Part shown: one piece after another, positions 1 to 64,000 of the stretch
Position numbering within the stretch: position 1 is the first letter of the stretch
Layout of the letters: every line of letters starts with the position of its first letter
Source of the DNA: an uncultured Sphingomonadaceae bacterium
Lineage (GTDB): Bacteria; Pseudomonadota; Alphaproteobacteria; Sphingomonadales; Sphingomonadaceae
Assembly: GCA_947493955.1 (NCBI GenBank)
Contig: CANLSQ010000002.1
Location: 310,001 to 374,000 of the forward strand
Reading direction: 5' to 3'
DNA: 64,000 bases
The notes under the pieces: generated by a model
Databases searched by the model: none
Seen by the model: only the letters and a program-made list of their open reading frames with translations
Told to the model about the DNA's origin: nothing
Position numbers and translations under genes: made by a program

Positions 1-438
1 GTTTGCCACATATTCCAGGAAGGTCCAGCTCATGCCGCGGTGCTTGTAATCGGCGTGGACGACAATCGCGACCTCGGCGACCGACTTGTCCTCATTCGCG
101 CCAATCATGGCGCTGGCGATGATGGTCTTGTCGTCAATGTCGAAAGCGAGAAAATCTTCCTTATGGTCATGATCGACGTCGACCAGATAAGAGAGCATTT
201 CATCGCCCACTTCGGGAATCGGAGACAGGAACCGAAAACGTAAGTCATCTCTGGTCACGTGCCTGAAAAATTCCGCCAGAGCTTCCTTGTCGGCAGAAGC
301 AACAGGGCGGACATGAAATTCAAACCCGCTGTGCGTGGTGAGCGGGATTGACTTGCTGACGATCAGGTCATGACTTGAATCGGTTTCCGGTTTCTTGGGC
401 TTTATCGAAAGGGTCGGTTTGGCTTTTTGATCGGACAT
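1..438 (-). CDS. GNAT-family N-acetyltransferase, 3' end outside window
   Basis: The minus-strand frame opens at an ATG (complement of 436-438) after a good ribosome site (AAGGAG, 4-5 nt spacer) and stays open to base 1, giving the first 146 residues. After about 35 polar residues come a beta-strand (FEFHVRPVASADKEAL), a LRFRFLSPIPEVGDEML segment and VAEVAIVVHADYKHRGMSW. The last fits GNAT motif A, where a beta-strand is followed by an R-G acetyl-CoA pyrophosphate loop. GNAT enzymes move acetyl groups from acetyl-CoA to amines. The acceptor here is unknown. The long polar N-terminus is reminiscent of GNAT domains in acetyl-CoA synthetase-linked acetyltransferases, but too little is visible to say more. 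Confidence 0.8.
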   Translation of the reverse strand, partial: MSDQKAKPTLSIKPKKPETDSSHDLIVSKSIPLTTHSGFEFHVRPVASADKEALAEFFRHVTRDDLRFRFLSPIPEVGDEMLSYLVDVDHDHKEDFLAFDIDDKTIIASAMIGANEDKSVAEVAIVVHADYKHRGMSWTFLEYVAN

Positions 439-565
439 CGGGGGCTCCTTGCAGCTAGCTTTGTGTAGCTGAATTTACGGGGGAAGATGAGGTCCGCGCT
501 ATGTCAAACGGGACCATCGCTTTCTATCCGTAATGCCCCTTATGGTGCCCCTCCAAAGATGGCGA

Positions 566-1261
566 TCAGGCCGCCGCGACCTGCGCCCAAACCGGTAGGT
601 GGTCTGATGCCTTTCGGGCTGAAGCGCTGTCATGCACACCGCCTGCCATGGCCTTTAGCTGATCGCAATGCATGATCCGGTCGAGCCGGGCAATCGGGCC
701 GCGCGAGTGGAAGCTGCGACCGCAATCAACGAAATTATAGCTGCGTCCAAAATCATGCAGACAGCCTCCAGAGGCGCTCCATTCGTTGAGATCACCCATT
801 AATATCGTAGGTCGCTCCGCCCTATATTGCCTGGCGAGCTTGATGATGGCGGCGGCCTGGCGGCGGCGCCATAGACCAGATAAATCAAGGTGCATCCCGA
901 ATATCGAAAGATCGAAACCCTTGATGGCAATGTGGGCCATCACCGCACCGCGTGGCTCCAGATAGGGGATATGCAGGATATCGTGGGCGATCACTTCTGC
1001 CGATTTATGCGCCAATATCGCATTGCCATGCCAGCCCATCGAGTCGATCTGGACATCCAGCGGAATGGCGCGATAGTCGCTATATTGTTCCAGCAGGAGC
1101 GGCGGTATTGCTGCTGCCCGTGCACCAAAACGGCGATCTGCTTCCTGCAGCGTAATGATATCCGCATCCAGTTCGTTCAGGACCTCAATCACCCGCCCGG
1201 GATTGCGCCGCCGGTCGGTGCCAATGGCCTTATGTATATTGTAACTGGCAACTGTCAGCAT
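566..1261 (-). CDS. endonuclease/exonuclease/phosphatase (EEP) family protein
   Basis: This 231-residue protein starts MLTVASYNIHKAIG, the first strand of the EEP fold with its Asn. It carries the metal-binding Glu in ITLQEADRR, a GMHLDLSG block, GDLNEW (catalytic Asp and Asn) and a C-terminal SDHLPVWAQV (Asp-His pair). All active-site blocks are present and in order, so it should be an active Mg-dependent phosphodiesterase or phosphatase. There is no signal peptide or membrane segment, so it is probably cytoplasmic. Small stand-alone EEP proteins like this often sit near phospholipid genes, but none is adjacent. It is transcribed like its neighbours at 1-438 and 1388-2158, with about 125 bp gaps. 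The substrate is unknown. Confidence 0.85.
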   Translation of the reverse strand: MLTVASYNIHKAIGTDRRRNPGRVIEVLNELDADIITLQEADRRFGARAAAIPPLLLEQYSDYRAIPLDVQIDSMGWHGNAILAHKSAEVIAHDILHIPYLEPRGAVMAHIAIKGFDLSIFGMHLDLSGLWRRRQAAAIIKLARQYRAERPTILMGDLNEWSASGGCLHDFGRSYNFVDCGRSFHSRGPIARLDRIMHCDQLKAMAGGVHDSASARKASDHLPVWAQVAAA

Positions 1262-1387
1262 CGAAAGAATCTGCTATTATCCCGCGTCGATTCAACTACG
1301 CCCGGCTTTCATTTGCAGGGGCTTTCATCAAATTAGAGATAAGCCCTGATCATGCAAATATAATCTGACTCATAAAGCCCTCATGGC

Positions 1388-2158
1388 TCAGGCCTCTGGG
1401 GTCATCAACCCGAACAGGGCGCCGGTCGGGTCCAGCAATAATGCGCGCCTGCCGACACCTTTCGTCACCGCTGGACCGCGTAACTGTTTGGCACCCAGAT
1501 ATGTGGCTCTTTCGGTCGATATATTGATATCCGCCACATGGATGTAAGGAACCCATTGCACAGCAACGTCCAGTTTTGCGGGTATGACCAAAGCTCCCGT
1601 TACCGGGTTGCCATCTGTTTCTACAAAGCTGGTATAAAGACTCTTGCCTCCGGCATCCGTCTGCCTGGCGGCCCAGGTAAACAGGCTGCCGTAAAATGCC
1701 CGTGCGCTGTAGTCATCGGTCGTCAGCAGTTCATCCCAAATGAAGACGCCCTGCGGTGGTGGATAGTCATGACTCGCGACGAACGGACAGATCAGTCCGC
1801 CTTGCGGGTCGCGCACGACCGCGCTTCTTCCGACACCAGGAATATCAAATGGTTCCCTTTCAATTGCGCCATCGAGTTTTCTGGATCGCCTGGTGGTTTC
1901 ATCGACATCATCAACCGCTACATATGTCAGCCAGCAAGATCGCTGATCCGGTTCGATCTCTATCAGTCCGCCATGGGCTGCTCCATTGAACAGAATAAGC
2001 GGATAATCCGCCTCGCCGGACTTCCAGACAAATTCGGCGGCATGTTCAATTTCATAGGTCCAACCCAGTAATTTGGCGTAAAAGTCGCAGGCTTTGCCGA
2101 CATCGGTCGTCAGAAGGTCATGCCAGACAACATGGCCGGTTGCGGCTGGTCGGGACAT
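1388..2158 (-). CDS. two-domain VOC (glyoxalase/bleomycin-resistance fold) protein
   Basis: The 256-residue protein has two consecutive VOC modules. The first begins at about residue 7 (HVVWHDLLTTDVGKACDFY, then LLGWTYE). The second begins at about residue 135 (GVFIWDELLTTDDYSARAF) and ends near LLDPTGALFGLM. This is the typical length of duplicated VOC proteins of actinobacteria and alphaproteobacteria. VOC domains bind a divalent metal or a small ligand and can act as dioxygenases, isomerases, epimerases or drug-binding proteins. The conserved His and Glu metal ligands are only partly recognisable, so I do not assign a reaction. Cytoplasmic, no partner gene in the locus. Confidence 0.85.
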   Translation of the reverse strand: MSRPAATGHVVWHDLLTTDVGKACDFYAKLLGWTYEIEHAAEFVWKSGEADYPLILFNGAAHGGLIEIEPDQRSCWLTYVAVDDVDETTRRSRKLDGAIEREPFDIPGVGRSAVVRDPQGGLICPFVASHDYPPPQGVFIWDELLTTDDYSARAFYGSLFTWAARQTDAGGKSLYTSFVETDGNPVTGALVIPAKLDVAVQWVPYIHVADINISTERATYLGAKQLRGPAVTKGVGRRALLLDPTGALFGLMTPEA

Positions 2159-2382
2159 TGCTGTTTCCCCTTTTGATTAAACATATGCGGTCGGTCACGG
2201 CTGGCCTGGCCAATACACCTTCATGGATTGGAAGCTATTGACTCAGATCAATCCAATGGCAGAATGGCGGTGCTAGAGACTGCTCTGGCACCAACGTAAA
2301 CGTCTTGAAAACAAGGGGAACGACCCAGAAAGCCTGTTCCCGCTCCAGCCCCCCGTTTACGACAACCGCAGAGGCCTGACCC

Positions 2383-4110
2383 GTGCATCCTGAAATACCC
2401 TATCTTCGGGAAACCATCATCTTCCTGGTCGCCGCCGGACTGGTTGTCCCTCTGGTGCGCAAGGCAGGCATCAGCGCGGTTCTTGGTTTCCTGTTTGTCG
2501 GTCTGGTAATCGGGCCGTTCGGGGTCGGGCGACTGGTCGGCGAAACACCGGTGCTGGAATTGATGGTCATCGCCGATGTCGAAGGCGTCCGCCGCTTTGC
2601 CGAACTCGGTGTTATATTCCTGCTTTTTACCATCGGCCTTGAACTTTCGGTCGCACAACTATGGGGGATGCGCCGGCTTGTCTTCGGCTTCGGCACCGCG
2701 CAAGTGACGGTCAGCGCGATTGTCATTGGCGGCATCGCCTATGCTTTTGGCAATACGCTGGTTGCCGCCACAATATTCGGCCTGTGTCTCGCGCTTTCGT
2801 CCACGGCGCTGGTGATGCAATTGCTAACCGAGACACGGCGCCTGAGCGCCCCCGCCGGCCGAGCCAGTTTCGGTGTGCTGCTGCTGCAGGATCTCGCGGT
2901 GGTTCCCATCCTGTTTTTCGTCGGCATAGCCGGCGCGACAGTCGAGGGATCACTGGCATTTGCAGCGCTGAAGGCAATAGGCGAAGCGGTGCTGGTAATA
3001 GCTTTGATCTTCCTGATCGGCCGCATCGCCGTGCGCCCGTTTTTGCGCTTTGTCGGCGGCACTGGCAGCCGCGAAGTGTTCATGGCGGCTGTCATCCTGC
3101 TGGTCCTGATCACCGCCGCATTGACCGCGCTGGCCGGGCTCTCGATGGCGCTGGGCGCGTTTCTGGCCGGGCTGCTGTTCGCCGGAACCGAATACAGGCA
3201 CCAGATCGCAAGTGATATCGAACCGTTTAAAGGCTTGCTGCTGGGTTTGTTCTTCATTTCAGTCGGAATGAGCCTCGACATCATGGCGGTATGGGCGGAT
3301 ATCCAGTGGGTGCTGTTGTCTGCATTCGGGCTGCTTGCGATCAAGGGAACGATCCTTTTCGCGCTCGCCCGCGCCTATCGTTTGCCCAAGGATGTCGCCG
3401 CCGAAACCGCGATCCTGATGAGTCAGGGGGGTGAATTTGCCTTTGTCGTGATCGCGGCTGCCCTGTCCTTTTCCGTGCTTGATCCCGCCAACGCGCAGTT
3501 CATGTTGCTTGTTGTCATTGTCACGATGTTCCTGACACCGCTGCTGGCGATCGCCGGACGACGGGTTGGCGAAATGCTGCGCCAGCGCGAAGCGAAAAAC
3601 GGCGACATGACGGCCAGCATCGACGATGAACATCCGGTAATTATCGGCGGATTTGGACGGGTCGGCCGCTTACTGGCGCAGCTTCTGGAAGAACAGCGGG
3701 TTCCCTATGTTGCCATCGACAGCGATCCTGATCTTGTTGCAACCGAGCGTGCCAAGGGTGCTGCAGTCTATTTTGGCGATGCCAGCCAGCCGGACCTGTT
3801 GAAACATCTCGGCATCGAACGGGCAGCCGCCTTTGCCACCACCATGGATGCACCGGAATCGGCAGAGCACGTGATCAAGGCCGTCCATCAGGACTGGCCG
3901 CACATCCCCATCATCGCGCGCGCCTGCGATGTCAGCCATGCCGAGGACCTGCGCGCCAGCGGTGCGCGAAGCGCGGTACCCGAAACGGTCGAGGCCAGTC
4001 TGGAACTGTGCGAGCAACTGCTCACCAACATCGGTTTTCCCCAGGAAGCCGCGCGCGCCATCGTGGATGATCAGCGCACATGGCAAACGGACAAGGTGCA
4101 GGAGGAATAG
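2383..4110 (+). CDS. Kef-type monovalent cation:proton antiporter with RCK/TrkA-N domain (CPA2)
   Basis: This 575-residue inner-membrane protein has about 12 hydrophobic segments in residues 10-390 (GISAVLGFLFVGLVIGPFG near the start, LLGLFFISVGMSLD in the middle), typical of the CPA2 exchanger fold. A cytoplasmic RCK domain follows, with the Rossmann signature VIIGGFGRVGR at about 415 and an acidic strand end (AIDSDPD). KefB and KefC proteins exchange K+ or Na+ for H+ and are gated by nucleotide or glutathione adducts. No KefF/KefG ancillary gene is adjacent. The start is GTG at 2383, since no ATG precedes the conserved PYLRETIIF segment. The universal stress gene follows 110 bp downstream on the same strand. 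Which ion it carries cannot be told. Confidence 0.9.
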   Translation: MHPEIPYLRETIIFLVAAGLVVPLVRKAGISAVLGFLFVGLVIGPFGVGRLVGETPVLELMVIADVEGVRRFAELGVIFLLFTIGLELSVAQLWGMRRLVFGFGTAQVTVSAIVIGGIAYAFGNTLVAATIFGLCLALSSTALVMQLLTETRRLSAPAGRASFGVLLLQDLAVVPILFFVGIAGATVEGSLAFAALKAIGEAVLVIALIFLIGRIAVRPFLRFVGGTGSREVFMAAVILLVLITAALTALAGLSMALGAFLAGLLFAGTEYRHQIASDIEPFKGLLLGLFFISVGMSLDIMAVWADIQWVLLSAFGLLAIKGTILFALARAYRLPKDVAAETAILMSQGGEFAFVVIAAALSFSVLDPANAQFMLLVVIVTMFLTPLLAIAGRRVGEMLRQREAKNGDMTASIDDEHPVIIGGFGRVGRLLAQLLEEQRVPYVAIDSDPDLVATERAKGAAVYFGDASQPDLLKHLGIERAAAFATTMDAPESAEHVIKAVHQDWPHIPIIARACDVSHAEDLRASGARSAVPETVEASLELCEQLLTNIGFPQEAARAIVDDQRTWQTDKVQEE

Positions 4111-4220
4111 ACGGGTCCTATTGAACGAGAGGTCATCAATCGATTTAACGGAATAGCAAACAGCGTGATAACCGCATTTACAACCGATAATATTCAAAAA
4201 AATGCAAAGGCACATCCCCC

Positions 4221-5054
4221 ATGTCCACAACATCCGATCAGACTATTTTTCTTACAACTGACCTGACCGCACGCGGTGACCGGCCGATGGACCGCGCCAT
4301 CCAGTTGGCAAAGACACGCGGTGCCAAGCTGGTGGTTTTCCATGTATTGGAAAAAGGACGCCATGATAGCGAAGCCGTTCAGGCGGCTTCTGCCGAGATC
4401 GAAATGGATCTCGCCAGCTATGACATGGAAGCGGAGATTATAGTCGAGCGCGGTGATGTGGTCAGCCAGATTATCGAACATGCCGAAGCAACCAAGGCGG
4501 CGATGATTGTCGCCGGCGTCGCGCGGATTGGCCGCCTTGGTGACCTGGTCATGGGCACACAGCTTGAACGTATTATCCATCACAGCCCACTGCCGGTGCT
4601 GATCGCCAAAAATCGTGCAACCACCCAATATGAGCGCCTTGTTGCGGCCAGCGATTTCTCATCCCCTTCGGCTTATGCGATTGAACAGGGCTGCACCCTG
4701 TTTCCTGAACAGCAGGCACATATCATCAACGCCTTTCATGTCCCTTTCGAAGGCTTTCTCCACTCCGACAAGGTGACGGAGGAATTCCGTACAGAACAGC
4801 ATTTGCAGATTGCAAAATTCATGGAGGGTCTGAAAATCCCTGCCGGAACGCGCAAAGACCTGACCTATAGCGTGGAATATGGCGACACTTGCAGCGTCGT
4901 CCAGCAGGCCATCAAAAATCGCCATACCGATCTTGCGGTAATCGGCACGCATGGGACAAGCGGCTTTCGTGCCAATATGATGGGCAGCATGGCGCGCGCG
5001 CTGATCACCTATCTGCCCTGCGACATATTGGCGGTGCGCCAGCCTGCCAAGTAA
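4221..5054 (+). CDS. universal stress protein, tandem UspA domains
   Basis: The 277-residue protein contains two UspA folds, at about 1-135 and 140-277. Each ends in the ATP-binding pattern G-2X-G-9X-G(S/T): RIGRLGDLVMGTQLERII in the first, degenerate, and THGTSGFRANMMGSMAR in the second, canonical. Tandem USPs of about 270-290 residues are common in proteobacteria and act in resistance to respiratory, oxidative or starvation stress. The second site probably binds ATP and the first probably does not. It lies just downstream of the ion antiporter, and USPs often partner with ion transporters, so a functional link is plausible but not shown. Confidence 0.88.
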   Translation: MSTTSDQTIFLTTDLTARGDRPMDRAIQLAKTRGAKLVVFHVLEKGRHDSEAVQAASAEIEMDLASYDMEAEIIVERGDVVSQIIEHAEATKAAMIVAGVARIGRLGDLVMGTQLERIIHHSPLPVLIAKNRATTQYERLVAASDFSSPSAYAIEQGCTLFPEQQAHIINAFHVPFEGFLHSDKVTEEFRTEQHLQIAKFMEGLKIPAGTRKDLTYSVEYGDTCSVVQQAIKNRHTDLAVIGTHGTSGFRANMMGSMARALITYLPCDILAVRQPAK

Positions 5055-5092
5055 CGACCTCTGCATCCATCAGGTTTATGCCAACTCATCGC

Positions 5093-5134
5093 TTGCCAAC
5101 ATGATTGTCTTGCTGTATTAGTCAAACAATACAC
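5093..5134 (+). promoter_or_regulatory. candidate promoter with YtrA-like inverted repeat upstream of DUF2807 gene
   Basis: The inverted repeat CTGTATT (5113-5119), 8 bp spacer, AATACAC (5128-5134) lies 13 bp before the DUF2807 lipoprotein start. A candidate promoter, TTGCCA (5093-5098), 17 bp, TATTAG (5116-5121), would place the repeat over the -10 box and the start site, a typical repressor position. Nearly the same element with identical geometry occurs at 35261-35282. The CTG-N16-CAC symmetry resembles operators of YtrA-type GntR repressors. No GntR gene is in this window. Confidence 0.55.
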
Positions 5135-5147
5135 ACTGGAGGCCCTC

Positions 5148-5888
5148 ATGAAAAAAATGTTACTTGTTATTCCGTTCCTAGCTCTTTCAGCCTGCGAAGG
5201 CTCTATCGCCAGCGCGGTTGGCAACGCGGGAAAAAGCAGTTTCTCTGACGGCACGCAAATTGGGACTTCCGATACGAATCCTGGCGAATTTGAAGGTGTG
5301 ACTCTTGCAGGACCAGATAATGTCATCTTCACCACCGGCGCGGACTTCTCGATCCGGGCAGAGGGCGATGCTGATACGCTGGAACAACTGCGCTACAAGG
5401 TCACTGGCGGGCAGCTGAAAATCGGCCGCGAAAAAAATAGCAGCATGTGGAGCGGCAACTATAGGGGCGCAACAGTCTATGTCAGTGCGCCGTCCCTGAA
5501 AAGCGCCAAGCTGGCCGGTTCTGGCGACATGCAGGTAGACAATATGAATGGTGAAAGCGCGAAAATCAGTGTCGCCGGGTCCGGCAACATCGATATTGCT
5601 GAAATAGAAACGGCATCGCTCACCACCAAAGTCGCAGGTTCTGGGGATGTGTCTATTGCTGGCACAGCCGACGAGGTCACCATATCCGTAGCAGGCTCCG
5701 GCGACATCAGCGGCAAGAAGCTTAAAGCCGAAAACGCGACGATAAAGGTCGCCGGCAGCGGTGATGTTGCCCTCTCTTCTGACGGCACGGTCAATGCCAC
5801 AGTCGTCGGATCAGGCGACATCCGTATCCATGGCGACGCCACCTGTAAAACCAAGTCTAGAGGGTCCGGCGACATAACCTGCGGGTAA
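5148..5888 (+). CDS. DUF2807 (head GIN domain) lipoprotein
   Basis: The 246-residue protein begins MKKMLLVIPFLALSAC, a lipoprotein signal with lipobox LSAC (Cys16), so it should be anchored to a membrane facing the periplasm or surface. The body matches the DUF2807 (putative auto-transporter adhesin, head GIN domain) pattern: repeated short strands with seven GSGD/GSGN turns (LAGSGDMQVD, VAGSGNIDIA, VAGSGDVSIA and so on), expected to form a right-handed beta-helix. The function of this family is not known, although an adhesin role has been suggested from its domain name. A strong GGAGG site precedes the ATG. A second DUF2807 protein is encoded at 6870-7607. Confidence 0.88.
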   Translation: MKKMLLVIPFLALSACEGSIASAVGNAGKSSFSDGTQIGTSDTNPGEFEGVTLAGPDNVIFTTGADFSIRAEGDADTLEQLRYKVTGGQLKIGREKNSSMWSGNYRGATVYVSAPSLKSAKLAGSGDMQVDNMNGESAKISVAGSGNIDIAEIETASLTTKVAGSGDVSIAGTADEVTISVAGSGDISGKKLKAENATIKVAGSGDVALSSDGTVNATVVGSGDIRIHGDATCKTKSRGSGDITCG

Positions 5889-6056
5889 CTGCCTAAGCTG
5901 ATTTCCCTTTCCTACCTGATTGACCTTCTGCTAACCTGGATCGCGCAGGCTTTGGGGAGGGTCATCATGACAAGAAAAGACCATCAAATCAGATATGGTG
6001 CGGTTTTCGAACCGGCGCCACAGCTGCCCGCTTTTCGCAGATACAGAGGGCGTGAA

Positions 6057-6166
6057 TTGTGTGAACTTCGGGTTGTTCGCAACCTGCAAAAAAGCTGTGT
6101 GAAATGTGTGAACTTTGCACGCCAGGCTGCACGACAAAAAGGGGCTGTGATTTGTGTGAACTTTGG
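6057..6166. repeat. three direct repeats of TGTGTGAACTTYG at 47-48 bp spacing
   Basis: In the 361-bp gap between the DUF2807 gene and the methyltransferase gene, the sequence TGTGTGAACTT occurs starting at 6058, 6105 and 6153, spaced 47 and 48 bp, with a partial copy (GTGTGAAA) at 6098. Flanks are less conserved. No protein-coding gene is convincing here: an open frame from 5952 has no similarity I recognise, and the repeats make it low-complexity. I have a general impression that AAGTTCACACA strings are common in sphingomonad intergenic DNA. A cluster of binding sites or a small dispersed repeat are both possible. Confidence 0.6.
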
Positions 6167-6249
6167 TCTGGAGCGGCAGCATGTCAGGGATCAGACCGGG
6201 ATGATCAGGGACAGGCTTTCCGGTTTTTTGGTTCAGGGGGAGCGCAGCC

Positions 6250-6873
6250 ATGCCTAATTTCTGGGAAAAACATGCCGTTCCGAGGCTGATAAAATTTGCC
6301 TGTTCACAACCCGCGGTGATGAAAGATCGCAGCGAAATTGTTCCCAAGGCACAGGGCGAAGTCCTCGAACTGGGCTGCGGCGGTGGTATCAACCTGCAAT
6401 TTTATGATCGATCCAAGGTCGACAAACTGACCGGGCTCGATCCCTCCGCCGAACTGCTCGACTATACGCGCAGGGAAGCCAAGGAGCGCGGTTTCGAAAT
6501 GGACATATTGGACGGTGTCGGGGAGGCGATGCCCTTTGCCGATGACAGTTTCGATACGGTGCTTACCACTTTTACACTTTGTTCAGTACAGGATGGTAAA
6601 CAAGTCCTGAAAGAAATGCGGCGGGTCCTGAAACCGGGCGGCAAAATCCTGTTCCTCGAGCATGGGCGCGCACCCGACAAAGGTCCGGAAAAATGGCAGC
6701 AGCGGATTGAGCCGGTATGGAAACATATCGCTGGTGGTTGCCACTTACACCGCCCGGTCTCGAAATTATTCGCGGCAGAAGGTTTCGCATTGAATGAAGA
6801 TGGCGGGCATTATGCCCCGAAAACGCCCAGATGGTTGGGCTGGATGGAATTTGGAGAAGCGCGGCCGCTATGA
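6250..6873 (+). CDS. class I SAM-dependent methyltransferase
   Basis: The 207-residue protein has the class I Rossmann methyltransferase motifs in order: motif I VLELGCGGGIN at about 38-48, an acidic strand end LTGLDPS, motif II-like MPFADDSFDTVLTTFTLC, and VLKPGGKILFLEHG (post-motif II/III) at about 125-140. The pattern is that of the Methyltransf_11 family (UbiE/COQ5-like small methyltransferases). The C-terminus is rich in His, Trp and Pro. The acceptor is unknown. It has a GGGGAG site upstream, and its stop codon overlaps the start of the next DUF2807 gene (ATGA), so the two are translationally coupled. Confidence 0.9.
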   Translation: MPNFWEKHAVPRLIKFACSQPAVMKDRSEIVPKAQGEVLELGCGGGINLQFYDRSKVDKLTGLDPSAELLDYTRREAKERGFEMDILDGVGEAMPFADDSFDTVLTTFTLCSVQDGKQVLKEMRRVLKPGGKILFLEHGRAPDKGPEKWQQRIEPVWKHIAGGCHLHRPVSKLFAAEGFALNEDGGHYAPKTPRWLGWMEFGEARPL

Positions 6874-7607
6874 ATAATCTTTCTGCGAGAAACCTTTCTT
6901 TGAAAAATCTCTTTATCATGCTGTCACTCGGCTTTGCCATGCTGGCAGCGCCTGCACACGCAGTGGAGCGCAAGTTTTCCATTTCAAGCTTTGAAGATGT
7001 CCGGATCATTGGCAGCGTCAATGTGTTTATCACGACCGACCGCGGCGTATCGGCTAGCGCCGAGGCAGCCAACCGGGAAATGCTGGATCGCGTATCCTTG
7101 CGCAAAAGCGGCAGTCAGCTGATCATATCGGTCACGCCAAAGCCTGGAGGTAATAACGGTTTTTCTGCGGATGAACCGGTGACGATCACCCTTAGCACCT
7201 ATGATATAAAGACAATCAACCATAGCGGGGCAGGCACGGTATCCCTCGACAGGTTGGGCGGGAGCCAGTCCAAAGTGCGTCTGAGCGGTTTTGGCGTGTT
7301 GACAATTAACGATGTCGATAGCGATATGCTGGACATCGCGATGAACGGCGGCGGTCAGATTGTTATAGCCGGCGAGGCGACAAAGGCGCGGATCAGCCTG
7401 TTGGGTTCCAGCATATTCGATGGCTCGCAACTAACCGTAGAGACACTGGATCTGACGCATCGCGGACCGTCGAGCAGCCATGTCTTCGTTGAGAAAGAAG
7501 TTAATATCTCGAACAGCGGCACCGGCAAGATTCGCATCGATGGAAGACCGAATTGCAGTGTGAGATCCGGTGGATCGGCAGACATTATCTGCAATCCCAA
7601 GCGATAA
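6870..7607 (+). CDS. DUF2807 (head GIN domain) secreted protein
   Basis: A 245-residue protein starting at ATG 6870, which overlaps the upstream methyltransferase stop by 4 nt. A start further upstream would add residues before the signal peptide. Residues 1-32 form a Sec signal (LKNLFIMLSLGFAMLAAPAHA, cut after AHA). The rest has the short-strand beta-helix pattern of DUF2807 (SISSFEDVRIIGSVNVFITT near the start, IDGRPNCSVRSGGSADIIC at the end). The two Cys near the C-terminus mirror those in the lipoprotein paralogue at 5148 (CKTKSRGSGDITCG), which suggests a shared disulfide. Function unknown, probably periplasmic or surface. Confidence 0.85.
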   Translation: MNNLSARNLSLKNLFIMLSLGFAMLAAPAHAVERKFSISSFEDVRIIGSVNVFITTDRGVSASAEAANREMLDRVSLRKSGSQLIISVTPKPGGNNGFSADEPVTITLSTYDIKTINHSGAGTVSLDRLGGSQSKVRLSGFGVLTINDVDSDMLDIAMNGGGQIVIAGEATKARISLLGSSIFDGSQLTVETLDLTHRGPSSSHVFVEKEVNISNSGTGKIRIDGRPNCSVRSGGSADIICNPKR

Positions 7608-7628
7608 AGCAGGTTATGTATCAGTAAT

Positions 7629-7838
7629 TTAGTGCAATGTTCCTATTGACTGATCGATAGATAAAAACACGCAAAGGCGTTCAACCTGCCGCCATTTGCA
7701 ATAATGTATATGATTGCCCAGAGCCCGACTCTGATCAGCGCGGTTGGCCGCCTCCAGGCCGGCTTCTTCACCAAAATTGGTGATCAGATGCTCAGCATCG
7801 GAAAAGTTGGTGGAGTCTATGAATACGGGTAGTTGCAA
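7629..7838 (-). CDS. small conserved sphingomonad hypothetical protein (TTG start)
   Basis: A 69-residue soluble protein with no Met after position 1. The only possible start is TTG, and it is backed by an exact AGGAG with a 6-nt spacer. The central SRALGNHIHYCKWRQVERL and the C-terminal DQSIGTLH resemble a family of tiny alphaproteobacterial proteins (pattern R.LGN..H.C.WRQVER) that I recall as frequent but unnamed. No domain function is known to me. It is convergent with the DUF2807 gene ending at 7607 and stands alone. Confidence 0.6.
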   Translation of the reverse strand: MQLPVFIDSTNFSDAEHLITNFGEEAGLEAANRADQSRALGNHIHYCKWRQVERLCVFLSIDQSIGTLH

Positions 7839-7941
7839 AACAGGCTCCTGTGCTAAAATCGCGCCGCTACGGCCGCGCTCGACAAGCCAGCTGTCTAGGG
7901 AACAGGAATGGAAATTCCGTCAAAAGCGATGGTGAACAAAA

Positions 7942-7959
7942 GCTTATCTTTTGATAAGC
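7942..7959. other. perfect hairpin GCTTATC-TTTT-GATAAGC
   Basis: Seven-base-pair perfect inverted repeat with a 4-nt loop in the 211-bp gap between the small minus-strand gene and the membrane-protein gene at 8050. It has no long T-run beyond the loop, so it is a weak terminator at best. It could equally be an operator for the plus-strand gene. Confidence 0.3.
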
Positions 7960-8049
7960 AGACTGGTCTGGCCAATCATCGCTGACCATGGCATGGCACG
8001 CTTGCAAGGCGCTGTGATCGTGAAGCGCTACCATTGTTAGGGGACCAAT

Positions 8050-8244
8050 ATGACGAACGGCGAGGAACCGGCAGAAAGGTCAAACAAGAGTGCTGGCGGC
8101 TTTTTTCTGGCGGCTGGCTGTATCATCGGCGTCATCGCGGGAGGATTGCTGGGCCAGCCTTCCATCGGGTTCCTCGGCGGACTAGCTGCCGGTGCCTTTG
8201 TAGCAACCGCCATCTGGTATTTCGATCGTCAGAATGACGGTTGA
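8050..8244 (+). CDS. small two-helix membrane protein
   Basis: A 64-residue protein: a polar N-terminus (MTNGEEPAERSNKS), two glycine-rich hydrophobic helices (GGFFLAAGCIIGVIAGGLLG and IGFLGGLAAGAFVATAIW) separated by GQPS, and a short basic tail. A GGGGA site lies just upstream of the ATG. It looks like a small inner-membrane protein of the type often annotated hypothetical in sphingomonads. I recognise no family function. Confidence 0.6.
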   Translation: MTNGEEPAERSNKSAGGFFLAAGCIIGVIAGGLLGQPSIGFLGGLAAGAFVATAIWYFDRQNDG

Positions 8245-8314
8245 AGCCGATTAGCCGGTAACAGAACCGAATAGCGCGCTTGTCATCAGACGCGGCGCTT
8301 CCTATTGTTGAGAC

Positions 8315-9679
8315 ATGCTAAAACATATTCGCAATATATCGATATTGATCATCCTGTTGGTCATCGGCGCTGGCTATTATGTGACACGCGGTGATACTGC
8401 CCGCCTGTCCCTGGAAGAGACTACCGGCGTGAAGCCGACGATTACCAATGTACGGACAGAAAAATTCCCGACGATCAATATTGCTGAGGCCGACCCATGG
8501 AAACCCGGCGAAGGCCCGGTCGCAGCAGAGGGACTGACGGTTGAGCGTTTTGCCGAAGGACTGGATCATCCTCGCTCCATGCTGCGCCTGCCCAATGGTG
8601 ACATATTGGTTGCTGAAACCAACAGCCCGCCGCGCACCAACAAGGGTATCGAAGGTTGGATCATGCGGAACCTGATGGGCAAGGCGGGGGCCGGAACACC
8701 TTCTGCCAACCGGATCAGCCTGCTGCGTGACAGCGATGCGGATGGCAAGGTGGACGAGAAATTTGCCTTGCTCGAAAATCTCAACTCGCCATTCGGCATG
8801 GCGCTCGTCGACGACACGCTTTATGTGGCGAACACCAATGATGTCATGGCCTATCCCTATACCGTCGGTGATACGAAAATTACCGACGAGGGCCGCAAAG
8901 TCGCCAACCTTAACGCCAAGGCACCAAATAACCACTGGACCCGCAATCTCATCGCCAGTCCCGACGGCAAATATCTGTTTGTCGCTGTCGGATCGAACAG
9001 CAATATCGGCGAGAACGGTATGGATACGGAGAATGAGCGCGCCGCCGTTCTTCGTGTTGAACTGGCGACCAATGACAAGATTGTTTACTCCGATGGCCTG
9101 CGCAATCCGGTCGGTCTGGCCTATGAACCGGTTTCGGGCAAGCTTTGGACCGTCGTCAATGAACGCGACATGCTCGGCAGCGATATGGTGCCGGACTATC
9201 TGACCGAAGTGGTCTTTGCTTCCCATTACGGCTGGCCCTGGCATTTCTGGCGCGGTCATATTGACCCGCGCGTTGAACCAAAAAATCTGGATCATCGTCA
9301 ATATGAGCGACGTCCGGATTATGGCCTTGGCGCCCACGTGGCCCCTCTGGGACTGGCCTTTTCCAATGGCGCAGCCCTGGGCGCACCGTTTGACAGTGGT
9401 GCTATCGTGGCGAGACATGGTTCCTGGAACCGCAAACCGCTATCCGGCTATGACGTTGTCTACGTGGACTTTAATGAAAAAGGCAAACCACAAGGCAAAC
9501 CGCAAATGGTCTTGAGCGGCTTTATCGATGACGAAGAAAAGGCACGCGGTCGCCCCACGATGGTGGAATTTGACCAAACTGGCGCGCTATTGGTCAGCGA
9601 CGATGTAGGCGGAATTATCTGGCGGGTTTCAAAGCCCGGTGCAACAAAGGCTGAAGCCGAGACCGAACAGCCTAGCTGA
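8315..9679 (+). CDS. sorbosone dehydrogenase-family (PQQ/GDH beta-propeller) protein
   Basis: This 454-residue protein has an N-terminal membrane anchor (ISILIILLVIGAGYYV, residues 9-24) and then a six-bladed beta-propeller of the L-sorbosone/soluble glucose dehydrogenase family. Landmarks are LDHPRSMLRLPNGDILVAET at the propeller start, LIASPDGKYLFVAVGSNSN (Asn-rich loop), RNPVGLAY and RHGSWNRKPLSGYDVVYV near the end. Family members use PQQ with Ca2+ to oxidise sugars or aldehydes in the periplasm. No PQQ biosynthesis genes are in the window, so cofactor use is unproven. Its 3' end overlaps the convergent DUF815 gene by 8 bp. Confidence 0.88.
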   Translation: MLKHIRNISILIILLVIGAGYYVTRGDTARLSLEETTGVKPTITNVRTEKFPTINIAEADPWKPGEGPVAAEGLTVERFAEGLDHPRSMLRLPNGDILVAETNSPPRTNKGIEGWIMRNLMGKAGAGTPSANRISLLRDSDADGKVDEKFALLENLNSPFGMALVDDTLYVANTNDVMAYPYTVGDTKITDEGRKVANLNAKAPNNHWTRNLIASPDGKYLFVAVGSNSNIGENGMDTENERAAVLRVELATNDKIVYSDGLRNPVGLAYEPVSGKLWTVVNERDMLGSDMVPDYLTEVVFASHYGWPWHFWRGHIDPRVEPKNLDHRQYERRPDYGLGAHVAPLGLAFSNGAALGAPFDSGAIVARHGSWNRKPLSGYDVVYVDFNEKGKPQGKPQMVLSGFIDDEEKARGRPTMVEFDQTGALLVSDDVGGIIWRVSKPGATKAEAETEQPS

Positions 9680-10502
9680 TCGACTTTCCGGCCCGACCGG
9701 CCAGTTCTACAATATATTGCCAAGCGACCCGGCCTGACCGGCTGCCGCGTTGCTTGGCCCATAACAGTGCGTCTTCGCTTTCAAAATCAAGCGCGTAAAC
9801 CTCGGCATAGCGATGGATCATCGCCAGATAATCATCCTGTGACGCGGCATGGAAACCCAGTCGCAATCCGAAGCGATCCGATAGTGCCAGCTTGTCATCA
9901 ATCACGTCACGCGGATTGATCGGATCGTCCTGCTCGGCCATATGACGTGGAACGATATGCCGCCGGTTCGACGTCACATAAAGCCGGACATTGTCGGGAC
10001 GCGCCGCCGCGCCGCCTTCCAGCATGGACCGCAAGAAACGCGGAGCTGCACTGCCTTCGTCAAAACCGATATCATCAATGAAGAGGATAAACGCACGGTC
10101 CGCCTTGCCGAGGACCGCAAACAGATCAGGCAGCGTTTCGAGCATATCAGCGCTCGCCTCGACCATCGCGATATCTTTGCCCGCCTCATGCATTTCGCGG
10201 ACCACCGACTTAGCAAGAGCAGATTTGCCCATGCCGCGCGAGCCCCACAGCAAGACATCATGAGCCGCAAAACCGTTGGCAAGACGCGTGGTATTTTCCA
10301 GAAACCGCGCCTTCTGATCATCAATCCCGGTCAGCAGGTCCAGCGCGATCGGCGCGAAAGTCTCAATCGCCTTGATGGTTGTTCCGGTCCAATGGAAAGC
10401 CGGACCAGACCCGATATCTGCCAGAGCGTCGGGAATGGGAGACAGGCGATCCAAAGCATCCGCAATCCTAAGAAGCGCCGCTTTGATCTCTCCATCTCTC
10501 AT
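9672..10502 (-). CDS. DUF815 family ATP-binding protein
   Basis: A 276-residue AAA-like protein with a Walker A loop LLWGSRGMGKS (about residues 85-95) and Walker B strand FILFIDDIGFDEG, followed by LYVTSNRRHIVPRHM (sensor region). This matches DUF815, a family of stand-alone ATPases of unknown role. Two starts are possible: the ATG at 10502 used here, 1 nt after the upstream stop, or an in-frame TTG at 10511 that has the better-spaced GAGG site and would overlap the upstream gene by 8 nt. Either way it is tightly coupled behind the acyl-CoA dehydrogenase gene. Confidence 0.88.
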   Translation of the reverse strand: MRDGEIKAALLRIADALDRLSPIPDALADIGSGPAFHWTGTTIKAIETFAPIALDLLTGIDDQKARFLENTTRLANGFAAHDVLLWGSRGMGKSALAKSVVREMHEAGKDIAMVEASADMLETLPDLFAVLGKADRAFILFIDDIGFDEGSAAPRFLRSMLEGGAAARPDNVRLYVTSNRRHIVPRHMAEQDDPINPRDVIDDKLALSDRFGLRLGFHAASQDDYLAMIHRYAEVYALDFESEDALLWAKQRGSRSGRVAWQYIVELAGRAGKSIS

Positions 10503-10503
10503 A

Positions 10504-12255
10504 TCAGGCAACCAGTTCCTCGCTGTCGAGGCGATATAGCAGATCCGCGCCCCCCATAGCCGCCGCTTTCGAGCCCAAGGCTTCGGGTACCAGATGATCG
10601 AGATAATAGCGGGTCGTCACCAGTTTCGCTTTCAGGAACGGATCATTGCCATCGGCCAGCTCTGCCTCGGCAATACGCTGCTGCTTTTTCATCAACATGC
10701 CGCATGTCGCCGTCGCAAGCATGGTCATGAACGGATAGCTGCCAGCAAGCCGGTCATCAATTGAGGCATCGCCACCGGTCATCCATTTCGCAATATCTTC
10801 AACCATCATGGCCAATGTCATCAGCGCGTCTTCGTCTTTCGCCTCCGCCTTGATATCCGCGATCAGCGCCATCATCGCCTCGCCGCCATCGAGGCCCAGT
10901 TTCCGGCCGACAAGATCTGCCGCCTGAATACCGTTGGTGCCTTCATAAATCGGCGCGATACGGGCATCGCGAAAATGCTGGGCCGCGCCCGTTTCCTCGA
11001 CAAAACCCATGCCGCCATGCACCTGTACACCGATGGAAGCGACTTCGTTGCCAATGTCGGTACCATAGCCCTTGATCAGCGGGGTCAGAATTTCGGCGCG
11101 TGATTTCGCGCCTTCGATACCCAATGTCGCACCATCAACATGGGATGTTGCATAATATAGCAGTGCCCGTGCCGCCTGAGTCAGCGCCTTGCTGCGCAGA
11201 AGCATGCGGCGCACGTCCGGATGCTCGATAATCGCAACCGAATCCTTGCTGCCGCTACCGGCGCGGGCCGATTGCACCCGGTCATTAGCGTATTGGATGG
11301 CTTGCTGGGTTGCCCGTTCAGCAATTTGCACGCCTTGTGAGCCGACATTGATCCGCGCATTGTTCATCATCGTGAACATCGCCTTCATGCCACCAAATTC
11401 ACCGCCAATCATTTCGCCAATACATTCGTCATTCTCGCCATAGGCCATGACACAGGTCGGCGAAGCATGGATACCCAGCTTATGCTCGATCGATACGCAG
11501 GTCACATCATTGGGCGCGCCACTATTGCCATCGGCATCCAGATGGAACTTCGGCACAATGAACAGCGATATACCCCGCGTCCCTTCCGGCGCGCCGGGTG
11601 TACGGGCCAGAACCAGGTGAATGATATTGTCGGTCAGATCATGTTCGCCAAAGGTGATGTAGATCTTCTGGCCCTTGATCTTATATTTCCCGGCATGTTC
11701 GCCTTCGGTGATCGGCTCTGCGGTGGAACGTAAGGCTCCGACATCAGATCCGGCTTGCGGTTCGGTCAGATTCATCGTTCCGGTCCATTCACCGGAAATC
11801 ATCTTTTGAAGGTAAGTGGCTTTTTGCTCATCACTGCCATGCGCATGAATCGCCTCAACCGCGCCAAAGCTCAGCATCGGGCACAGCGTAAAGGCGAAAT
11901 TGGCAGCCCCACAGGTCTCGAGAATCAAAGCGGACAGAGAATAGGGCAAGCCTTGACCACCAAATTCTTCGGGGCCGTCAATGGATGCCCAACCGCCTTC
12001 GACAAACTGACCATAAGCCTCCTTGAAGCCAGCAGGCATGGTCACCGCGCCATCATTCCATTTGGCACCAACCGTATCGCCGGTCCGGTTTATCGGCGCA
12101 AATTCACCAGCAGCAAACTGGCCAATACCTTCAACAATTGCTTCAACCATGTCTTCGCTGGCACCGGCAAAGCGCTCATGCTCGGCAAGCGCGCCCATAT
12201 TGGCGATATGTTTCAGGACGAAATTTTGTTCTCTGCTGGGCGCTGTAAAGCTCAT
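10504..12255 (-). CDS. acyl-CoA dehydrogenase with C-terminal DUF/ACDH_C extension
   Basis: This 583-residue FAD enzyme has the N-terminal helical, middle beta-barrel (MNLTEPQAGSDVGALRS, the signature contacting FAD and substrate) and C-terminal helical domains. RIAPIYEGTNGIQAADL holds the probable catalytic Glu, and about 120 extra C-terminal residues are typical of the 590-residue class that includes DmdC-like and FadE-like enzymes. It oxidises an acyl-CoA to the 2-enoyl-CoA, passing electrons to ETF. Chain length is unknown. It is divergent from the Sua5 gene with 52 bp between them and is followed by the DUF815 ATPase gene. Confidence 0.93.
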   Translation of the reverse strand: MSFTAPSREQNFVLKHIANMGALAEHERFAGASEDMVEAIVEGIGQFAAGEFAPINRTGDTVGAKWNDGAVTMPAGFKEAYGQFVEGGWASIDGPEEFGGQGLPYSLSALILETCGAANFAFTLCPMLSFGAVEAIHAHGSDEQKATYLQKMISGEWTGTMNLTEPQAGSDVGALRSTAEPITEGEHAGKYKIKGQKIYITFGEHDLTDNIIHLVLARTPGAPEGTRGISLFIVPKFHLDADGNSGAPNDVTCVSIEHKLGIHASPTCVMAYGENDECIGEMIGGEFGGMKAMFTMMNNARINVGSQGVQIAERATQQAIQYANDRVQSARAGSGSKDSVAIIEHPDVRRMLLRSKALTQAARALLYYATSHVDGATLGIEGAKSRAEILTPLIKGYGTDIGNEVASIGVQVHGGMGFVEETGAAQHFRDARIAPIYEGTNGIQAADLVGRKLGLDGGEAMMALIADIKAEAKDEDALMTLAMMVEDIAKWMTGGDASIDDRLAGSYPFMTMLATATCGMLMKKQQRIAEAELADGNDPFLKAKLVTTRYYLDHLVPEALGSKAAAMGGADLLYRLDSEELVA

Positions 12256-12307
12256 CTAACTGGTATCCGCTATTGCTTGAAATCTCGCTGGGCTATAGCG
12301 CCCTATC

Positions 12308-13267
12308 ATGCCCGGCTCAAATGATCATATTGACGATAATGCGCGACGTTACGGCACACAGGCAATATCCGCCGCTGCTGAGCGATTGCGGTCGGGTGGA
12401 CTGGTCGCTGTTCCCACCGAAACCGTCTATGGGCTGGCTGCCGATTCGACCAACGCCAGCGCGATAGCAGATATATACCGAACCAAGGGTCGGCCGGATT
12501 TCAATCCATTGATCGTCCATGTGCCGAGTACCGAAGCCGCCGGGGAACTGGGCTTGCTCAATGGTCTGGCGAACAAACTGGCCAAAGATTTCTGGCCTGG
12601 GCCATTGACCTTGGTCGTTCCCAAAACGCCAGATTGCCCGGTAGCCCCCGCCGTAACGGCCGGTCTCGACACCATCGCCTTACGCTGCCCGGCACATCCC
12701 TTGATGCAGGAATTGCTCAACATATCAGGGCTATTCCTTGCCGCTCCATCCGCCAACAAAAGCGGTGCCATTAGCCCGACAAAGCCGCAGCATGTCGAAC
12801 ATAGCTTGGGTAAGGCCGCACCCATGATATTGAATGGCGGCCCCTGTGAAAGCGGCATAGAATCAACCATTGTAGCGATCAGGGGTGATGACTATCAGAT
12901 ATTGCGCCCAGGCCCTGTGACGTCAGACCAGCTGCAGGCAAGCACAGGCAAGACGGCAGTCAATCATCAAGATGAAAAGATCGAAGCCCCGGGGCAGCTT
13001 GCCAGCCATTATGCACCCAATAAATCTGTGCGCCTTGATGCGACACAAGCGGGCCCCGATGACTATCATATCGGTTTTGGCGACATAGCTGGCGATACAA
13101 ACCTTTCTGTCAACGGCGACCTGGCTGAAGCGGCGGCAAATCTGTTTGCAGCCCTGCATGTTGCCGACGCCAGCGATCGTCCGCTTATTGCTGTCGCGCC
13201 CATTCCGAACACCGGTATCGGCGCAGCCATAAATGACCGATTGAAGCGCGCTGCCCAAAAAGACTGA
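12308..13267 (+). CDS. sua5: L-threonylcarbamoyladenylate synthase, Sua5 type
   Basis: A 319-residue protein with an N-terminal YrdC domain (GGLVAVPTETVYGLAADS at about 30-47, KGRPDFNPLIVHV, and SANKSGAISPT) and a C-terminal Sua5 domain after a linker (PGQLASHYAPNKSVRL). Sua5/TsaC makes threonylcarbamoyl-AMP from Thr, bicarbonate and ATP, the first step of t6A modification at A37 of ANN-decoding tRNAs. The length and the SHYAP motif mark the Sua5 rather than the short TsaC form. The other t6A genes are not here. It should be essential or nearly so. Confidence 0.93.
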   Translation: MPGSNDHIDDNARRYGTQAISAAAERLRSGGLVAVPTETVYGLAADSTNASAIADIYRTKGRPDFNPLIVHVPSTEAAGELGLLNGLANKLAKDFWPGPLTLVVPKTPDCPVAPAVTAGLDTIALRCPAHPLMQELLNISGLFLAAPSANKSGAISPTKPQHVEHSLGKAAPMILNGGPCESGIESTIVAIRGDDYQILRPGPVTSDQLQASTGKTAVNHQDEKIEAPGQLASHYAPNKSVRLDATQAGPDDYHIGFGDIAGDTNLSVNGDLAEAAANLFAALHVADASDRPLIAVAPIPNTGIGAAINDRLKRAAQKD

Positions 13268-13377
13268 CCTTTTACATAGGTTTACGCCCTCAAATTAGGA
13301 AATTCGCCTGAATTACGGTAAATAGCTGACGCGCAGCTCAATAGAGGCTGTGAACATTTCTTGGGGAGGTCAAGAAT

Positions 13378-14100
13378 ATGACAGCAATACAAAAATCACT
13401 GGCAGAGTTTCTAGGTACATTTTGGCTTGTTTTTGGCGGGTGTGGAAGCGCGGTTATCGCTGCGGCATTTCCGGATGTTGGTATCGGCCTTTTGGGCGTT
13501 TCGCTGGCTTTTGGTCTGACCGTGGTCACCATGGCTTATGCGATTGGGCATATTAGTGGTTGTCACCTCAATCCAGCCGTGACCATCGGCCTTTGGGCTG
13601 GCGGACGCTTTCCGGCCAATGAAATTCCGGTCTATATTATCGCGCAAGTCGTCGGCGCAGTCGCAGCGGCAGCGGCACTTTATGTCATAGCATCCGGCAA
13701 TGCCGACTATGATATCGCGATAAATGGTCTGGCGTCCAATGGTGTCGGTGAAAATTCACCTGGAGGTTACACAATGGGCGCAGGGGTAGCGATTGAGATA
13801 TTGCTGACATTCTTTTTCCTGATGATCATTTTGGGTGCAACTGATGGTCGTGCACCAGCCGGCTTTGCGCCGCTGGCAATTGGCCTTGGGCTTACACTCA
13901 TCCATCTGATCAGTATCCCGGTGACGAACACGTCGGTCAATCCGGCGCGTAGCACCGGCCCTGCGCTGATCGAAGGCGGGATTGCTCTGTCGCAGCTTTG
14001 GATATTCTGGGTCGCGCCCATTGTTGGCGCCATACTGGCAGGAATTACCTACAAAATTGTTGGAGGCGATGGTCAAAATATTGCTGGCACGAAAGACTAA
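13378..14100 (+). CDS. aqpZ: aquaporin Z
   Basis: A 240-residue six-helix channel with both NPA boxes: HLNPAVTIG (Asn65) and [11 protein letters not shown]. The second is preceded by [13 protein letters not shown], which matches the water-selective AqpZ filter (His in helix 5, Thr and Arg near the second NPA) rather than glycerol facilitators. It passes water across the inner membrane during osmotic change. A GGGGAGG site precedes the ATG, and a strong hairpin terminator follows the stop, so it is probably monocistronic. Confidence 0.95.
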
Positions 14101-14101
14101 T

Positions 14102-14160
14102 ATTCTCATCAACATATTATGAGAAAACCAAAGGGCCGGTCGTATGATCCGGCCCTTTTC
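14102..14160 (+). terminator. tandem hairpins ending aqpZ
   Basis: Two inverted repeats follow the aqpZ stop. The first is TTCTCAT, 11 nt, ATGAGAA (14102-14126). The second is a GC-rich stem AAAGGGCCGG (14130-14139), 9-nt loop, CCGGCCCTTT (14149-14158), ending in a short T-run. The second is a plausible rho-independent terminator. Confidence 0.75.
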
Positions 14161-14241
14161 ATTGCAAATCGCAATTTTCTGTTGGTCACGGCCGTTTCGC
14201 GACTTATGAAGGGTCGTCGGGAGGGGACGAGATAGGAATAT

Positions 14242-15291
14242 ATGGCGGGGCGTACTCAAAAATCTCTGGCGTTAATAGCGACGGTTTTGTTGTTCGGTTG
14301 CAGTGGAACCGAGGAGGAAGAACCGAAGGACCGAGACCCTATTCCGGCAGCAACAATCACCGTCCAAGCCGCTAGCCAGAATGAAACCATAACCGCCGCC
14401 GGCACTGTACGTTTACGGCGGGAAACGGAATTGGGGTTTACCACATCCGGGCAAGTTGCATCGGTACGCTATGAAGAAGGCGACCGGGTTAAACGTGGTG
14501 CTACCCTGGCAGCACTGGATAACAGCACCGTGTCCGCAAATCTGGAATCAGCTCAGGCAGAACTGGATCGGACAGAGGCGGATTTTGAGAGGATCAAGTC
14601 TCTCTTTGCCGATGGTTGGGTAACCAAAGCGCGCCTGGAGCAAGCCGAAGCGGCGATGCGGGCAGCCAAAGCGCAGGTTAACGCCAACAGTTTTGCAAGC
14701 AGAACATCCCATATTCATGCGCCAAGCAACGGCATCATATTGAGCAGAAATATCGATGCCGGTCAGATTGTGAACGCCGGTACGACCGTGCTGGTTCTCG
14801 GTGAAACAGACAAGGGCTTTGTATTGAAAGTCCCGTTGACAGATGCCGATGCATCCCGCGTTCGGGTTGGCATGCGCGCCAATGTGACGATATCTGCGGT
14901 TTCAGACGAACCCTTCGAGGCTGTTGTCAGTGAAAAGGATGGCCGGGCAGATGAGCAGACCGGAACCTTTGAGATCAGCTTCCTGCTGCCCGCCAATGAG
15001 CGGCTTCGTTCCGGTCAGTTGGGCACGGTTGATATTGAAGTGTCACGCGACAGCGATGGATCTGTCGCTGTTCCGGCAACGGCTATATTTGGTGTGCGTT
15101 CCGGCGAAGGCTTGGTCTATGTCGTAGACGAGAAAAAACGGGTCAAAGCGCGCAACGTTGTCATCGGCAAACTGACCGACAACAATCTAGAAATATCCTC
15201 AGGACTAGCTGAGGGCGACGTTGTGGTTGCGCGCGGTGTCGAAAAATTGCGCGATGGCAATGTCATTAAGCCGATCAGAACGAAAAAATGA
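14242..15291 (+). CDS. RND efflux periplasmic adaptor (membrane fusion) lipoprotein
   Basis: A 349-residue protein with lipobox LLFGC (about Cys20), placing it on the periplasmic face of the inner membrane. It then shows the adaptor layout: a first lipoyl half-motif (GFTTSGQVASVRYEEGDRV), an alpha-hairpin (SANLESAQAELDRTEADFER to EAAMRAAKAQVNAN), a second lipoyl half (HIHAPSNGIILSRNIDAGQI), a beta-barrel and a membrane-proximal domain (NLEISSGLAEGDVVVARG). It joins the RND pump encoded 35 bp downstream to an outer-membrane channel, which is not encoded here. This two-gene layout resembles the MexH/VexA-type adaptors. Confidence 0.92.
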   Translation: MAGRTQKSLALIATVLLFGCSGTEEEEPKDRDPIPAATITVQAASQNETITAAGTVRLRRETELGFTTSGQVASVRYEEGDRVKRGATLAALDNSTVSANLESAQAELDRTEADFERIKSLFADGWVTKARLEQAEAAMRAAKAQVNANSFASRTSHIHAPSNGIILSRNIDAGQIVNAGTTVLVLGETDKGFVLKVPLTDADASRVRVGMRANVTISAVSDEPFEAVVSEKDGRADEQTGTFEISFLLPANERLRSGQLGTVDIEVSRDSDGSVAVPATAIFGVRSGEGLVYVVDEKKRVKARNVVIGKLTDNNLEISSGLAEGDVVVARGVEKLRDGNVIKPIRTKK

Positions 15292-15326
15292 TAAGACCCC
15301 CATATTCTTTGGCGAGATTCCTATAG

Positions 15327-18300
15327 ATGCTTGCTAAGTTCGTCATAGAGCGCTGGCAGCTGTCCCTTATCCTGTTCGCGCTACTTGTCGTATTGGGTAT
15401 CAGCGCTCTGTCGAATATTACCCGGGCCGTTGATCCGCATTTCCCCATTCCCGTTGTCAGCATCATCGCCATTCTGCCCGGTGCCGATGCTCAGGATATG
15501 GAAGAGACAATCGCCAAGCCGATCGAGGAGGCTGTTCAAAGCCTGGATGATATAAAGGAAGTCCGGTCCAACAGCACCGACGGTGGCAGCACAATCACAG
15601 TCGAATTTACCGATTGGTCCGGGGATGTGGAAGGCTATTTTGACGATGTTGTTCGCGAAGTGAATGCCATTCGCGAAACATTGCCCCAAAATCTCCAACG
15701 TCTGGAATTTCGCAAGGTTCGCACCACGGAGGCCGCGGTGTTGCAACTCGCTCTGGTCAGCGAAACCGCGTCATGGCGGCGGCTGGAAAAATATGCTGAT
15801 GATCTGGTTGATAATCTGACGCGCTATCCCGGCGTACGCGAAGCGCGGATATTTGGCCTGCCGCAACCAGAAATCAGCGTCGAGATTGATGCAGCGCGCC
15901 TGTCAGAACTGCAGGTCCCGGCAAGCGCGGTTGCAGATGCTTTGAGACAAGGCGGGGTCGAGCTTCCCGGTGGAGCTGTGCAAAGTGGCAATCGGCGGCT
16001 CAATGTCAAAGCGGGTGGCGCTTTTCGCAGTCTGGAAACCATTCGCAATTTACCGCTGCGCGCAGCGGGAGGCGCATTACTGACTGTCCAGGACGTCGCT
16101 AGTGTCAAATGGGGTGCGGCCGAGCAGATTTACCGCACACGGCATAACGGCAAACGCGCCATAGTCATAACCGCGACGCAAAAAGATGGCATCGATGTAA
16201 CCCGGCTAAGGAAAGAACTGGAATCAGAACTGGTCAATCAAAAGGCCACTCTGCCCGCAGATATCAAACTGGCATTGCAATTTGACCAGAGCCGCGATGT
16301 CACGCGCCGTTTGAATGAATTGACACGCGACTTTGCCATCGCAGTCGGGTTGGTGATTTTCACCTTGTTGCCTCTTGGTCGGCGCGCATCGGCCATGGTG
16401 ATGATTTCTATCCCCTTGTCTTTGGCTTCAGGTCTGCTCGTTCTTTATGCAATGGGTTATAATCTCAGCCAGCTTTCCATCGCCGGGTTCATTGTCTCAC
16501 TGGGCCTTTTGGTCGATGACTCGATTGTTGTCACAGAAAATATCGCGCGCCATCTGCGAATGGGGAAAACACGAACGCAGGCGGCCATCGAAGCCACTTT
16601 GGAGATTCGCGGCGCCGTTATCGGATCCACTTTCGTTCTGATCTTCGCTTTTGCACCGCTGCTGTTCTTGCCGGGCGGGGCGGGCTCTTATACCCGCTCC
16701 TTTTACCTCGCGATAATGATGACGGTGGCGGCATCTCTGGTAATTTCGTTATCCCTGATCCCGTTCCTGGCCAGCCGTATGCTACGCAGGGATGAAAATC
16801 CGGAGGGCAATTCCCTGCTCCGCTGGCTGAACGACCGGATCCAAACCTTCTACAGCCCGCTCTTGCATATCGCTCTGGGTGCACCGCGGCGAACTGTTGC
16901 TATCGCGATGGTGCTCTGCATATCAGCCTTTGCCCTGGTCCCGTTAATGGGTTTCTCGCTTTTCCCAAATTCTGATTCTCCCTATTTCCGGGTATCTGTT
17001 GAAACCGAACAGGGCAGCAGTCTCAATCAAACTGATCAGATTGTCAGTCAGGTCGCAAAAATCATGGAGGCGGAACCATCGATCAAAGTCCGGGCAGAAA
17101 ATATCGGCGCCGGCAATCCGCAGGTATTCTACAATGTTTTTGTCAGTGCAGAGCGCACCAACTATGGTGAAGTGCTTGCGGTGCTTGACCATTGGGATGC
17201 AGACGACGGACCGGAAATGGTCGAGCGCTTGCGTACAAAATTTGATGCAATCGCTGGTGCACGCATAAAATTGGAACCCTTTCAAAATGGCCCGCCGATT
17301 GAAGCACCGGTGGCCATTGAAATATCCGGGCCGCAGCTCGATGTCCTAAAAAATTTGGCCGGGCAGGTTGAGGATATCTTACGCGACACAAGCGGTGCCA
17401 GGGACGTTGACAACCCAATAGGCACAGACAAAATCGATCTGGATATCGGACTGGACGAAAGAAAGGCCGCATTGCTTAATATCCCGCCAGGCGAAGCGCG
17501 CCGAGCCATTCAATTGGCGATAAGCGGCGAACGGGCGGCGACTTTTCGGGATGAAGAAGGCGATAATTATCCAGTCACGGTACGCTTGCCGCTCAAGGAA
17601 ACACAGCCTGTTTCTGTCCTGGATGACATTTATCTGGCCACACGCAGCGGTGATCCGGTCGCATTGTCACAAGTCACCAATCCGAAGCTCACCAACGTAC
17701 CTCCGCAAATTCAGCGCCGCCAGTTGGAACGATCCGTTACGGTTACGGCACAGCTCGAATATAATGAGGTCGCATCAATTGTGACAAATGACGCGGTGAA
17801 GGAAATCCAAAAAATCGATTTCCCCGAGGGTTACTCTTTCTCGATAGGAGGTGAAAGCGAGTCCATTGGCGATACATTTGGTGATCTGGGTCCGATTGTT
17901 TTCACCGCCATTCTTTTGATATTGGCAATTCTGGTTGCTGAATTTGGCCGCTTCAGAGAGACAATCGTGGTTGCAGGCGTCATTCCACTGGGCACCTTTG
18001 GCGGATTGATTGCCCAATATCTGACAGGCGAGGCGCTGAGCTTTATGGGCGTCATCGGCTTCATTGCCTTGATCGGCATAGAGATTAAAAACTCTATCCT
18101 GCTCGTTGATTTTACCGCCCAATTGCGCGAACGCGGCATGCCATTGCGGGAAGCCATAGAAAAAGCTGGTGAGGTCCGGTTCTTGCCTGTTTTGCTGACA
18201 TCCGTCACAGCTATTGGCGGTTTGTTACCTTTGGCCTTGCTTGGTGGAACTCTCTACGCTCCGGTTGCGATCATCATTATCGGCGGTTTGATAAGCTCGA

Positions 18301-18410
18301 CCTTGCTTTCCCGCGTCGTGACCCCAGCTATGTACTTGCTGATCGCGCGGCGTGATGAGGAAAAGAAAAATGGTGGCGCCCCTGCCACCAACCAGACAGC
18401 GCCCGCTTAA
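15327..18410 (+). CDS. RND efflux permease (HAE1/AcrB-type)
   Basis: A 1027-residue trimeric inner-membrane pump with the N-terminal helix, two large periplasmic loops and twelve membrane helices. TM4 carries the paired acidic residues of the proton relay (SLGLLVDDSIVVTENIARH). The duplicate half holds IGFIALIGIEIKNSILLVDF, where Glu and Lys-Asn replace the usual residues. The length fits HAE1 pumps. It exports drugs, solvents or metabolites using the proton gradient. The substrate cannot be read from the sequence. It forms an operon with the adaptor at 14242 and is followed 9 bp later by msrA, which may share the transcript. Confidence 0.94.
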   Translation: MLAKFVIERWQLSLILFALLVVLGISALSNITRAVDPHFPIPVVSIIAILPGADAQDMEETIAKPIEEAVQSLDDIKEVRSNSTDGGSTITVEFTDWSGDVEGYFDDVVREVNAIRETLPQNLQRLEFRKVRTTEAAVLQLALVSETASWRRLEKYADDLVDNLTRYPGVREARIFGLPQPEISVEIDAARLSELQVPASAVADALRQGGVELPGGAVQSGNRRLNVKAGGAFRSLETIRNLPLRAAGGALLTVQDVASVKWGAAEQIYRTRHNGKRAIVITATQKDGIDVTRLRKELESELVNQKATLPADIKLALQFDQSRDVTRRLNELTRDFAIAVGLVIFTLLPLGRRASAMVMISIPLSLASGLLVLYAMGYNLSQLSIAGFIVSLGLLVDDSIVVTENIARHLRMGKTRTQAAIEATLEIRGAVIGSTFVLIFAFAPLLFLPGGAGSYTRSFYLAIMMTVAASLVISLSLIPFLASRMLRRDENPEGNSLLRWLNDRIQTFYSPLLHIALGAPRRTVAIAMVLCISAFALVPLMGFSLFPNSDSPYFRVSVETEQGSSLNQTDQIVSQVAKIMEAEPSIKVRAENIGAGNPQVFYNVFVSAERTNYGEVLAVLDHWDADDGPEMVERLRTKFDAIAGARIKLEPFQNGPPIEAPVAIEISGPQLDVLKNLAGQVEDILRDTSGARDVDNPIGTDKIDLDIGLDERKAALLNIPPGEARRAIQLAISGERAATFRDEEGDNYPVTVRLPLKETQPVSVLDDIYLATRSGDPVALSQVTNPKLTNVPPQIQRRQLERSVTVTAQLEYNEVASIVTNDAVKEIQKIDFPEGYSFSIGGESESIGDTFGDLGPIVFTAILLILAILVAEFGRFRETIVVAGVIPLGTFGGLIAQYLTGEALSFMGVIGFIALIGIEIKNSILLVDFTAQLRERGMPLREAIEKAGEVRFLPVLLTSVTAIGGLLPLALLGGTLYAPVAIIIIGGLISSTLLSRVVTPAMYLLIARRDEEKKNGGAPATNQTAPA

Positions 18411-18419
18411 AAGGAGTTT

Positions 18420-18953
18420 ATGACAATGCAGGAAGCGATTTTTGCCGGTGGCTGTTTCTGGTGCACCGAAGCGGTGTTCAATGACATAGCCGGCGTGCAC
18501 AGCGTCGAAAGCGGCTATATTGGCGGGGATAACGCCAATCCCACCTATCGTCAGGTCTGTTCTGGCACGACCGGCCATGCGGAAGGGATTAAAATCGGAT
18601 TTGATCCTGATGTTGTGAGCTATGACGACTTGCTCGACATATTCTTTGCAACCCATGATCCGACCCAGCTGAACCGGCAGGGTAATGACATCGGAACGCA
18701 ATATAGATCGGCTATCTTTCCTTTGGATGATGACCAGCGCGCTGCGGCTGTCGCGGGCATAGAACGGGCGGGCGCAGAGCGTTCGGAACCCGTTGTAACC
18801 ACGATAGAAGGGCCGGCAACCTGGTATGTAGCAGAGGATTATCACCAGCAATATTGGGCGGATGAAGGGCGCGGCAATCCTTATTGCGTGGCAACCATCC
18901 CACCGAAATTGCAAAAGCTGCGCACCAGTTTCGCGGATAAACTGAAGGATTGA
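18420..18953 (+). CDS. msrA: peptide-methionine (S)-S-oxide reductase MsrA
   Basis: A 177-residue enzyme with the MsrA active-site signature GGCFWCTEAVF (catalytic Cys12) and the usual GYIGGDNANPTYRQVCSGTTGHAEG block. It reduces methionine-S-sulfoxide in proteins and free methionine, with electrons from thioredoxin. AAGGAG lies before the ATG. A second in-frame ATG (18426) is possible. It sits between the RND pump and galU with very short gaps, so it is likely read from the same transcript. Confidence 0.95.
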   Translation: MTMQEAIFAGGCFWCTEAVFNDIAGVHSVESGYIGGDNANPTYRQVCSGTTGHAEGIKIGFDPDVVSYDDLLDIFFATHDPTQLNRQGNDIGTQYRSAIFPLDDDQRAAAVAGIERAGAERSEPVVTTIEGPATWYVAEDYHQQYWADEGRGNPYCVATIPPKLQKLRTSFADKLKD

Positions 18954-18963
18954 AGCCATTTCC

Positions 18964-19833
18964 ATGAAACCGATCAAGAAAGCCGTTTTCCCCGTCGCCG
19001 GCATGGGCACCCGTTTCCTGCCCGCGACCAAGGTCATGCCGAAAGAACTGTTCCCGATCGTTGACCGGCCGCTGCTGCAATATGCAGTGGATGAAGCACT
19101 GGAAGCCGGAATTGAGCAGATGATCTTCGTCAATGGCCGCGGCAAGGGCATGATCGAGGATCATTTCGATCTTGCTTATGAGCTGGAACGCACGATGGGC
19201 GATCGCGGCAAAGACGGTTCGGTGCTCGATGGCACGCGCTTGACACCCGGCAACAGCGTCTTTGTCCGTCAACAAGAGCCGCTGGGCCTGGGTCATGCGA
19301 TCTGGTGCGCACGGGATATTATCGGAGACGAACCCTTCGCCATCTTCTTACCCGATGAATTCATGGTCGGCAGCCCCGGCTGTATGAAGCAGATGGTCAG
19401 CGCCTATGAGAAGCTTGGCGGCAATGTCATCTGTGCTCTGGAGATCCCGATTGAGGATACGCCCTCTTATGGGGTGATTGATCCGGGCTACCGCGATGGT
19501 CCAATCACCGAGGTAAAAGGACTGGTCGAAAAACCGGCCGCCGGCACGGCACCGTCCAACCTCATCCTGCCCGGTCGCTATATCTTGCAACCCGAAGTCA
19601 TGCGTATCCTCGAGACGCAGGAAGCAGGCGCTGGTGGCGAAATCCAGCTGACCGATGCCATGGCGCAAATGATCGGCAAACAGCCGTTTCACGGAATGAC
19701 CTTTGATGGCGCCCGCTATGATTGCGGTTCGAAAGCGGGCTATGTCGAAGCCAATCTGGCTCTCGCGCTCGCGCATCCCGAAATTGGTGATGACATCCGC
19801 ACTGTTGCCGAGAAATTACTGGCAAAATCATAG
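18964..19833 (+). CDS. galU: UTP--glucose-1-phosphate uridylyltransferase GalU
   Basis: A 289-residue nucleotidyltransferase with the N-terminal signature AVFPVAGMGTRFLPATKVMPKE (sugar-nucleotide loop and catalytic Lys), a central FLPDEFM block and GVIDPGYRDGPITEVKGLVEKP. It makes UDP-glucose for exopolysaccharide, glycolipid and LPS synthesis. The length is typical for bacterial GalU. It follows msrA by 10 bp. Confidence 0.96.
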   Translation: MKPIKKAVFPVAGMGTRFLPATKVMPKELFPIVDRPLLQYAVDEALEAGIEQMIFVNGRGKGMIEDHFDLAYELERTMGDRGKDGSVLDGTRLTPGNSVFVRQQEPLGLGHAIWCARDIIGDEPFAIFLPDEFMVGSPGCMKQMVSAYEKLGGNVICALEIPIEDTPSYGVIDPGYRDGPITEVKGLVEKPAAGTAPSNLILPGRYILQPEVMRILETQEAGAGGEIQLTDAMAQMIGKQPFHGMTFDGARYDCGSKAGYVEANLALALAHPEIGDDIRTVAEKLLAKS

Positions 19834-19897
19834 GATTGCCAACTGTTCAGCTGGTCTTCATTGGCCGGAGCGCACAAGTCTGATTAAGGAGATTATC

Positions 19898-20167
19898 ATG
19901 CGATCATCGTCCATTCTCTTGACAACAGTCGCTTTCACCATGCTGAGCGGCTGCGTCGCCAGCAAAATTGTAACGGCTCCGTTCAAGGCCGCCGGTACGG
20001 TCGTTGAAACCGCCGTAGATGCCTCTACCCAGACCGAGTCCGAGAGAGAAGAGGATCTCGGTCGCAAGGTGCTTGCGGAACGCAAGCGAGAGCGGGATGC
20101 CTGTCTTGAGCAAGCGGAGACCAAGGAAGAGCGTAAAGAGTGTAAACGCGCCTATAAAGACGACTAA
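19898..20167 (+). CDS. small lipoprotein, coiled-coil charged tail
   Basis: An 89-residue protein starting at ATG 19898, 5 nt after AGGAGATT. An upstream start would run through galU and add a non-signal sequence. It has a lipoprotein signal with lipobox MLSGC (Cys19). Residues 50-89 are almost all charged (EREEDLGRKVLAERKRERDAC...), helix-forming, with two Cys in the tail (ACLEQAETKEERKECKRAY). I recognise only a general class of small sphingomonad lipoproteins. Function unknown. Confidence 0.7.
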   Translation: MRSSSILLTTVAFTMLSGCVASKIVTAPFKAAGTVVETAVDASTQTESEREEDLGRKVLAERKRERDACLEQAETKEERKECKRAYKDD

Positions 20168-20180
20168 AGCGGATCACCGA

Positions 20181-21221
20181 CTAGTTGGGTTCGCTTACCG
20201 CCAATAGTGGCGGCGCATATTTGCCTGCGACAGCCCCCATCTCCTGCATTTTTGCGATTTCTTCTTCAAATAGTTTCACGCGTTTCTTCCAGCGGTAATG
20301 GGTGGATGCAGAGAAAATACCCTTGCCATGTTGCTTGCCATAGCGCGTCCAGAAACGGATCGCCGCTTGTGGATCATAACCGGCATTGGCCATCAACCAG
20401 ACTGATAGCCGATCTGCCTCTATCTCTGCCGCCTTGATCCTCTTCGCGCTCTTGCCAAACTGCCCGAAAAAGCCGCGATTGACCTTTTGTGCGTTCAGGC
20501 GCTCGCGGTGCTTCAGCAGGTTATGGGCCAGTTCATGAGCCGCAATTGCAGCGAGTTCATCATCATCCAGCACATATTCCGCAAGCGTTGATGAAATGCT
20601 GACCATCTTTCCATCGGCAGAAGCATCGCGTTTGCTGCTGACCCGAATTTGAAACTGACTGGGACATGTCTCAACAGGCGCCAAGGTGACCATCTGATTG
20701 ATGCCGCCCCTTTGCACCACAAGCTCTGCCTGACCGTCGGCTCCCGCCTCCATCAACGTCGCTTTCACCGCCGCGATCCGTCGATATTCCGGCTTCTCCT
20801 TGGCCAGTTTTTCAGTATCGACCGTAATATCCTGCACCGCTATCCCGTCAATGGCTTTCAGACCATCACCCGCTGCCAGTTCGGCGATGGCAGCCGGGCT
20901 ATCGGGAGCAACCGCGTTAATGGCGATCGGGCTAGTAAAACCAAAGGCAAATCGCGCCGTGGCTTGGTCGCCATATTGTTCGATATCATGCAGCAGGACA
21001 CCCAGATGCGGGACGGTCTCTTTGCAAAATTCCGCATTGGCCGAGACCAGTCGATAGCCGGTAGCATGCATGCGCTGGTCAAGCAGCTGCAAGGACTTAA
21101 GCGCCAGCACAGTTTGCGCATCCATCGCCTGACTTTCCGGTGACTCTGCTCTGCCTGACGCCGGTTGCACAGCCAGAGTGGCGATAGAAAGGAAGTATAG
21201 AGAGCGCACCATAGGCCTCAT
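20181..21221 (-). CDS. M48-family metalloprotease with PDZ domain
   Basis: A 346-residue protein with an N-terminal signal segment (SLYFLSIATLAVQPASG), a PDZ-like core (APDSPAAIAELAAGDGLKAIDG at about 105-126) and a C-terminal M48 domain holding the zinc site AAHELAHNLLKH (HExxH) and the downstream acidic ligand region AAEIEADRLSVWLMANAGYD. It is probably periplasmic, and may take part in quality control of envelope proteins. The start ATG at 21221 lies right after the LysE stop. A second ATG (21212) would also keep the signal. Confidence 0.85.
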   Translation of the reverse strand: MRPMVRSLYFLSIATLAVQPASGRAESPESQAMDAQTVLALKSLQLLDQRMHATGYRLVSANAEFCKETVPHLGVLLHDIEQYGDQATARFAFGFTSPIAINAVAPDSPAAIAELAAGDGLKAIDGIAVQDITVDTEKLAKEKPEYRRIAAVKATLMEAGADGQAELVVQRGGINQMVTLAPVETCPSQFQIRVSSKRDASADGKMVSISSTLAEYVLDDDELAAIAAHELAHNLLKHRERLNAQKVNRGFFGQFGKSAKRIKAAEIEADRLSVWLMANAGYDPQAAIRFWTRYGKQHGKGIFSASTHYRWKKRVKLFEEEIAKMQEMGAVAGKYAPPLLAVSEPN

Positions 21222-21902
21222 CTAACCGAACCCGCCTTTCACGCCGTTGAACGCCAGATCAATGCCGGCCTCTTCGAGATTCAGGAAGGCCATGACAAGC
21301 GCCACACAAACCAGGACGGCGGCCGCCACATATTTGAAGATATCCTGTACCCGGTCGGCGTTGCCCAGGTTGCGCGCACGTGACGCCAGCGCCGCGTAGA
21401 AGGTCAGACCAGCCGTTTCGGTGAATATGGTCAGTCCAGCCAATATCCCGAACTGCACCCACAAATTACCAGCCGGATCAACAAATGGGGGAATGATGAC
21501 GGTGTAAAAGAATAACGCCTTGGGATTGGACATATGTACGGCCAAGCCGCTCAGGAAACCGCGCTTGAACCCCTCTGCGGTGGCTGCAGAGCCGCTGAGA
21601 TTCTGCCTTGCCCCGCGAAGCATGGCGATGCCCAACCAGGCCAGATAGACTACCCCTAACCAACGCAGGACCGCATAGGCAGAAGGGAATGCCTGTATCA
21701 TCGCGATCAAGCCAAAGGCGGTCAGCGCATACCAGATGAAGTTCCCAACGTTGATCCCGACAATTGGCCCGAGCGCGCCTCGCATACCCCCCTGCCGCCC
21801 CGCAGGCAGGGCATGGCTAACTGTAACCATCGTCGCTGGCCCCGGTGTGAAACAGAAGGTCAGGTCAGTGATCAGGAAGAGCAATATCGTCTCGAATGGC
21901 AT
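21222..21902 (-). CDS. LysE/RhtB-family exporter
   Basis: A 226-residue inner-membrane protein with six hydrophobic segments and the family N-terminus DLTFCFTPGPATMVTVSHAL followed by a GALGPIVGINVGN loop. LysE/RhtB proteins export amino acids or related metabolites by proton exchange. The substrate is unknown. The downstream protease gene begins 1 nt after its stop, so the two share a transcript. Confidence 0.88.
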   Translation of the reverse strand: MPFETILLFLITDLTFCFTPGPATMVTVSHALPAGRQGGMRGALGPIVGINVGNFIWYALTAFGLIAMIQAFPSAYAVLRWLGVVYLAWLGIAMLRGARQNLSGSAATAEGFKRGFLSGLAVHMSNPKALFFYTVIIPPFVDPAGNLWVQFGILAGLTIFTETAGLTFYAALASRARNLGNADRVQDIFKYVAAAVLVCVALVMAFLNLEEAGIDLAFNGVKGGFG

Positions 21903-22091
21903 GGCTATTCAGCTCTGCCGCTTCGAATATGAACGAGATTATACAGTTTCGACACAGAATCGCACAAAAATCTTCGCCCCTTTTTCCAGCGATCAAATAC
22001 ACCCATGCTCAATCATCGCTGATCTGATATTGAGAAAACCATATAGAAGCCGCTGGATGTAGGACAGCAGATTTTACCCCTGCCGCCGCGC

Positions 22092-22982
22092 TCAGCGAAG
22101 ATGTTTCTTCAGATGGTTGATCAGCGCATCCACGCGCGCCGGACGATGTGGCGACGGCGGCATGACCAGATTCAACGCGATCGCACCAAACCGCCAGCCC
22201 GGCAATATCGGTCGCAAGGCACCACCATTTATTGCATCCTGACACAGAAAATCAGGCAGGTAGCCGATGCCGCGGCCGGCAATCAGCGCCGGCAGCATGA
22301 TATCGCCGTTATTGCTGCGAAACCGGCAGCGGGGCCGAACCGATATTTTCTCGCCCTGCGGCCCGTTCATGTGCCACATTTCCGGGGTGGCTTCGTTCGA
22401 ATAGAGAAAACAATCATGCTCGGCGAGCTGCTCTGGCCTTGTCGGTGTTCCGCGGCGCTCCAGATAATCGGGCGCGGCTATAAAATAGGCCTGCATGCTG
22501 CGCAGCCGCACGGCCCGCAAGCTGCTGTCCGGCAGCTCGGCGATACGGATGGCAAGATCAAACCCCTCCTCAATCAGGTCAACCCGGGCATCGCTCAATT
22601 GCACATCAACCAATATCTCCGGATATTCACACATGAAATCGGCGATGATCGGCGCGAGATGCGATAGGCCAAAACTCAAAGGCGCTGCCAACCGGATTTG
22701 ACCGCGGAGCAAATGAGCCGTGTCGCGCGCAGCCTCCATCGCCGCCTCTCCATCAACGGCGATGGCCTGCGCATAAGGCAGCAACGCTTTCCCCGCGGTG
22801 GAGAGAGATATTTTGCGTGAGGTTCGGTGAAACAGCACGGTGCCGAGCGACTCCTCCAATCGCGTAATGGCCTTGGACACTGTCGGCTTGGAAATCGCGA
22901 GCTCGTGGGCAACAGCGGTAAAGCTGCCGAGCCGGGCGGCGGCTGCAAATATTGCCCATGCCTCAAAATCAGGAAGGTTCAT
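22092..22982 (-). CDS. LysR-type transcriptional regulator
   Basis: A 296-residue regulator with the N-terminal winged helix (FTAVAHELAISKPTVSKAITRLEESLG, about 21-47) and a periplasmic-binding-protein-like effector domain (LAAPLSFGLSHLAPIIADF onward). It is divergent from the pirin and azoreductase genes across a 148-bp AT-rich gap, the classic arrangement for a LysR activator of those genes. Its inducer is probably an electrophile or quinone, judged only from the target genes. Confidence 0.92.
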   Translation of the reverse strand: MNLPDFEAWAIFAAAARLGSFTAVAHELAISKPTVSKAITRLEESLGTVLFHRTSRKISLSTAGKALLPYAQAIAVDGEAAMEAARDTAHLLRGQIRLAAPLSFGLSHLAPIIADFMCEYPEILVDVQLSDARVDLIEEGFDLAIRIAELPDSSLRAVRLRSMQAYFIAAPDYLERRGTPTRPEQLAEHDCFLYSNEATPEMWHMNGPQGEKISVRPRCRFRSNNGDIMLPALIAGRGIGYLPDFLCQDAINGGALRPILPGWRFGAIALNLVMPPSPHRPARVDALINHLKKHLR

Positions 22983-23017
22983 ACCTGTCGTATTATATAA
23001 TTATAGGAAACAATCAA

Positions 23018-23041
23018 TTTCTTTATATTCTATTTAAGAAA
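23018..23041. promoter_or_regulatory. candidate LysR operator, inverted repeat TTTCTT-N12-AAGAAA
   Basis: In the divergent gap between the LysR gene and pirin, TTTCTT (23018-23023) and AAGAAA (23036-23041) form an inverted repeat of about the size of a LysR box. The gap is strongly AT-rich compared with its surroundings and must hold both promoters. Confidence 0.4.
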
Positions 23042-23130
23042 CAAAAAAATCGTCTTATCTCATTCTCAAGCACGACGGAAACGCCACCCGATAAGGAAAG
23101 CGGGACCGTCCGAAACACAGGAGAATGATT

Positions 23131-23847
23131 ATGATTGAGAAACGCACATTTGATGAACTGGCCCACGTCAATCACGACTGGCTGCAGGCTAGGCACCATT
23201 TTTCCTTTGGCCGTTATTGGGACCCCGCCCGCATGGGCTTTGGTCCGATCCGTGTCTGGAATGATGATGAGATCGCTGCCCAGACGGGGTTTCCGATGCA
23301 TCCGCACGAAAATATGGAAATCATCACCTATGTTCGGGAAGGCGCGATTACCCATCGCGATTCTCTCGGCAATGAAGGCCGCACCGCCGCGGGCGATGTT
23401 CAGGTGATGAGCGCTGGCACCGGCGTGACCCACAGCGAATATAATCTGGAAGACGAACAGACACGGCTTTTCCAGATATGGATCGAACCCCGCGAATCCG
23501 GCGGTGATCCGCGTTGGGATGCGAAAGCCTTTCCGAAGGGCGACCGTGCCGGGCAGCTCGAAATACTGGCCAGCGGTTTTGATCAAGACGTCGACAGCGG
23601 CGCTCTCATGATCCGGGCTGATGCAAGGCTTTACGGCGCAACGCTGAAAGCCGGGACCGTGATCCGACACGACATCGCAAAAGGCGCACATGTCTATCTG
23701 GTCGCTTCGTCCGGCACATTGCGGATCAATGGCGAAGAGATTGCTGCACGTGATTCTCTTGCCATCCGGGACGTGGAATCGCTTGATATCGAAGCATTGG
23801 AAGATGCCGAACTAGTCTTTGTCGAAGCCTTTGAAGCCCGCAACTGA
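23131..23847 (+). CDS. pirin-family protein (YhhW/quercetinase-like)
   Basis: A 238-residue bicupin. The N-terminal cupin has the metal-binding set GFPMHPHENMEIITYVREG (His, His, Glu) and, after a loop, GTGVTHSEYN (His). The C-terminal cupin is shorter. Pirin proteins of this type bind Fe or Ni, and some cleave quercetin. Others sense redox. Of two ATGs at 23125 and 23131, I chose 23131 because AGGAGA lies 6 nt before it and directly against the first. It is followed by the azoreductase-like gene and faces the LysR gene. Confidence 0.9.
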   Translation: MIEKRTFDELAHVNHDWLQARHHFSFGRYWDPARMGFGPIRVWNDDEIAAQTGFPMHPHENMEIITYVREGAITHRDSLGNEGRTAAGDVQVMSAGTGVTHSEYNLEDEQTRLFQIWIEPRESGGDPRWDAKAFPKGDRAGQLEILASGFDQDVDSGALMIRADARLYGATLKAGTVIRHDIAKGAHVYLVASSGTLRINGEEIAARDSLAIRDVESLDIEALEDAELVFVEAFEARN

Positions 23848-23859
23848 CACCCGCGAAGG

Positions 23860-23896
23860 AGGGGCGCCCATCCATCCCCGAAACCAGGGTGCCCCT
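23860..23896 (+). other. hairpin between pirin and azoreductase genes
   Basis: AGGGGCGCCC (23860-23869) pairs with GGGTGCCCCT (23887-23896), with one G-T wobble and a 17-nt loop, and lacks a clear T-run. It could be a leaky attenuator or an mRNA stability element that separates expression of the two genes. Confidence 0.4.
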
Positions 23897-23929
23897 TCAC
23901 TTTATCTTCTCAAGAAAAGGAAATATCTC

Positions 23930-24508
23930 ATGACACATAAATCTGTACTCCGCATTGATGCCAGCGCACGAAAAAATGGTTCATCCACACGTGCAATGAC
24001 GGATGCTCTCATCGATCAAATTGCTCCTGAAACCCTGACAGTCCGGGATGTTGCCGATGGCTTGCCCTTTGTGACGGAAGACTGGGTCGGTGCCAATTTC
24101 GCCGACGAGGCCGATCGGTCTGAAGGCCAGAAGGCCACACTCAACCTTTCCGATACGCTGGTAGATGAGATCATCGCCGCTGACACAATCGTCATCGGTG
24201 TTCCGATATATAATTTCGGTATCCCCGCTGCCCTAAAGGCATGGATCGATATGGTTGCCCGTGCTCGCAAGACATTTCAATATACGGCCAATGGCCCTGA
24301 GGGACTATTGAACGGCAAGAAAGCTTACATACTGGTCGCATCTGGTGGCACTGAAGTTGGTAGTGAACTGGATTTCGCCACTGGCTATTTGCGCCATGTG
24401 CTCGGTTTCATCGGTATAAACGACGTAACTTTCATCTCAGCAGACCAGCAAATGATGAAAGGGGAAACAGCTGTTTCAGATGCCTTGCAGCAAATAGCGG
24501 CAGCATAA
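23930..24508 (+). CDS. FMN-dependent NAD(P)H oxidoreductase, azoreductase/flavodoxin-like
   Basis: A 192-residue flavodoxin-fold protein with the N-terminal FMN phosphate loop (RIDASARKNGSSTRAMTDAL), the VPIYNFGIPAALKAWIDMVAR segment characteristic of AzoR-like enzymes, and ILVASGG near residue 135. It reduces quinones or azo compounds by two-electron transfer. The start is ATG 23930 after AAAAGGAAA. With pirin and the divergent LysR gene it forms a small electrophile or quinone response module. Confidence 0.88.
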   Translation: MTHKSVLRIDASARKNGSSTRAMTDALIDQIAPETLTVRDVADGLPFVTEDWVGANFADEADRSEGQKATLNLSDTLVDEIIAADTIVIGVPIYNFGIPAALKAWIDMVARARKTFQYTANGPEGLLNGKKAYILVASGGTEVGSELDFATGYLRHVLGFIGINDVTFISADQQMMKGETAVSDALQQIAAA

Positions 24509-24533
24509 GCCTCCCGGAAAACTTCAAAAAAAA

Positions 24534-24567
24534 GCCCCGCTGGAACTGATCCAGCGGGGCTTTTTTT
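24534..24567. terminator. bidirectional rho-independent terminator between azoreductase gene and rpoC
   Basis: A perfect 10-bp stem GCCCCGCTGG (24534-24543), 7-nt loop, CCAGCGGGGC (24551-24560) is flanked by a seven-A run on the left and a seven-T run on the right. It works for the azoreductase transcript and, on the other strand, ends the rpoBC transcript. Confidence 0.9.
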
Positions 24568-24581
24568 CAAATAGCAAAGAA

Positions 24582-27500
24582 TTATTCTTCTTTGTCACCC
24601 GCTTCGGCAGAAGCCTCTGGTGCTTCCGCCACAGGTGCCTCTTCAACGACAGCTTCTGCTGCTGGCGCTTCTTCAGCGGCTGGCGCATCGAATACTTCTT
24701 CCGCAGCAGGAGCCGCAGCGGCCGCTTCTTCGGCTTTCAGATCATCGGCAGCAGCCATGGCATCAGCAATTTTTTGCTGCTGCGCACGCAGCGCAGCATC
24801 ACGGCCAGTCGCCGCAATCCGTGCCCGGTTCATACCTGCACCCGTACCGGCCGGGATCAAACGTCCAACAATGACGTTTTCTTTCAGACCGATGAGCGAG
24901 TCTTTCTTCCCTTCGACAGCCGCCTGGGTCAGCACCCGGGTGGTTTCCTGGAAAGAAGCCGCAGAAATGAACGAACGTGTCTGCAGGCTGGCTTTGGTGA
25001 TGCCGAGAAGTACCGGCTTACCTTCAGCAGGAACCTGCTTCTTGGTCAGCTTGGCATTATATTCCAGCATCTCTTCCAGATCGACCTGTTCGCCGGGAAG
25101 AAGCGTCGTGTCGCCCCCATTGGTGATCTCAACTTTCTGCAGCATCTGACGAACAATCGTCTCGATATGCTTATCGTTGATTTTCACGCCCTGCAGACGA
25201 TAGACTTCCTGAATTTCCGCAACCAGATATTCAGCCAGCGCTTCCACGCCCAAGACCTCAAGAATGTCATGCGGATCAGGCGAACCGGAAACGAGGTTAT
25301 CGCCCTTCTTCACGAAGTCGCCTTCCTGAACGTCGATGACTTTCGTCTTCGGCACCAGATATTCTACCGGTTCGCCTTCCTCGGGAACAATCGCAATCTT
25401 ACGCTTGGCTTTATAGTCGCGCAGATATTCAACGCGGCCGGAAACCTTCGCAATGATTGAATTGTCTTTCGGAATACGTGCTTCGAACAACTCGGCAACA
25501 CGTGGCAGACCACCGGTAATATCACGGGTCTTCGCAGCTTCGCGAGAAACACGTGCGATCACGTCACCAGCAACCACTTCCTGACCATCGGTCACGGAGA
25601 GCGTGGCGCCATTGGCGAGCATATACCGACCAGCTTCACCGCTGTCGCTATCAAGCAGGGTCAAGCGCGGACGCAGATCCTCTTTGTTAGCGCCGCGGCC
25701 CGATGCACGATATTCGGTGATCACACGCTGTGCGATACCGGTCGCTTCATCAGTCTGTTCGGTCATCGTTTTGCCTTCGATGACATCCTGATATTTGATA
25801 ACACCCGGTTTCTCGGTAATCATCGGCATGGTGAATGGATCCCATTCGGCCAGACGATCGCCCAGTTTAACCTTCTGGCCATCCTTGACCAGCAGGCTGG
25901 TACCATATGGAAGTTTGTCAGCACTGCGCTCACGCCCTTCATCATCGATAACCGCAATTTCACCGGAGCGAGCGAGCGACAGGAACCGTCCGTTCTTGTC
26001 TTCGATCACTGGCATATCGCGATATTGCACCGTACCTTCGGCCACAGCTTCCAGATTGCTCTGCTCGTTAAGCTGTGCCGCACCGCCGATGTGGAAGGTC
26101 CGCATCGTCAGCTGCGTGCCTGGCTCACCGATGGACTGTGCCGCGATAACGCCAACAGCCTCACCGATATTCACTGGCGTACCGCGAGCAAGATCACGGC
26201 CATAACAGGTCGCACAGACGCCCATTTTGGATTCGCAGACCAATGGCGAACGAATGCGTGCGGATTGGATACCGAGCTCTTCGATCACCTTGATGGCTGC
26301 TTCGTCCAGCAATGTACCGGCCTTGATCACAACACTGTCGTCTTTGCTGTCGACAATATCTTCGGCCATGGTCCGGCCCAGGATACGCTCGCCGAGCGAT
26401 GCGATAACCGAACCACCCTGGACGATGGCTTTCATCTCCAGCGCATTTTCGGTGCCGCAATCATTTTCGACAATCGTACAGTCCTGCGAAACGTCCACCA
26501 GACGCCGCGTCAGATAACCGGAGTTAGCGGTTTTCAGAGCGGTATCGGCGAGACCTTTACGCGCACCGTGGGTCGAGTTGAAATATTCAAGAACCGTCAG
26601 GCCTTCTTTAAAGTTCGAGATAATCGGTGTTTCAATAATCTCGCCAGAAGGCTTGGCCATCAGTCCGCGCATACCGCCCAGCTGTTTCATCTGGGCTGGG
26701 CTACCACGGGCGCCAGAATGGCTCATCATGTAGATGGCGTTAATCTGACGCTCACGGCCATGCTCGTCCTCTGGCGTCGCCGCCAGCTCGTCCATCATGG
26801 CGTTCGCAACCTGGTCACCACAACGGCTCCAGGCGTCGATCACTTTATTATATTTTTCCTGCTGCGTGATCAGACCGTCTTGATATTGCTGTTCATAGTC
26901 AGCAACCAGAGCGCGGGTCTCTTCAACCGTTGCATCTTTCGAGTCTGGAATGATCATGTCATCCTTACCGAAGGAAATACCGGCCTTACACGCGTGGCGG
27001 AAGCCAAGATCCATGATCGCATCGGCGAACAGGACCGTGTCTTTCTGACCCGTGTGACGGTAAACCTGGTCAATCACATCACCGACCTCTTTCTTGGTCA
27101 GCAAGCGGTTCACAATGTCGAACGGAACCTTGTGTGATTTCGGCAGACATTCCGCAATCAGCAAACGGCCCGGTGTGGTTTCGAAACGCTTGAGGACAGG
27201 TTTGCCTTCCTCATCCGTCTGAGGAACCCGGGTTGTTATTTTGGAGTGCAGGGTCACCGCACCAATTTCTAGCGCCTGATGCACTTCAGCCATATCGGCC
27301 AGCATCATGCCCTCGCCTGGCTCGCCTTTGCGATCCATGGTGAGGTAATAGATGCCGAGAACCATATCCTGCGAAGGAACGATGATCGGTTTGCCGTTGG
27401 CTGGTGACAGGATGTTGTTGGTCGACATCATCAGGACACGTGCTTCCAGCTGCGCCTCAAGGCTCAGTGGAACGTGGACAGCCATTTGGTCACCGTCAAA

Positions 27501-28883
27501 GTCGGCGTTAAACGCTGAACAGACGAGCGGGTGAAGCTGGATCGCTTTACCTTCGATCAAGACCGGCTCAAATGCCTGAATGCCCAAACGGTGAAGTGTC
27601 GGTGCGCGGTTCAGCATAACAGGATGCTCGCGGATCACTTCTTCAAGGATGTCCCAGACTTCCTTGCGCTCTTTTTCGACCCATTTCTTGGCCTGTTTGA
27701 GCGTCATCGATAGGCCCTTGGCATCGAGGCGCGCGTAGATAAATGGCTTGAACAATTCCAAGGCCATTTTCTTCGGCAAACCGCACTGATGCAATTTCAG
27801 CTCAGGACCGGTCACGATAACCGAACGACCGGAATAGTCGACGCGCTTACCGAGAAGGTTCTGACGGAAACGGCCCTGCTTGCCTTTCAGCATGTCGGAC
27901 AGGGATTTCAGCGGGCGTTTGTTCGCACCGGTAATGGTACGACCACGGCGACCATTGTCGAACAGCGCGTCAACAGATTCCTGCAACATGCGCTTCTCGT
28001 TACGGACAATGATGTCCGGCGCACGCAGTTCCATCAGGCGTTTCAAACGGTTGTTCCGGTTGATTACGCGGCGATAAAGATCGTTGAGATCAGACGTCGC
28101 GAAACGGCCACCATCCAGAGGCACCAGCGGGCGCAGCTCGGGTGGGATCACAGGAATGATTTCGAGGATCATCCATTCCGGTTTATTGCCGGATTCAATA
28201 AAGCTTTCGACAACCTTGAGGCGCTTGATGATCTTCTTCGGCTTCAGCGTCGACTTGGTCGTCGCCAGCTCTTCCATCAGATCTTCTTTTTCACGCTCCA
28301 GGTCGAGGTCCTGCAACATGATCTTGACGGCTTCTGCACCGATGCCGGCAGAGAAAGCGTCCTCGCCATATTCATCCTGCGCCTCAAGCATCTCGTCTTC
28401 GGTCAGCAGCTGGAATTTTTCCAGTGGTGTAAGACCAGGTTCGATAACCACATAGCTTTCGAAATAGAGCACACGCTCGAGCTGCTTGAGCTGCATGTCG
28501 AGCAAGAGACCAATGCGCGATGGCAGCGATTTCAGGAACCAGATATGCGCGACGGGAGCGGCGAGGTCGATATGACCCATGCGTTCCCGGCGAACCTTGG
28601 TTACCGTGACTTCGACACCGCATTTCTCGCAGACAATGCCTTTATATTTCATGCGCTTATATTTACCGCACAGGCATTCGTAATCCTTTACAGGACCAAA
28701 GATGCGCGCACAGAACAGGCCGTCACGCTCTGGCTTGAATGTCCGGTAGTTGATCGTTTCCGGCTTCTTGATTTCACCGAATGACCAGCTGCGGATGCGC
28801 TCTGGAGAAGCCAAACCGATTTGAATCTGGTCAAATGTTTCCGGCTTTGCGATCGGATTTGCGAAATTTGTTACTTGGTTCAT
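24582..28883 (-). CDS. rpoC: DNA-directed RNA polymerase subunit beta'
   Basis: A 1433-residue subunit with the N-terminal zinc ribbon ([20 protein letters not shown]), the active-site loop [16 protein letters not shown] with three catalytic Asp, the bridge-helix and trigger-loop region, and the second zinc site ([13 protein letters not shown]). A C-terminal tail of about 60 residues rich in Ala and Glu ([20 protein letters not shown]) follows the conserved domain. It is unrelated to the core fold and likely disordered. It is transcribed 65 bp after rpoB. Confidence 0.98.
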
Positions 28884-28948
28884 ATTCTATTCCTTCGGGG
28901 CCTTAGCCCAAAATTTGAAATGCTGGGAGGAGTGTGACGTTGCCCGCC

Positions 28949-31900
28949 TTACTCCGCCGCAATCGCTACACCGTCATCATCATCGTCTTCATCTTCGTCA
29001 CCGAAGCTGGAGAGTTCGACATTGAGACCAAGCGAACGCATTTCCTTGACCAGAACGTTAAAGCTTTCAGGCACACCGGCTTCGAAAGTATCGTCGCCTT
29101 TGACGATCGCTTCGTAAACCTTGGTCCGTCCGATCACATCATCCGATTTGACCGTCAGCATTTCCTGCAGCGTGTAAGCCGCACCATATGCCTGCAGTGC
29201 CCAGACTTCCATTTCCCCGAAGCGCTGTCCGCCGAACTGGGCTTTACCGCCCAGAGGCTGCTGCGTAACGAGAGAATAAGGTCCGATCGAACGGGCGTGG
29301 ATCTTGTCGTCAACCAGGTGATGCAGTTTGAGCATATAGATATAGCCCACTGTCACCTTACGGTCGAACTTGTCTCCGGTCCGTCCGTCAAACAGGTTGA
29401 CCTGACCGCTCCGATCCAATCCAGCAAGTTCCAGCATGTCGGACACATCGCTTTCATGCGCACCGTCAAACACGGGCGTTCCCATCGGAACACCATTGCG
29501 CAGGTGACCAACCATCTCGACAATCTCGGATGGCTCACGGGCATCAATATCTTCGTGATATTGCTCGCCATAGATGATCTTGAGCCGCTCTTTCACTGCG
29601 TCAGGCGGTGCTGCCGCCTGTGGATCGGGATTAGCCAATTTCCATTCTTCCAGCGCTTTCGTTACCTGCTCGCCCAAGCCGCGTGCGGCCCAGCCCAAGT
29701 GGGTTTCGAAAATCTGACCGACGTTCATACGTGATGGCACACCCAATGGGTTCAGCACGATATCAACCGGTGTCCCGTCTTCAAGGAACGGCATATCTTC
29801 TTGTGGAAGAATGCGGGAGATAACCCCTTTGTTTCCGTGACGACCCGCCATTTTGTCACCAGGCTGCAACTTGCGTTTCACAGCGACAAAGACTTTGACC
29901 ATTTTCAGGACGCCCGGCGACAGCTCGTCACCACGCTCCAGCTTCTCACGACGGTCTTCGAAACGTTCGTTAATTTCCTTGATCGCTTCGTCATATTGAC
30001 CGCGGGTCGCTTCGAAGTCGGATTGAACCTTGTCATCCTTCACAGCGATTTTCCACCAGTCGGCATTGTCCAGTTCGGACAGGCTTTCTGCTGTAATCTC
30101 CGCACCCTTCTTCATTGGCTTGGGTGCCGACGTCGCCGTCTGACCGATCAGCATATCTTTCAATGCGTTGAAGGTTGCACGGTTCAGAATGGCGCGTTCG
30201 TCATCACGGTCTTTCGTGAAGCGCGAAATTTCTTCGCGTTCAATAGCCAGCGCGCGTTCGTCCTTGTCGATGCCGTGGCGGTTAAACACGCGAACTTCGA
30301 CGACGGTTCCTGCAACACCCGGAGGCAGACGCAGAGACGTATCACGAACATCGGAAGCTTTTTCACCGAAGATCGCACGGAGAAGTTTTTCTTCCGGCGT
30401 CATTGGGCTTTCACCCTTCGGCGTGATCTTACCGACGAGAATATCGCCCGGCTCGATTTCAGCACCGATATAAACGATACCCGCTTCGTCGAGGTTGCGC
30501 AGCGCTTCCTCACCGACATTCGGAATATCGCGGGTAATATCTTCAGGGCCAAGCTTCGTATCACGGGCCATGACTTCAAATTCTTCGATATGGATCGAAG
30601 TGAAGACATCGTCTTTCACGATACGCTCGGAGATGAGGATACTATCCTCATAGTTATAACCGTTCCAAGGCATGAAGGCGACGAGGCTGTTTTTGCCCAG
30701 CGCCAGTTCACCCATATCGGTTGATGGACCGTCAGCCAGCGTATCGCCTTCCTGAACAATATCGCCCACTTTCACCAACGGACGCTGGTTGATGCAGGTG
30801 TTCTGGTTCGAACGCTGAAACTTCTGGAGCGTATAAATGTCAACGCCGGACTTGCCTGCTTCGACATCGCCCTGTGCACGGATCACGATACGGGTCGCAT
30901 CGACCTGATCGACAATACCGCCGCGGCGGGCCGCAATCGCTGCGCCACTATCGCGAGCCACGGTTTCTTCCATACCGGTTCCGACAAATGGTGCCTCTGC
31001 TTTCACGAGCGGCACAGCCTGACGTTGCATGTTCGATCCCATCAGGGCGCGGTTGGCGTCATCATTTTCCAGGAACGGGATGAGCGAAGCTGCAACAGAC
31101 ACAAGCTGTTTCGGCGAAACGTCCATCAGGGTGATGTGGTCGCGTGGAGCGATCAAAAATTCACCGGCTTCACGGGCCGAAACGAGCTCTTCAACAAAGC
31201 TGCCATCTGCATTGAGATCAGCATTGGCCTGAGCCACTGTATGCTTCTGTTCTTCCATCGCGGAGAGGTAGACAACCTCATCGGTAACCTTGCCGTCTTT
31301 AATCTGGCGATAAGGTGTTTCGATAAAGCCATATTTGTTCACCCGACTGAACGATGCCAGCGAGTTAATGAGACCAATGTTCGGCCCCTCAGGCGTTTCA
31401 ATCGGACAGATACGACCATAATGGGTTGGATGAACGTCACGGACTTCAAAGCCGGCACGCTCACGCGTCAGACCGCCCGGCCCAAGCGCCGATACGCGGC
31501 GTTTGTGAGTGACCTCTGAAAGCGGGTTAGTCTGATCCATAAACTGGGACAGCTGTGAGCTACCAAAGAACTCACGAACCGTAGCAACGGCGGGCTTCGC
31601 GTTGATCAGATCGTTCGGCATCACCGTGGACACGTCTACGCTGGACATACGCTCTTTCACCGCACGCTCCATGCGCAACAGGCCAACACGATATTGGTTC
31701 TCCAGAAGCTCGCCAACCGAACGCACACGGCGGTTGCCGAGGTTATCGATATCATCGACTTCACCCTTGCCGTCTTTCAGATCAACAAGCGTTTTGACCA
31801 CAGCCAAAATATCTTCCTTGCGAAGCACCGTGTAATCATCCGGCGCATCAAGATCGAGGCGCATATTGAGTTTCACACGGCCAACCGCTGACAGGTCATA

Positions 31901-33343
31901 ACGCTCCGGATCGAAGAACAGGCCTTCAAACAGAGCTTCAGCAGTTTCGCGGGTTGGCGGTTCGCCAGGACGCATGACACGGTAAATGTCGGATAGTGCG
32001 CCATCACGGTCGTCTGCCTTGTCGACTTTCAACGTGTTGCGGATCCATGGTCCGGTTGTGACATGGTCGATGTCAAGCAGCTCTAGCTGGTCAATACCAG
32101 CACCATCAAGCTTCTCAAGATTCTCAACCGTTACTTCATCACCCGCTTCGATATAAATCTCACCGGTTTTCTCGTTGATCAGGTCAAAGGCGCTGTAGCG
32201 GCCGAAAATTTCCTCGGTCGGTATGACGACATTTTTCATGCCGTCTTTTTCAGCCTTGTTCGCACCGCGCGGCGTGATTTTGCTGCCGCTGGCGAAGACA
32301 ACTTCGCCGCTGTCAGCATCGACAATATCAAAGGTCGGCTTCTGACCGCGCCATTGTTCCGCCACGAAAGGAATGGTCCAGCCGTCTTTCGCGCGCTTGT
32401 AAACGATACGTTCGTAAAATTCGTTGAGAATATCCTCTTCGGAATAGCCTTGCTTCAGAATTCCGGTGATTTCCGCACTCTTGGTCCGGCCTTCATCTTC
32501 AATCTTGCCCTGGATTTCGATCGCGCCCATGGGCTCTTTGATCGTGATCCGGTTGCCTTCAATCTCGGTAATCTCGGCCGGCTGCTTCATGCCAGCAACG
32601 CGCACCATTTCACCAACCTTGAACGGCGGCTTCTTCTCTTTCACTTCGATGATCGCATCACCCAGCGAACGCAGCAATGCAGTCACAGGCAGCTTACGCT
32701 TGCGGTCGATACGAACGTTGACAATATCTTTCGCATCAAATTCGAAATCGAGCCATGAACCACGATAAGGGATCACGCGGGCGGCGAACAGGAACTTGCC
32801 GGAGCTGTGGGTCTTGCCGCGGTCATGGTCAAACAGAACACCGGGCGAACGGTGCATCTGGCTGACAATAACGCGCTCGGTGCCGTTGATGACGAACGTG
32901 CCGTTCTTGGTCATCAAGGGCATGTCGCCCATGTAAACGTCTTGCTCTTTGATATCGAGAACGGAGCGTGCTTCAGTTTCCGGATCGACTTCAAAGACGA
33001 TCAGACGCAGCGTGACTTTCATCGGCGCTGCGTAGGTAATGCCGCGCTGACGACATTCTTCGACATTATATTTGGGATCTTCGAGCTGGTAGTTGACGAA
33101 ATCCATTTCGGCGGTGCCAGCAAAATCGCGGATCGGGAAAACGCTGCGCAGCGTTTTTTCCAGACCGGAAACATAACCGATCGACGGATCGGAGCGCAGG
33201 AATTGCTCATATGATTCGCGCTGAACCTCGATGAGATTCGGCATATCGATGACTTCATGAATGTCGCCAAAGATTTTGCGGATACGTTTTTTTCGGGTCG
33301 GTGTGAGAGCCGTTGTCTTTACCGAAGATGCTTTCGTCGCCAT
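28949..33343 (-). CDS. rpoB: DNA-directed RNA polymerase subunit beta
   Basis: A 1464-residue subunit. The start used is ATG 33343 ([11 protein letters not shown]), preceded by AGAAGG with a 9-nt spacer. The frame is open for 48 more codons upstream, but these do not look conserved and would cover the leader. The rifampicin region reads [20 protein letters not shown] with the wild-type Asp, His and Ser, so no target-based resistance is evident. The C-terminus is acidic ([18 protein letters not shown]). It lies with rpoC but not next to rplL, which is 12.5 kb upstream. Confidence 0.97.
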
Positions 33344-33446
33344 GTATTTTTGCCTTCTCGCCATCACCGGATTTGCGTCACTTATGAAACGCTTAGCCAG
33401 TGGAAAACCAAATGTTGTGGGGCGCTCCAGAACAAAAAGCCACGGC

Positions 33447-33476
33447 CTCTCAAACCCGTTTTTTCGGGGAGGAGAG
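33447..33476 (-). other. hairpin in rpoB 5' leader
   Basis: Within the leader that precedes rpoB, an outer stem CTCTC/GAGAG and an inner stem CCCG/CGGG can pair around a run of six T (six A on the RNA). It is about 105 nt before the rpoB start. Nothing else is obvious in the 305-bp gap between rpoB and the next gene apart from the promoter. Confidence 0.35.
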
Positions 33477-33572
33477 TCGCAGCTCATAGCGTCCTGAAAA
33501 CCGGTCAGACCTCATTTCTTCTGGCGCGCCGCGCAACTGCACGCCCTGTCTCGAAATCTGTGGTGAGCCGCC

Positions 33573-33601
33573 CATATAGGGAGATGTTGGATATCGGTCA
33601 A
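33573..33601 (-). promoter_or_regulatory. rpoBC promoter
   Basis: Read on the minus strand, TTGACC (33601-33596), exactly 17 bp, then TATATG (33578-33573) gives a near-consensus sigma-70-type promoter. The start site would be near 33566, leaving a leader of about 220 nt before rpoB. This supports expression of rpoBC independent of rplJL. Confidence 0.7.
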
Positions 33602-33648
33602 GGGAAGTCCGGCCCCTTATTGGAGGAAATGGAGACAGTAGAGCGGTA

Positions 33649-34320
33649 TCAAACCGGTTTGCCTTCATACCATTTGGTTGCCAGCACGCGGATCACCCAA
33701 AATAGCATTACTAACAGGATGATGGGTTCTGGCGCAGACAATATGCCCGTGTCGCGAATAGCCTCAGGAAAAGCGGTCGCTCCCGGGCCAGTGAACAGGG
33801 AGCCGGCAGCAATGAAATAGGCAAAACACATGCGCCACAAATGCCGGGCGATACGCTGTTTACCCGCTATGCCGCGCCGGGCGATCATCACTGCATCTCC
33901 TAACGCGGCCAACAGCGCCAGCGCGCCAAAAAAGTAATGCGGGAAAGCCGGCAATCCGTCCTTCAGTCCATCTGGACTGTTTTGCGCCTCCAGACCGAAC
34001 CACAATCCACCAGCCGCGACGCCCAGTGTGACGACCAATGCGACATAGTGGATCAGATTTATCCTTTCATCATTTTGGCGGGCCGCCATCCAGGATGTGA
34101 TGACCAGATAGATGGTGAAAGCCCCAACCAGTACCGAAATAGCCATTGGAAGAACCAGAGCCAGATAAATCCCGGCGGCGGACATGATCGTCATGGTTAT
34201 GAGAAAAACATTGCCGATGCCGCGATGCACTCGCGAACCTTTACGAACAATCAGAGCGGCAGCGCCAGCCAGCACGGCGATGGTGCCCATGCTGATATGA
34301 AGAAACATGATAAGCGTCAT
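33649..34320 (-). CDS. DUF2306-like multi-pass membrane protein
   Basis: A 223-residue protein with about seven hydrophobic helices. The N-terminus MFLHISMGTIAVLAGAAALIVRKGSRVHRGIG shows the pattern of DUF2306-type membrane proteins (His-containing first helix, then RK-G-S-x-x-H-R). Further polar His residues lie in membrane segments (LIHYVAL, FPHYFFG, ARHLWRMCF), which could bind haem or metal. This is a guess. It is divergent from the DUF2975 gene across 147 bp. Function unknown. Confidence 0.7.
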   Translation of the reverse strand: MTLIMFLHISMGTIAVLAGAAALIVRKGSRVHRGIGNVFLITMTIMSAAGIYLALVLPMAISVLVGAFTIYLVITSWMAARQNDERINLIHYVALVVTLGVAAGGLWFGLEAQNSPDGLKDGLPAFPHYFFGALALLAALGDAVMIARRGIAGKQRIARHLWRMCFAYFIAAGSLFTGPGATAFPEAIRDTGILSAPEPIILLVMLFWVIRVLATKWYEGKPV

Positions 34321-34369
34321 TGATAATATCCTCGGTCAAAGGTTTGATATGAGGGCCTATAAGCCGAAG

Positions 34370-34423
34370 TTTATTGATAATCAATAAATCACTTGACGTT
34401 TATCGATAAATCTGTATTGATAA
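34370..34423. promoter_or_regulatory. tandem palindromic operators and promoter of DUF2975/HTH operon
   Basis: The divergent gap contains TTTATTGATAATCAATAAA (34370-34388), a perfect 19-bp palindrome, TTTATCGATAAA (34399-34410), a perfect 12-bp palindrome, and a half-site TATTGATAA (34415-34423). A candidate -35 TTGACG (34393-34398) lies between them, with a weak -10 (TATTGA, 34415-34420). The HTH regulator in the same operon is the likely binder, by autoregulation. Confidence 0.55.
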
Positions 34424-34467
34424 GCAACGAAACATATATCGTAATTCAATAATCACTGGAGACTATC

Positions 34468-35034
34468 ATGACAAATATCGCGGCCAAAGGAGAGGAAGAT
34501 ATCGTCCTGAAATCGGCACGCCTGCTGCTCGGCTTTTTTCGCCTGGCGGTGATCTTCGCATCTTTAGTTCTGGTGCTTTCATTGCCAGTCATGGCGATTT
34601 TCGGTCAGGAGATATTGGCTGATGTTGGTGAGCAGTTTGTGAACGCGCCACCGAACACTGTGCTTTGGGTGGCGGCCGTCTTTGTGTTCGTGATGCTGTT
34701 GATCATGCTACTGAGCTATTTCACTATCGATCGACTGCGCAAAGTCCTCGCTTCCGTCCGCGAGGGTGATCCATTCAACCGGACCAATGGCCTGCGCCTG
34801 CGCGGTATGGGCATTGCCATTTTCGTGATTCAGATCCTGACCGGGGTGCTCGGGGCGTTGATCGGGGTTATAATCAGCTTGCTAGGCGAGGTAAAAGAAG
34901 GTGAACAGATGGTCGTCTCTGGCGAATTTGGAATCTCGCTTTCGGGTATATTGCTGGTGCTGCTGCTGATCGTTCTGGCCCGGGTCTTTGACCGTGGCGC
35001 GGATATGCGCGATGAGCTGGACGGCACCATCTGA
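34468..35034 (+). CDS. DUF2975 membrane protein
   Basis: A 188-residue protein with four hydrophobic helices (LAVIFASLVLVLSLPVMAIF, VLWVAAVFVFVMLLIMLLSY, GIAIFVIQILTGVLGALIGV, GISLSGILLVLLLIVLARVF). The pattern around LRKVLASVREGDPFNRTNGLRLRGMG between helices 2 and 3 is characteristic of DUF2975. The next gene starts inside its stop codon (TGATG). DUF2975 genes are typically paired with a small Xre-type regulator, as here. The role of the pair is not known. Confidence 0.85.
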   Translation: MTNIAAKGEEDIVLKSARLLLGFFRLAVIFASLVLVLSLPVMAIFGQEILADVGEQFVNAPPNTVLWVAAVFVFVMLLIMLLSYFTIDRLRKVLASVREGDPFNRTNGLRLRGMGIAIFVIQILTGVLGALIGVIISLLGEVKEGEQMVVSGEFGISLSGILLVLLLIVLARVFDRGADMRDELDGTI

Positions 35035-35255
35035 TGTCCGTTCAGGTCAAACTCGACGATCTGCTGCACGACCAGCGCATGACGCTGACCGAGCTTGCGG
35101 AACGAGTGGGTATCACCATCGCCAATCTGTCGATCCTGAAAACCGGCAAGGCAAAGGCAATCCGGTTCAGCACCTTGGATGCCATTTGCCGAGAGCTCAA
35201 ATGTCAGCCTGGCGATATATTGCATTATGATGATGGTCAGAGCAACGGCGGTTGA
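35034..35255 (+). CDS. small Cro/CI-type helix-turn-helix regulator (YozG-like)
   Basis: A 73-residue protein that is essentially one HTH domain (MTLTELAERVGITIANLSILKTG, recognition helix TIANLSILKTGKAKAIRF), ending with the CRELKCQPGDIL segment of the YozG-like family. It overlaps the DUF2975 stop by 1 nt, so the two are co-translated. It is the best candidate to bind the palindromes at 34370-34423. Confidence 0.88.
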   Translation: MSVQVKLDDLLHDQRMTLTELAERVGITIANLSILKTGKAKAIRFSTLDAICRELKCQPGDILHYDDGQSNGG

Positions 35256-35282
35256 CATTAGTGTATTATTTAAGCAATACAC
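35252..35282 (+). promoter_or_regulatory. candidate promoter with YtrA-like inverted repeat upstream of DUF4386 gene
   Basis: GTGTATT (35261-35267), 8 bp, AATACAC (35276-35282) is an inverted repeat with the same geometry and most of the same bases as the one at 5113-5134. AGTG-N16-CACC symmetry is close to that described for YtrA-type GntR repressors. TTGACA (35252-35257) followed 18 bp later by AATACA gives a candidate promoter that overlaps the right arm. Confidence 0.55.
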
Positions 35283-35329
35283 CATGATATGACTGTTTCA
35301 ACTGAAATTTTGCGCTCGATCTCCGCCCA

Positions 35330-36001
35330 TTGGCACGAATTGTAGGCGGGTCGCTGTTGGCCACTATCGTTGTTGGAGTGGCGGGTGCACTGACTGTCGC
35401 TCAGGGCATAGACATAAACCTGTCAGCCGATGTTGTCGCAACGGCACAAAATATGTTGGAAGCCGAAACGCAATTGCGGGCCAAATCCTATATCGCGCTC
35501 GTGATGTTCGGCTTGGAAGCCACAATTGGCATAGGGCTGTTTCTGCTCCTGCGACCAGCCGGACAATTGCTGGCTGCCTGGAGTTTGATCGTCAGCATTG
35601 CTGCAGCCACTCTATCTTTGCTGGGTGCGGTCTTTAACATGAATGCGGCGGAATTAGCCGGGGATATCGCTTATGCACAGATGGCGAGTGAATCGCAGCG
35701 ATTGCTACTGACCGGCTTGCAGGCCACCTCGGACTATACATCCTTTCACCTCGCTCTAGTGTTATCGAGCGTGTCCAAGGCAGGCTTTTTCTATCTCTTT
35801 CTGAAATCCGGTCTCATCCCCAAGCTGATTGCCGGCTGGGGTCTGTTTGCATCTCTATTCGTATCCACGGCTATCATCTTGCGCGATTTCATTCCGATCA
35901 TCGGACATAGCAGCGTCACTGCCAGCTTCATGGTGTCAAATCTGATCGCCTTGGTGGCAACCGCGCTTTACCTGGCCATCAAAGGCGTTCGTTCTGCCTA
36001 G
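35330..36001 (+). CDS. DUF4386-like membrane protein, start uncertain (TTG or frameshift)
   Basis: A 223-residue (as started here) protein with about six hydrophobic helices and the DUF4386-type layout (LARIVGGSLLATIVVGVAGAL, FGLEATIGIGLFLLLRPAG, SVSKAGFFYLFLKSGLIPKLIAGWGLFAS). The only in-frame start is a TTG without a ribosome site. A 19-codon frame from ATG 35289 (MTVSTEILRSIS..., stop 35343-35345) overlaps it in another frame. A single-base shift near 35325-35330 would fuse the two into a normal-looking N-terminus, so the gene may carry a frameshift or be translated after a leader peptide. It converges on the TetR gene. Confidence 0.7.
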   Translation: MARIVGGSLLATIVVGVAGALTVAQGIDINLSADVVATAQNMLEAETQLRAKSYIALVMFGLEATIGIGLFLLLRPAGQLLAAWSLIVSIAAATLSLLGAVFNMNAAELAGDIAYAQMASESQRLLLTGLQATSDYTSFHLALVLSSVSKAGFFYLFLKSGLIPKLIAGWGLFASLFVSTAIILRDFIPIIGHSSVTASFMVSNLIALVATALYLAIKGVRSA

Positions 36002-36004
36002 CGG

Positions 36005-36634
36005 CTATTCCAGACCAAAATCTGCAAGGGTTACGACTTTACGGATCATATCCGGGTCATATTCCACCTGACCGTCGAGGATGAGCATCGCCAGTCCGTG
36101 GACCAGCGACCAGGCATGAAGCGTTGCCGTCGCCCGATGTTCCGGAGAGATATCTTCCGACATGGTCGCGGCAATGCCAGCACGCAACTGATAGAACGCC
36201 TCCCCCATCTTGGTTGGATTGCCGGCGGCGAGATCCACCTTGCCGACCCGGTCATAGATGAGGCGCACCAGCGCCGGATGCTCGACAGCCCAACGCACGT
36301 AAGTGACGCCCATTTCTCCGAACCCTTCCCGGCCGCCGCCAACGGACTGCGCTGCCTGAGCCTGATGCGCGCCAAGCTGGTTCAGTGCTTCAAGCGCCAG
36401 CGCATCAAGCAATGCGTCTTTATTGGGAAAGTGCCGATAAAGGGCCGTCGCTGAGACCCCCAGTTCGCGGGCCAGCGCACGCAGTCCGAGGTCCGGATGA
36501 TTCTGCCCACCGAATTTTTCCATTCCCGCTGCAATAGCCGCCGCGCGCAAGTCTCCATGATGATAAGTACCCGATTCCTTGGAGGCATCCGTGGGCGATT
36601 CTTTAATGTTGACACTGTTATCTTTAACGTTCAT
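36005..36634 (-). CDS. TetR-family regulator
   Basis: A 209-residue regulator starting at ATG 36634. Codons before it have no support. The HTH is at about residues 45-70 (LRALARELGVSATALYRHFPNKDALLDAL), and the C-terminal part with ATLHAWSLVHGLAMLILDG has the WHG-type TetR ligand domain pattern. It is divergent from the small membrane protein and carotenoid oxygenase genes, with overlapping promoters, so it probably represses both. Confidence 0.9.
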   Translation of the reverse strand: MNVKDNSVNIKESPTDASKESGTYHHGDLRAAAIAAGMEKFGGQNHPDLGLRALARELGVSATALYRHFPNKDALLDALALEALNQLGAHQAQAAQSVGGGREGFGEMGVTYVRWAVEHPALVRLIYDRVGKVDLAAGNPTKMGEAFYQLRAGIAATMSEDISPEHRATATLHAWSLVHGLAMLILDGQVEYDPDMIRKVVTLADFGLE

Positions 36635-36669
36635 GTTAACAGCATAAACATTTGGAGTCGTTAAGCCAA
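36609..36669. promoter_or_regulatory. overlapping divergent promoters and operator of TetR/membrane protein genes
   Basis: On the minus strand, TTGGCT (36669-36664), 17 bp, TATGCT (36646-36641) would start transcription at about the A of the TetR ATG, giving a leaderless mRNA. On the plus strand, TTGACA (36609-36614) with a weak -10 near 36632-36638 could serve the gene at 36685. TTAAC-N6-GTTAA (36624-36639) lies across the TetR start codon and is a candidate operator. Confidence 0.5.
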
Positions 36670-36684
36670 GGGGAGTTTGCACCA

Positions 36685-37053
36685 ATGCTGATTTTTGCAA
36701 TTGCCGCTGCTATCGTCGCAGTTACCGTGGCAGCAGCCCATTACATTCTCGGGCAACGGGCGGTGCTAAAGCCGCTTTTTGCTGAACCAACAGATGGTCT
36801 GTTGGCTGCGCCGACGATGCGCCATCTGACATGGGCGATGTTCCAGCTGCACTCGCTGGTCTGGGCCAGCCTGGGTATCGTAGTTTTGCTGAACCGGCTT
36901 CAGGGCGGCAGCGATCTGATCGGATATCTCGCTATCCTGATTTTCACCGCATCCGGGATTGGAAATTTTGCAGCCCTCCAGCGTCCGCATCCCGGCGGCA
37001 TATTATTATTTCTCGCAGCGGGAATGACCGCTGCCGATATCTGGTTTAACTAA
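36685..37053 (+). CDS. small four-helix membrane protein
   Basis: A 122-residue protein starting at ATG 36685 after GGGGAG. The longer frame from 36652 would put polar residues before the first helix. It has four hydrophobic segments (LIFAIAAAIVAVTVAAAHYI first) and few loops. Similar small proteins occur next to TetR genes in sphingomonads, but I know no function. It lies 13 bp before the carotenoid oxygenase start, so they form an operon. Confidence 0.7.
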   Translation: MLIFAIAAAIVAVTVAAAHYILGQRAVLKPLFAEPTDGLLAAPTMRHLTWAMFQLHSLVWASLGIVVLLNRLQGGSDLIGYLAILIFTASGIGNFAALQRPHPGGILLFLAAGMTAADIWFN

Positions 37054-37066
37054 GAAGGAATTGAAC

Positions 37067-38506
37067 ATGGCCAGCGTTATTGAAAATACCATCCGCTCTG
37101 CCGTCACACCTGTGATGGGCGCAGTCGCGAATTTCAATCGCAAGCGGATGAAAGCACCGGAAGGCGGGCATCCGTATCTGACCGGTATCCACAAACCGAT
37201 GACGGAAGAGGTAACCCTCGCCAACCTGCAAGTGGATGGCGAAATTCCTGCACAGCTTGACGGTCGCTATCTGCGCATTGGCCCCAATCCCGTAACCGCG
37301 CCCGACGAGGCCAGCTATCACTGGTTCGTGGGCGATGGCATGGCACATGGTATCCGCATCACAGAAGGCAAAGCCGAATGGTATCGCAATCGCTGGATCC
37401 GCTCCAACGCTGTGAGTGATGCGCTGGGCGAAGAGCGCAAACCCGGCACCCGTAAACCACGGACCGATACCGCAAATACCAATATCGTGGAAATTGGCGG
37501 CAGAACCTTTGCGATTGTTGAAGCTGGGGGCTTTCCGGTTGAACTGACCGATGAGCTTGAAACGGTTTCTCACAATCCGTTCGATGGCACGCTGCAAAAC
37601 GCCTTTTCCGCTCATCCGCATTTCGACCCCAAAACCGGTGAGATCCATGCAATCTGCTATGATGCGCCGGTTATGGATACGGTCTGGCACGTGGTGCTGG
37701 GACCAGATGGCAAGGTGAAGCGGGAAGAACCCATTCCGGTTAACCAGGGGCCGTCCATCCATGATTGTCAGATCACCGAAAACCATGTGCTGGTCTTTGA
37801 TCTGCCCGCGACCTTCTCGATGAAGCGGATGCTGGCTGGCTATGCGTTCCCCTATGACTGGAACCCCGATCATAAAGCCCGTGTCGGCCTGTGCCCGCGC
37901 AATGGCTCTGGTGCAGACACAATCTGGTGCGATGTCGATCCCTGCTATGTCTATCACCCCGCCAATGCTTTTGAGACGGAAAATGGTAAAGTCATCGTCG
38001 ATGTCGTGGTCCATGAAAGCACCTATGCCCGCACCACTTTTGGCCCCGGCGGCGAATGGTCACGGCTGGAACGCTGGACCGTTGATCCAATAGCCAAGAA
38101 AGTAGCTCGCAAAATACTGAACGACCGTGCACAAGAATTCCCGCGCTATGACGAACGCCGGACTACAGACGACTATCGCTATATTTACAGCATCGCCCTC
38201 GCCGGTGAACCGGATCAGCTGGACATGGCTGGCAACGAGCTGTTCAAACATGATTTGAAAACCGGAGAAACGGCCGTCCGTAATTTCGGCGAAAACCGAC
38301 ATCCGGGCGAATTTGTTTTTGTGCCCCGCTCACCCGATGCTGACGAAGATGATGGCTGGCTGATCGGTTTGGTAATCGACATGAACAACCAGACCACCGA
38401 GTTGCAGATCCTGAAAGCCAATGACTTTACGGGCAATCCACAAGCGGTCATACAAGTGCCACATCGCATCCCGCCGGGATTTCATGGCAATTGGGTAGCT
38501 GGCTAA
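37067..38506 (+). CDS. carotenoid oxygenase (RPE65/CCD) family protein
   Basis: A 479-residue seven-bladed propeller. The start is ATG 37067 after AAGGAATTGAAC. Iron-binding histidine regions are visible: SAHPHFDPKTGEIHA (about 185), SIHDCQITENH (about 233), near YHPANAFE, and the C-terminal PGFHGNWV. Family members cleave carotenoids or stilbenes at a double bond, using Fe2+ and O2. Sphingomonad homologues include lignostilbene dioxygenases. The substrate here is unknown. Nearby membrane proteins, an SDR and a CrtR-like desaturase hint at carotenoid or polyene metabolism. Confidence 0.92.
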   Translation: MASVIENTIRSAVTPVMGAVANFNRKRMKAPEGGHPYLTGIHKPMTEEVTLANLQVDGEIPAQLDGRYLRIGPNPVTAPDEASYHWFVGDGMAHGIRITEGKAEWYRNRWIRSNAVSDALGEERKPGTRKPRTDTANTNIVEIGGRTFAIVEAGGFPVELTDELETVSHNPFDGTLQNAFSAHPHFDPKTGEIHAICYDAPVMDTVWHVVLGPDGKVKREEPIPVNQGPSIHDCQITENHVLVFDLPATFSMKRMLAGYAFPYDWNPDHKARVGLCPRNGSGADTIWCDVDPCYVYHPANAFETENGKVIVDVVVHESTYARTTFGPGGEWSRLERWTVDPIAKKVARKILNDRAQEFPRYDERRTTDDYRYIYSIALAGEPDQLDMAGNELFKHDLKTGETAVRNFGENRHPGEFVFVPRSPDADEDDGWLIGLVIDMNNQTTELQILKANDFTGNPQAVIQVPHRIPPGFHGNWVAG

Positions 38507-38578
38507 CAGCAATACTTGACTTCACGCATCGCAAGCTTGAGATGTTTCCCTGATGGAGCGGAATGTCAGGAGTTTGCT

Positions 38579-39100
38579 ATGGTCACCTTTGTCTCGAAAA
38601 AACAGATATTGCTCTGGGTCTTACTGGGATTCGGTCTGATCGCAGCAACTTCCGCACAGGCAGCGTCCGGGTATCCGTCCGGCCATACCGCTCTGGAAGT
38701 CTGGGACGCCGATGGGCAGGCCAATGCACCGCAATGGGTGCAGGTGTGGCTGATGATCATGCTGGCCAGCTTTGCGCTTGGTCTGTTGTTTGTCTGGAAA
38801 CGCGTCGAAGCCCGCTGGGTTGTCGGCGGCTTCATTACCAGTCTGCTCGTCAGCGGTTTTGCCATACCTACACTTGGGCTTGTGCCATTGTCCGGACTGA
38901 TTGCCTTGATGCATCTGATTTTTTGGTCGCCGGCTTTGTATCTTCTGCTCAAAAACCGGCCATTTATGAAAGAGCGGTCCTTATATGGTTTTTGGACAGG
39001 CCTGATCACGGTCGTGATCCTGTTCTCGTTCATCTTCGATATCCGCGATGCCGCGATTTATCTCGACCATATGACGGGAATAGGGATGCTCTCGGCCTAG
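38579..39100 (+). CDS. unknown membrane protein with signal peptide
   Basis: A 173-residue protein starting at ATG 38579 with AGGAG 7 nt upstream. A signal-like first helix (LLWVLLGFGLIAATSAQA) is followed by a short polar part and about four further helices. No domain recognised. It lies 72 bp after the carotenoid oxygenase on the same strand, and the gap has no clear terminator, so co-transcription is likely. Confidence 0.65.
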   Translation: MVTFVSKKQILLWVLLGFGLIAATSAQAASGYPSGHTALEVWDADGQANAPQWVQVWLMIMLASFALGLLFVWKRVEARWVVGGFITSLLVSGFAIPTLGLVPLSGLIALMHLIFWSPALYLLLKNRPFMKERSLYGFWTGLITVVILFSFIFDIRDAAIYLDHMTGIGMLSA

Positions 39101-39170
39101 CAAAAACACCGATTGCTCACTGACCGCTAGTAACCGACACTCGATTCCAAACAGCGGTCAGGAGATGGAT

Positions 39171-39887
39171 ATGAGAACGGTAATTGTCACTGGCGCATCC
39201 AGCGGCATCGGCGAAGCTACTGCTCGCAAATTGGTGCAGTCCGGATATAATGTCATGCTCGCCGCCCGGCGAACAGACCGATTGCAAGCAATTGTCGAAG
39301 AGCTGGGAGAGCAGGCCGCCTTTCATACAACTGATGTCAGCAGCCGGGAAGATCAGGACGCTTTGGCTGCCGCCACGATCAAAAGGTTTGGACAGGTCGA
39401 TGCACTGATATGCAATGCTGGCATCATGCCGGTGTCGCTCATTCAAAAGGGCCATGTTGAAGACTGGGACCGGATGATCGACGTCAACCTGCGCGGCGTG
39501 CTTTATGGCATTAACGCCGTGCTACCAGCAATGGTCGAACGCAAGGACGGGCATATCATCATTATTTCATCCATTGCGGCACTAGAGACATTTCCGTCGA
39601 GCGCGGTTTATTCCGCAACCAAGTCCGGCGTGCGATCAATGAGCGACACGTTGCGCAAGGAAATGACTGCCCATGGGGTCCGTGTCACAACCATCTTCCC
39701 TGGTGGGGTGAAGACAGAGCTGGGCAGCAGCATCAAGGATGAATCCGTGCTGGAGATGATGGGCGGCGTGTTCAATTTCGAGTTTCTCGAACCGGAAAAC
39801 CTGGCCGACAGTGTCGCCTATGTGCTCGAACAGCCGCCTTCTGTCTGTATCGGAGAACTGATGATCCGCCCGACTGGTCAGGCCTGA
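39171..39887 (+). CDS. short-chain dehydrogenase/reductase
   Basis: A 238-residue SDR with the TGASSGIGEATA cofactor loop (residues 7-18), the CNAGIMPV segment, catalytic Ser in IIISSIAAL and YSATKSG (Tyr-x3-Lys). The acidic or basic residue after strand 2 (ARRTDR) favours NADP(H). I chose ATG 39171 because AGGAG sits 6 nt before it and directly abuts the upstream ATG at 39165. Substrate unknown. It is part of the carotenoid-oxygenase group by position only. Confidence 0.92.
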   Translation: MRTVIVTGASSGIGEATARKLVQSGYNVMLAARRTDRLQAIVEELGEQAAFHTTDVSSREDQDALAAATIKRFGQVDALICNAGIMPVSLIQKGHVEDWDRMIDVNLRGVLYGINAVLPAMVERKDGHIIIISSIAALETFPSSAVYSATKSGVRSMSDTLRKEMTAHGVRVTTIFPGGVKTELGSSIKDESVLEMMGGVFNFEFLEPENLADSVAYVLEQPPSVCIGELMIRPTGQA

Positions 39888-39897
39888 TCCGGGGCGT

Positions 39898-40758
39898 CTA
39901 AATCCCCTCCAGCCGGCAGTCGCGCTGCTCCAATATATGCCGCATTTCGCGATAGGCGCGCGGCGTATCGGTCAGCGGAATATAGGGATGGAGATGATGC
40001 ACGATGTGATATTGCATGCCCATCGACCCGATATTGCCCCATGTGCTTTTAAAAGCGCGGGTGTCGCGATAGCGGCCGGACTTGTCCGCTGGATGATGAG
40101 GTGCCCAGCTTAGGAAAAACTGGATATAGGTAAGGCCGATTTGCCGGGGCAACCACCACAGCAAGGCAGCCTCCAGTGCGTAACCAGACCAGGCCAGTGC
40201 GATCAATATTCCATAATGGGTGATCTGATACAGAGCGCCGTCAATCAACACATCCGGGCGGCCAATGTCTTGCAGAACATCCCCATATTTATTGAACCCG
40301 CCCTCTGCTCCAGGCTGACGGTTCTGGATGGACTTCCAGATGGCATGCCACGGTCCCCGCGCCTTGCTGCTAATATCAGGATCAAGCGCCGGGTCATTGG
40401 CATGCAGATGATGCTGGATATGGGTCAGCTTGGCCACACGATAGGGCAGCACCAGCGGAATGGTTGACACATGTCCAACCAGTTCGTTGAGCCAGCGCCA
40501 TTTGGTGCCCTTGCGTCCTATAATATCGTGCTGTGCCTCATGCGACGGCAGATAACAGAGCATCACGTTTAACGTGGCAATAATAAAACCCAGCCAAAGC
40601 GGCATGACACCGAAAAACACCAACGGCCAAAGCGATAGCCAGACGAGTAAATTACCCAATCCCCATGCCACCGCTTCCCACGGCAAGCGGTCGGCATATT
40701 TGCGGGCAATTGCCTGTTCCTGTTTGCGCAGGTCTTTTTCGGTCAGGGTCGCGCTCAT
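39898..40758 (-). CDS. membrane fatty acid desaturase / CrtR-like hydroxylase
   Basis: A 286-residue di-iron membrane enzyme starting at ATG 40758. The three His boxes are HEAQHD, HIQHHLH and HIVHHLHP, and there are about four membrane helices. The family includes acyl-lipid desaturases and beta-carotene hydroxylases. The short length and HxxHH boxes suit either. It is convergent with the SDR gene (10-bp gap) and overlaps the small upstream gene by 4 nt. It could act on acyl lipids or a carotenoid. The substrate is unknown. Confidence 0.88.
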   Translation of the reverse strand: MSATLTEKDLRKQEQAIARKYADRLPWEAVAWGLGNLLVWLSLWPLVFFGVMPLWLGFIIATLNVMLCYLPSHEAQHDIIGRKGTKWRWLNELVGHVSTIPLVLPYRVAKLTHIQHHLHANDPALDPDISSKARGPWHAIWKSIQNRQPGAEGGFNKYGDVLQDIGRPDVLIDGALYQITHYGILIALAWSGYALEAALLWWLPRQIGLTYIQFFLSWAPHHPADKSGRYRDTRAFKSTWGNIGSMGMQYHIVHHLHPYIPLTDTPRAYREMRHILEQRDCRLEGI

Positions 40759-40949
40759 ATCCAGCGGCCCTTGATTTGTGCAAAAGCACCCCATGCGCCG
40801 CCGATGATCAAGCCCAGTGTCAGCGGGGCAAGCCCTAGCGGCGCCTGCCAGCTGAGCATCTGCATGATCTGCGCGAGCAATGGACCCAGAAATCCGATGC
40901 CGAAAATCAGCGGCATGAAATGGAGGATGTTTTTCAAAACAAATTGCAC
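40755..40949 (-). CDS. small membrane protein (GTG start) coupled to desaturase
   Basis: A 64-residue protein. The start is GTG 40949, 7 nt after GAGGA, instead of a longer frame beginning at a TTG further upstream. It has two hydrophobic helices (HFMPLIFGIGFLGPLLAQIMQ and LTLGLIIGGAWGAFAQI). Its stop overlaps the desaturase ATG (ATGA), so translation is coupled. It may be a partner of the desaturase in the membrane. The family is not known to me. Confidence 0.6.
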   Translation of the reverse strand: MQFVLKNILHFMPLIFGIGFLGPLLAQIMQMLSWQAPLGLAPLTLGLIIGGAWGAFAQIKGRWI

Positions 40950-41043
40950 GATGCGTTCCTCTTCAGGAACAAGTATTACTGCAGCAACGCAAAACAATCA
41001 AATATTTACAATATTGTCAGTAGCGGGGCCAGACTGACTGGCT

Positions 41044-43455
41044 CTACCCCGCCTTTCTTCGCTGGGCTTTTCGTGGTGTTTTGCGACGCTCTGATTTGGT
41101 GCTTTTTTGCTCGCCAATCTCGCTGGCCTCCGCCCCTGCCGTTGATGCTGTTTCTACCCGGCCTTCCACATTTGCCGCCGGCATCGCCTTGCTGAACAAA
41201 TAGCCCTGTACCTGCACGCAGCCCTCCTCCTTCAGCTGGCTGAGCTGATCACTGCGTTCAACCCCTTCGGCGGTCGTCACCATACCGAGACTGGAAGCAA
41301 GGCCGGTCACCGCGCGAATAATCGCCCGACAGTCTTCGCGGCTGTCAACTTCCTCCACAAAACACCGGTCGATCTTGATCTTGTCAAACGGAAAGCTCCG
41401 CAGATAGTTGAGCGAACTGTAGCCGGTGCCGAAATCATCCAGCGCAATACGTACACCCAGAGAACGGATTTTATGGAGCAGCTCCACGTTGGACTGGTTG
41501 TCATTCATCAACACCGATTCCGTGATCTCAAGCTCCAGCCGGTGCGGTGCCACTCCGGTTGCCGCCAGGGCATTGATAATCGTCGGGATAAGATTCGGGC
41601 TGCGCATCTGGGCCGGGGACAGGTTGACGGCAACGCTGAGATGCTCTGGCCATTTTGCAACTTCGTACAAAGCTGACCGAACAACCCATTCGCCGAGTTG
41701 GACGATAAGACCGGTATCCTCAGCCACTGGGATGAATACATCCGGCATGATCAAACCTTTTTCGCTGTGGTGCCAGCGGAGCAAGGCTTCGTAACCGATG
41801 GTCTCGTTGCTATCGATATTCACCAGCGGTTGATAGTAAAGTTCCAGCTCGTTGCGTTTCAGCGCGGCCCGCAAATCCATTTCGATATTGCGCCGGTCCT
41901 GCACTGCTTCGTGCATCGATCTTTCAAACAGGGAAGCGCAGCCGCGGCCATTTTCCTTTGCATTATATAGCGCAATGTCAGCATGCTTTATCAATTCCTC
42001 GCCGTCATTGCCGCAATCCGGCGCCACCGCAATCCCGATACTGACACCCGTGGCAACCGGCTGTCCTTCCACCATCACTGGTTCCGAGATTTTATCGATA
42101 ATATTTGCCGCAACCTGCATGACATCCTCATATGAGCCGACATTGCGCAAAGAGATCGCAAACTCGTCACCGCCGAGACGCGCGACAACATCTTCAATAC
42201 CGATGTTGTTTTCCAAGCGGTTGGCCACCGCCTTCAGAACAAGATCTCCGGCGCCATGTCCCAATGTGTCATTGATTGTTTTGAAATGATCGAGATCGAG
42301 ATACAGGACAGCCAGTTTCTGGTCATTCTTCATCCGCCCGATTGAGCGTTGCAAAGATTGATTAAACAGAGCTCGGTTCGGCAGATCGGTCAAGCTGTCA
42401 AAATGGGCGAGATGGGCAACACGGGCTTCTGCCTTCTTGGCGCTGGTAATATCAGCTGCGACGCCGCGTATATGGCGGCTTTCCCCGTCCGCGGTCTTAA
42501 TGCGCCGACCGGATAGTCGCCACCAGCATTCTTCTCCGCCAAGCTTGATCGGTACATGGATATCACGGAAGGCTTTTCCAGACGCCAAAGACTGGGCAAG
42601 CTGGTTGCGCTCCATGGAGTCTTCGAACAGATCAACAAGCGGTAGATCACGCAATTCGCTTATTTCCATGTCCACTGCCGTAGCAAAGCGAGCCGATGGG
42701 TTGACGATCAAATGATCACCATTCACTTCCCACAGCCAGTCAGAACTCTGTTCGGCATAATCGTGGAGCAAAAGCCGGACAGTTTCCGCTGCGTCCTTTT
42801 GCTTCGCCGCATGCAAATGGCGCTGCACAAAATTGAAGAAAAACATCCGGTAGATATAGTCGATGCAGAGCGCAAAAAAGATCAACAGTATTGCTGTACT
42901 TATACCGCCATATCCCTTTGCCGCGATAAATGCGCCTGCATAACATATCGTGGTAATGGACAGGTTATAGGTTTGCGCTCGCGGAACACTGCCAAAAACA
43001 AATCCGCCAACAACCAGGGCGCCCATGGCAAGTATTGCAATGTCGAGACTGTAGGGGATCTGCCCAAAAGCAAACGGGATCGCCAGCACACACGAAAACG
43101 CGATACTACTGATGATACTTTCGGTATGGATGTTTTTGATCGCTACCTTGTAGTCCGCGGTGTCTGGGTCCAATGCCGCCTGCCGAAGAAAATTACGAAC
43201 ACTCACAAAAGCGGAGATGGCGACATAGAAACAGGCTGTCGCAATGAAGCCTACCTCCGCATAGGAGAATAGCAGAACCATGGCATAGACAGTCAGGGGC
43301 AACGCTATCAGCGCCCCGATACGCGATATCTGTCCGAAAGATTTCAGCTGCTCACGAGCGACGAGTTCTGTCGTTTCATGATCGGCATTGATCTTGAAAT
43401 TCCAGACCTTCTTCTGCATCTCCAGCAAACGCTGTAATGTAATCGTCTCTCCCAT
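41044..43455 (-). CDS. diguanylate cyclase/phosphodiesterase with membrane sensor and PAS domain
   Basis: An 803-residue signalling protein with about six N-terminal membrane helices (residues 45-215), a PAS-like domain near 240-340, GGDEF at about 370-480 (ARLGGDEFAISL, intact) and EAL at about 500-760 (GYEALLRWHH, with DDFGTGYSSLNYL, also intact). Both active sites look complete, so it may make and degrade c-di-GMP, or use one domain for GTP sensing. The signal is unknown. It controls the motile-to-biofilm switch in this class of proteins. Confidence 0.92.
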   Translation of the reverse strand: MGETITLQRLLEMQKKVWNFKINADHETTELVAREQLKSFGQISRIGALIALPLTVYAMVLLFSYAEVGFIATACFYVAISAFVSVRNFLRQAALDPDTADYKVAIKNIHTESIISSIAFSCVLAIPFAFGQIPYSLDIAILAMGALVVGGFVFGSVPRAQTYNLSITTICYAGAFIAAKGYGGISTAILLIFFALCIDYIYRMFFFNFVQRHLHAAKQKDAAETVRLLLHDYAEQSSDWLWEVNGDHLIVNPSARFATAVDMEISELRDLPLVDLFEDSMERNQLAQSLASGKAFRDIHVPIKLGGEECWWRLSGRRIKTADGESRHIRGVAADITSAKKAEARVAHLAHFDSLTDLPNRALFNQSLQRSIGRMKNDQKLAVLYLDLDHFKTINDTLGHGAGDLVLKAVANRLENNIGIEDVVARLGGDEFAISLRNVGSYEDVMQVAANIIDKISEPVMVEGQPVATGVSIGIAVAPDCGNDGEELIKHADIALYNAKENGRGCASLFERSMHEAVQDRRNIEMDLRAALKRNELELYYQPLVNIDSNETIGYEALLRWHHSEKGLIMPDVFIPVAEDTGLIVQLGEWVVRSALYEVAKWPEHLSVAVNLSPAQMRSPNLIPTIINALAATGVAPHRLELEITESVLMNDNQSNVELLHKIRSLGVRIALDDFGTGYSSLNYLRSFPFDKIKIDRCFVEEVDSREDCRAIIRAVTGLASSLGMVTTAEGVERSDQLSQLKEEGCVQVQGYLFSKAMPAANVEGRVETASTAGAEASEIGEQKSTKSERRKTPRKAQRRKAG

Positions 43456-43786
43456 ATGCGCGCCCTGATTTACTCAATGTTACAAATTTTGACAGGACAT
43501 TAGATTAGGAGAGTTTGCATAAAGTTAATGAAGAATAATATCTATAGATCTGTGTGACTTACGCTTGATCTCAGGAATGGAAATCTTGCTATAAACATTG
43601 GTGATCAGGCAATGGTTTCCGCCCCGCACGTCTCGTTCCTCCGCCGCCAAGCCGTTAAGGTCTCTCAACCCAACTGACCCAATAGGAGACTGAGGCTCGG
43701 GCTTGCTTCCCTAAATGCAGAACCAATTCTATAGCTTTGATGGATAGTTCGCGATCGGGCGTGAAGCGGCAACGGGGGCCGTATTT
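43456..43786. other. intergenic, no gene seen
   Basis: A 331-bp gap between the GGDEF-EAL gene (minus) and the PagL-like gene (plus), so it holds two divergent promoters. I see no tRNA-like fold, repeat or convincing small gene. The 62-codon minus-strand frame across 43655-43843 overlaps the PagL start and looks random. Confidence 0.5.
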
Positions 43787-44326
43787 ATGAAACATTTTTA
43801 CATATCGGTTTTGACCACCTTTGCTTGGTTCGCAGCCACACAACCCGCTGCAGCGCAGGAGATATTTATCGGGCTAGCCGCCCATGAAGTTGATACCCCC
43901 CTATCCTTTGAAATCGGAGAAGAAGGTGTAAATTTCCAAGCCGGTTATCGCGGCAAGCGCATAGAAGCCTTGTCCGTCATCGGTGCGCCTTCGCCTTATG
44001 TTTTTGCATCGATCAACAGCGCCGGTGACACCAGTTTCGTAGCGGCGGGTTTGAGCTGGAAAATCGGCAAAAAAATATACCTGCGCCCCGCCATTGGCAT
44101 TGCCATTCATGATGGCCCATCCTTGCGCTTTGCAGCGGATGGCTCGCAAACCCAATTGGGGTCGCGTATATTGTTCGAGCCAGAACTGGCAGCTGGCGTG
44201 CAATTGTCGGAGCGTGTCGATCTGGAAGCAAGCTGGGTTCATGTCAGCCATGCGCAGCTGTTCAACCGCAATCAAAACCCCGGCCTAGATATCGTCGGCC
44301 TGCGGTTGGTGATCAAACTGCCTTGA
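43787..44326 (+). CDS. acyloxyacyl hydrolase / PagL-like lipid A 3-O-deacylase
   Basis: A 179-residue outer-membrane beta-barrel with a signal peptide (VLTTFAWFAATQPAAAQ). The C-terminal WVHVSHAQLFNRNQNPGLD holds the His-x-Ser pair and the NPGxD turn typical of PagL. PagL removes a 3-linked acyl chain from lipid A and so modifies outer-membrane properties. Alternating hydrophobic strands fit an eight-stranded barrel. The LPS substrate of sphingomonads is mostly replaced by glycosphingolipids, so the natural substrate may differ. Confidence 0.8.
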   Translation: MKHFYISVLTTFAWFAATQPAAAQEIFIGLAAHEVDTPLSFEIGEEGVNFQAGYRGKRIEALSVIGAPSPYVFASINSAGDTSFVAAGLSWKIGKKIYLRPAIGIAIHDGPSLRFAADGSQTQLGSRILFEPELAAGVQLSERVDLEASWVHVSHAQLFNRNQNPGLDIVGLRLVIKLP

Positions 44327-44335
44327 CATTCCAGA

Positions 44336-44359
44336 ATATATGTAACAACTTACATATAT
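44336..44359. promoter_or_regulatory. 24-bp perfect palindrome across MarR start codon
   Basis: ATATATGTAA (44336-44345), CAAC, TTACATATAT (44350-44359) is a perfect inverted repeat with 10-bp arms that ends over the first two bases of the MarR-family start codon at 44358. TTGACA lies at 44323-44328. The size and AT-rich symmetry fit a MarR operator, so self-repression is likely. Confidence 0.65.
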
Positions 44360-44855
44360 GGAAAATGACTATCTCCGCGACGCAGGAATAAAGACACTTG
44401 GCACACGCATCAGACGCCTGTTTGAACGGCTGAACAGTAATGTGACCGAAGTTTACCGCCGCGAGCTGGACTTTGAACAACGCTGGTTTGCACTCGGTAT
44501 GCTGCTCAACGAGCACGGCCCGATGAACAGCCGTGATGCGACAAGAAAGCTTGGCCAAAGCCATGTGGCAATGGTTCAGGTTGTACGCGCCATGGAAAAA
44601 GCAGGTCTGTTGGAGCGCAAGACAGACACAAACGATGCGCGCAGCAAGATACTGCACCTGACTCCCACCGGTGCCGAAAAGCTGAAGCAGGTGTCGGCAA
44701 TATCTCGCGTAGTGGATCAGGCCGCCGAAGCATTATTGATGGAAGCGGCACCCGATTTTCTCAAGCAACTAGACGCGCTGGATGACGCGCTCGACCGGCT
44801 GAGCTTTGCTGAGCGTATTGAAACAGCATTCACCGATGGAGACAAAGACCCATGA
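44358..44855 (+). CDS. MarR-family transcriptional regulator
   Basis: A 165-residue winged-helix protein: helix-turn-helix at about 55-90 (MNSRDATRKLGQSHVAMVQVVRAMEKAGLLERKTDTND, wing with DARSK). N- and C-terminal helices serve dimerisation. It is preceded by the palindrome at 44336-44359. Its stop codon overlaps the S41 peptidase start (ATGA), so the pair is one operon under this regulator. Confidence 0.85.
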   Translation: MENDYLRDAGIKTLGTRIRRLFERLNSNVTEVYRRELDFEQRWFALGMLLNEHGPMNSRDATRKLGQSHVAMVQVVRAMEKAGLLERKTDTNDARSKILHLTPTGAEKLKQVSAISRVVDQAAEALLMEAAPDFLKQLDALDDALDRLSFAERIETAFTDGDKDP

Positions 44856-45820
44856 TATCAGCATTCCTATTGTCACTGCAGCCAATACCAGTAGATTGCA
44901 CCGAAGAACGGGCCGCAGTCGCCGAAATGGCAGAAGCGATCGACAGCAAATATGTTCTTGCCGATGTTGCAACCCGCTCGGCCGCCGCAGTCAGGAAAAA
45001 ACTGCACGAAGGCGCTTTCTATCAACATTGTACCGATAGCGAGGCCTTTGCAAAGCACATGACCAAACAATTGCGCGCTATCCTAAACGACGGCCATGTC
45101 TTCGTTGAATATGCTCCGAATTCCTCTCAGGCCGGAGAAGATGACTGGCTGGAAGAATGGAGAGATGGTGCACCGGCCAGAGGATTTGGTGTCAAACAGG
45201 TAGAGCGGTTAAAAGGTAATATTTCCTATCTTCACCTGACTGATTTCTATGAGTTTTCAACGGCCGAAAAAGCAATGACGGCTGCCTTTGAACTGGTGAG
45301 CAGCAGCGATGGCCTGATACTCGATCTGCGCAACAATCCCGGCGGATCTCCGGAAACCGAATGGCCCGTACAATGGACCTTTATGGCACCGGGTTCGACA
45401 ATCCCGCTGCACCGCGAAACCCGCCATGGTAAAAAGCCGGATACGAAAGAACCGGCTCTGCAATGGCCACGATACGGAGCCGAACGGCCGCTCGCCATCA
45501 TTGTCGATAAAAGCACATTTTCCGCACCAGAGGCCGTTGCCTATTCGCTGCAGGCACAGGGACGGGCGTTTGTCTTTGGCTCTCCAAGCGGCGGCGGCGC
45601 GCATATGCTGGGCGATGCTGTGCCCCTAACCGGTGGCTGGCATATCGTGATTCCGGAAACCAGGCCCTATAGTCCCCATACTGGTGGAAATTGGGAGGGG
45701 ACCGGAGTGACTCCCGATATCGAAACAACAAAGGAAGATGCTGTCGATACCGCACAAAAATGGATTGCAAGGAAGCTGAAATCAAAAAGGGCGGCTTCCA
45801 AAACGGAAACCGCCCCTTGA
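44852..45820 (+). CDS. S41-family peptidase, MarR-linked
   Basis: A 322-residue protein of the C-terminal processing peptidase family. Landmarks are the DGLILDLRNNPGGSP core strand and the DKSTFSAPEAVAYSL segment with the probable nucleophile Ser. The N-terminus is hydrophobic (MISAFLLSLQPIPV) and probably a signal or anchor, although short. No PDZ domain is evident, so it resembles the IRBP-like, PDZ-free branch. It is translationally coupled to the MarR gene. Its last 12 codons overlap the rplL terminator. Confidence 0.8.
   Translation: MISAFLLSLQPIPVDCTEERAAVAEMAEAIDSKYVLADVATRSAAAVRKKLHEGAFYQHCTDSEAFAKHMTKQLRAILNDGHVFVEYAPNSSQAGEDDWLEEWRDGAPARGFGVKQVERLKGNISYLHLTDFYEFSTAEKAMTAAFELVSSSDGLILDLRNNPGGSPETEWPVQWTFMAPGSTIPLHRETRHGKKPDTKEPALQWPRYGAERPLAIIVDKSTFSAPEAVAYSLQAQGRAFVFGSPSGGGAHMLGDAVPLTGGWHIVIPETRPYSPHTGGNWEGTGVTPDIETTKEDAVDTAQKWIARKLKSKRAASKTETAP
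45784..45815 (-). terminator. rplJL terminator inside the 3' end of the S41 gene
   Basis: On the minus strand GGGCGGTTTCC (45815-45805), 5-nt loop, GGAAGCCGCCC (45799-45789), one mismatch, is followed by five T (45788-45784). It lies 45 bp after the rplL stop on that strand, and also encodes the end of the convergent S41 peptidase. A rho-independent terminator here would separate rplJL from any downstream minus-strand gene. Confidence 0.75.
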
Positions 45821-45859
45821 TCTTGTCAATAAGCCGTTCGGCTTATTTCGGTGAACCTA

Positions 45860-46234
45860 TTACTTGAGTTCAACCGTACCGCCAGCTGCTTCGATCTTGG
45901 ATTTGATCTCTTCAGCTTCTGCTTTGTTAACGCCTTCCTTAATTGGCTTAGGCGCGCCTTCAACCAAGGCTTTCGCGTCGGTCAGGCCAAGAGCAGTGAT
46001 CGCACGAACTTCTTTAATCACCTGGATTTTCTTGCCGCCGTCACCGGTCAGAACGACGTCAAATTCGTCTTTCTCTTCAGCAGCCGCTTCGCCGCCACCA
46101 GCAGCTGGGCCGGCAACTGCAACAGCAGCTGCAGCAGATACGCCCCACTCTTCTTCCAGAGCCTTGGACAGTTCAGCCGCTTCCATAACGGTCAGTTTCG
46201 ATAGTTCTTCAACCAATTTAGCAATATCAGCCAT
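45860..46234 (-). CDS. rplL: 50S ribosomal protein L7/L12
   Basis: A 124-residue protein, starting at [11 protein letters not shown]. It has the N-terminal dimerisation helix, an Ala/Gly-rich hinge ([21 protein letters not shown]) and the C-terminal domain [20 protein letters not shown], which recruits translation factors to the ribosome. L7/L12 forms the stalk on L10. It is transcribed with rplJ. Confidence 0.97.
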
Positions 46235-46277
46235 TTTCAATACACTCCAAATTTCTAATCAATTATTTCGGTAAAAA

Positions 46278-46790
46278 TTATTCACCCGAAGCGGCATAAG
46301 CGCCGACTACGCGTGCAAGGGCTCCAGCTGGCTCTTTGACAACCCGTGCGATTTTCGTTTGTGGTGCAACAAGCAGACCAACAATCGTACCGCGAAGTTC
46401 ATCAAGAGAAGGCATGGAAGCCAGAGATTTAACGCCTGCTTCGTCCAGAAGGGTGTCACCCATTGCGCCGCCAACGATTTCAAGTTTGTCGTTGGATTTT
46501 GCAAATTCGACTGCGATTTTCGCAGCCGCCACCGGATCATCCGATGTAGCAAGAGCGACCGGGCCAGACAGCAAATCTGCTATCGGGGCATAGTCGGTTC
46601 CTTCCAGAGCGCGTTTGGCAAGGCGGTTTTTTGAGACTTTGAAGCCTGCACCAGCTTCACGCATCTTTCCGCGGAGATCCGTGGACTCGGCCACGGTCAG
46701 ACCCAGATTGCGTGTCACCACAACAACCCCGGCTTCCTTGAAAGTCGCGTTCAGCGCAGCAACGGCTTCGGTCTTTTGACCACGATCCAT
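46278..46790 (-). CDS. rplJ: 50S ribosomal protein L10
   Basis: A 170-residue protein starting at MDRGQKTEAVAALNA, with AAGGAG 6 nt upstream. A longer frame from 46829 lacks support. It anchors the L7/L12 dimers on 23S rRNA. rplK and rplA, its usual upstream neighbours, are not within the next several kilobases. Confidence 0.97.
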   Translation of the reverse strand: MDRGQKTEAVAALNATFKEAGVVVVTRNLGLTVAESTDLRGKMREAGAGFKVSKNRLAKRALEGTDYAPIADLLSGPVALATSDDPVAAAKIAVEFAKSNDKLEIVGGAMGDTLLDEAGVKSLASMPSLDELRGTIVGLLVAPQTKIARVVKEPAGALARVVGAYAASGE

Positions 46791-46979
46791 ATTTTGCTCC
46801 TTCACGTGGATTGCGTTTTTGAAGCACAATCCGCTTTCTTAAATACCATCATTCCAGCACGGGGCCGGTATGACGAGCGAAAGGAATGATCGGAACCATT
46901 CCTATATTATCCGAAGGGGGGTTTTGGTTGCTTGATCGCGCTAGAAAACGCTGATTGCAAACCCGTGAGTGTCCTCACG
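46791..46979 (-). promoter_or_regulatory. rplJ leader region
   Basis: The sequence before rplJ holds three small inverted repeats: GGATTG/CAATCC (46808-46832) just before the ribosome site, GGAATG/CATTCC (46883-46902), and CGTGAG/CTCACG (46964-46979). rplJ leaders in many bacteria bind the L10-L7/L12 complex for autoregulation, so this is a candidate. A -10-like GATAAT is present near 46905-46910, but its -35 is weak. Confidence 0.4.
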
Positions 46980-47517
46980 AAAAAACTGATCCCCGTCTAG
47001 GCTGGAAATTAAGAGAGGCAAATTCCCCTCACCGGCTGTCTCGGACGGAAATTGTGATTCTTTGCAGAACCGCAATTTGTGGACAGCGCTCTAGCGTGAT
47101 GGGCGAATATGTCAACAAAGAAGCAAAAGAAATGGTGCGGGACAAAGTCTTTCGAGAACGGGTCTCAGGTGTGATTTCCCCTGTTCTATGGGAACTTACA
47201 GGGAAATTTCGGTATTTTCAACGGATTCCACCATTCTCGGCTAACCGAACGCCAGTATTTCTGCGCGATACAGGTAATAATCCCCAAACTAAAGAACAGG
47301 GAAAAGCTAGTCACCCTCACCTCTTGGCGGAGATCACTGGACTGATGGAACTGTAGCTATGTTAGTCGAAAGGCGACTTCTCACTCTCTTTCAGCAATGA
47401 CTGCTTTATCCCGAAAACGGACATTCGACGTCATTGATAAACCAGTCAGGCAATTCGATGCTCCCTCACATTCGCCGCAATTGATTTTTGGCCATCAAGT
47501 GCACTTTTCCGTCCTTG
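46980..47517. other. non-coding gap, no gene convincing
   Basis: About 540 bp between the rplJ leader and the TonB-receptor promoter. Frames of 134 and 63 codons exist on the plus strand, but they lack recognisable domains and look like translated intergenic DNA. Nothing mobile or repetitive could be identified by eye. Confidence 0.4.
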
Positions 47518-47552
47518 TTGACAGACTCAATATATCGGCACTATACGTGCCA
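47518..47552 (+). promoter_or_regulatory. TonB-receptor promoter with operator O1
   Basis: TTGACA (47518-47523), 18 bp, TATACG (47542-47547) is a candidate promoter. Over its -10 lies O1, CGGCACTATACGTGCCA (47536-47552), GGCAC-N5-GTGCC, a member of the TGGCA-N7-TGCCA family described under findings. Repressor binding here would block polymerase. Confidence 0.7.
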
Positions 47553-47560
47553 ACTAGATA

Positions 47561-47577
47561 TGGCACTTTAGATGCCA
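47561..47577 (+). promoter_or_regulatory. operator O2 of TonB receptor gene
   Basis: TGGCACTTTAGATGCCA (47561-47577) with extended arms TATGGCA/TGCCATA (47559-47579). Its centre is 25 bp from that of O1 and it lies between the promoter and the ribosome site, so two repressor dimers could bind side by side. Confidence 0.7.
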
Positions 47578-47603
47578 TAAGATGATTTTTGGGAGAAGAA
47601 GCC

Positions 47604-50120
47604 ATGAAATTTGCAAAGAAACTGGTGATTGCCGGACTATGCAGCAGTGCAATGACGATGCCTGCAGTCGCACAGGAACGGGATAGTGCGGAAACAGTTG
47701 ACGAAAATGTCATTATCGTGACCGCCACCCGCCGCGCGCAGGATGTGCAGGATATTCCAATTGCCGTGACCGCGGTGGGTTCGGCGCAGCTCGATGCTCA
47801 GGGAGTTGTCGACGTCACCGACCTGGGCAGTGTCGCGCCCAGCTTCAATGTTTCGCAAGCGCAGGCTGCTTCCAATGGTGTTGTGCTGCGCATTCGCGGT
47901 GTTGGCACCACGTCCAACAATATCGGGTTCGAAAGTGCAGTCGGTGTTTTCATTGACGGGGCCTATCAGTCGCGGCCCGGAGTGGCGCTGTCGGAATTTG
48001 TCGATGTGGAGCGTGTCGAAGTGCTTCGCGGACCGCAAGGAACGCTGTTCGGCCGAAACACTTCGGCAGGCGCGCTCAATGTCATCAATCGGCGGCCTGA
48101 TCTGAGTGAATTTGGCGGTTTTGCAAATGCGGGATATGGCAATTTCAACCAGTTTAGCCTGCAAGGCGCGGTCAATCTGCCGGTGGTTGCAGATTCGCTG
48201 GCACTGCGCGTCACGGGGGCCTATCGCGAGCGCGACGGCTTTATCACCGTTCTCGACGGCAATGGCGCAGAGATCGGTGAAACAAACGATGTCGACCGAT
48301 ATCTGGTTCGCGCTCAGTTGGGCTTCGCAACTGATGGCGGCATCGAAGGCCGCCTTATTGCCGACTATTCCAAAGATACAAGTTCCTGCTGCGGAGCAGT
48401 CGAACTGTTGCAGTCTCCGATTGAAACCGCCGGCCTGTTTAATCTGGTCGGGCTGGGGCCACGTGGCGGAATGTCATCGCCAGTTGTGGCAACTGACCCA
48501 TCCGATCAATCAACCGCACAGCAGGCGCTCGACAATCGCATTGTGACATTGAGCCGCGCACCGACTGCCGATGTCGAAAATTGGGGCATTACCGGGGAAA
48601 TCGAGGTCCCCATCGGCAACAATGTCGATCTGATCTACATCGGATCCTATCGTGAATATGAAGCGAATGAGTCCTTTGACTCCGACTTTTCCGCACTCGA
48701 TGTTTTCGAAGTCGTCAATAACACGACCACGATCGACACGATGACGCACGAGCTGCGATTGCAGGGCGATGCGTTCGACGGTCGGCTGGACTGGTTGGTA
48801 GGTGCATTTTACTCGGACGAAGACATTCTCAGCAGCCCGATACTGGCACTCGGACAGGACTATGGTGAACTCGTCGGCGCAACTTTATTTGGCCCGACGG
48901 GCGGCATGTTCGGCGCCAATCCGCTCACGGTACTGTCTGGTGGTTTCGACCCATCGACGACGATCACGAACAATCTGTTCGGCCAGTCCAGCGAGAGTTT
49001 TTCGGTCTTCACCCACAATGTGTTTGCTGTGACCGACCGGCTCGATCTGACCCTTGGTCTCAGATACTCGGATGAAACGAAGGACGGGTTCTTTGCTCAG
49101 CCATCGAATACCAATCCGGTTTGTTCGTCGCTCGCAGCCCGGATTGCTGCTGGCGCGATCCCGCCAAACCTGGCTGGACCGGTCATCGGCCTGGGCTGCT
49201 TTCCGCTCACGGCCCCCGCAGATTTGCCGCAATCGGTGGCCCTGCCGTTGCCGCAGAGCTTCAACTCCAGCTTCAAGGATGACGAGCTGATCTATACGGC
49301 GAAGCTCGGCTATGAATTTGATAATGTAAACCTCTATGCCAGTTACACGCATGGCTACAAGTCTGGTGGCATCAACCTTGATGCAACGGCTGGCGTAAAC
49401 GCATCCAACCCGACCTTTGGCTCCGAAGAAGTGGACGCCTATGAGATCGGCTTGAAGGGCCGGTTCCTCGATGGCGGCATCACTGCGAACCTCGCTGTCT
49501 TCCATCAGGACTTCAGCGATTTTCAGGTTCTGGAGTTCACCGGAACGCAGTTTCAGAGCTTCAACGTGCCCAAGGTGAAGAGTACGGGTATTGAACTGGA
49601 GGCGGTCCTGCGGCCTACCGACGGGCTCACGATCAACACATCATTGGCCTATACCGATGCGCGTTATCCCAATGACTGTGCTCCGGATACGGCGGCGCTG
49701 TCGATCCGCAATCTGTGCGGGTTCAGCCTGACCAATGCGCCCGATATCGTCGCCATTGTGGGAGCGAATTACGATATACCGCTCACCGGTTCGGTCGACC
49801 TGTTCCTCAATGGTCAGATCCGCACAGTCAGCGACAGTCGGACGTCCACACAAGGCCGCTCGGTGCCCACCGCCGCAGCGGCTCTGGGAACGACACCGCT
49901 ACTGCCGTTCGATGTTCAGGACGGTTACACGACAATCAATCTGCGTATCGGTATCAAGCAGGCCGACAGCGGCTGGGCGATCGAGGCTTGGGCGACCAAT
50001 CTCACGAACGAGATTGCGCGCGGCGTTACCTTCAACACTGCGCTCCGCAGCGGATCGCGGTCCGCTTTCATCTCTCAGGAGCCGCGCATGTATGGCGTCA
50101 CTCTTCGAGGCGAGTTCTAG
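47604..50120 (+). CDS. TonB-dependent outer-membrane receptor
   Basis: An 838-residue protein from ATG 47604 (MKFAKKLVIAGL), 8 nt after GGAG. A start 15 bases upstream (TTG) is not needed. A signal peptide ends at AVAQ, then comes a TonB-box-like VIIVTATRR, a plug domain (VEVLRGPQGTLFGRNTSAGALNVI at about 130) and a C-terminal barrel ending in an aromatic residue (RGEF). This is the TBDT type common in sphingomonads for uptake of large or amphipathic substrates. It begins the accessory cluster and is controlled by O1/O2. Confidence 0.95.
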   Translation: MKFAKKLVIAGLCSSAMTMPAVAQERDSAETVDENVIIVTATRRAQDVQDIPIAVTAVGSAQLDAQGVVDVTDLGSVAPSFNVSQAQAASNGVVLRIRGVGTTSNNIGFESAVGVFIDGAYQSRPGVALSEFVDVERVEVLRGPQGTLFGRNTSAGALNVINRRPDLSEFGGFANAGYGNFNQFSLQGAVNLPVVADSLALRVTGAYRERDGFITVLDGNGAEIGETNDVDRYLVRAQLGFATDGGIEGRLIADYSKDTSSCCGAVELLQSPIETAGLFNLVGLGPRGGMSSPVVATDPSDQSTAQQALDNRIVTLSRAPTADVENWGITGEIEVPIGNNVDLIYIGSYREYEANESFDSDFSALDVFEVVNNTTTIDTMTHELRLQGDAFDGRLDWLVGAFYSDEDILSSPILALGQDYGELVGATLFGPTGGMFGANPLTVLSGGFDPSTTITNNLFGQSSESFSVFTHNVFAVTDRLDLTLGLRYSDETKDGFFAQPSNTNPVCSSLAARIAAGAIPPNLAGPVIGLGCFPLTAPADLPQSVALPLPQSFNSSFKDDELIYTAKLGYEFDNVNLYASYTHGYKSGGINLDATAGVNASNPTFGSEEVDAYEIGLKGRFLDGGITANLAVFHQDFSDFQVLEFTGTQFQSFNVPKVKSTGIELEAVLRPTDGLTINTSLAYTDARYPNDCAPDTAALSIRNLCGFSLTNAPDIVAIVGANYDIPLTGSVDLFLNGQIRTVSDSRTSTQGRSVPTAAAALGTTPLLPFDVQDGYTTINLRIGIKQADSGWAIEAWATNLTNEIARGVTFNTALRSGSRSAFISQEPRMYGVTLRGEF

Positions 50121-50151
50121 GTTTTGATCCTTCTCTCCCGTTGGATCACAA

Positions 50152-50189
50152 GAGGCAGGCAGCTTGGGGAGTTGCCTGCCTCATTTTTT
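50152..50189 (+). terminator. rho-independent terminator after TonB receptor gene
   Basis: GAGGCAGGCA (50152-50161), 11-nt loop, TGCCTGCCTC (50173-50182), then ATTTTTT. A perfect 10-bp stem and six-T run make this a strong terminator that isolates the receptor gene from the sulfatase operon. Confidence 0.9.
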
Positions 50190-50313
50190 GGAGGAGAAGG
50201 CTTCCATTGTCTTTGTTCGCCTTACACCGCGGCCGCAAATTCCCTCTTATGGGATGTCAGGGTGGCAAGTTATGATGTAGGAACGGTTTTACTAGGAGGT
50301 TAGAGAGAAGGTT

Positions 50314-51993
50314 ATGAAAAACTGGAAGAAAATAGTCCTGGTCTTTCTGATCACGGTGATTGGCCTTGGCGTGATCGGATATCTCAATCCCACTTCGCTG
50401 ATGCTGGCCTATATCAAGCACTTCACACATCCCGAAGTTGCGGACAATCGTCCGGTTGAATGGGCGCAGGGTCCCAAAACCGCGTCTGCTCCAGCATCAG
50501 AACGTCCACCCAACATCATCTTCATTCTCGCCGATGACCTCGGCATTAATGACATTTCCACCTTTGGTGGCGGGGTTGCAGGTGGCCGCGTCCCTACCCC
50601 CAATATTGACAAGCTCGCTGCAGACGGTGCGATATTCAGCCAGGCCTATGCGGGGAATGCCACCTGTGCACCCTCGCGCGCCATGCTGATGACCGGTCGT
50701 TACCCGACCCGCACCGGCTTTGAGTTTACGCCAACCCCGCCGGGCATGGGCGCAACGATCAGCGCGATCAGTAATCAGATGAATAGCGGCCTGCCGCCTG
50801 TTGAATATAACGAGGCAGCGGACAATGCGGTCGCCTATGAGGACATGGGACTGCCCGGTAGCGAGATCACCATCGCCGAGTTGCTCCAGGAAAAGCGTTA
50901 CCACACGGCACATATTGGCAAATGGCATCTGGGCAGAAATGCTGAAACCAACCCACTCGCTCAGGGCTTTGACGAAAGCCTGTTGATGGCCAGCGGTCTT
51001 TTTTTGGAAGAAGATGATCCCGAAGGTGTTGCGGCCAAGCTTGATTTCGACCCTATCGACCAGTTTCTCTGGGCGGGCATGCAATATGCCGCATCCTTTC
51101 ATAATGACGGTTTTGACGATGCCGACCGCTTTAGACCGGGCGGTTACCTGACCGACTGGTGGACGGACGAATCTCTCAAAGTCATCGAAGCGAACAAGAA
51201 CCGGCCGTTCTTCCTCTATTTGGCCCATTGGGGTGTACACACACCGCTGCAAGCCACAAAGGCCGATTATGAAGCGGTTGGGGATATCAAACCGCATCGG
51301 TTGCGTGTCTACGCCGCCATGGTTCGGTCACTCGATCGCAGCGTTGGCCGGATCATGGAGAAGCTGGAGGAAGAGGGCCTGGCGGACAATACCATCATCG
51401 TCTTTTCGAGCGATAATGGCGGTGCGGGCTATATTGGACTGCCGGAGGTCAATGCGCCCTATCGCGGCTGGAAAATCACGCTTTTTGAAGGCGGCATCCG
51501 GGCACCGATGTTCATCAAATGGCCTGCGCGAATAAAGCCGGGCACACGCGTCGATACGCCCGTGGCACATATTGACGTGATGCCGACACTGGCAGCGGCC
51601 GCCGGTGCGTCACTTCCCGAAGGCGTTGTCATCGACGGCCAAAACATGCTTCCTGCAGCCATGGAGACGGGAACAATCTCTCGGCCAAATGACGCGATAT
51701 TCTGGCAAAGCGGCTATTATCAGGTGGTACGTGCTGGCGACTGGAAATTGCAGGTGAACAGCAAGCAGAAGAAATTCTGGCTCTTCAATCTGGCCGATGA
51801 CCCGACCGAACAGACAAATCTGGCGGCGAAAAACCCCGGTAAGCTCGATGAACTCAAACAATTGCTTGCCGAACACCACAAAGGCCGAAAGCCGGCGCTT
51901 TATGCCTATAGTGTCGAAAGCCCGATTGCGATCGACAAAACCCGGGCGAACAAGATATCATCCGGCGACGAGTATGTTTACTGGCCGAATTAG
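50314..51993 (+). CDS. FGE-dependent sulfatase, membrane-anchored
   Basis: A 559-residue alkaline-phosphatase-fold hydrolase. Residues 7-26 are a membrane anchor or uncleaved signal, so the enzyme faces the periplasm. Metal ligands sit in NIIFILADDLG (Asp74, Asp75). The nucleophile motif is CAPSRAMLMTGRYPTRTG with Cys118, converted to formylglycine in active sulfatases. Further metal ligands include VFSSDNGG. It should remove sulfate from an ester. The family is closer to arylsulfatase A/choline-sulfatase-like enzymes than to phosphonate hydrolases. It starts an operon with DUF1330, DsbA-like and possibly tetR-FGE genes. A half operator TGGCA at 50263 is the only hint of the common motif. Confidence 0.93.
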   Translation: MKNWKKIVLVFLITVIGLGVIGYLNPTSLMLAYIKHFTHPEVADNRPVEWAQGPKTASAPASERPPNIIFILADDLGINDISTFGGGVAGGRVPTPNIDKLAADGAIFSQAYAGNATCAPSRAMLMTGRYPTRTGFEFTPTPPGMGATISAISNQMNSGLPPVEYNEAADNAVAYEDMGLPGSEITIAELLQEKRYHTAHIGKWHLGRNAETNPLAQGFDESLLMASGLFLEEDDPEGVAAKLDFDPIDQFLWAGMQYAASFHNDGFDDADRFRPGGYLTDWWTDESLKVIEANKNRPFFLYLAHWGVHTPLQATKADYEAVGDIKPHRLRVYAAMVRSLDRSVGRIMEKLEEEGLADNTIIVFSSDNGGAGYIGLPEVNAPYRGWKITLFEGGIRAPMFIKWPARIKPGTRVDTPVAHIDVMPTLAAAAGASLPEGVVIDGQNMLPAAMETGTISRPNDAIFWQSGYYQVVRAGDWKLQVNSKQKKFWLFNLADDPTEQTNLAAKNPGKLDELKQLLAEHHKGRKPALYAYSVESPIAIDKTRANKISSGDEYVYWPN

Positions 51994-52002
51994 GAAGACA
52001 CC

Positions 52003-52641
52003 ATGTCGAAAGTGAAAATCATCTGGGTTTCCCTGCTGGCCGTTCTCTATATGATTTTTTGGATCTGGTATGGGGGCAATGGTGAACCTATCTCTCAGGC
52101 CGAAGGCGAGAAAATGCTGGAACGGGTGGAGCAATTGCATGGCGTCAAACTTGAAGACACACCTCCGGGCAGCATGAGCCGAAACTTGAGGGCGATGCTC
52201 CCACTTGACGATGGCAAGGAATTCTATGCGGTTAATCTGGAAACCCGCGCCAAGGGAGCACAGGCCAGGGAGGCCGAAACGCGTTATGGTGAGATTGTTA
52301 TTCCCCTATTGCTCGAGCGCGGCGGCCATCCAGTGTTTATCAGCGAGCGCGCAGGGCTGATGCTGGGCACATATGGCGAGCGGATCGATCGGGTGGCCGT
52401 GGTGCGATACCGTTCCTTGCGGGACCTGCTCGACATGATCGGCGACGAACGGATGGTTGAGGGGAACAAATTCAAGTCCGCATCGTTGGCTCACACGGAG
52501 GTGTTCATCACCCGGCCCACCATCTCCTTTGCCCAGGTTCGATTGATGCTAGGACTGTTCCTGCTGATCCTCGGTTTTGTTGGGTGGAAACTGATCGGCG
52601 GGCGACAGGGCAAAAGGCACGAAGCCGATGCTGGAGCCTGA
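52003..52641 (+). CDS. membrane-anchored DUF1330-like protein
   Basis: A 212-residue protein with a first membrane helix (IIWVSLLAVLYMIFWIWYG) and a second near the C-terminus (VRLMLGLFLLILGFVGW), and a 150-residue domain between them that should lie in the periplasm. The segment VVRYRSLRDLLDMIGDERM and the following Ala-rich helix with THTEVF-like strand resemble DUF1330/EthD ferredoxin-fold proteins, as does the soluble gene product at 56633. I recognise no catalytic residue. It lies 9 bp after the sulfatase gene, and overlaps the DsbA-like gene by 14 bp. Confidence 0.65.
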   Translation: MSKVKIIWVSLLAVLYMIFWIWYGGNGEPISQAEGEKMLERVEQLHGVKLEDTPPGSMSRNLRAMLPLDDGKEFYAVNLETRAKGAQAREAETRYGEIVIPLLLERGGHPVFISERAGLMLGTYGERIDRVAVVRYRSLRDLLDMIGDERMVEGNKFKSASLAHTEVFITRPTISFAQVRLMLGLFLLILGFVGWKLIGGRQGKRHEADAGA

Positions 52642-53971
52642 GAACAATCCCAATCCGCCCATGATGGTCGACCCTCCGGGCTGGCTGCGGTACCTGCTCC
52701 GGCGGCAGTTTGATAAAGTCACTGATCTTCGCAATGTCAACAAACGCCGCGAGAAAGCAGAACGCCGGCGGCAGCGGGGCAATGAACCGCATGTGGTGGA
52801 ATATTTTCACCAGCTGGATGACCCCTATTCGCATTTGACCGCGCAGGTGCTCGCGACCTTTGCTGAACGCTATGATATTGTGATCAAGCCGCATCTGATC
52901 CGGGCATCGGGCGGCAAGAACCAGCCGGAATTGGAAAAACTGGCACAATGGGCGCGGCGCGATGCCGAGCTGATTGCACCCCATTACGGACTGACGTTCC
53001 CGAAAGATGCACCGGTCCAGCCGAGTGTCGGCGATCAAACCACAAGTGCCCTGTCATTGTCCGCCCAATCAGATGAAAAGTTCATCAGCTCTCTGTTCGA
53101 CGAAAGCACGAAGCTTTGGTCTGTAGGTGCCGGGGGTGAATCTGGCGGTTCAACAGCGGGGCCGATTTTGGAAAAGGGCAGTGCGCGGCTCGCCGAACTC
53201 GGTCATTATTCAGGTGCAACATTCCACTATGCAGGAGAATGGTATTGGGGTGTGGACCGGTTATTTCATCTCGAACAGCGGTTGCGCGATCTCGGCGCTT
53301 GCAAGAAACCCGACCTACCTTTCATCTGCCCGCGTCCGGACATTGATGTCAGCGGCGTGGATGCCAGCGGATTGACCCTTGATTTCTACCCCTCACTCAA
53401 TTCGCCTTACACGTCGATCATCTATGACCGCACCATCGCTCTCAAAGACGAATGTGACATCCGGTTCAATCACAAACCCGTATTGCCGATGATCATGCGC
53501 GGGGTTCCGGCCACCCGCGCCAAGGGCATGTACATTATCTTCGATACCAAACGTGAAGGCGAGTTTCTGGGCGTGCCTTTTGGCCCGATGATAACGCCGA
53601 TTGGCGAGCCGACGCGGCAGGCCTATTCGCTGCTCCCCTGGGCCGTGCAGCAGGGCAAGGATGAGGCGCTTATGTCTTCCCTGCTCGCGCATGCCTTTGC
53701 AAAGGGGATTGGGCTTCACACCAGAAAAGGAATGAAACGGGCCGTTGAAGCTGCCGGACTGGACTGGCAGGAGGCGCAGCAATATCTGGGCAGTAATGAC
53801 TGGAAGCCGATGGTTGAACGGCATCAGGGTGAAATGGTTGAAGGTCTCGGCTTGTGGGGTGTCCCGAGCTATCGCCTGTCGGGGCTGGACGGTGAACCGG
53901 ATTTGGCCGTCTGGGGGCAGGACCGGTTGTGGCTGATCGCAGCCGAGATCAGGCGCCGTGCAAAGGGGTAG
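52628..53971 (+). CDS. tandem DsbA-fold (HCCA-isomerase-like) protein
   Basis: A 447-residue protein in which two thioredoxin/DsbA-fold units follow each other: the first from about residue 58 (HVVEYFHQLDDPYSHLTAQV), the second from about 255 (LDFYPSLNSPYTSIIYDR) to the end, with GLWGVPSYRL and WGQDRLWLIAAEI as in kappa-class GST/2-hydroxychromene-2-carboxylate isomerases. No CxxC motif is present, so it is not a thiol oxidase. Such enzymes use glutathione to isomerise or transfer. It is longer than the usual single-domain 200-residue member. It overlaps the upstream gene. Confidence 0.8.
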   Translation: MLEPENNPNPPMMVDPPGWLRYLLRRQFDKVTDLRNVNKRREKAERRRQRGNEPHVVEYFHQLDDPYSHLTAQVLATFAERYDIVIKPHLIRASGGKNQPELEKLAQWARRDAELIAPHYGLTFPKDAPVQPSVGDQTTSALSLSAQSDEKFISSLFDESTKLWSVGAGGESGGSTAGPILEKGSARLAELGHYSGATFHYAGEWYWGVDRLFHLEQRLRDLGACKKPDLPFICPRPDIDVSGVDASGLTLDFYPSLNSPYTSIIYDRTIALKDECDIRFNHKPVLPMIMRGVPATRAKGMYIIFDTKREGEFLGVPFGPMITPIGEPTRQAYSLLPWAVQQGKDEALMSSLLAHAFAKGIGLHTRKGMKRAVEAAGLDWQEAQQYLGSNDWKPMVERHQGEMVEGLGLWGVPSYRLSGLDGEPDLAVWGQDRLWLIAAEIRRRAKG

Positions 53972-53974
53972 TGT

Positions 53975-53995
53975 TTTGGTGCGTTAAATGCCAAA
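53975..53995. promoter_or_regulatory. operator O3 upstream of tetR
   Basis: TTTGG (53975-53979) and CCAAA (53991-53995) flank the 17-bp core TGGTGCGTTAAATGCCA (53977-53993), a variant of the TGGCA-N7-TGCCA motif with a weaker left half. It sits about 30 bp before the TetR ATG, suggesting autoregulation. Confidence 0.55.
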
Positions 53996-54023
53996 GCTTG
54001 AAACAGACTATGCGGAATGAGTA

Positions 54024-54647
54024 ATGGCAAAAAAAAGTGCAGCGATAAGAAAACTGACTCAGGCCAACAAGCCTGACCCCGATGGCCGGCGTCAACGCAG
54101 TCAGGCCAGCCGCGCCAAAATCATTGCCGCCTTCATGGAGCTAATGGAAGCTGGTGATCCCAGTCCCAGTGCGGCACGTGTCGCGAAACGCGCTGGCGTT
54201 GGATTGCGCTCTGTGTTCCGCCACTTTGACGACATGGATTCCATTTATGTGGAGGTTGATCGGCTGCTCGGTGAACAATGGCGGCCCGTGCTGAACAAGC
54301 CCTATAAATCCACCAATTGGCGGGATCAGCTGAACGAGTTGATCAAGCGCCGGGCAGAGGTGAATGAAGATACCGCCCCCTACAGGCTGACCACCATGTT
54401 CGCACGGTTTCATTCTGCTCAGCTTATGAAAAATTATGAGCGGCTGATGAAAATTGAAGCCGATGCGCTGAACGACATTTTGCCGAAATCCGTGCAGAAG
54501 GACAAAAGACGAAGCAGGGCGATTCTGCTGGCGACAAGCTTCGATAGCTGGCGCCTATTCCGGCACGATCAGGGGTTGAGCAACAAGCGGACGATTGAGA
54601 CGATGGCGCAGATTGTAAAAGATATTGTTGCTCATATTGACGAATAG
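54024..54647 (+). CDS. TetR/AcrR-family regulator of the cluster
   Basis: A 207-residue regulator with a basic N-terminus and HTH at about 36-66 (SAARVAKRAGVGLRSVFRHFDDMDSIYVEV). The C-terminal domain is divergent. It is the only DNA-binding gene inside the catabolic cluster, and O3 lies immediately before it. I infer that it represses the O1-O6 sites until a substrate or breakdown product is present. It is followed 3 bp later by the FGE gene. Confidence 0.88.
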   Translation: MAKKSAAIRKLTQANKPDPDGRRQRSQASRAKIIAAFMELMEAGDPSPSAARVAKRAGVGLRSVFRHFDDMDSIYVEVDRLLGEQWRPVLNKPYKSTNWRDQLNELIKRRAEVNEDTAPYRLTTMFARFHSAQLMKNYERLMKIEADALNDILPKSVQKDKRRSRAILLATSFDSWRLFRHDQGLSNKRTIETMAQIVKDIVAHIDE

Positions 54648-54650
54648 ATT

Positions 54651-55565
54651 GTGCGTATCAGGATAGTCGGTCTTTTGTTTTTGTTGCTGTCCGCTTGCGG
54701 GCAGGATGGGACAAATCCGGAAGCGCAGATTTGCACTGACCTCACAGAAAATGAAATGGTCTGGATTCCCGCAGGCAGTTTTACCATGGGCGAAAATCCC
54801 CGCTATCGCGAAGAAGGACCACCCAGAACCATCCATGTGGATGGATTCTGGATAGATGCGCATGAAGTAACCAACGCGCAATTCGCTGCCTTTGTGGAAG
54901 CCACTGGATATAAAACGCTGGCCGAACGGGAACCACCGAAGATGGAAGGTGCACCAGCAGAAATGCAGCGGCCCGGCTCGGCGGTTTTTAACGTGCCGAG
55001 TGACGATGATCCGCGTTGGTGGCACTGGGTTCCGGGTGCCGAGTGGCGGCATCCTTCTGGACCGACTGAAAAAATAGATGGCCAAGAGAAAGTGCCCGTC
55101 GTCCAGATCGCTTATGACGATGCGCTGGCCTATGCCAAATGGGCTGGCAAGGCGCTGCCCAGCGAGGAGCAGTGGGAATATGCGGCTCGCGGCGGTGAAG
55201 CTACGCGCCCAGAACCCAAAGATGCTGCCGGCGCGCCGCAGGCGAACTATTATCAGGGTGTTTTTCCTGCCAGGGATCTGGGTGAGGATGGTTTCACAAC
55301 GCGCGCGCCAGTGGGGTGTTTCCAACCCAATGGTTTCGGGCTCTATGATATGCTTGGCAATGTCTGGGAATGGACAACCAATGATGGATCGCGCGCCGAT
55401 GCGAGTGAGGCTGTGAAGGTGATCAAAGGCGGGTCCTATCTCTGTGCGGCCAACTATTGTGCCCGCTATCGCCCCGCGGCGCGGCAGTTTCAGGAGCGCG
55501 GACTGGGGACAAACCATATCGGGTTTCGGCTGGTCGAAAACGACAAGCCTGCGCCCACAGACTGA
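54651..55565 (+). CDS. formylglycine-generating enzyme (SUMF1/FGE), predicted lipoprotein
   Basis: A 304-residue protein with GTG start at 54651. The N-terminus MRIRIVGLLFLLLSACG is a lipoprotein signal (lipobox LSAC). The FGE-sulfatase domain runs from MVWIPAGSFTMG (about residue 32) to the end. The catalytic pair is present: Cys265 and Cys270 in KGGSYLCAANYCARYR, spaced exactly as in human SUMF1. It would oxidise the CAPSR Cys of the neighbouring sulfatase. Bacterial FGEs are usually cytosolic. The lipoprotein signal suggests a periplasmic, membrane-tethered maturation step. GAACAGTGG-like ribosome sites are weak, and it may be coupled to tetR. Confidence 0.85.
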   Translation: MRIRIVGLLFLLLSACGQDGTNPEAQICTDLTENEMVWIPAGSFTMGENPRYREEGPPRTIHVDGFWIDAHEVTNAQFAAFVEATGYKTLAEREPPKMEGAPAEMQRPGSAVFNVPSDDDPRWWHWVPGAEWRHPSGPTEKIDGQEKVPVVQIAYDDALAYAKWAGKALPSEEQWEYAARGGEATRPEPKDAAGAPQANYYQGVFPARDLGEDGFTTRAPVGCFQPNGFGLYDMLGNVWEWTTNDGSRADASEAVKVIKGGSYLCAANYCARYRPAARQFQERGLGTNHIGFRLVENDKPAPTD

Positions 55566-55571
55566 TTAAAG

Positions 55572-55603
55572 TTGACTGCATATAAGTGGCATATATAGTG
55601 TCA
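55572..55603 (+). promoter_or_regulatory. promoter with operator O4 before dehalogenase gene
   Basis: TTGACT (55572-55577), 16 bp, TATAGT (55594-55599). Over the -10 lies O4, TGGCATATATAGTGTCA (55587-55603). The flank GTGTCAATATAT recurs at O6. Confidence 0.7.
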
Positions 55604-55629
55604 ATATATTTACGATAGGAAACCTCCCA

Positions 55630-56622
55630 ATGAAAATCTTGCGAACCCCCGATGCCCGTTTTGAAAATCTGTCCGGCTATGATTTTGCACCGCATTATTC
55701 GGAAGTGACCGCTGCCAATGGCGCGGCGCTTCGCCTGCATTATCTCGACGAAGGCCCGCGCGATGGAGAGATTATCCTTTGCATGCACGGCCAGCCGTCC
55801 TGGTCCTATCTGTACCGAAAGATGATACCGATTTTGGTCGATGCCGGTTTTCGCGTCATCGCCCCCGACCTGATCGGTTTTGGCAAGTCGGATAAACCCT
55901 CACATATCGATGACTATACCTACCAGAACCATGTGGACTGGATGAACCAGTGGTTTCTGGCGATGGATATCTCAGATGTTACTCTGGTCTGTCAGGATTG
56001 GGGTGGGCTGATTGGCCTGCGCGTCGTGGCAGACAATGTGGACCGTTTTGCCCGGCTTGTTGTCGCCAATACCGGTCTGCCATCGTCCCGGACAGTTACG
56101 CCTGAAATGTCCGAGATGTTAGGTAAACTTTATCCCACCATCCCCGTTCCCAATGCGGCAATGGTTCAGGAGCAATTTGCCAGTGGTTCGCCAACAGCCT
56201 TTCTATACTGGGTAAAATATGCCGCTGAAAGCTCTGAATTTACAGTGCGTGAGGTATTCAACCTTCTTTCCGGTATCACGAACCAGAATATATTAGACGG
56301 CTATGAAGCGCCGCATCCTGATGAGAACCATAGCGCCGGTGCTCGTAAGTTTCCATCTTGTGTTCCCCTGTTGCCGCATCACCAGGCAGACCGCGATGCC
56401 AACGACAAGGCATGGGAAGTTCTGGAGAAATTTGAAAAGCCGGTCCTGACGGCATTTAGCGACGGTGATCCGGTGACAAAAGGTGGTGAAACCCAGTTTC
56501 AGGAGCGTATTCCCGGCGCGAAAGGCGTTGAGCATGTCACGATCAAGGGCGGCGGGCATTTTTTGCAGGAGGATCAGCCTGAACAGCTGTCCGAAACCAT
56601 TATCAACTTTATGAAATCATAG
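55630..56622 (+). CDS. haloalkane dehalogenase homologue (DhlA-type alpha/beta hydrolase)
   Basis: A 330-residue alpha/beta hydrolase similar throughout to DhlA (MKILRTPDARFENL, HYLDEGPRDG, HGQPSWSYLYRKMIP, APDLIGFGKSDKP). The nucleophile is Asp123 in CQDWGG with Trp124, a halide contact in dehalogenases. The acid is probably Asp280 (SDGDPVT), and the base His310 (GGGHFLQED). A Trp in FLYWVKY may be the second halide Trp. The oxyanion loop has Gln where DhlA has Glu. It should displace halide from a halogenated alkane, although hydrolysis of another bond cannot be excluded. Confidence 0.85.
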   Translation: MKILRTPDARFENLSGYDFAPHYSEVTAANGAALRLHYLDEGPRDGEIILCMHGQPSWSYLYRKMIPILVDAGFRVIAPDLIGFGKSDKPSHIDDYTYQNHVDWMNQWFLAMDISDVTLVCQDWGGLIGLRVVADNVDRFARLVVANTGLPSSRTVTPEMSEMLGKLYPTIPVPNAAMVQEQFASGSPTAFLYWVKYAAESSEFTVREVFNLLSGITNQNILDGYEAPHPDENHSAGARKFPSCVPLLPHHQADRDANDKAWEVLEKFEKPVLTAFSDGDPVTKGGETQFQERIPGAKGVEHVTIKGGGHFLQEDQPEQLSETIINFMKS

Positions 56623-56632
56623 GAGCACACCG

Positions 56633-57052
56633 ATGAAAGTTGTCAACCAGGTCAATCCTTCGCCCGAACGCATGCAGGAATTTTTTGGGGGCAAGGAAGA
56701 TGGTGCGTTCGTCATGGTGAACTTGCTCAAATTCAAGGAGAAGGCGGAATATCCCGACGGTCGTGAAACCGGGCTCAGCGGGGCCGAGGCTTATGCCCTA
56801 TATGGTGCTGCAGTGGTGGAACGCCTTGCGGCCGTCGGCGCAACGCCGGGCTATAGCGGACCGGTCACCGGCCTGATGCTGGGTGAAGTCGAGGAAAACT
56901 GGGATATGATCGCGCTGGCCGAATATCCTTCGCTGGAAGCAATGAAGACCATGATCATGTCGCCCGAATATCAGGCCATTTCAGTGCACCGGACGGCTGG
57001 TCTGCAAGGCCAGCTCAACATCAAGACCAAGCCGGGTGCCTTGGGCAACTAG
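56633..57052 (+). CDS. DUF1330 family protein
   Basis: A 139-residue soluble protein. AFVMVNLLKFKEKAEYPDG, the VERLAAVGATPGYSG strand-turn and IALAEYPSLEAMKTMIMSPEYQAI...HRTAGLQ match DUF1330/EthD-like ferredoxin folds. These often assist or catalyse small steps in catabolic clusters, but have no general known reaction. It is 10 bp after the dehalogenase gene, in the same operon, and its stop overlaps the convergent membrane-protein gene. Confidence 0.85.
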   Translation: MKVVNQVNPSPERMQEFFGGKEDGAFVMVNLLKFKEKAEYPDGRETGLSGAEAYALYGAAVVERLAAVGATPGYSGPVTGLMLGEVEENWDMIALAEYPSLEAMKTMIMSPEYQAISVHRTAGLQGQLNIKTKPGALGN

Positions 57053-57507
57053 TCCTTTGCCTTTCGTGGCGGGATAAGCGACAGGACAAGCATCACAAGG
57101 GCGATGATCGGAATCACCATATTGCCGACCTGGCCCGGCGCGGTGCCGATCGTTTCCACTGGTTTGAACTGGCCGATCAATCCCCGCCCGATCCATTCCA
57201 TAAGCACGATCAGCCACATGAGTGGCACCATGGATTTGTAACGGACAGCCGCCAGCAGCATCAGCAGACCCAGCAACAATTGCATCCATCCCCATTGGGC
57301 AAAGAGCGCGATAATGGTTGCAGCTGCTCCGTCCGAATAGCTGTCGAGCGGGATGGTGGCGATGCTCTGCGCCCCGCCATCAACCGCAAAAATATGGTGC
57401 TGGCTGCGCCACAGGGTCACCGCGGTCATCAGATAGAAGATCCACAGCGCTATCTTCTGCCCGGGAAAGACGTTGTCAAACTGTGCCGGGAACAGACGTT
57501 CGATCAT
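57049..57507 (-). CDS. unknown four-helix membrane protein
   Basis: A 152-residue protein with about four hydrophobic helices (LWIFYLMTAVTLWRS, WGWMQLLLGLLMLLAAV, MVPLMWLIVLMEWIG, MVIPIIALVMLVLSLI), of uncertain family. It starts inside the stop codon of the GST-family gene (ATGA) and is the last gene of the minus-strand trio 58506, 57504 and 57049. Possibly a transport or membrane-protection function. Confidence 0.65.
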   Translation of the reverse strand: MIERLFPAQFDNVFPGQKIALWIFYLMTAVTLWRSQHHIFAVDGGAQSIATIPLDSYSDGAAATIIALFAQWGWMQLLLGLLMLLAAVRYKSMVPLMWLIVLMEWIGRGLIGQFKPVETIGTAPGQVGNMVIPIIALVMLVLSLIPPRKAKD

Positions 57508-58496
57508 TGCAGAAACTCCAGGCAGTTATTTCCCTCAAGGATCGGATCAACCTTTGCCCGCGCATCGGCATCCAGCGCCGCATAACGGCTGCGCAAATCG
57601 GCCAGACATTTGACCTGATATTTGAACGTGCCCTGCGAATAGGGCTTGCCCATCGCTTCGATGCTGAAGGTTTCTTCACCTGCCTCCATGGCAGCTGCAT
57701 TGGAGAGCAGAAATGGGGCATAGACCTCCCCAACCTGGACTAGCAACTTGCCGACCACTGGTTTGAACGGCGAGTCAGGAGCATCCCATTCGCCCTCAAT
57801 TCCCGACATATCATCAACATGTAGCAACCATCGGAAAGTGTAAGGATAGTCTTTGCGCATCATCTCTTGCGCGGTCGGATCCACGCCCAGCTGGGACAGC
57901 TGACCATAGATCCCCAGCTCCGCCAGTGATGGCCGCGCCCCGAACAGATAGTGTTCGTTGACCACATGATCTTCCAGCGCTTGCAAAACCGCACGTGTTG
58001 AGGCCTCGATTAGTGGAAAATTTTCCTGTGTGCAGCCGACAATCGCCATGCGGCCGACCTGTCTGCCCCGGAAATGCTCGGCCATCCCCTGGCTTTGCTC
58101 AAGCCCGCCACCTTTCATCGCATCGAAGGACAGCCAGCGGCTCATCTGGATCTGGTCCACTTCCTCCAGCCAGCGATAGCCAAACATGGCCTTGGTCAGC
58201 CATTCATCGGCAAAATCCTCAAGCAGATGCGCAATAAAGGCCTGGGCGGGATCGGGCGGAACAACCCGGCGTTCCTTATGCCGTTCTTCCAGGTCATAGA
58301 GAACCGGCGTTGAGTCATTATGAAAGCTGCCATCGGGATATTCGATCACCGGAATGACCGGAGCTTTGACTTTTTCCGCCGCCAATTGTTGTACATGTCC
58401 GCCATGTTGCCAGACCTGGGTGATCCGCCGATAGCGCATCAATGCGCGCATCTTCATCGAATAGGGTGAGCCCAGCGCTCCGTGGATAGTGTACAT
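57504..58496 (-). CDS. glutathione S-transferase-family protein
   Basis: A 330-residue protein. The N-terminal 80 residues are thioredoxin-like (MYTIHGALGSPYSMKMRALMRYRRI, PVIPVIEYPDG with the cis-Pro, and NDSTPVLYDLEER with Ser for glutathione binding). The C-terminal part is a longer all-helical domain than usual. It may conjugate or dehalogenate, or serve as a glutathione lyase. It belongs to the minus-strand operon with the metallo-hydrolase gene 9 bp upstream. Confidence 0.85.
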   Translation of the reverse strand: MYTIHGALGSPYSMKMRALMRYRRITQVWQHGGHVQQLAAEKVKAPVIPVIEYPDGSFHNDSTPVLYDLEERHKERRVVPPDPAQAFIAHLLEDFADEWLTKAMFGYRWLEEVDQIQMSRWLSFDAMKGGGLEQSQGMAEHFRGRQVGRMAIVGCTQENFPLIEASTRAVLQALEDHVVNEHYLFGARPSLAELGIYGQLSQLGVDPTAQEMMRKDYPYTFRWLLHVDDMSGIEGEWDAPDSPFKPVVGKLLVQVGEVYAPFLLSNAAAMEAGEETFSIEAMGKPYSQGTFKYQVKCLADLRSRYAALDADARAKVDPILEGNNCLEFLQ

Positions 58497-58505
58497 ATGC
58501 TTATC

Positions 58506-59576
58506 CTATTTTAACTGTGTCTGTTCGATATTGGTCTGGCCTACCGGCAAGCTGAACAGCATGCCGTCTTCACCAACCGTGATTTTCCCATCAAATTTAT
58601 CCGGTGCATCGGCCAGAAAGGCGGGGTAGAAATAGCTGCTGGGAATAGGCGGCACCAGATGGCTGAGCACCAGCTGTTTTGCGCCAGCCGCCTGTGCCGA
58701 TTCCGCTGCTTCGGTAGGCGTGGCGTGATAATCCATTATGTCCTTGGTGATAATCGCCACATTGTCCATCCCGCGTTTTTCCAGACCCGCAGTCATCTGC
58801 TTGACCATATGTGAGGCCAGTGCTTCATGGACAAGCAGCTCTGCACCCTCGCAAACCCGCTCAAGATTGGCGGATTTGGCTGTATCACCGCTGATGCAGA
58901 CCGAACGCCCTTTATAGTCAAACCGATATCCTACGGAGGGAATAACGGGATCATGGTCGACCTTGAAGGCAGTGATTGTGAGACCGTCTTTTTTCAGGAT
59001 TACGATCATTTCGCCGATCATTTCAAAGGGCTTCGCTTCTGCGCCGCCACCGGTTGACGGCGCAATTTTCTCGCCGTGATGGGTCGTGCGATATATATTG
59101 TCGGTCGCATAGGCAGCGTTAAAGCCATCGACAATCGCCTCCACCCCTGTCGGTCCATGCACTGGAAGCGGCGCCTTGCTAGCGCCCTGTGTCCAGTGGA
59201 AAAGCATCAGCGGCCCCATGCCATCAACATGATCGGAGTGGAAATGGGTCAACAACACGCCATCAATCTCGGGAGCCGGTATCGCCATCAGATTGAGATT
59301 ACGGGCGCCACCTTCTCCAATATCGACGACAAATACCTGCTCGCCTGCGATGACAACATTGCACGGCCCCGCACGATCCGGGTTGGGAAGCGGTGAACCA
59401 GTTCCGCACAGCCCCACATGCAGACCATCGTCCAGTCCGGCCAGATTATCAGTGCCGATACGTGCATCCAGGCCGCGCTCAAACAGGCTGGAACCGATCT
59501 GTTTCTGGAACAGGAAAACAGACGCAACCGCGACGATCACCAAAACACCAACAACCAGACAAATCTTTCTAAACAT
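58506..59576 (-). CDS. MBL-fold metallo-hydrolase, AtsA-like
   Basis: A 356-residue protein with a membrane anchor or signal (LVVGVLVIVAVASVFLF) followed by a metallo-beta-lactamase fold. GLCGTGSPLPNPDRAGPCNVV and THFHSDHVDGMG (dinuclear zinc site), then VCISGDTAKS and VLSHLVPP. The opening GTGSP-x-P-x-P-x-RAGP pattern is shared with the RNase Z-like arylsulfatase AtsA group, so it may be a second, cofactor-free sulfatase. This is based on resemblance from memory. It faces the MDR gene across the O5/O6 region. Confidence 0.8.
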   Translation of the reverse strand: MFRKICLVVGVLVIVAVASVFLFQKQIGSSLFERGLDARIGTDNLAGLDDGLHVGLCGTGSPLPNPDRAGPCNVVIAGEQVFVVDIGEGGARNLNLMAIPAPEIDGVLLTHFHSDHVDGMGPLMLFHWTQGASKAPLPVHGPTGVEAIVDGFNAAYATDNIYRTTHHGEKIAPSTGGGAEAKPFEMIGEMIVILKKDGLTITAFKVDHDPVIPSVGYRFDYKGRSVCISGDTAKSANLERVCEGAELLVHEALASHMVKQMTAGLEKRGMDNVAIITKDIMDYHATPTEAAESAQAAGAKQLVLSHLVPPIPSSYFYPAFLADAPDKFDGKITVGEDGMLFSLPVGQTNIEQTQLK

Positions 59577-59622
59577 GGAATCTCCCCGACTATGGTCTGC
59601 AACAGCAGGTAAGGCGGTAATA

Positions 59623-59639
59623 TGGCACTATAAATGCCA
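59623..59639. promoter_or_regulatory. operator O5 before metallo-hydrolase operon
   Basis: TGGCACTATAAATGCCA, a perfect TGGCA-N7-TGCCA inverted repeat (extended ATGGCA/TGCCAT). Read on the minus strand it contains TATAGT (59632-59627), a -10 for the metallo-hydrolase operon. A weak -35 ATGGCA lies 16 bp away (59654-59649). The minus-strand sequence matches O4 at 15 of 17 positions. Confidence 0.7.
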
Positions 59640-59647
59640 TTAAGCAA

Positions 59648-59691
59648 TTGCCATATGCGAAAGTTCGACTATTATAGCATCAATGGTGTCA
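59648..59691 (+). promoter_or_regulatory. promoter and operator O6 before MDR-dehalogenase-DUF2855 operon
   Basis: TTGCCA (59648-59653), 16 bp, TATTAT (59670-59675) is the plus-strand promoter. Its -35 overlaps the -35 of the divergent promoter. O6, TAGCATCAATGGTGTCA (59675-59691), starts at the end of the -10 and shares GTGTCAATATAT with O4. Confidence 0.6.
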
Positions 59692-59720
59692 ATATATGAT
59701 TGGATCACGGACGTAAGGGA

Positions 59721-60728
59721 ATGGCAGAACAAGAACCAGCGCAAATCCGGATGTCAGACTATCCCGGCACTAGGAATGCACGCGATATATGGCGGGTTAC
59801 CCATGATTCCCTTCGCCCTGTTGAAGACGGAGAAGTGCGGGTTCGACTCGACTATATCTCCATTGATCCAGGCATGCGTGGCTGGATCACCAACAAGCGC
59901 AGCTATATGCCACCGGTAAAACCGGGTGGGGTTATGCGTGCTTTTGGTGTGGGTGAAATATTGGAATCCCGGGCGACTGGACTTGCTGTCGGTGATCAGG
60001 TCACCGGATTTACCGGTGTACAGACGCATGGCGTTTTCAAACAGGAGAACCTGCGCAAGATCGAACTGCCCGGTGTTCCGTCCTATATGTTTCTCTCTGG
60101 TTTCGGCATGACTGGTTATACTGGCTATTTCGGCATGACAGATATCGGACAGCCCCAAGAGGGTGAAACGGTCATCGTGTCCGCAGCATCCGGTGCTGTG
60201 GGCAGTATTGCGGCACAAGCCGCCAAGTTGGCTGGCCCACGCGTTATCGGTATTGCCGGTGGCCCTGACAAATGTGGCTATCTGACCGATGAACTGGGTC
60301 TGGATGCTGCAATTGACTATAAAAACGATGATATCGACGCGGCGCTGAGCGCAAATTGCCCGGATGGCATTGATCTCTATTTCGACAATGTTGGCGGTGA
60401 CATTTTGAGCGCTGTATTGAACCAGATGAATTATCAGGGCCGAATTGTCGTGTGCGGCGGCATTTCCCAATATGACGATTTCGCGAGCGCCGCCGGCCCG
60501 GCCAATTTCATGACTGTTGTCACCCACAGCCTCACCATGCGCGGTTTTACAATGCGAGATTACATGCACCGCGTGCCCGAAGCGCTGGAGTGGCTCGTGC
60601 CGGCGTGGAAAGAGGGCCGGATCAAGTTTCGAGAACACATAATAGAAGGAATAGAAAACTTCCCCGATGCTTTCGAGATGATCTTTGAGGGCAGAAACCA
60701 CGGCAAGTTGCTGCTCAAGGTCAGCTGA
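59721..60728 (+). CDS. NADP-dependent medium-chain reductase (PTGR/LTB4DH-like)
   Basis: A 335-residue zinc-free MDR enzyme. YISIDPGMRGWITNKRSYMPPV at about 45, then the cofactor loop VIVSAASGAVGSIAAQAAKL and DLYFDNVGGDIL with AIDYKND. Such enzymes reduce the double bond of alpha,beta-unsaturated ketones or enones. ATG 59721 was used. A TTG at 59700 is in frame. It overlaps the next gene by 1 nt (TGATG). Confidence 0.9.
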   Translation: MAEQEPAQIRMSDYPGTRNARDIWRVTHDSLRPVEDGEVRVRLDYISIDPGMRGWITNKRSYMPPVKPGGVMRAFGVGEILESRATGLAVGDQVTGFTGVQTHGVFKQENLRKIELPGVPSYMFLSGFGMTGYTGYFGMTDIGQPQEGETVIVSAASGAVGSIAAQAAKLAGPRVIGIAGGPDKCGYLTDELGLDAAIDYKNDDIDAALSANCPDGIDLYFDNVGGDILSAVLNQMNYQGRIVVCGGISQYDDFASAAGPANFMTVVTHSLTMRGFTMRDYMHRVPEALEWLVPAWKEGRIKFREHIIEGIENFPDAFEMIFEGRNHGKLLLKVS

Positions 60729-61672
60729 TGGAAATTTTGCGTACGCCTGATGAGTGCTTTGATGGTCTTGCTGACTATCCATTTTCGCCTAGCTATGTCG
60801 ATGTGTCGGATACCGAAGGCGGGAGCCTACGCCTACACTATGTGGATGAGGGGCCTCGTGACGGCCAGCCTGTTGCGATGATCCATGGCAATCCGACATG
60901 GTCCTATATGTGGCGCAAGCTGATCCCTGTTTTGGCCCAAAATGGCTTTCGGGCCATCGCCATCGATCTGATCGGTATGGGCCGTTCGGACAAACCGACC
61001 AGGATGAGCGACTACACAATCGCTCGTCACGAAGCATGGGTGAAGGAAGCCTTGTTTGAAAAGCTGAACCTGAAGAATGCCCATTTCATCCTGCACGACT
61101 GGGGCGGGATTATCGGCCTGCGTGCGATTGCAGACAATCAGGATCGCGTTGCCAGTGTCATTATGTCGAACACGGGCTTTCCTGTGCTGGATCCCGACGA
61201 ACCGATTGCGACAATGACGCGTCCGGGCGCAAAGATGCTGCGCCAATTCCAGCTCTACATCCGCTTCAAGAAGAATTGGCAGCATTGGAAAACGCTTGGC
61301 AGAATTGTCCTAACCAACATGCCAAAGGCCGATATTGCCGGCTTTGCAGCGCCCTACCCTGACAAGAAATATCTAACTGGCAACCGCCAGTTCACACAGA
61401 TGCTGCCGACCCGGAACGACAACCCGATGCTGATCGAAAATTGGCACGCGTTGCAAAAACTCAAAAGCTTTGAAAAGCCGTTCCAAAATCTGTTCTCAGA
61501 CAAGGACCAGATCGCTCCAAAAGGCTTTAACAGCGTTCGACCCATCATCCCCGGAACACGCGATTACGAACCGGTCATCCTCAAAGGTGGATCACATTTC
61601 CTGCTGGAGGACGTGCCGGAAGAATATGCCGCCGAAGTCCTGAAATTCCTCAAATCGGTGGAGACCAACTGA
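60728..61672 (+). CDS. second haloalkane dehalogenase-like alpha/beta hydrolase
   Basis: A 314-residue paralogue of the enzyme at 55630. It shares MEILRTPDECFDGLADYPFSP and HYVDEGPRDGQ. The oxyanion loop is HGNPTWSYMWRKLIP (Asn55). The nucleophile is Asp124 in LHDWGGIIG, and the base His lies in KGGSHFLLED with acid in SDKDQIAP. The Asn loop and HDWGG differ from the first paralogue, so substrate range or reaction may differ. In operon with the MDR and DUF2855 genes. Confidence 0.83.
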   Translation: MEILRTPDECFDGLADYPFSPSYVDVSDTEGGSLRLHYVDEGPRDGQPVAMIHGNPTWSYMWRKLIPVLAQNGFRAIAIDLIGMGRSDKPTRMSDYTIARHEAWVKEALFEKLNLKNAHFILHDWGGIIGLRAIADNQDRVASVIMSNTGFPVLDPDEPIATMTRPGAKMLRQFQLYIRFKKNWQHWKTLGRIVLTNMPKADIAGFAAPYPDKKYLTGNRQFTQMLPTRNDNPMLIENWHALQKLKSFEKPFQNLFSDKDQIAPKGFNSVRPIIPGTRDYEPVILKGGSHFLLEDVPEEYAAEVLKFLKSVETN

Positions 61673-61673
61673 T

Positions 61674-62759
61674 ATGACCAACGTTACTGAACTATGGGTA
61701 AAACGCGACAAACTGCGCGAGACAAGGGTAGTCGAAAGCGACCAAAAACCACTTGAAGACGGGCAGATTCGCGTTGCCATCGACAAGATGGGGCTGACGG
61801 CGAATAATGTCAGCTATGCCGTTTCTGGAGATGCGATTGGTTACTGGAAATATTTCCCGGCGGAAGGTGAATGGGGCAAAGTCCCCGCTTGGGCAATGGC
61901 GGATGTGGTCGAATCCCGCAGCGACGCCATATCTGAGGGCGAACGACTATATGGCTTCTTCCCGATGGCTAGCGAAGTGATCCTGCAGCCCGGTCGCACA
62001 TCAGATGATTTCTTCATGGACGAAGCACCGCACCGCGCCGAGCTTCCCGCGCTCTACAATCAATATCGCCGAACCCGGGGCGAACCGGAGTTCCTGCATT
62101 CGCTTGAAAACGAGCGCTGCCTCCTCTTCCCACTCTTCATCACATCTTTCGTGCTCTACGATTACCTGATCGACAACGCATTTTTCGGCGCAAAGCAGGT
62201 CATCATCGGTTCGGTCTCCTCAAAGACTGGCTTTGGCCTCGCGCACCTGCTCAAGAACGATCTTGAGGTGAGCCAAAAAGTCGTCGGACTGACCTCGGTT
62301 GGTAATGTGAAATTCGTCGAAAGCCTGGGCTGCTGCGACCAGATTGTGACCTATGGCGATGAGGACGAGATTGATGCGAGCCTTCCATCTGCGTGGGTGG
62401 ATATGTCAGGTGATGGCCCGCTCACCAGCAAATTACATCGACTATTGGGCGACAATATGGTGGAAAGCTGCATCGTCGGTGCAACCCACTGGGAAGCGGA
62501 GCGCAAGCGAGAGAAGAACTTACCCGGCGTTTCCCCGACGTTCTTCTTTGCCCCCGGGCACATTGCCAAACGCGACGCCGAATGGGGAGCAGGCGAAATC
62601 TGGCGACGCGGTTCTGAGGCCGGTGCCGAAATTGCCAAATCGGTGTCGGATCAGATAACCGTCGAGAGGATATCTGGCGCGAACGAAGTCGCTGCGATCT
62701 GGAGAGAAATGCTTGAAAACAATGTTTCACCAAACCGCGGTATTATGATTGCGATCTAA
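61674..62759 (+). CDS. DUF2855 family (MDR-like) protein
   Basis: A 361-residue protein of the DUF2855 family. It looks like a medium-chain dehydrogenase relative: substrate-domain opening (KMGLTANNVSYAVSGDAIGYW, with FPAEGEWGKVPAWAMADVVES), then a Rossmann-like VIIGSVSSKTGFGLAHLL. The standard G-x-G-x-x-G is replaced by SSKTGFG, so cofactor use is uncertain. Function unknown. It lies 1 nt after the dehalogenase-like gene. Confidence 0.85.
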   Translation: MTNVTELWVKRDKLRETRVVESDQKPLEDGQIRVAIDKMGLTANNVSYAVSGDAIGYWKYFPAEGEWGKVPAWAMADVVESRSDAISEGERLYGFFPMASEVILQPGRTSDDFFMDEAPHRAELPALYNQYRRTRGEPEFLHSLENERCLLFPLFITSFVLYDYLIDNAFFGAKQVIIGSVSSKTGFGLAHLLKNDLEVSQKVVGLTSVGNVKFVESLGCCDQIVTYGDEDEIDASLPSAWVDMSGDGPLTSKLHRLLGDNMVESCIVGATHWEAERKREKNLPGVSPTFFFAPGHIAKRDAEWGAGEIWRRGSEAGAEIAKSVSDQITVERISGANEVAAIWREMLENNVSPNRGIMIAI

Positions 62760-62784
62760 CCACGTCTAACAAAGGAGAGTAGCT

Positions 62785-63087
62785 ATGCGTCTTTCAATTC
62801 TAGTGTCAATTTCTACCCTGGCGATGGCAGCTCCGGCTCTCGCCCTAAACGCCGCCGCAGACAACAAAGCCGCCCAGGAAAATTTCAGTCAGGCCGATGG
62901 TAATGAGGACGGCCAGCTGACAAAGTCGGAGTTTCGGAAATTCATCAATGCCAATGCGGCCGACGATATTGGCCGGGCGTCGATGATCAAACGCTTCGGC
63001 GCCTATGATACAGCTTTTGGAAGAGTAGACGCAAACAAGGATGGCCTTGTAACTCCAAAAGAACTCGCCGCTTCACAAGGGAAATAA
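62785..63087 (+). CDS. secreted EF-hand protein
   Basis: A 100-residue protein with a signal peptide (VSISTLAMAAPALA) and two EF-hand loops, ADGNEDGQLTKSEF and DANKDGLVTPKEL, each with the Asp-x-Asp/Asn-x-Asp/Gly-Glu pattern. Probably a periplasmic calcium-binding protein. No enzyme domain. AGGAGAGT precedes the ATG. Confidence 0.8.
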   Translation: MRLSILVSISTLAMAAPALALNAAADNKAAQENFSQADGNEDGQLTKSEFRKFINANAADDIGRASMIKRFGAYDTAFGRVDANKDGLVTPKELAASQGK

Positions 63088-63091
63088 TGTG

Positions 63092-63700
63092 ATGACACTC
63101 AAACTGCACTTTGCTCCCGACAGCCGGATCAGCTGGCTGCTTGAAGAGCTGGAACTGCCCTATGAGCTTAACGCCATGGCTTTTCATCCCAGGGATCTGA
63201 AATCGGATGAGCATCGCGGTCGGCATCCGCTAGGCCGTATTCCGGTGCTAGAGGATGGCGATGTGTCGATTTACGAGTCTGGCGCGATTGTGGAATATAT
63301 CCTCGAGCGTCATAAAAACGGTGGTTTGAAACCGGCGGTCGATGATCCGAATTTCCCCTATTACCTGCAATGGTTTCACTATTGCGAAGGCATGGTGATG
63401 CCGCCGGTTAACACTATTGTTGTGCACACCCTGCTGCTCCCACCCGATCGTCAAGACGCAACGGTGCGCGATCAGGCCAAGCGCTTGCTGACAAAGGCTT
63501 GGGCACCCGTAGATGAAGCTCTCCAAGGAAAGGATTATCTGATCGGTGATTTTTCGGGAGCCGATATCATGCTCGGTCATGCTGCTTTTATGAGCAACCG
63601 CCTGGGCTGCGTGACTGATGATATGCCGAACCTGAAGGCCTATGTGCAGCGGATTACTGAAAGACCGGCCTTTGCCAAGGCGATCGCTATGGGAACCTAG
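63092..63700 (+). CDS. glutathione S-transferase
   Basis: A 202-residue GST: thioredoxin-like N-domain (LKLHFAPDSRISWLLEELELPYE, cis-Pro in RIPVLEDG, and YESGAIVEYILE with the gamma-Glu-binding Glu-Ser), then the helical C-domain (LIGDFSGADIML). It uses glutathione, for conjugation or thiolytic dehalogenation. Starts are GTG 63089 or ATG 63092. The second is used here. It closes the catabolic cluster. Confidence 0.9.
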   Translation: MTLKLHFAPDSRISWLLEELELPYELNAMAFHPRDLKSDEHRGRHPLGRIPVLEDGDVSIYESGAIVEYILERHKNGGLKPAVDDPNFPYYLQWFHYCEGMVMPPVNTIVVHTLLLPPDRQDATVRDQAKRLLTKAWAPVDEALQGKDYLIGDFSGADIMLGHAAFMSNRLGCVTDDMPNLKAYVQRITERPAFAKAIAMGT

Positions 63701-63709
63701 GCTAGAGAC

Positions 63710-64000
63710 CTAATCACCAAAAAATGAATAGCGCGGGCCTCTTGGCTTGGGCGTTTTATGTTCCTCCGGTAATTTGCAAAGCCGGTTCATTTTTGTCACC
63801 GAACCATCGGCATATTCCCACACGAGCTGCTCGCCATCCATATAGCGGCGCACAACCACCGGACCCCAGCCGAAGGCATTGAAATCCAGCCTGCCATCCC
63901 GCCATTTCATGCTGGCAGAGGTGCGGTTGCAATATTCTTTATCACCTAAGGTAAAGAGCACCGAGCCTTCAGTGTCATTTGAATTGAAATCGCCAGTTTT
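63710..64000 (-). CDS. hypothetical protein, N-terminus outside window
   Basis: The minus-strand frame is open from the window end to a stop at 63710, giving 96 C-terminal residues. Two Cys (KEYCNRTSA and NRLCKLPE) and strand-rich sequence (LVWEYADGSVTKM) suggest a small disulfide-bonded periplasmic or lipoprotein domain. I recognise no family. It is convergent with the GST gene. Confidence 0.5.
   Translation of the reverse strand, partial: KTGDFNSNDTEGSVLFTLGDKEYCNRTSASMKWRDGRLDFNAFGWGPVVVRRYMDGEQLVWEYADGSVTKMNRLCKLPEEHKTPKPRGPRYSFFGD

Follow-up and report, generated by a model that had tools for sequence, protein, structure and literature searches.

A TetR-family regulator encoded in a sulfatase/dehalogenase cluster very probably acts as a local repressor, with seven palindromic sites, O1 to O7, as its operators. 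Six of the sites lie in the window, the whole 64-kb stretch of DNA that was analysed, and their inverted repeats were refined to a 23-bp palindrome, WWWTGRCAY-N5-RTGYCAWWW. The original prediction, a single regulon over at least four transcription units, is supported, and the regulon would reach beyond the window, to O7. For a proposal built on sequence alone, it is unusually well supported. Sites and genes of the cluster are as follows (putative operators are given without strand).

47533-47555: operator O1, TATCGGCACTATACGTGCCAACT, upstream of the TonB receptor gene, 25 bp from O2
47558-47580: operator O2, ATATGGCACTTTAGATGCCATAA, a perfect match to the 23-bp pattern
47601-50120, plus strand: TonB-dependent receptor (Pfam Plug and barrel), putative target of O1/O2
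50152-50182, plus strand: terminator-like hairpin after the receptor gene, 14-bp stem and T-run, a consensus match only
50314-51993, plus strand: sulfatase (Pfam PF00884), CAPSR formylglycine motif
52003-52641, plus strand: hypothetical protein, 212 aa, no Pfam match, homologues in relatives' clusters
52628-53971, plus strand: DSBA-like thioredoxin-domain protein, 447 aa (Pfam PF01323)
53974-53996: operator O3, the weakest site, upstream of tetR, score 13.3 (164-site matrix), kept in genome G014
54024-54647, plus strand: TetR-family regulator (predicted TetR fold, co-occurrence with the sites), proposed binder of all operators
54651-55565, plus strand: formylglycine-generating enzyme (PF03781), lipoprotein-type signal with lipobox LSAC, CAANYC active-site motif
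55584-55606: operator O4, on a -10-like TATAGT
55630-56622, plus strand: haloalkane dehalogenase 1 (NCBIfam NF002043, 441 bits, cutoff 265), putative O4 target
56633-57052, plus strand: DUF1330 protein (PF07045)
57049-57507, minus strand: hypothetical protein, 152 aa, no Pfam match
57504-58496, minus strand: GST-like protein, 330 aa (Pfam GST_N_3)
58506-59576, minus strand: metallo-beta-lactamase-fold hydrolase (PF12706), putative O5 target
59620-59642: operator O5, on a -10-like TATAGT of the minus strand
59672-59694: operator O6, beside a -10-like TATTAT of the plus strand, 52 bp from O5
59715-60728, plus strand: MDR-type reductase (PF16884, PF00107), putative O6 target
60728-61672, plus strand: haloalkane dehalogenase 2 (NCBIfam NF002043, 315 bits, cutoff 265)
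61674-62759, plus strand: DUF2855 protein (PF11017)
62785-63087, plus strand: EF-hand protein
63089-63700, plus strand: glutathione S-transferase

All six repeats were real, and their 17-bp cores lay where they had been placed (O1 47536-47552, O2 47561-47577, O3 53977-53993, O4 55587-55603, O5 59623-59639, and O6 59675-59691), upstream of the TonB receptor, tetR, the first dehalogenase, and the divergent metallo-hydrolase/MDR pair. The cores of O1 to O6 differed from TGGCA-N7-TGCCA at 1, 0, 2, 1, 0, and 2 positions, respectively. The claimed identity of O5, read on the minus strand, with O4 (15 of 17 positions) was reproduced, as was the GTGTCAATATAT said to be common to O4 and O6. With up to two mismatches, the loose 17-bp consensus was found 62 times in the 64-kb window (45.6 expected); such counts barely exceed chance, are alone no proof of a regulon, and would fit palindromes that look alike by accident in intergenic DNA rich in A and T. 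All six sites were AT-rich in the centre and on the flanks, and as a set with these features they were far beyond chance. In a leave-one-out analysis of the window, a symmetric 23-bp matrix was trained on five sites at a time; the left-out sites O1 to O6 ranked 6, 2, 8, 6, 2, and 6, the five training sites always being counted in the ranks. The left-out site was the top non-training position in every case except O3, which was third, with two other positions ahead of it. A matrix from 164 distinct sites, drawn from the genome and its relatives, gave scores of at least 10 in the 64 kb to O1-O6 only; the leave-one-out analysis is the cleaner test, because the large matrix contains the window's own sites.

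The 3.4-Mb genome was searched with a pattern and not with a matrix. When no more than one mismatch was allowed, the 23-bp pattern WWWTGRCAYNNNNNRTGYCAWWW occurred five times, as O2, O4, O5, O6, and O7. All five sites were within 20 kb around tetR, and near-perfect sites were thus not scattered over the genome. O7 (G000:C2:377555-377577; window coordinate 67555) lies 3.6 kb beyond the window end, and is followed on one strand by a DJ-1/PfpI-type gene and a second sulfatase gene, and on the opposite strand by genes for an AMP-binding enzyme and a GST-like protein. At two mismatches, 45 sites were found, versus 23 for the reversed pattern, and the matches at this level were mostly background; O1 has two mismatches, and O3 was absent from the two-mismatch matches.

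Three further positions were set aside. The core TGGCACTTATTATGTCA, or its reverse complement, was present at G000:C2:601510-601526, G014:C2:536626, G024:C2:428929, and G031:C1:2205554, in genus members both with and without tetR, with operator-unlike flanks; the core-only match at C2:601510 (score 2.6) was discarded as an operator on these grounds. Two positions scored near O1. C1:1276416, inside a phosphoglycerate-kinase-like gene, was taken as chance because it is coding, as was, less surely, C1:1421140, which falls within a 253-aa ORF and some 75 bp upstream of a transporter-like one.

The operators were conserved in relatives with the same genes. Same-genus TetR orthologues (55-85% identity) were mostly found in the same cluster, with sites at corresponding places. 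In aligned promoter regions, the O1-O2 spacing of 25 bp and the O5-O6 spacing of 50-52 bp were kept, and operators were retained in diverged promoters while spacers drifted; -10-like boxes were present, and a -35-like TTGACT upstream of O4 was invariant in seven genomes. When named genomes were scanned, TetR homologues (37-66% identity) turned up at 80 loci, in Sphingomonadales, Hyphomonadaceae, Caulobacteraceae, Maricaulaceae, and Rhodobiaceae. Sites scoring at least 16 were present at 75 of them (154 sites in total), versus a mean of 2.3 and a maximum of 17 sites for permuted-column matrices; many of the loci are close relatives, and the counts are not independent. On a tree of 96 regulators, 87 had sites, with three label changes. 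Four homologue loci of sufficient length were without sites, three of them from one subclade, and weaker homologues (33-36% identity), in partly similar clusters, also had none. One such cluster, in locus L064 (genome G051, 4429-10435), contains dehalogenase, DSBA, sulfatase, metallo-hydrolase, and TetR (35% identity) genes but lacks the sites altogether, and its regulator may therefore recognise another operator. On a 19-kb contig of Sphingomonadales bacterium EhC05 (L055, G007:C30), two tetR paralogues occupy the ends (526-1146 and 18717-19337), together with partly duplicated cluster genes, and sites lie in between.

The sites also tracked the TetR orthologue across genomes. Across the family (89 genomes), perfect 23-bp sites were found in 12 of the 13 genomes that have the regulator, and in 1 of the 76 that lack it (Fisher p = 7e-13, too small given shared ancestry). 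The regulator was scored as present when a TetR homologue reached at least about 38% identity, a threshold chosen post hoc, by which G051, G062, and G070 (homologues of 33-36%, no sites) were counted as lacking it. Within the genus, the counts were 7 of 8 versus 1 of 24. The direction of the co-occurrence is clear despite kinship and the post hoc threshold. In another family, genome G117 has a TetR homologue at 29% identity with several sites nearby. Conservation and co-occurrence already refute the notion that the palindromes are alike by chance, to which we give practically no weight; the leave-one-out ranks, the permuted matrices, the genomic confinement, and the kept promoters also speak against it.

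Because tetR is co-inherited with the sulfatase clusters, its linkage to the sites is not in itself proof of binding, and the sites might be bound by a regulator encoded outside the cluster. We consider this very unlikely: a site lay directly before tetR, at most 320 bp upstream, in 45 of 79 loci; sites persisted despite differing neighbour genes and were nearly absent from genomes without the regulator; and no second regulator family was prominent among the recurring neighbours.

The cluster-encoded TetR protein is the proposed binder. Its TetR_N match (PF00440, residues 35-78, E = 5.8e-5) reached 23.2 bits, just under the gathering score of 24. The structure model (pLDDT 88.5) has the all-helical TetR fold, with a predicted helix-turn-helix and ligand-binding domain, and matched TetR-family structures with Z up to 14.8 over 175-180 residues (rmsd about 3). 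A sequence search of the PDB revealed no close characterised TetR; the best match to the TetR profile was AefR (PDB 3cdl, E = 4e-8), limited to the DNA-binding part, residues 28-107. QacR and EthR, whose structures have been solved, are repressors acting from palindromic operators. Their folds resemble the one predicted here (Z 14-15 over about 175-180 residues), but they have just 10-16% identity to the regulator, and no operator, ligand, or target is known in common. A few TetR proteins are activators, and the best NCBIfam match of the regulator, weak and below cutoff, was the activator FasR. That the sites are true operators from which the protein activates, or has mixed effects, is nevertheless improbable, given that they lie on or beside -10-like boxes, their centres a median of 29 bp upstream of naively called start codons.

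Because the sites cover or abut -10-like boxes, repression, by steric hindrance, appears to be the likeliest mode of control. Overlap with -10 boxes had been claimed for O1, O4, and O5; it held for O4 and O5, while the box at O1 was poorer and was not reported by the promoter scan. O6 also abuts such a box (TATTAT). The overlaps are supportive only, because the region is not enriched in promoter-like hexamers (12 versus 10.8 expected). The repeats could instead be RNA hairpins, terminators or attenuators, and O2 did appear terminator-like in a pattern scan. Among 140 oriented sites, columns 6/18 held 27 A-C mismatches versus 28 G-T, paired states being only slightly favoured (p = 0.025), and columns 9/15 held C-A 29 times (p = 0.86). 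Arms free of RNA-type covariation fit a DNA palindrome read by a dimer, and promoter-like boxes are overlapped by the sites; the hairpin explanation was rejected after this test as having almost no likelihood.

The genes next to the sites are of recurring kinds. Site-target pairs grouped into sulfatases (48), TetR proteins (40, including a few GST-like proteins pulled in by single-linkage clustering), dehalogenases (24), metallo-hydrolases (14), GST-like proteins (14), and TonB receptors (10). Both dehalogenases passed the curated NF002043 cutoff, and the QDWGG nucleophile motif of dehalogenase 1 was aligned. The sulfatase gene in the window lacks a separate operator and lies behind a terminator-like hairpin, which suggests partial read-through; in three same-genus relatives (L053, L054, and L056), the sulfatase has its own operator. 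A formylglycine-generating-enzyme cluster was present in 51 loci, with the active-site motif in 43 of 58 members, some members being antisense artefacts of simple ORF calling. In the enzyme from the window, both active-site cysteines align with the human-type enzyme, which is also its nearest PDB relative. Its N-terminus carries a lipoprotein-type signal, LLFLLLSAC, as do most intact homologues (for example L053:8046-8972, L099:10444-11511, and L148:10591-11508), which suggests that the sulfatases may be matured in the periplasm.

We propose that a TetR dimer, or a pair of dimers, would occupy each 23-bp palindrome and repress the TonB receptor/sulfatase, dehalogenase-1, metallo-hydrolase/GST, and MDR/dehalogenase-2 units and those flanking O7. 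Its own gene and that of the formylglycine-generating enzyme would be repressed weakly, autoregulation through O3 probably being weak. TetR would be released by a small molecule, at a guess a sulfated, perhaps halogenated, substrate or intermediate, with joint induction of uptake, sulfatases and their maturing enzyme, dehalogenases, GSTs, and reductase.

The nearest solved relatives of the sulfatase by sequence are carrageenan sulfatases, a kinship that does not fix the substrate. Chlorosulfolipids occur in marine waters, where their detection has tracked phytoplankton blooms (PMC13413282). They would need both sulfatase and dehalogenase activity, and their link to the cluster is only a suggestion. 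An inducible pathway dedicated to algal lipids of this kind, both sulfated and halogenated, with TonB uptake, desulfation, dehalogenation, and reduction under one TetR sensor, is a speculative and unlikely extension of the regulon.

A widespread alphaproteobacterial sulfatase cluster gains a candidate regulator, together with a precise operator and a list of targets, and regulon membership would place the two dehalogenases, the TonB receptor, and the formylglycine-generating enzyme in a single process. The operator offers an experimental handle on the inducer, and thereby on the substrate class. The pairing of regulator and operator recurs in dozens of alphaproteobacteria; no description of a TetR-sulfatase-dehalogenase regulon was found in the open-access papers searched, and an account elsewhere is possible. 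TetR regulons are known as a kind, and those of FadP, LiuQ, PsrA, RutR, and FabR have been predicted comparatively in Proteobacteria (PMC5343134). Their targets are fatty acid, branched-chain amino acid, or pyrimidine genes, and the word sulfatase is nowhere in that paper, but in their TetR regulators, palindromic motifs of 15-25 bp, catabolic targets, and the comparative method used, they are like the regulon proposed here.

Follow-up and report, generated by a model that had tools for sequence, protein, structure and literature searches.

A predicted lipoprotein formylglycine-generating enzyme and a possible periplasmic site of sulfatase maturation

Where in a bacterial cell do sulfatases acquire their formylglycine? 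In animal cells sulfatases are activated in the endoplasmic reticulum (ER), and the locus described here suggests that a bacterium does likewise outside the cytoplasm, with a membrane-anchored enzyme. The window (the whole stretch of DNA analysed; 64,000 nucleotides from an uncultured Sphingomonadaceae bacterium) encodes a formylglycine-generating enzyme (FGE) that a sequence-only reading had taken for a periplasmic lipoprotein, against the usual description of bacterial FGEs as cytosolic. That description is correct as far as the literature goes: a passage of PMC4505483, the paper that established copper in FGE, sets the ER enzyme against a prokaryotic one that "resides in the cytosol". The covered part of the review PMC3920027 describes Cys-type sulfatases as typically cytosolic and Ser-type as periplasmic, while the covered parts of PMC6388578 and PMC10154612 treat exported sulfatases and FGE and give no location for the latter. 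Our literature search, whose coverage left out most subscription papers, turned up no paper describing a bacterial FGE that is exported. What appears to be new, in an enzyme family that is itself known, is the compartment together with a clade-wide extra cysteine pair. Judging from sequence, we consider it likely that the gene encodes a lipid-anchored, periplasm-facing FGE that matures Sec-exported sulfatases in the periplasm.

The FGE gene and its leader

The product of the gene (Table 1) is a bona fide FGE-family protein. Its PF03781 match covered residues 33-295 and scored 242.5 bits (cut-off 23.3), and its best solved relative was human FGE (5ssy/1y1e, E 6.8e-57). The AlphaFold2 (AF2) model had a mean pLDDT of 87.5 and a pTM of 0.85, and Foldseek searches with it returned human FGE first (5ssx, E 1.7e-29), followed by actinobacterial FGEs. 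The SUMF1 Cys pair named in the sequence-only reading, C265 and C270, is present; it sits within GGSYLCAANYCARYR, which fits the FGE Cys-pair pattern GGSxxCxxxxC.

The lipobox that this reading had placed after a hydrophobic leader is also there. The leader, MRIRIVGLLFLLLSAC-G, has a brief basic N-terminus, then a hydrophobic stretch and, at its end, a lipobox with Cys16, followed by Gly rather than Asp. By the E. coli rule, Gly instead of Asp after the lipid cysteine points to the outer membrane, which by analogy suggests that the window FGE is a lipoprotein of that membrane. Translation would begin at a GTG codon that follows the stop codon of a TetR-like gene by four bases, and the ribosome-binding site before it is weak; no inverted repeats were found around the FGE gene. 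Because of this start and ribosome-binding site, we tested the conservation of the leader. All 33 relatives with 60-83% core identity to the window FGE (measured over residues 36-296) retained a lipobox (32 by script; VSAC in L034 by eye), with variants including IVGC, LAGC, LTAC, LSGC, FSGC, and LGSC. Their residues preceding the Cys were only 7-53% identical to those of the window FGE. A diverged leader with a kept lipobox is the pattern expected from selection for a lipoprotein leader.

Two further genes were noted downstream. Immediately 3' of the FGE, window positions 55630-56622 (+) encode a haloalkane dehalogenase-like protein (PRK00870, 441 bits, above cut-off). Positions 58506-59576 (-) encode an RNase Z-like protein of the metallo-beta-lactamase fold with an N-terminal hydrophobic anchor (NCBIfam, 182 bits, below cut-off).

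Table 1. Features of the window that bear on the FGE and its proposed client.
Feature	Position in window	Strand	Basis
Sulfatase, probable client, with a membrane anchor at its N-terminus; CAPSR at C118 (50665-50679)	50314-51993	+	PF00884, 187 bits; sequence
TetR-like regulator immediately 5' of the FGE	54024-54647	+	PF00440, 23.2 bits, just below cut-off of 24
FGE (SUMF1/PF03781 family), 304 aa, predicted lipoprotein	54651-55565	+	PF03781; human FGE match; AF2 model
Export leader, residues 1-15 (MRIRIVGLLFLLLSA)	54651-54695	+	Sequence; lipobox conservation
Lipobox L13-S14-A15-C16 (LSAC)	54687-54698	+	Sequence
C28 in the linker, putative partner of C223	54732-54734	+	Alignment; survey
C223 (within APVGCF), putative partner of C28	55317-55319	+	Alignment; survey
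Active-site cysteines C265 and C270 (LCAANYC)	55443-55460	+	Both present in 36 of 36 aligned sequences

Sulfatases and candidate maturation enzymes in genomes with exported FGEs

The source genome (3.4 Mb, 100% complete) contained four PF03781 matches in three ORFs, namely the window FGE, a second FGE (L002) and an EgtB-like ORF that lacks the Cys pair. L002 has a leader ending in LLVSC and carries its Cys pair in GGSYLCASNYC; neither it nor the extra cysteine pair described below had been remarked on in the sequence-only reading. Both Cys-pair FGEs of this genome bear a lipobox, and none without a leader was found. Formylglycine is also the product of anSME/AtsB, radical-SAM enzymes unrelated to FGE; in this genome no anSME scored over the cut-off (top match 22 bits against 349). 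Five sulfatases contained the CxPSR motif, each with a leader (three signal peptides, the membrane anchor of the window's sulfatase, and one lipobox-like leader, L009), while the other three PF00884 matches lacked it. With two lipoprotein Cys-pair FGEs only and no anSME over cut-off, the sole candidate enzyme of a known kind is exported, if these sulfatases carry formylglycine.

The sulfatase of the window is a probable client of the FGE. It has one N-terminal hydrophobic segment, positioned after KNWKK and with no evident cleavage site, which makes a periplasm-facing anchor likely, in agreement with the orientation proposed for it earlier.

Elsewhere in the genome, L002 (C1:184942-188796) lies about 1 to 6 kb from three exported sulfatases (L005, L007, and L009), one of which has a lipobox-like leader, and is adjoined by a glycosidase-like ORF. 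The EgtB-like ORF is followed by a second ORF (L003/L004; C1, about 313 kb), which we take to resemble an EgtD-type methyltransferase.

We then considered 11 relatives with a single, exported FGE. No further Cys-pair PF03781 protein was found in these genomes, nor any anSME at E 1e-20. They yielded 30 sulfatase-family matches: 22 bore the motif and Sec-type leaders, one had a Sec-type leader and no motif that we could find, one was Tat-type (L304), two were leaderless choline sulfatases (L305 and L306), and four failed to match the Cys-sulfatase model. Sec-type leaders were thus present on 22 of the 25 motif-bearing sulfatases. The Tat-type sulfatase belongs to a genome (G360) whose only FGE is exported. 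The same holds for the genomes with leaderless choline sulfatases, G422 and G477 (L305, TIGR03417 768 bits; L306 alike). These two proteins genuinely speak against a strict rule of compartments, by which Sec clients would go with exported FGEs and Tat-type or leaderless clients with cytosolic ones. The exported-FGE model leaves the source of formylglycine for L305 and L306 unexplained.

The same two choline sulfatases would be accounted for if an unknown cytosolic enzyme matured the sulfatases, with the exported lipoprotein FGE only repairing or duplicating its work. However, the choline sulfatases of those two genomes may be inactive or unmodified. Neither the source genome nor the 11 relatives offered an anSME (over cut-off in the former, at E 1e-20 in the latter) or another Cys-pair PF03781 protein as such an enzyme, and a leader on every Cys-type sulfatase of the source genome also argues against it. 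We regard this explanation as unlikely.

A second set comprised eight genomes that were selected because they encode a cytosolic FGE, in which 30 of 33 sulfatase matches were examined. The motif-bearing sulfatases included 15 with Sec-type leaders, 6 with Tat-type leaders, and 5 without a called leader; the other 4 lacked the motif or a model match.

A clade of FGEs with export leaders and its extra cysteine pair

In searches with an FGE alignment, FGE-positive genomes numbered 28 of 289 in the class (threshold 1e-45), 103 of 249 in the family (1e-60), and 60 of 398 in the phylum (1e-60). Part of the matched loci provided 223 distinct FGE frames, all chosen for the Cys pair. Leaders were called by a written heuristic and by conservation, with some rows decided by eye. 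The heuristic assigned 113 frames as exported (74 with a lipobox, 39 with a signal peptide or membrane anchor) and 110 as leaderless. Inspection moved L107, L099, L101, and L255 to exported and L199 and L173 to cytosolic (115/108), and L027 also to exported, giving 116 exported and 107 cytosolic FGEs. Among loci from the family search, 46 of 111 FGE frames were exported and 65 were not.

A tree was built from 87 representatives, excluding the long-branch rows L048, L050, and L246. The window FGE and the second FGE of its genome fell into one clade of 51 rows (UFBoot 100, SH-aLRT 98; bootstrap not fully settled). All 51 rows have an export leader by heuristic and by-eye calls (L027 by eye), of mixed lipobox, signal-peptide, and membrane-anchor types. 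Named organisms among loci of the exported-FGE kind included Novosphingobium, Erythrobacter, Sphingomonas, Henriciella, Filomicrobium, and Acinetobacter.

Most of this clade carries two further cysteines, corresponding to C28 and C223. C223 was present in 96 of the 223 frames, every one with a leader (92 by heuristic; L107, L099, L101, and L255 by eye), and 95 of these 96 also had a linker Cys; the exception, L099, has one beyond the counted stretch. The 127 frames without C223 were divided into 106 called leaderless and 21 exported. Conversely, 106 of the 110 FGEs called leaderless lacked C223, the remaining four being the same four frames with visible leaders. Rows of the exported clade without C223 (L243/L273, L247/L248, and L265; L248 is not in the 87-row tree) also lacked the linker Cys; a disulfide between the two would predict such joint absence. 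L027 departs from this pattern, with a linker Cys and no C223. The co-occurrence of C28 and C223 is strong but clade-structured across the 223 frames and the 87-row tree. Extra cysteines and export follow the tree, leaving three supported independent pairs, in two or three of which both cysteines change together; this is not significant, and with three comparisons a sign test cannot reach significance. In the AF2 model C28 falls within a block of mean pLDDT 55. C28-C223 is a candidate structural disulfide that would form in an oxidising compartment.

Among FGEs in loci spanning 9 kb or more, 45 of 73 exported and 40 of 60 cytosolic ones had a Cys-type sulfatase in the same locus. The 73 sulfatases near exported FGEs comprised 60 Sec-type, 4 Tat-like, 2 without a called leader, and 7 truncated; by eye, the Tat-like L258 resembles a membrane anchor and both uncalled sulfatases have a leader. 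Of the 63 sulfatases near cytosolic FGEs, 30 were Sec-type and 11 Tat-type, no leader was called for 16, and 6 were truncated. Some of the 16 (L191, L185, and L199) have leaders by eye and about a dozen do not. Tat-type and leaderless sulfatases were concentrated around cytosolic FGEs, and Tat-type neighbours also occurred at two loci with C223-bearing FGEs (L230 and L241). The Sec-type sulfatases beside cytosolic FGEs (30 of 63) imply that a Sec client alone does not require an exported FGE. From these neighbour counts, the strict compartment rule is only partly true.

Exported proteins with an FGE-like fold and other roles do exist: GldJ, GldK, and PorK are lipoproteins, as is predicted for the window FGE, and PvdO is periplasmic. 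The former serve in T9SS/gliding structure and the latter in pyoverdine maturation. A comparable role, in which the window FGE is exported and makes no formylglycine, draws on its NCBIfam matches to GldK (102 bits) and PvdO (81 bits), which lie far below the cut-offs of 350 bits (GldK/PorK) and 500 bits. Scores against the sulfoxide synthases EgtB, OvoA, and SenA were 85, 42, and 74 bits (cut-offs 360, 400, and 420). A structural lipoprotein or a PvdO/EgtB-like role was rejected on these cut-offs. Solved FGEs outscored the alternatives (196 against 66-76 bits), and the Cys pair was invariant in the 36-row alignment, as it is by selection in the 223 surveyed frames. The sulfatases beside 45 of the 73 exported FGEs, and a source genome that has sulfatases and no leaderless Cys-pair FGE, likewise make a role apart from formylglycine quite improbable.

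An ordinary cytosolic FGE, started at the next in-frame ATG (54756; M36, at the domain start) or at an internal TTG, would fit the GTG codon and weak ribosome-binding site, but we dismiss it as very improbable: a start at M36 would delete the leader and a lipobox kept in all close relatives as well as C28, whose counterpart accompanies C223 almost without exception, no relative backs it, and starts within the leader would leave a broken hydrophobic segment. The prediction of a periplasmic lipoprotein FGE is supported by the kept lipobox, the all-exported clade, and the genome content.

A proposed route of maturation outside the cytosol

In our model of periplasmic maturation, Sec would pass the FGE and its sulfatase clients over the inner membrane, both unfolded. 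The FGE would be lipidated at Cys16 and its leader cut off. It would then fold in the periplasm, where closure of a C28-C223 disulfide would pin the linker to the catalytic core. C265 and C270 would hold Cu(I) and, with O2, convert the CxPSR Cys of the client to formylglycine, a chemistry carried over by analogy from characterised FGEs. A client such as the window's sulfatase would be modified on emergence from Sec, ahead of folding. Against the model, the oxidising periplasm may oxidise C265/C270 or the client Cys.

The parallel to the ER arrangement drawn in the sequence-only reading is apt, and the extra Cys pair extends it. Human FGE (SUMF1) and the window FGE share the fold, the active-site Cys pair, an N-terminal extension with Cys, clients arriving through Sec, and a non-cytosolic oxidising compartment (predicted here). 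They differ in retention, which would rely on a lipid anchor here and in the human enzyme occurs through Cys50/Cys52 and ERp44, as a passage of PMC4505483 describes. The human disulfides given in that source, 346-235 and 365-218, are unlike C28/C223. Human and Thermomonospora curvata FGE (6s07/5nxl) have Ala at the C223 position. The T. curvata and Streptomyces coelicolor (2q17/6muj) enzymes resemble the window FGE in catalytic domain and Cys pair, whereas the prokaryotic enzyme of the PMC4505483 passage is cytosolic, unlike the predicted location here.

A wider proposal seems to us probable, though held with less confidence than that for the gene itself: a disulfide-marked proteobacterial clade of exported FGEs, lipid-held, membrane-anchored or soluble, would mature Sec-exported sulfatases once these have crossed the inner membrane. 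There would then be two maturation compartments in bacteria, the periplasmic one an independent counterpart of the ER. If the clade serves exported Cys-type sulfatases, this contradicts the quoted statements of PMC4505483 and PMC3920027. Such a system would let sulfatase maturation of the ER type be modelled in bacteria. It would need a copper-loading route and an electron donor of its own, and simple genetics could then address how copper and reductant are supplied outside the cytosol. Making formylglycine-tagged proteins in the periplasm of E. coli may also become easier.

Exported FGEs also occurred outside the 51-row clade. Six exported tree rows lay there, including Algoriphagus (L031) and Mesonia (L039) of the Bacteroidota, Phycisphaera (L038), and Nevskia (L030). 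Six Cys-pair FGEs of Bacteroidota and Phycisphaera (L031, L038, and L039, so placed, and L041, L046, and L049) have lipobox-like leaders and lack the C28/C223 pair. FGEs from other members of the phylum (L267, L268, L270, and L271), also without the extra pair, carry a single N-terminal membrane anchor.
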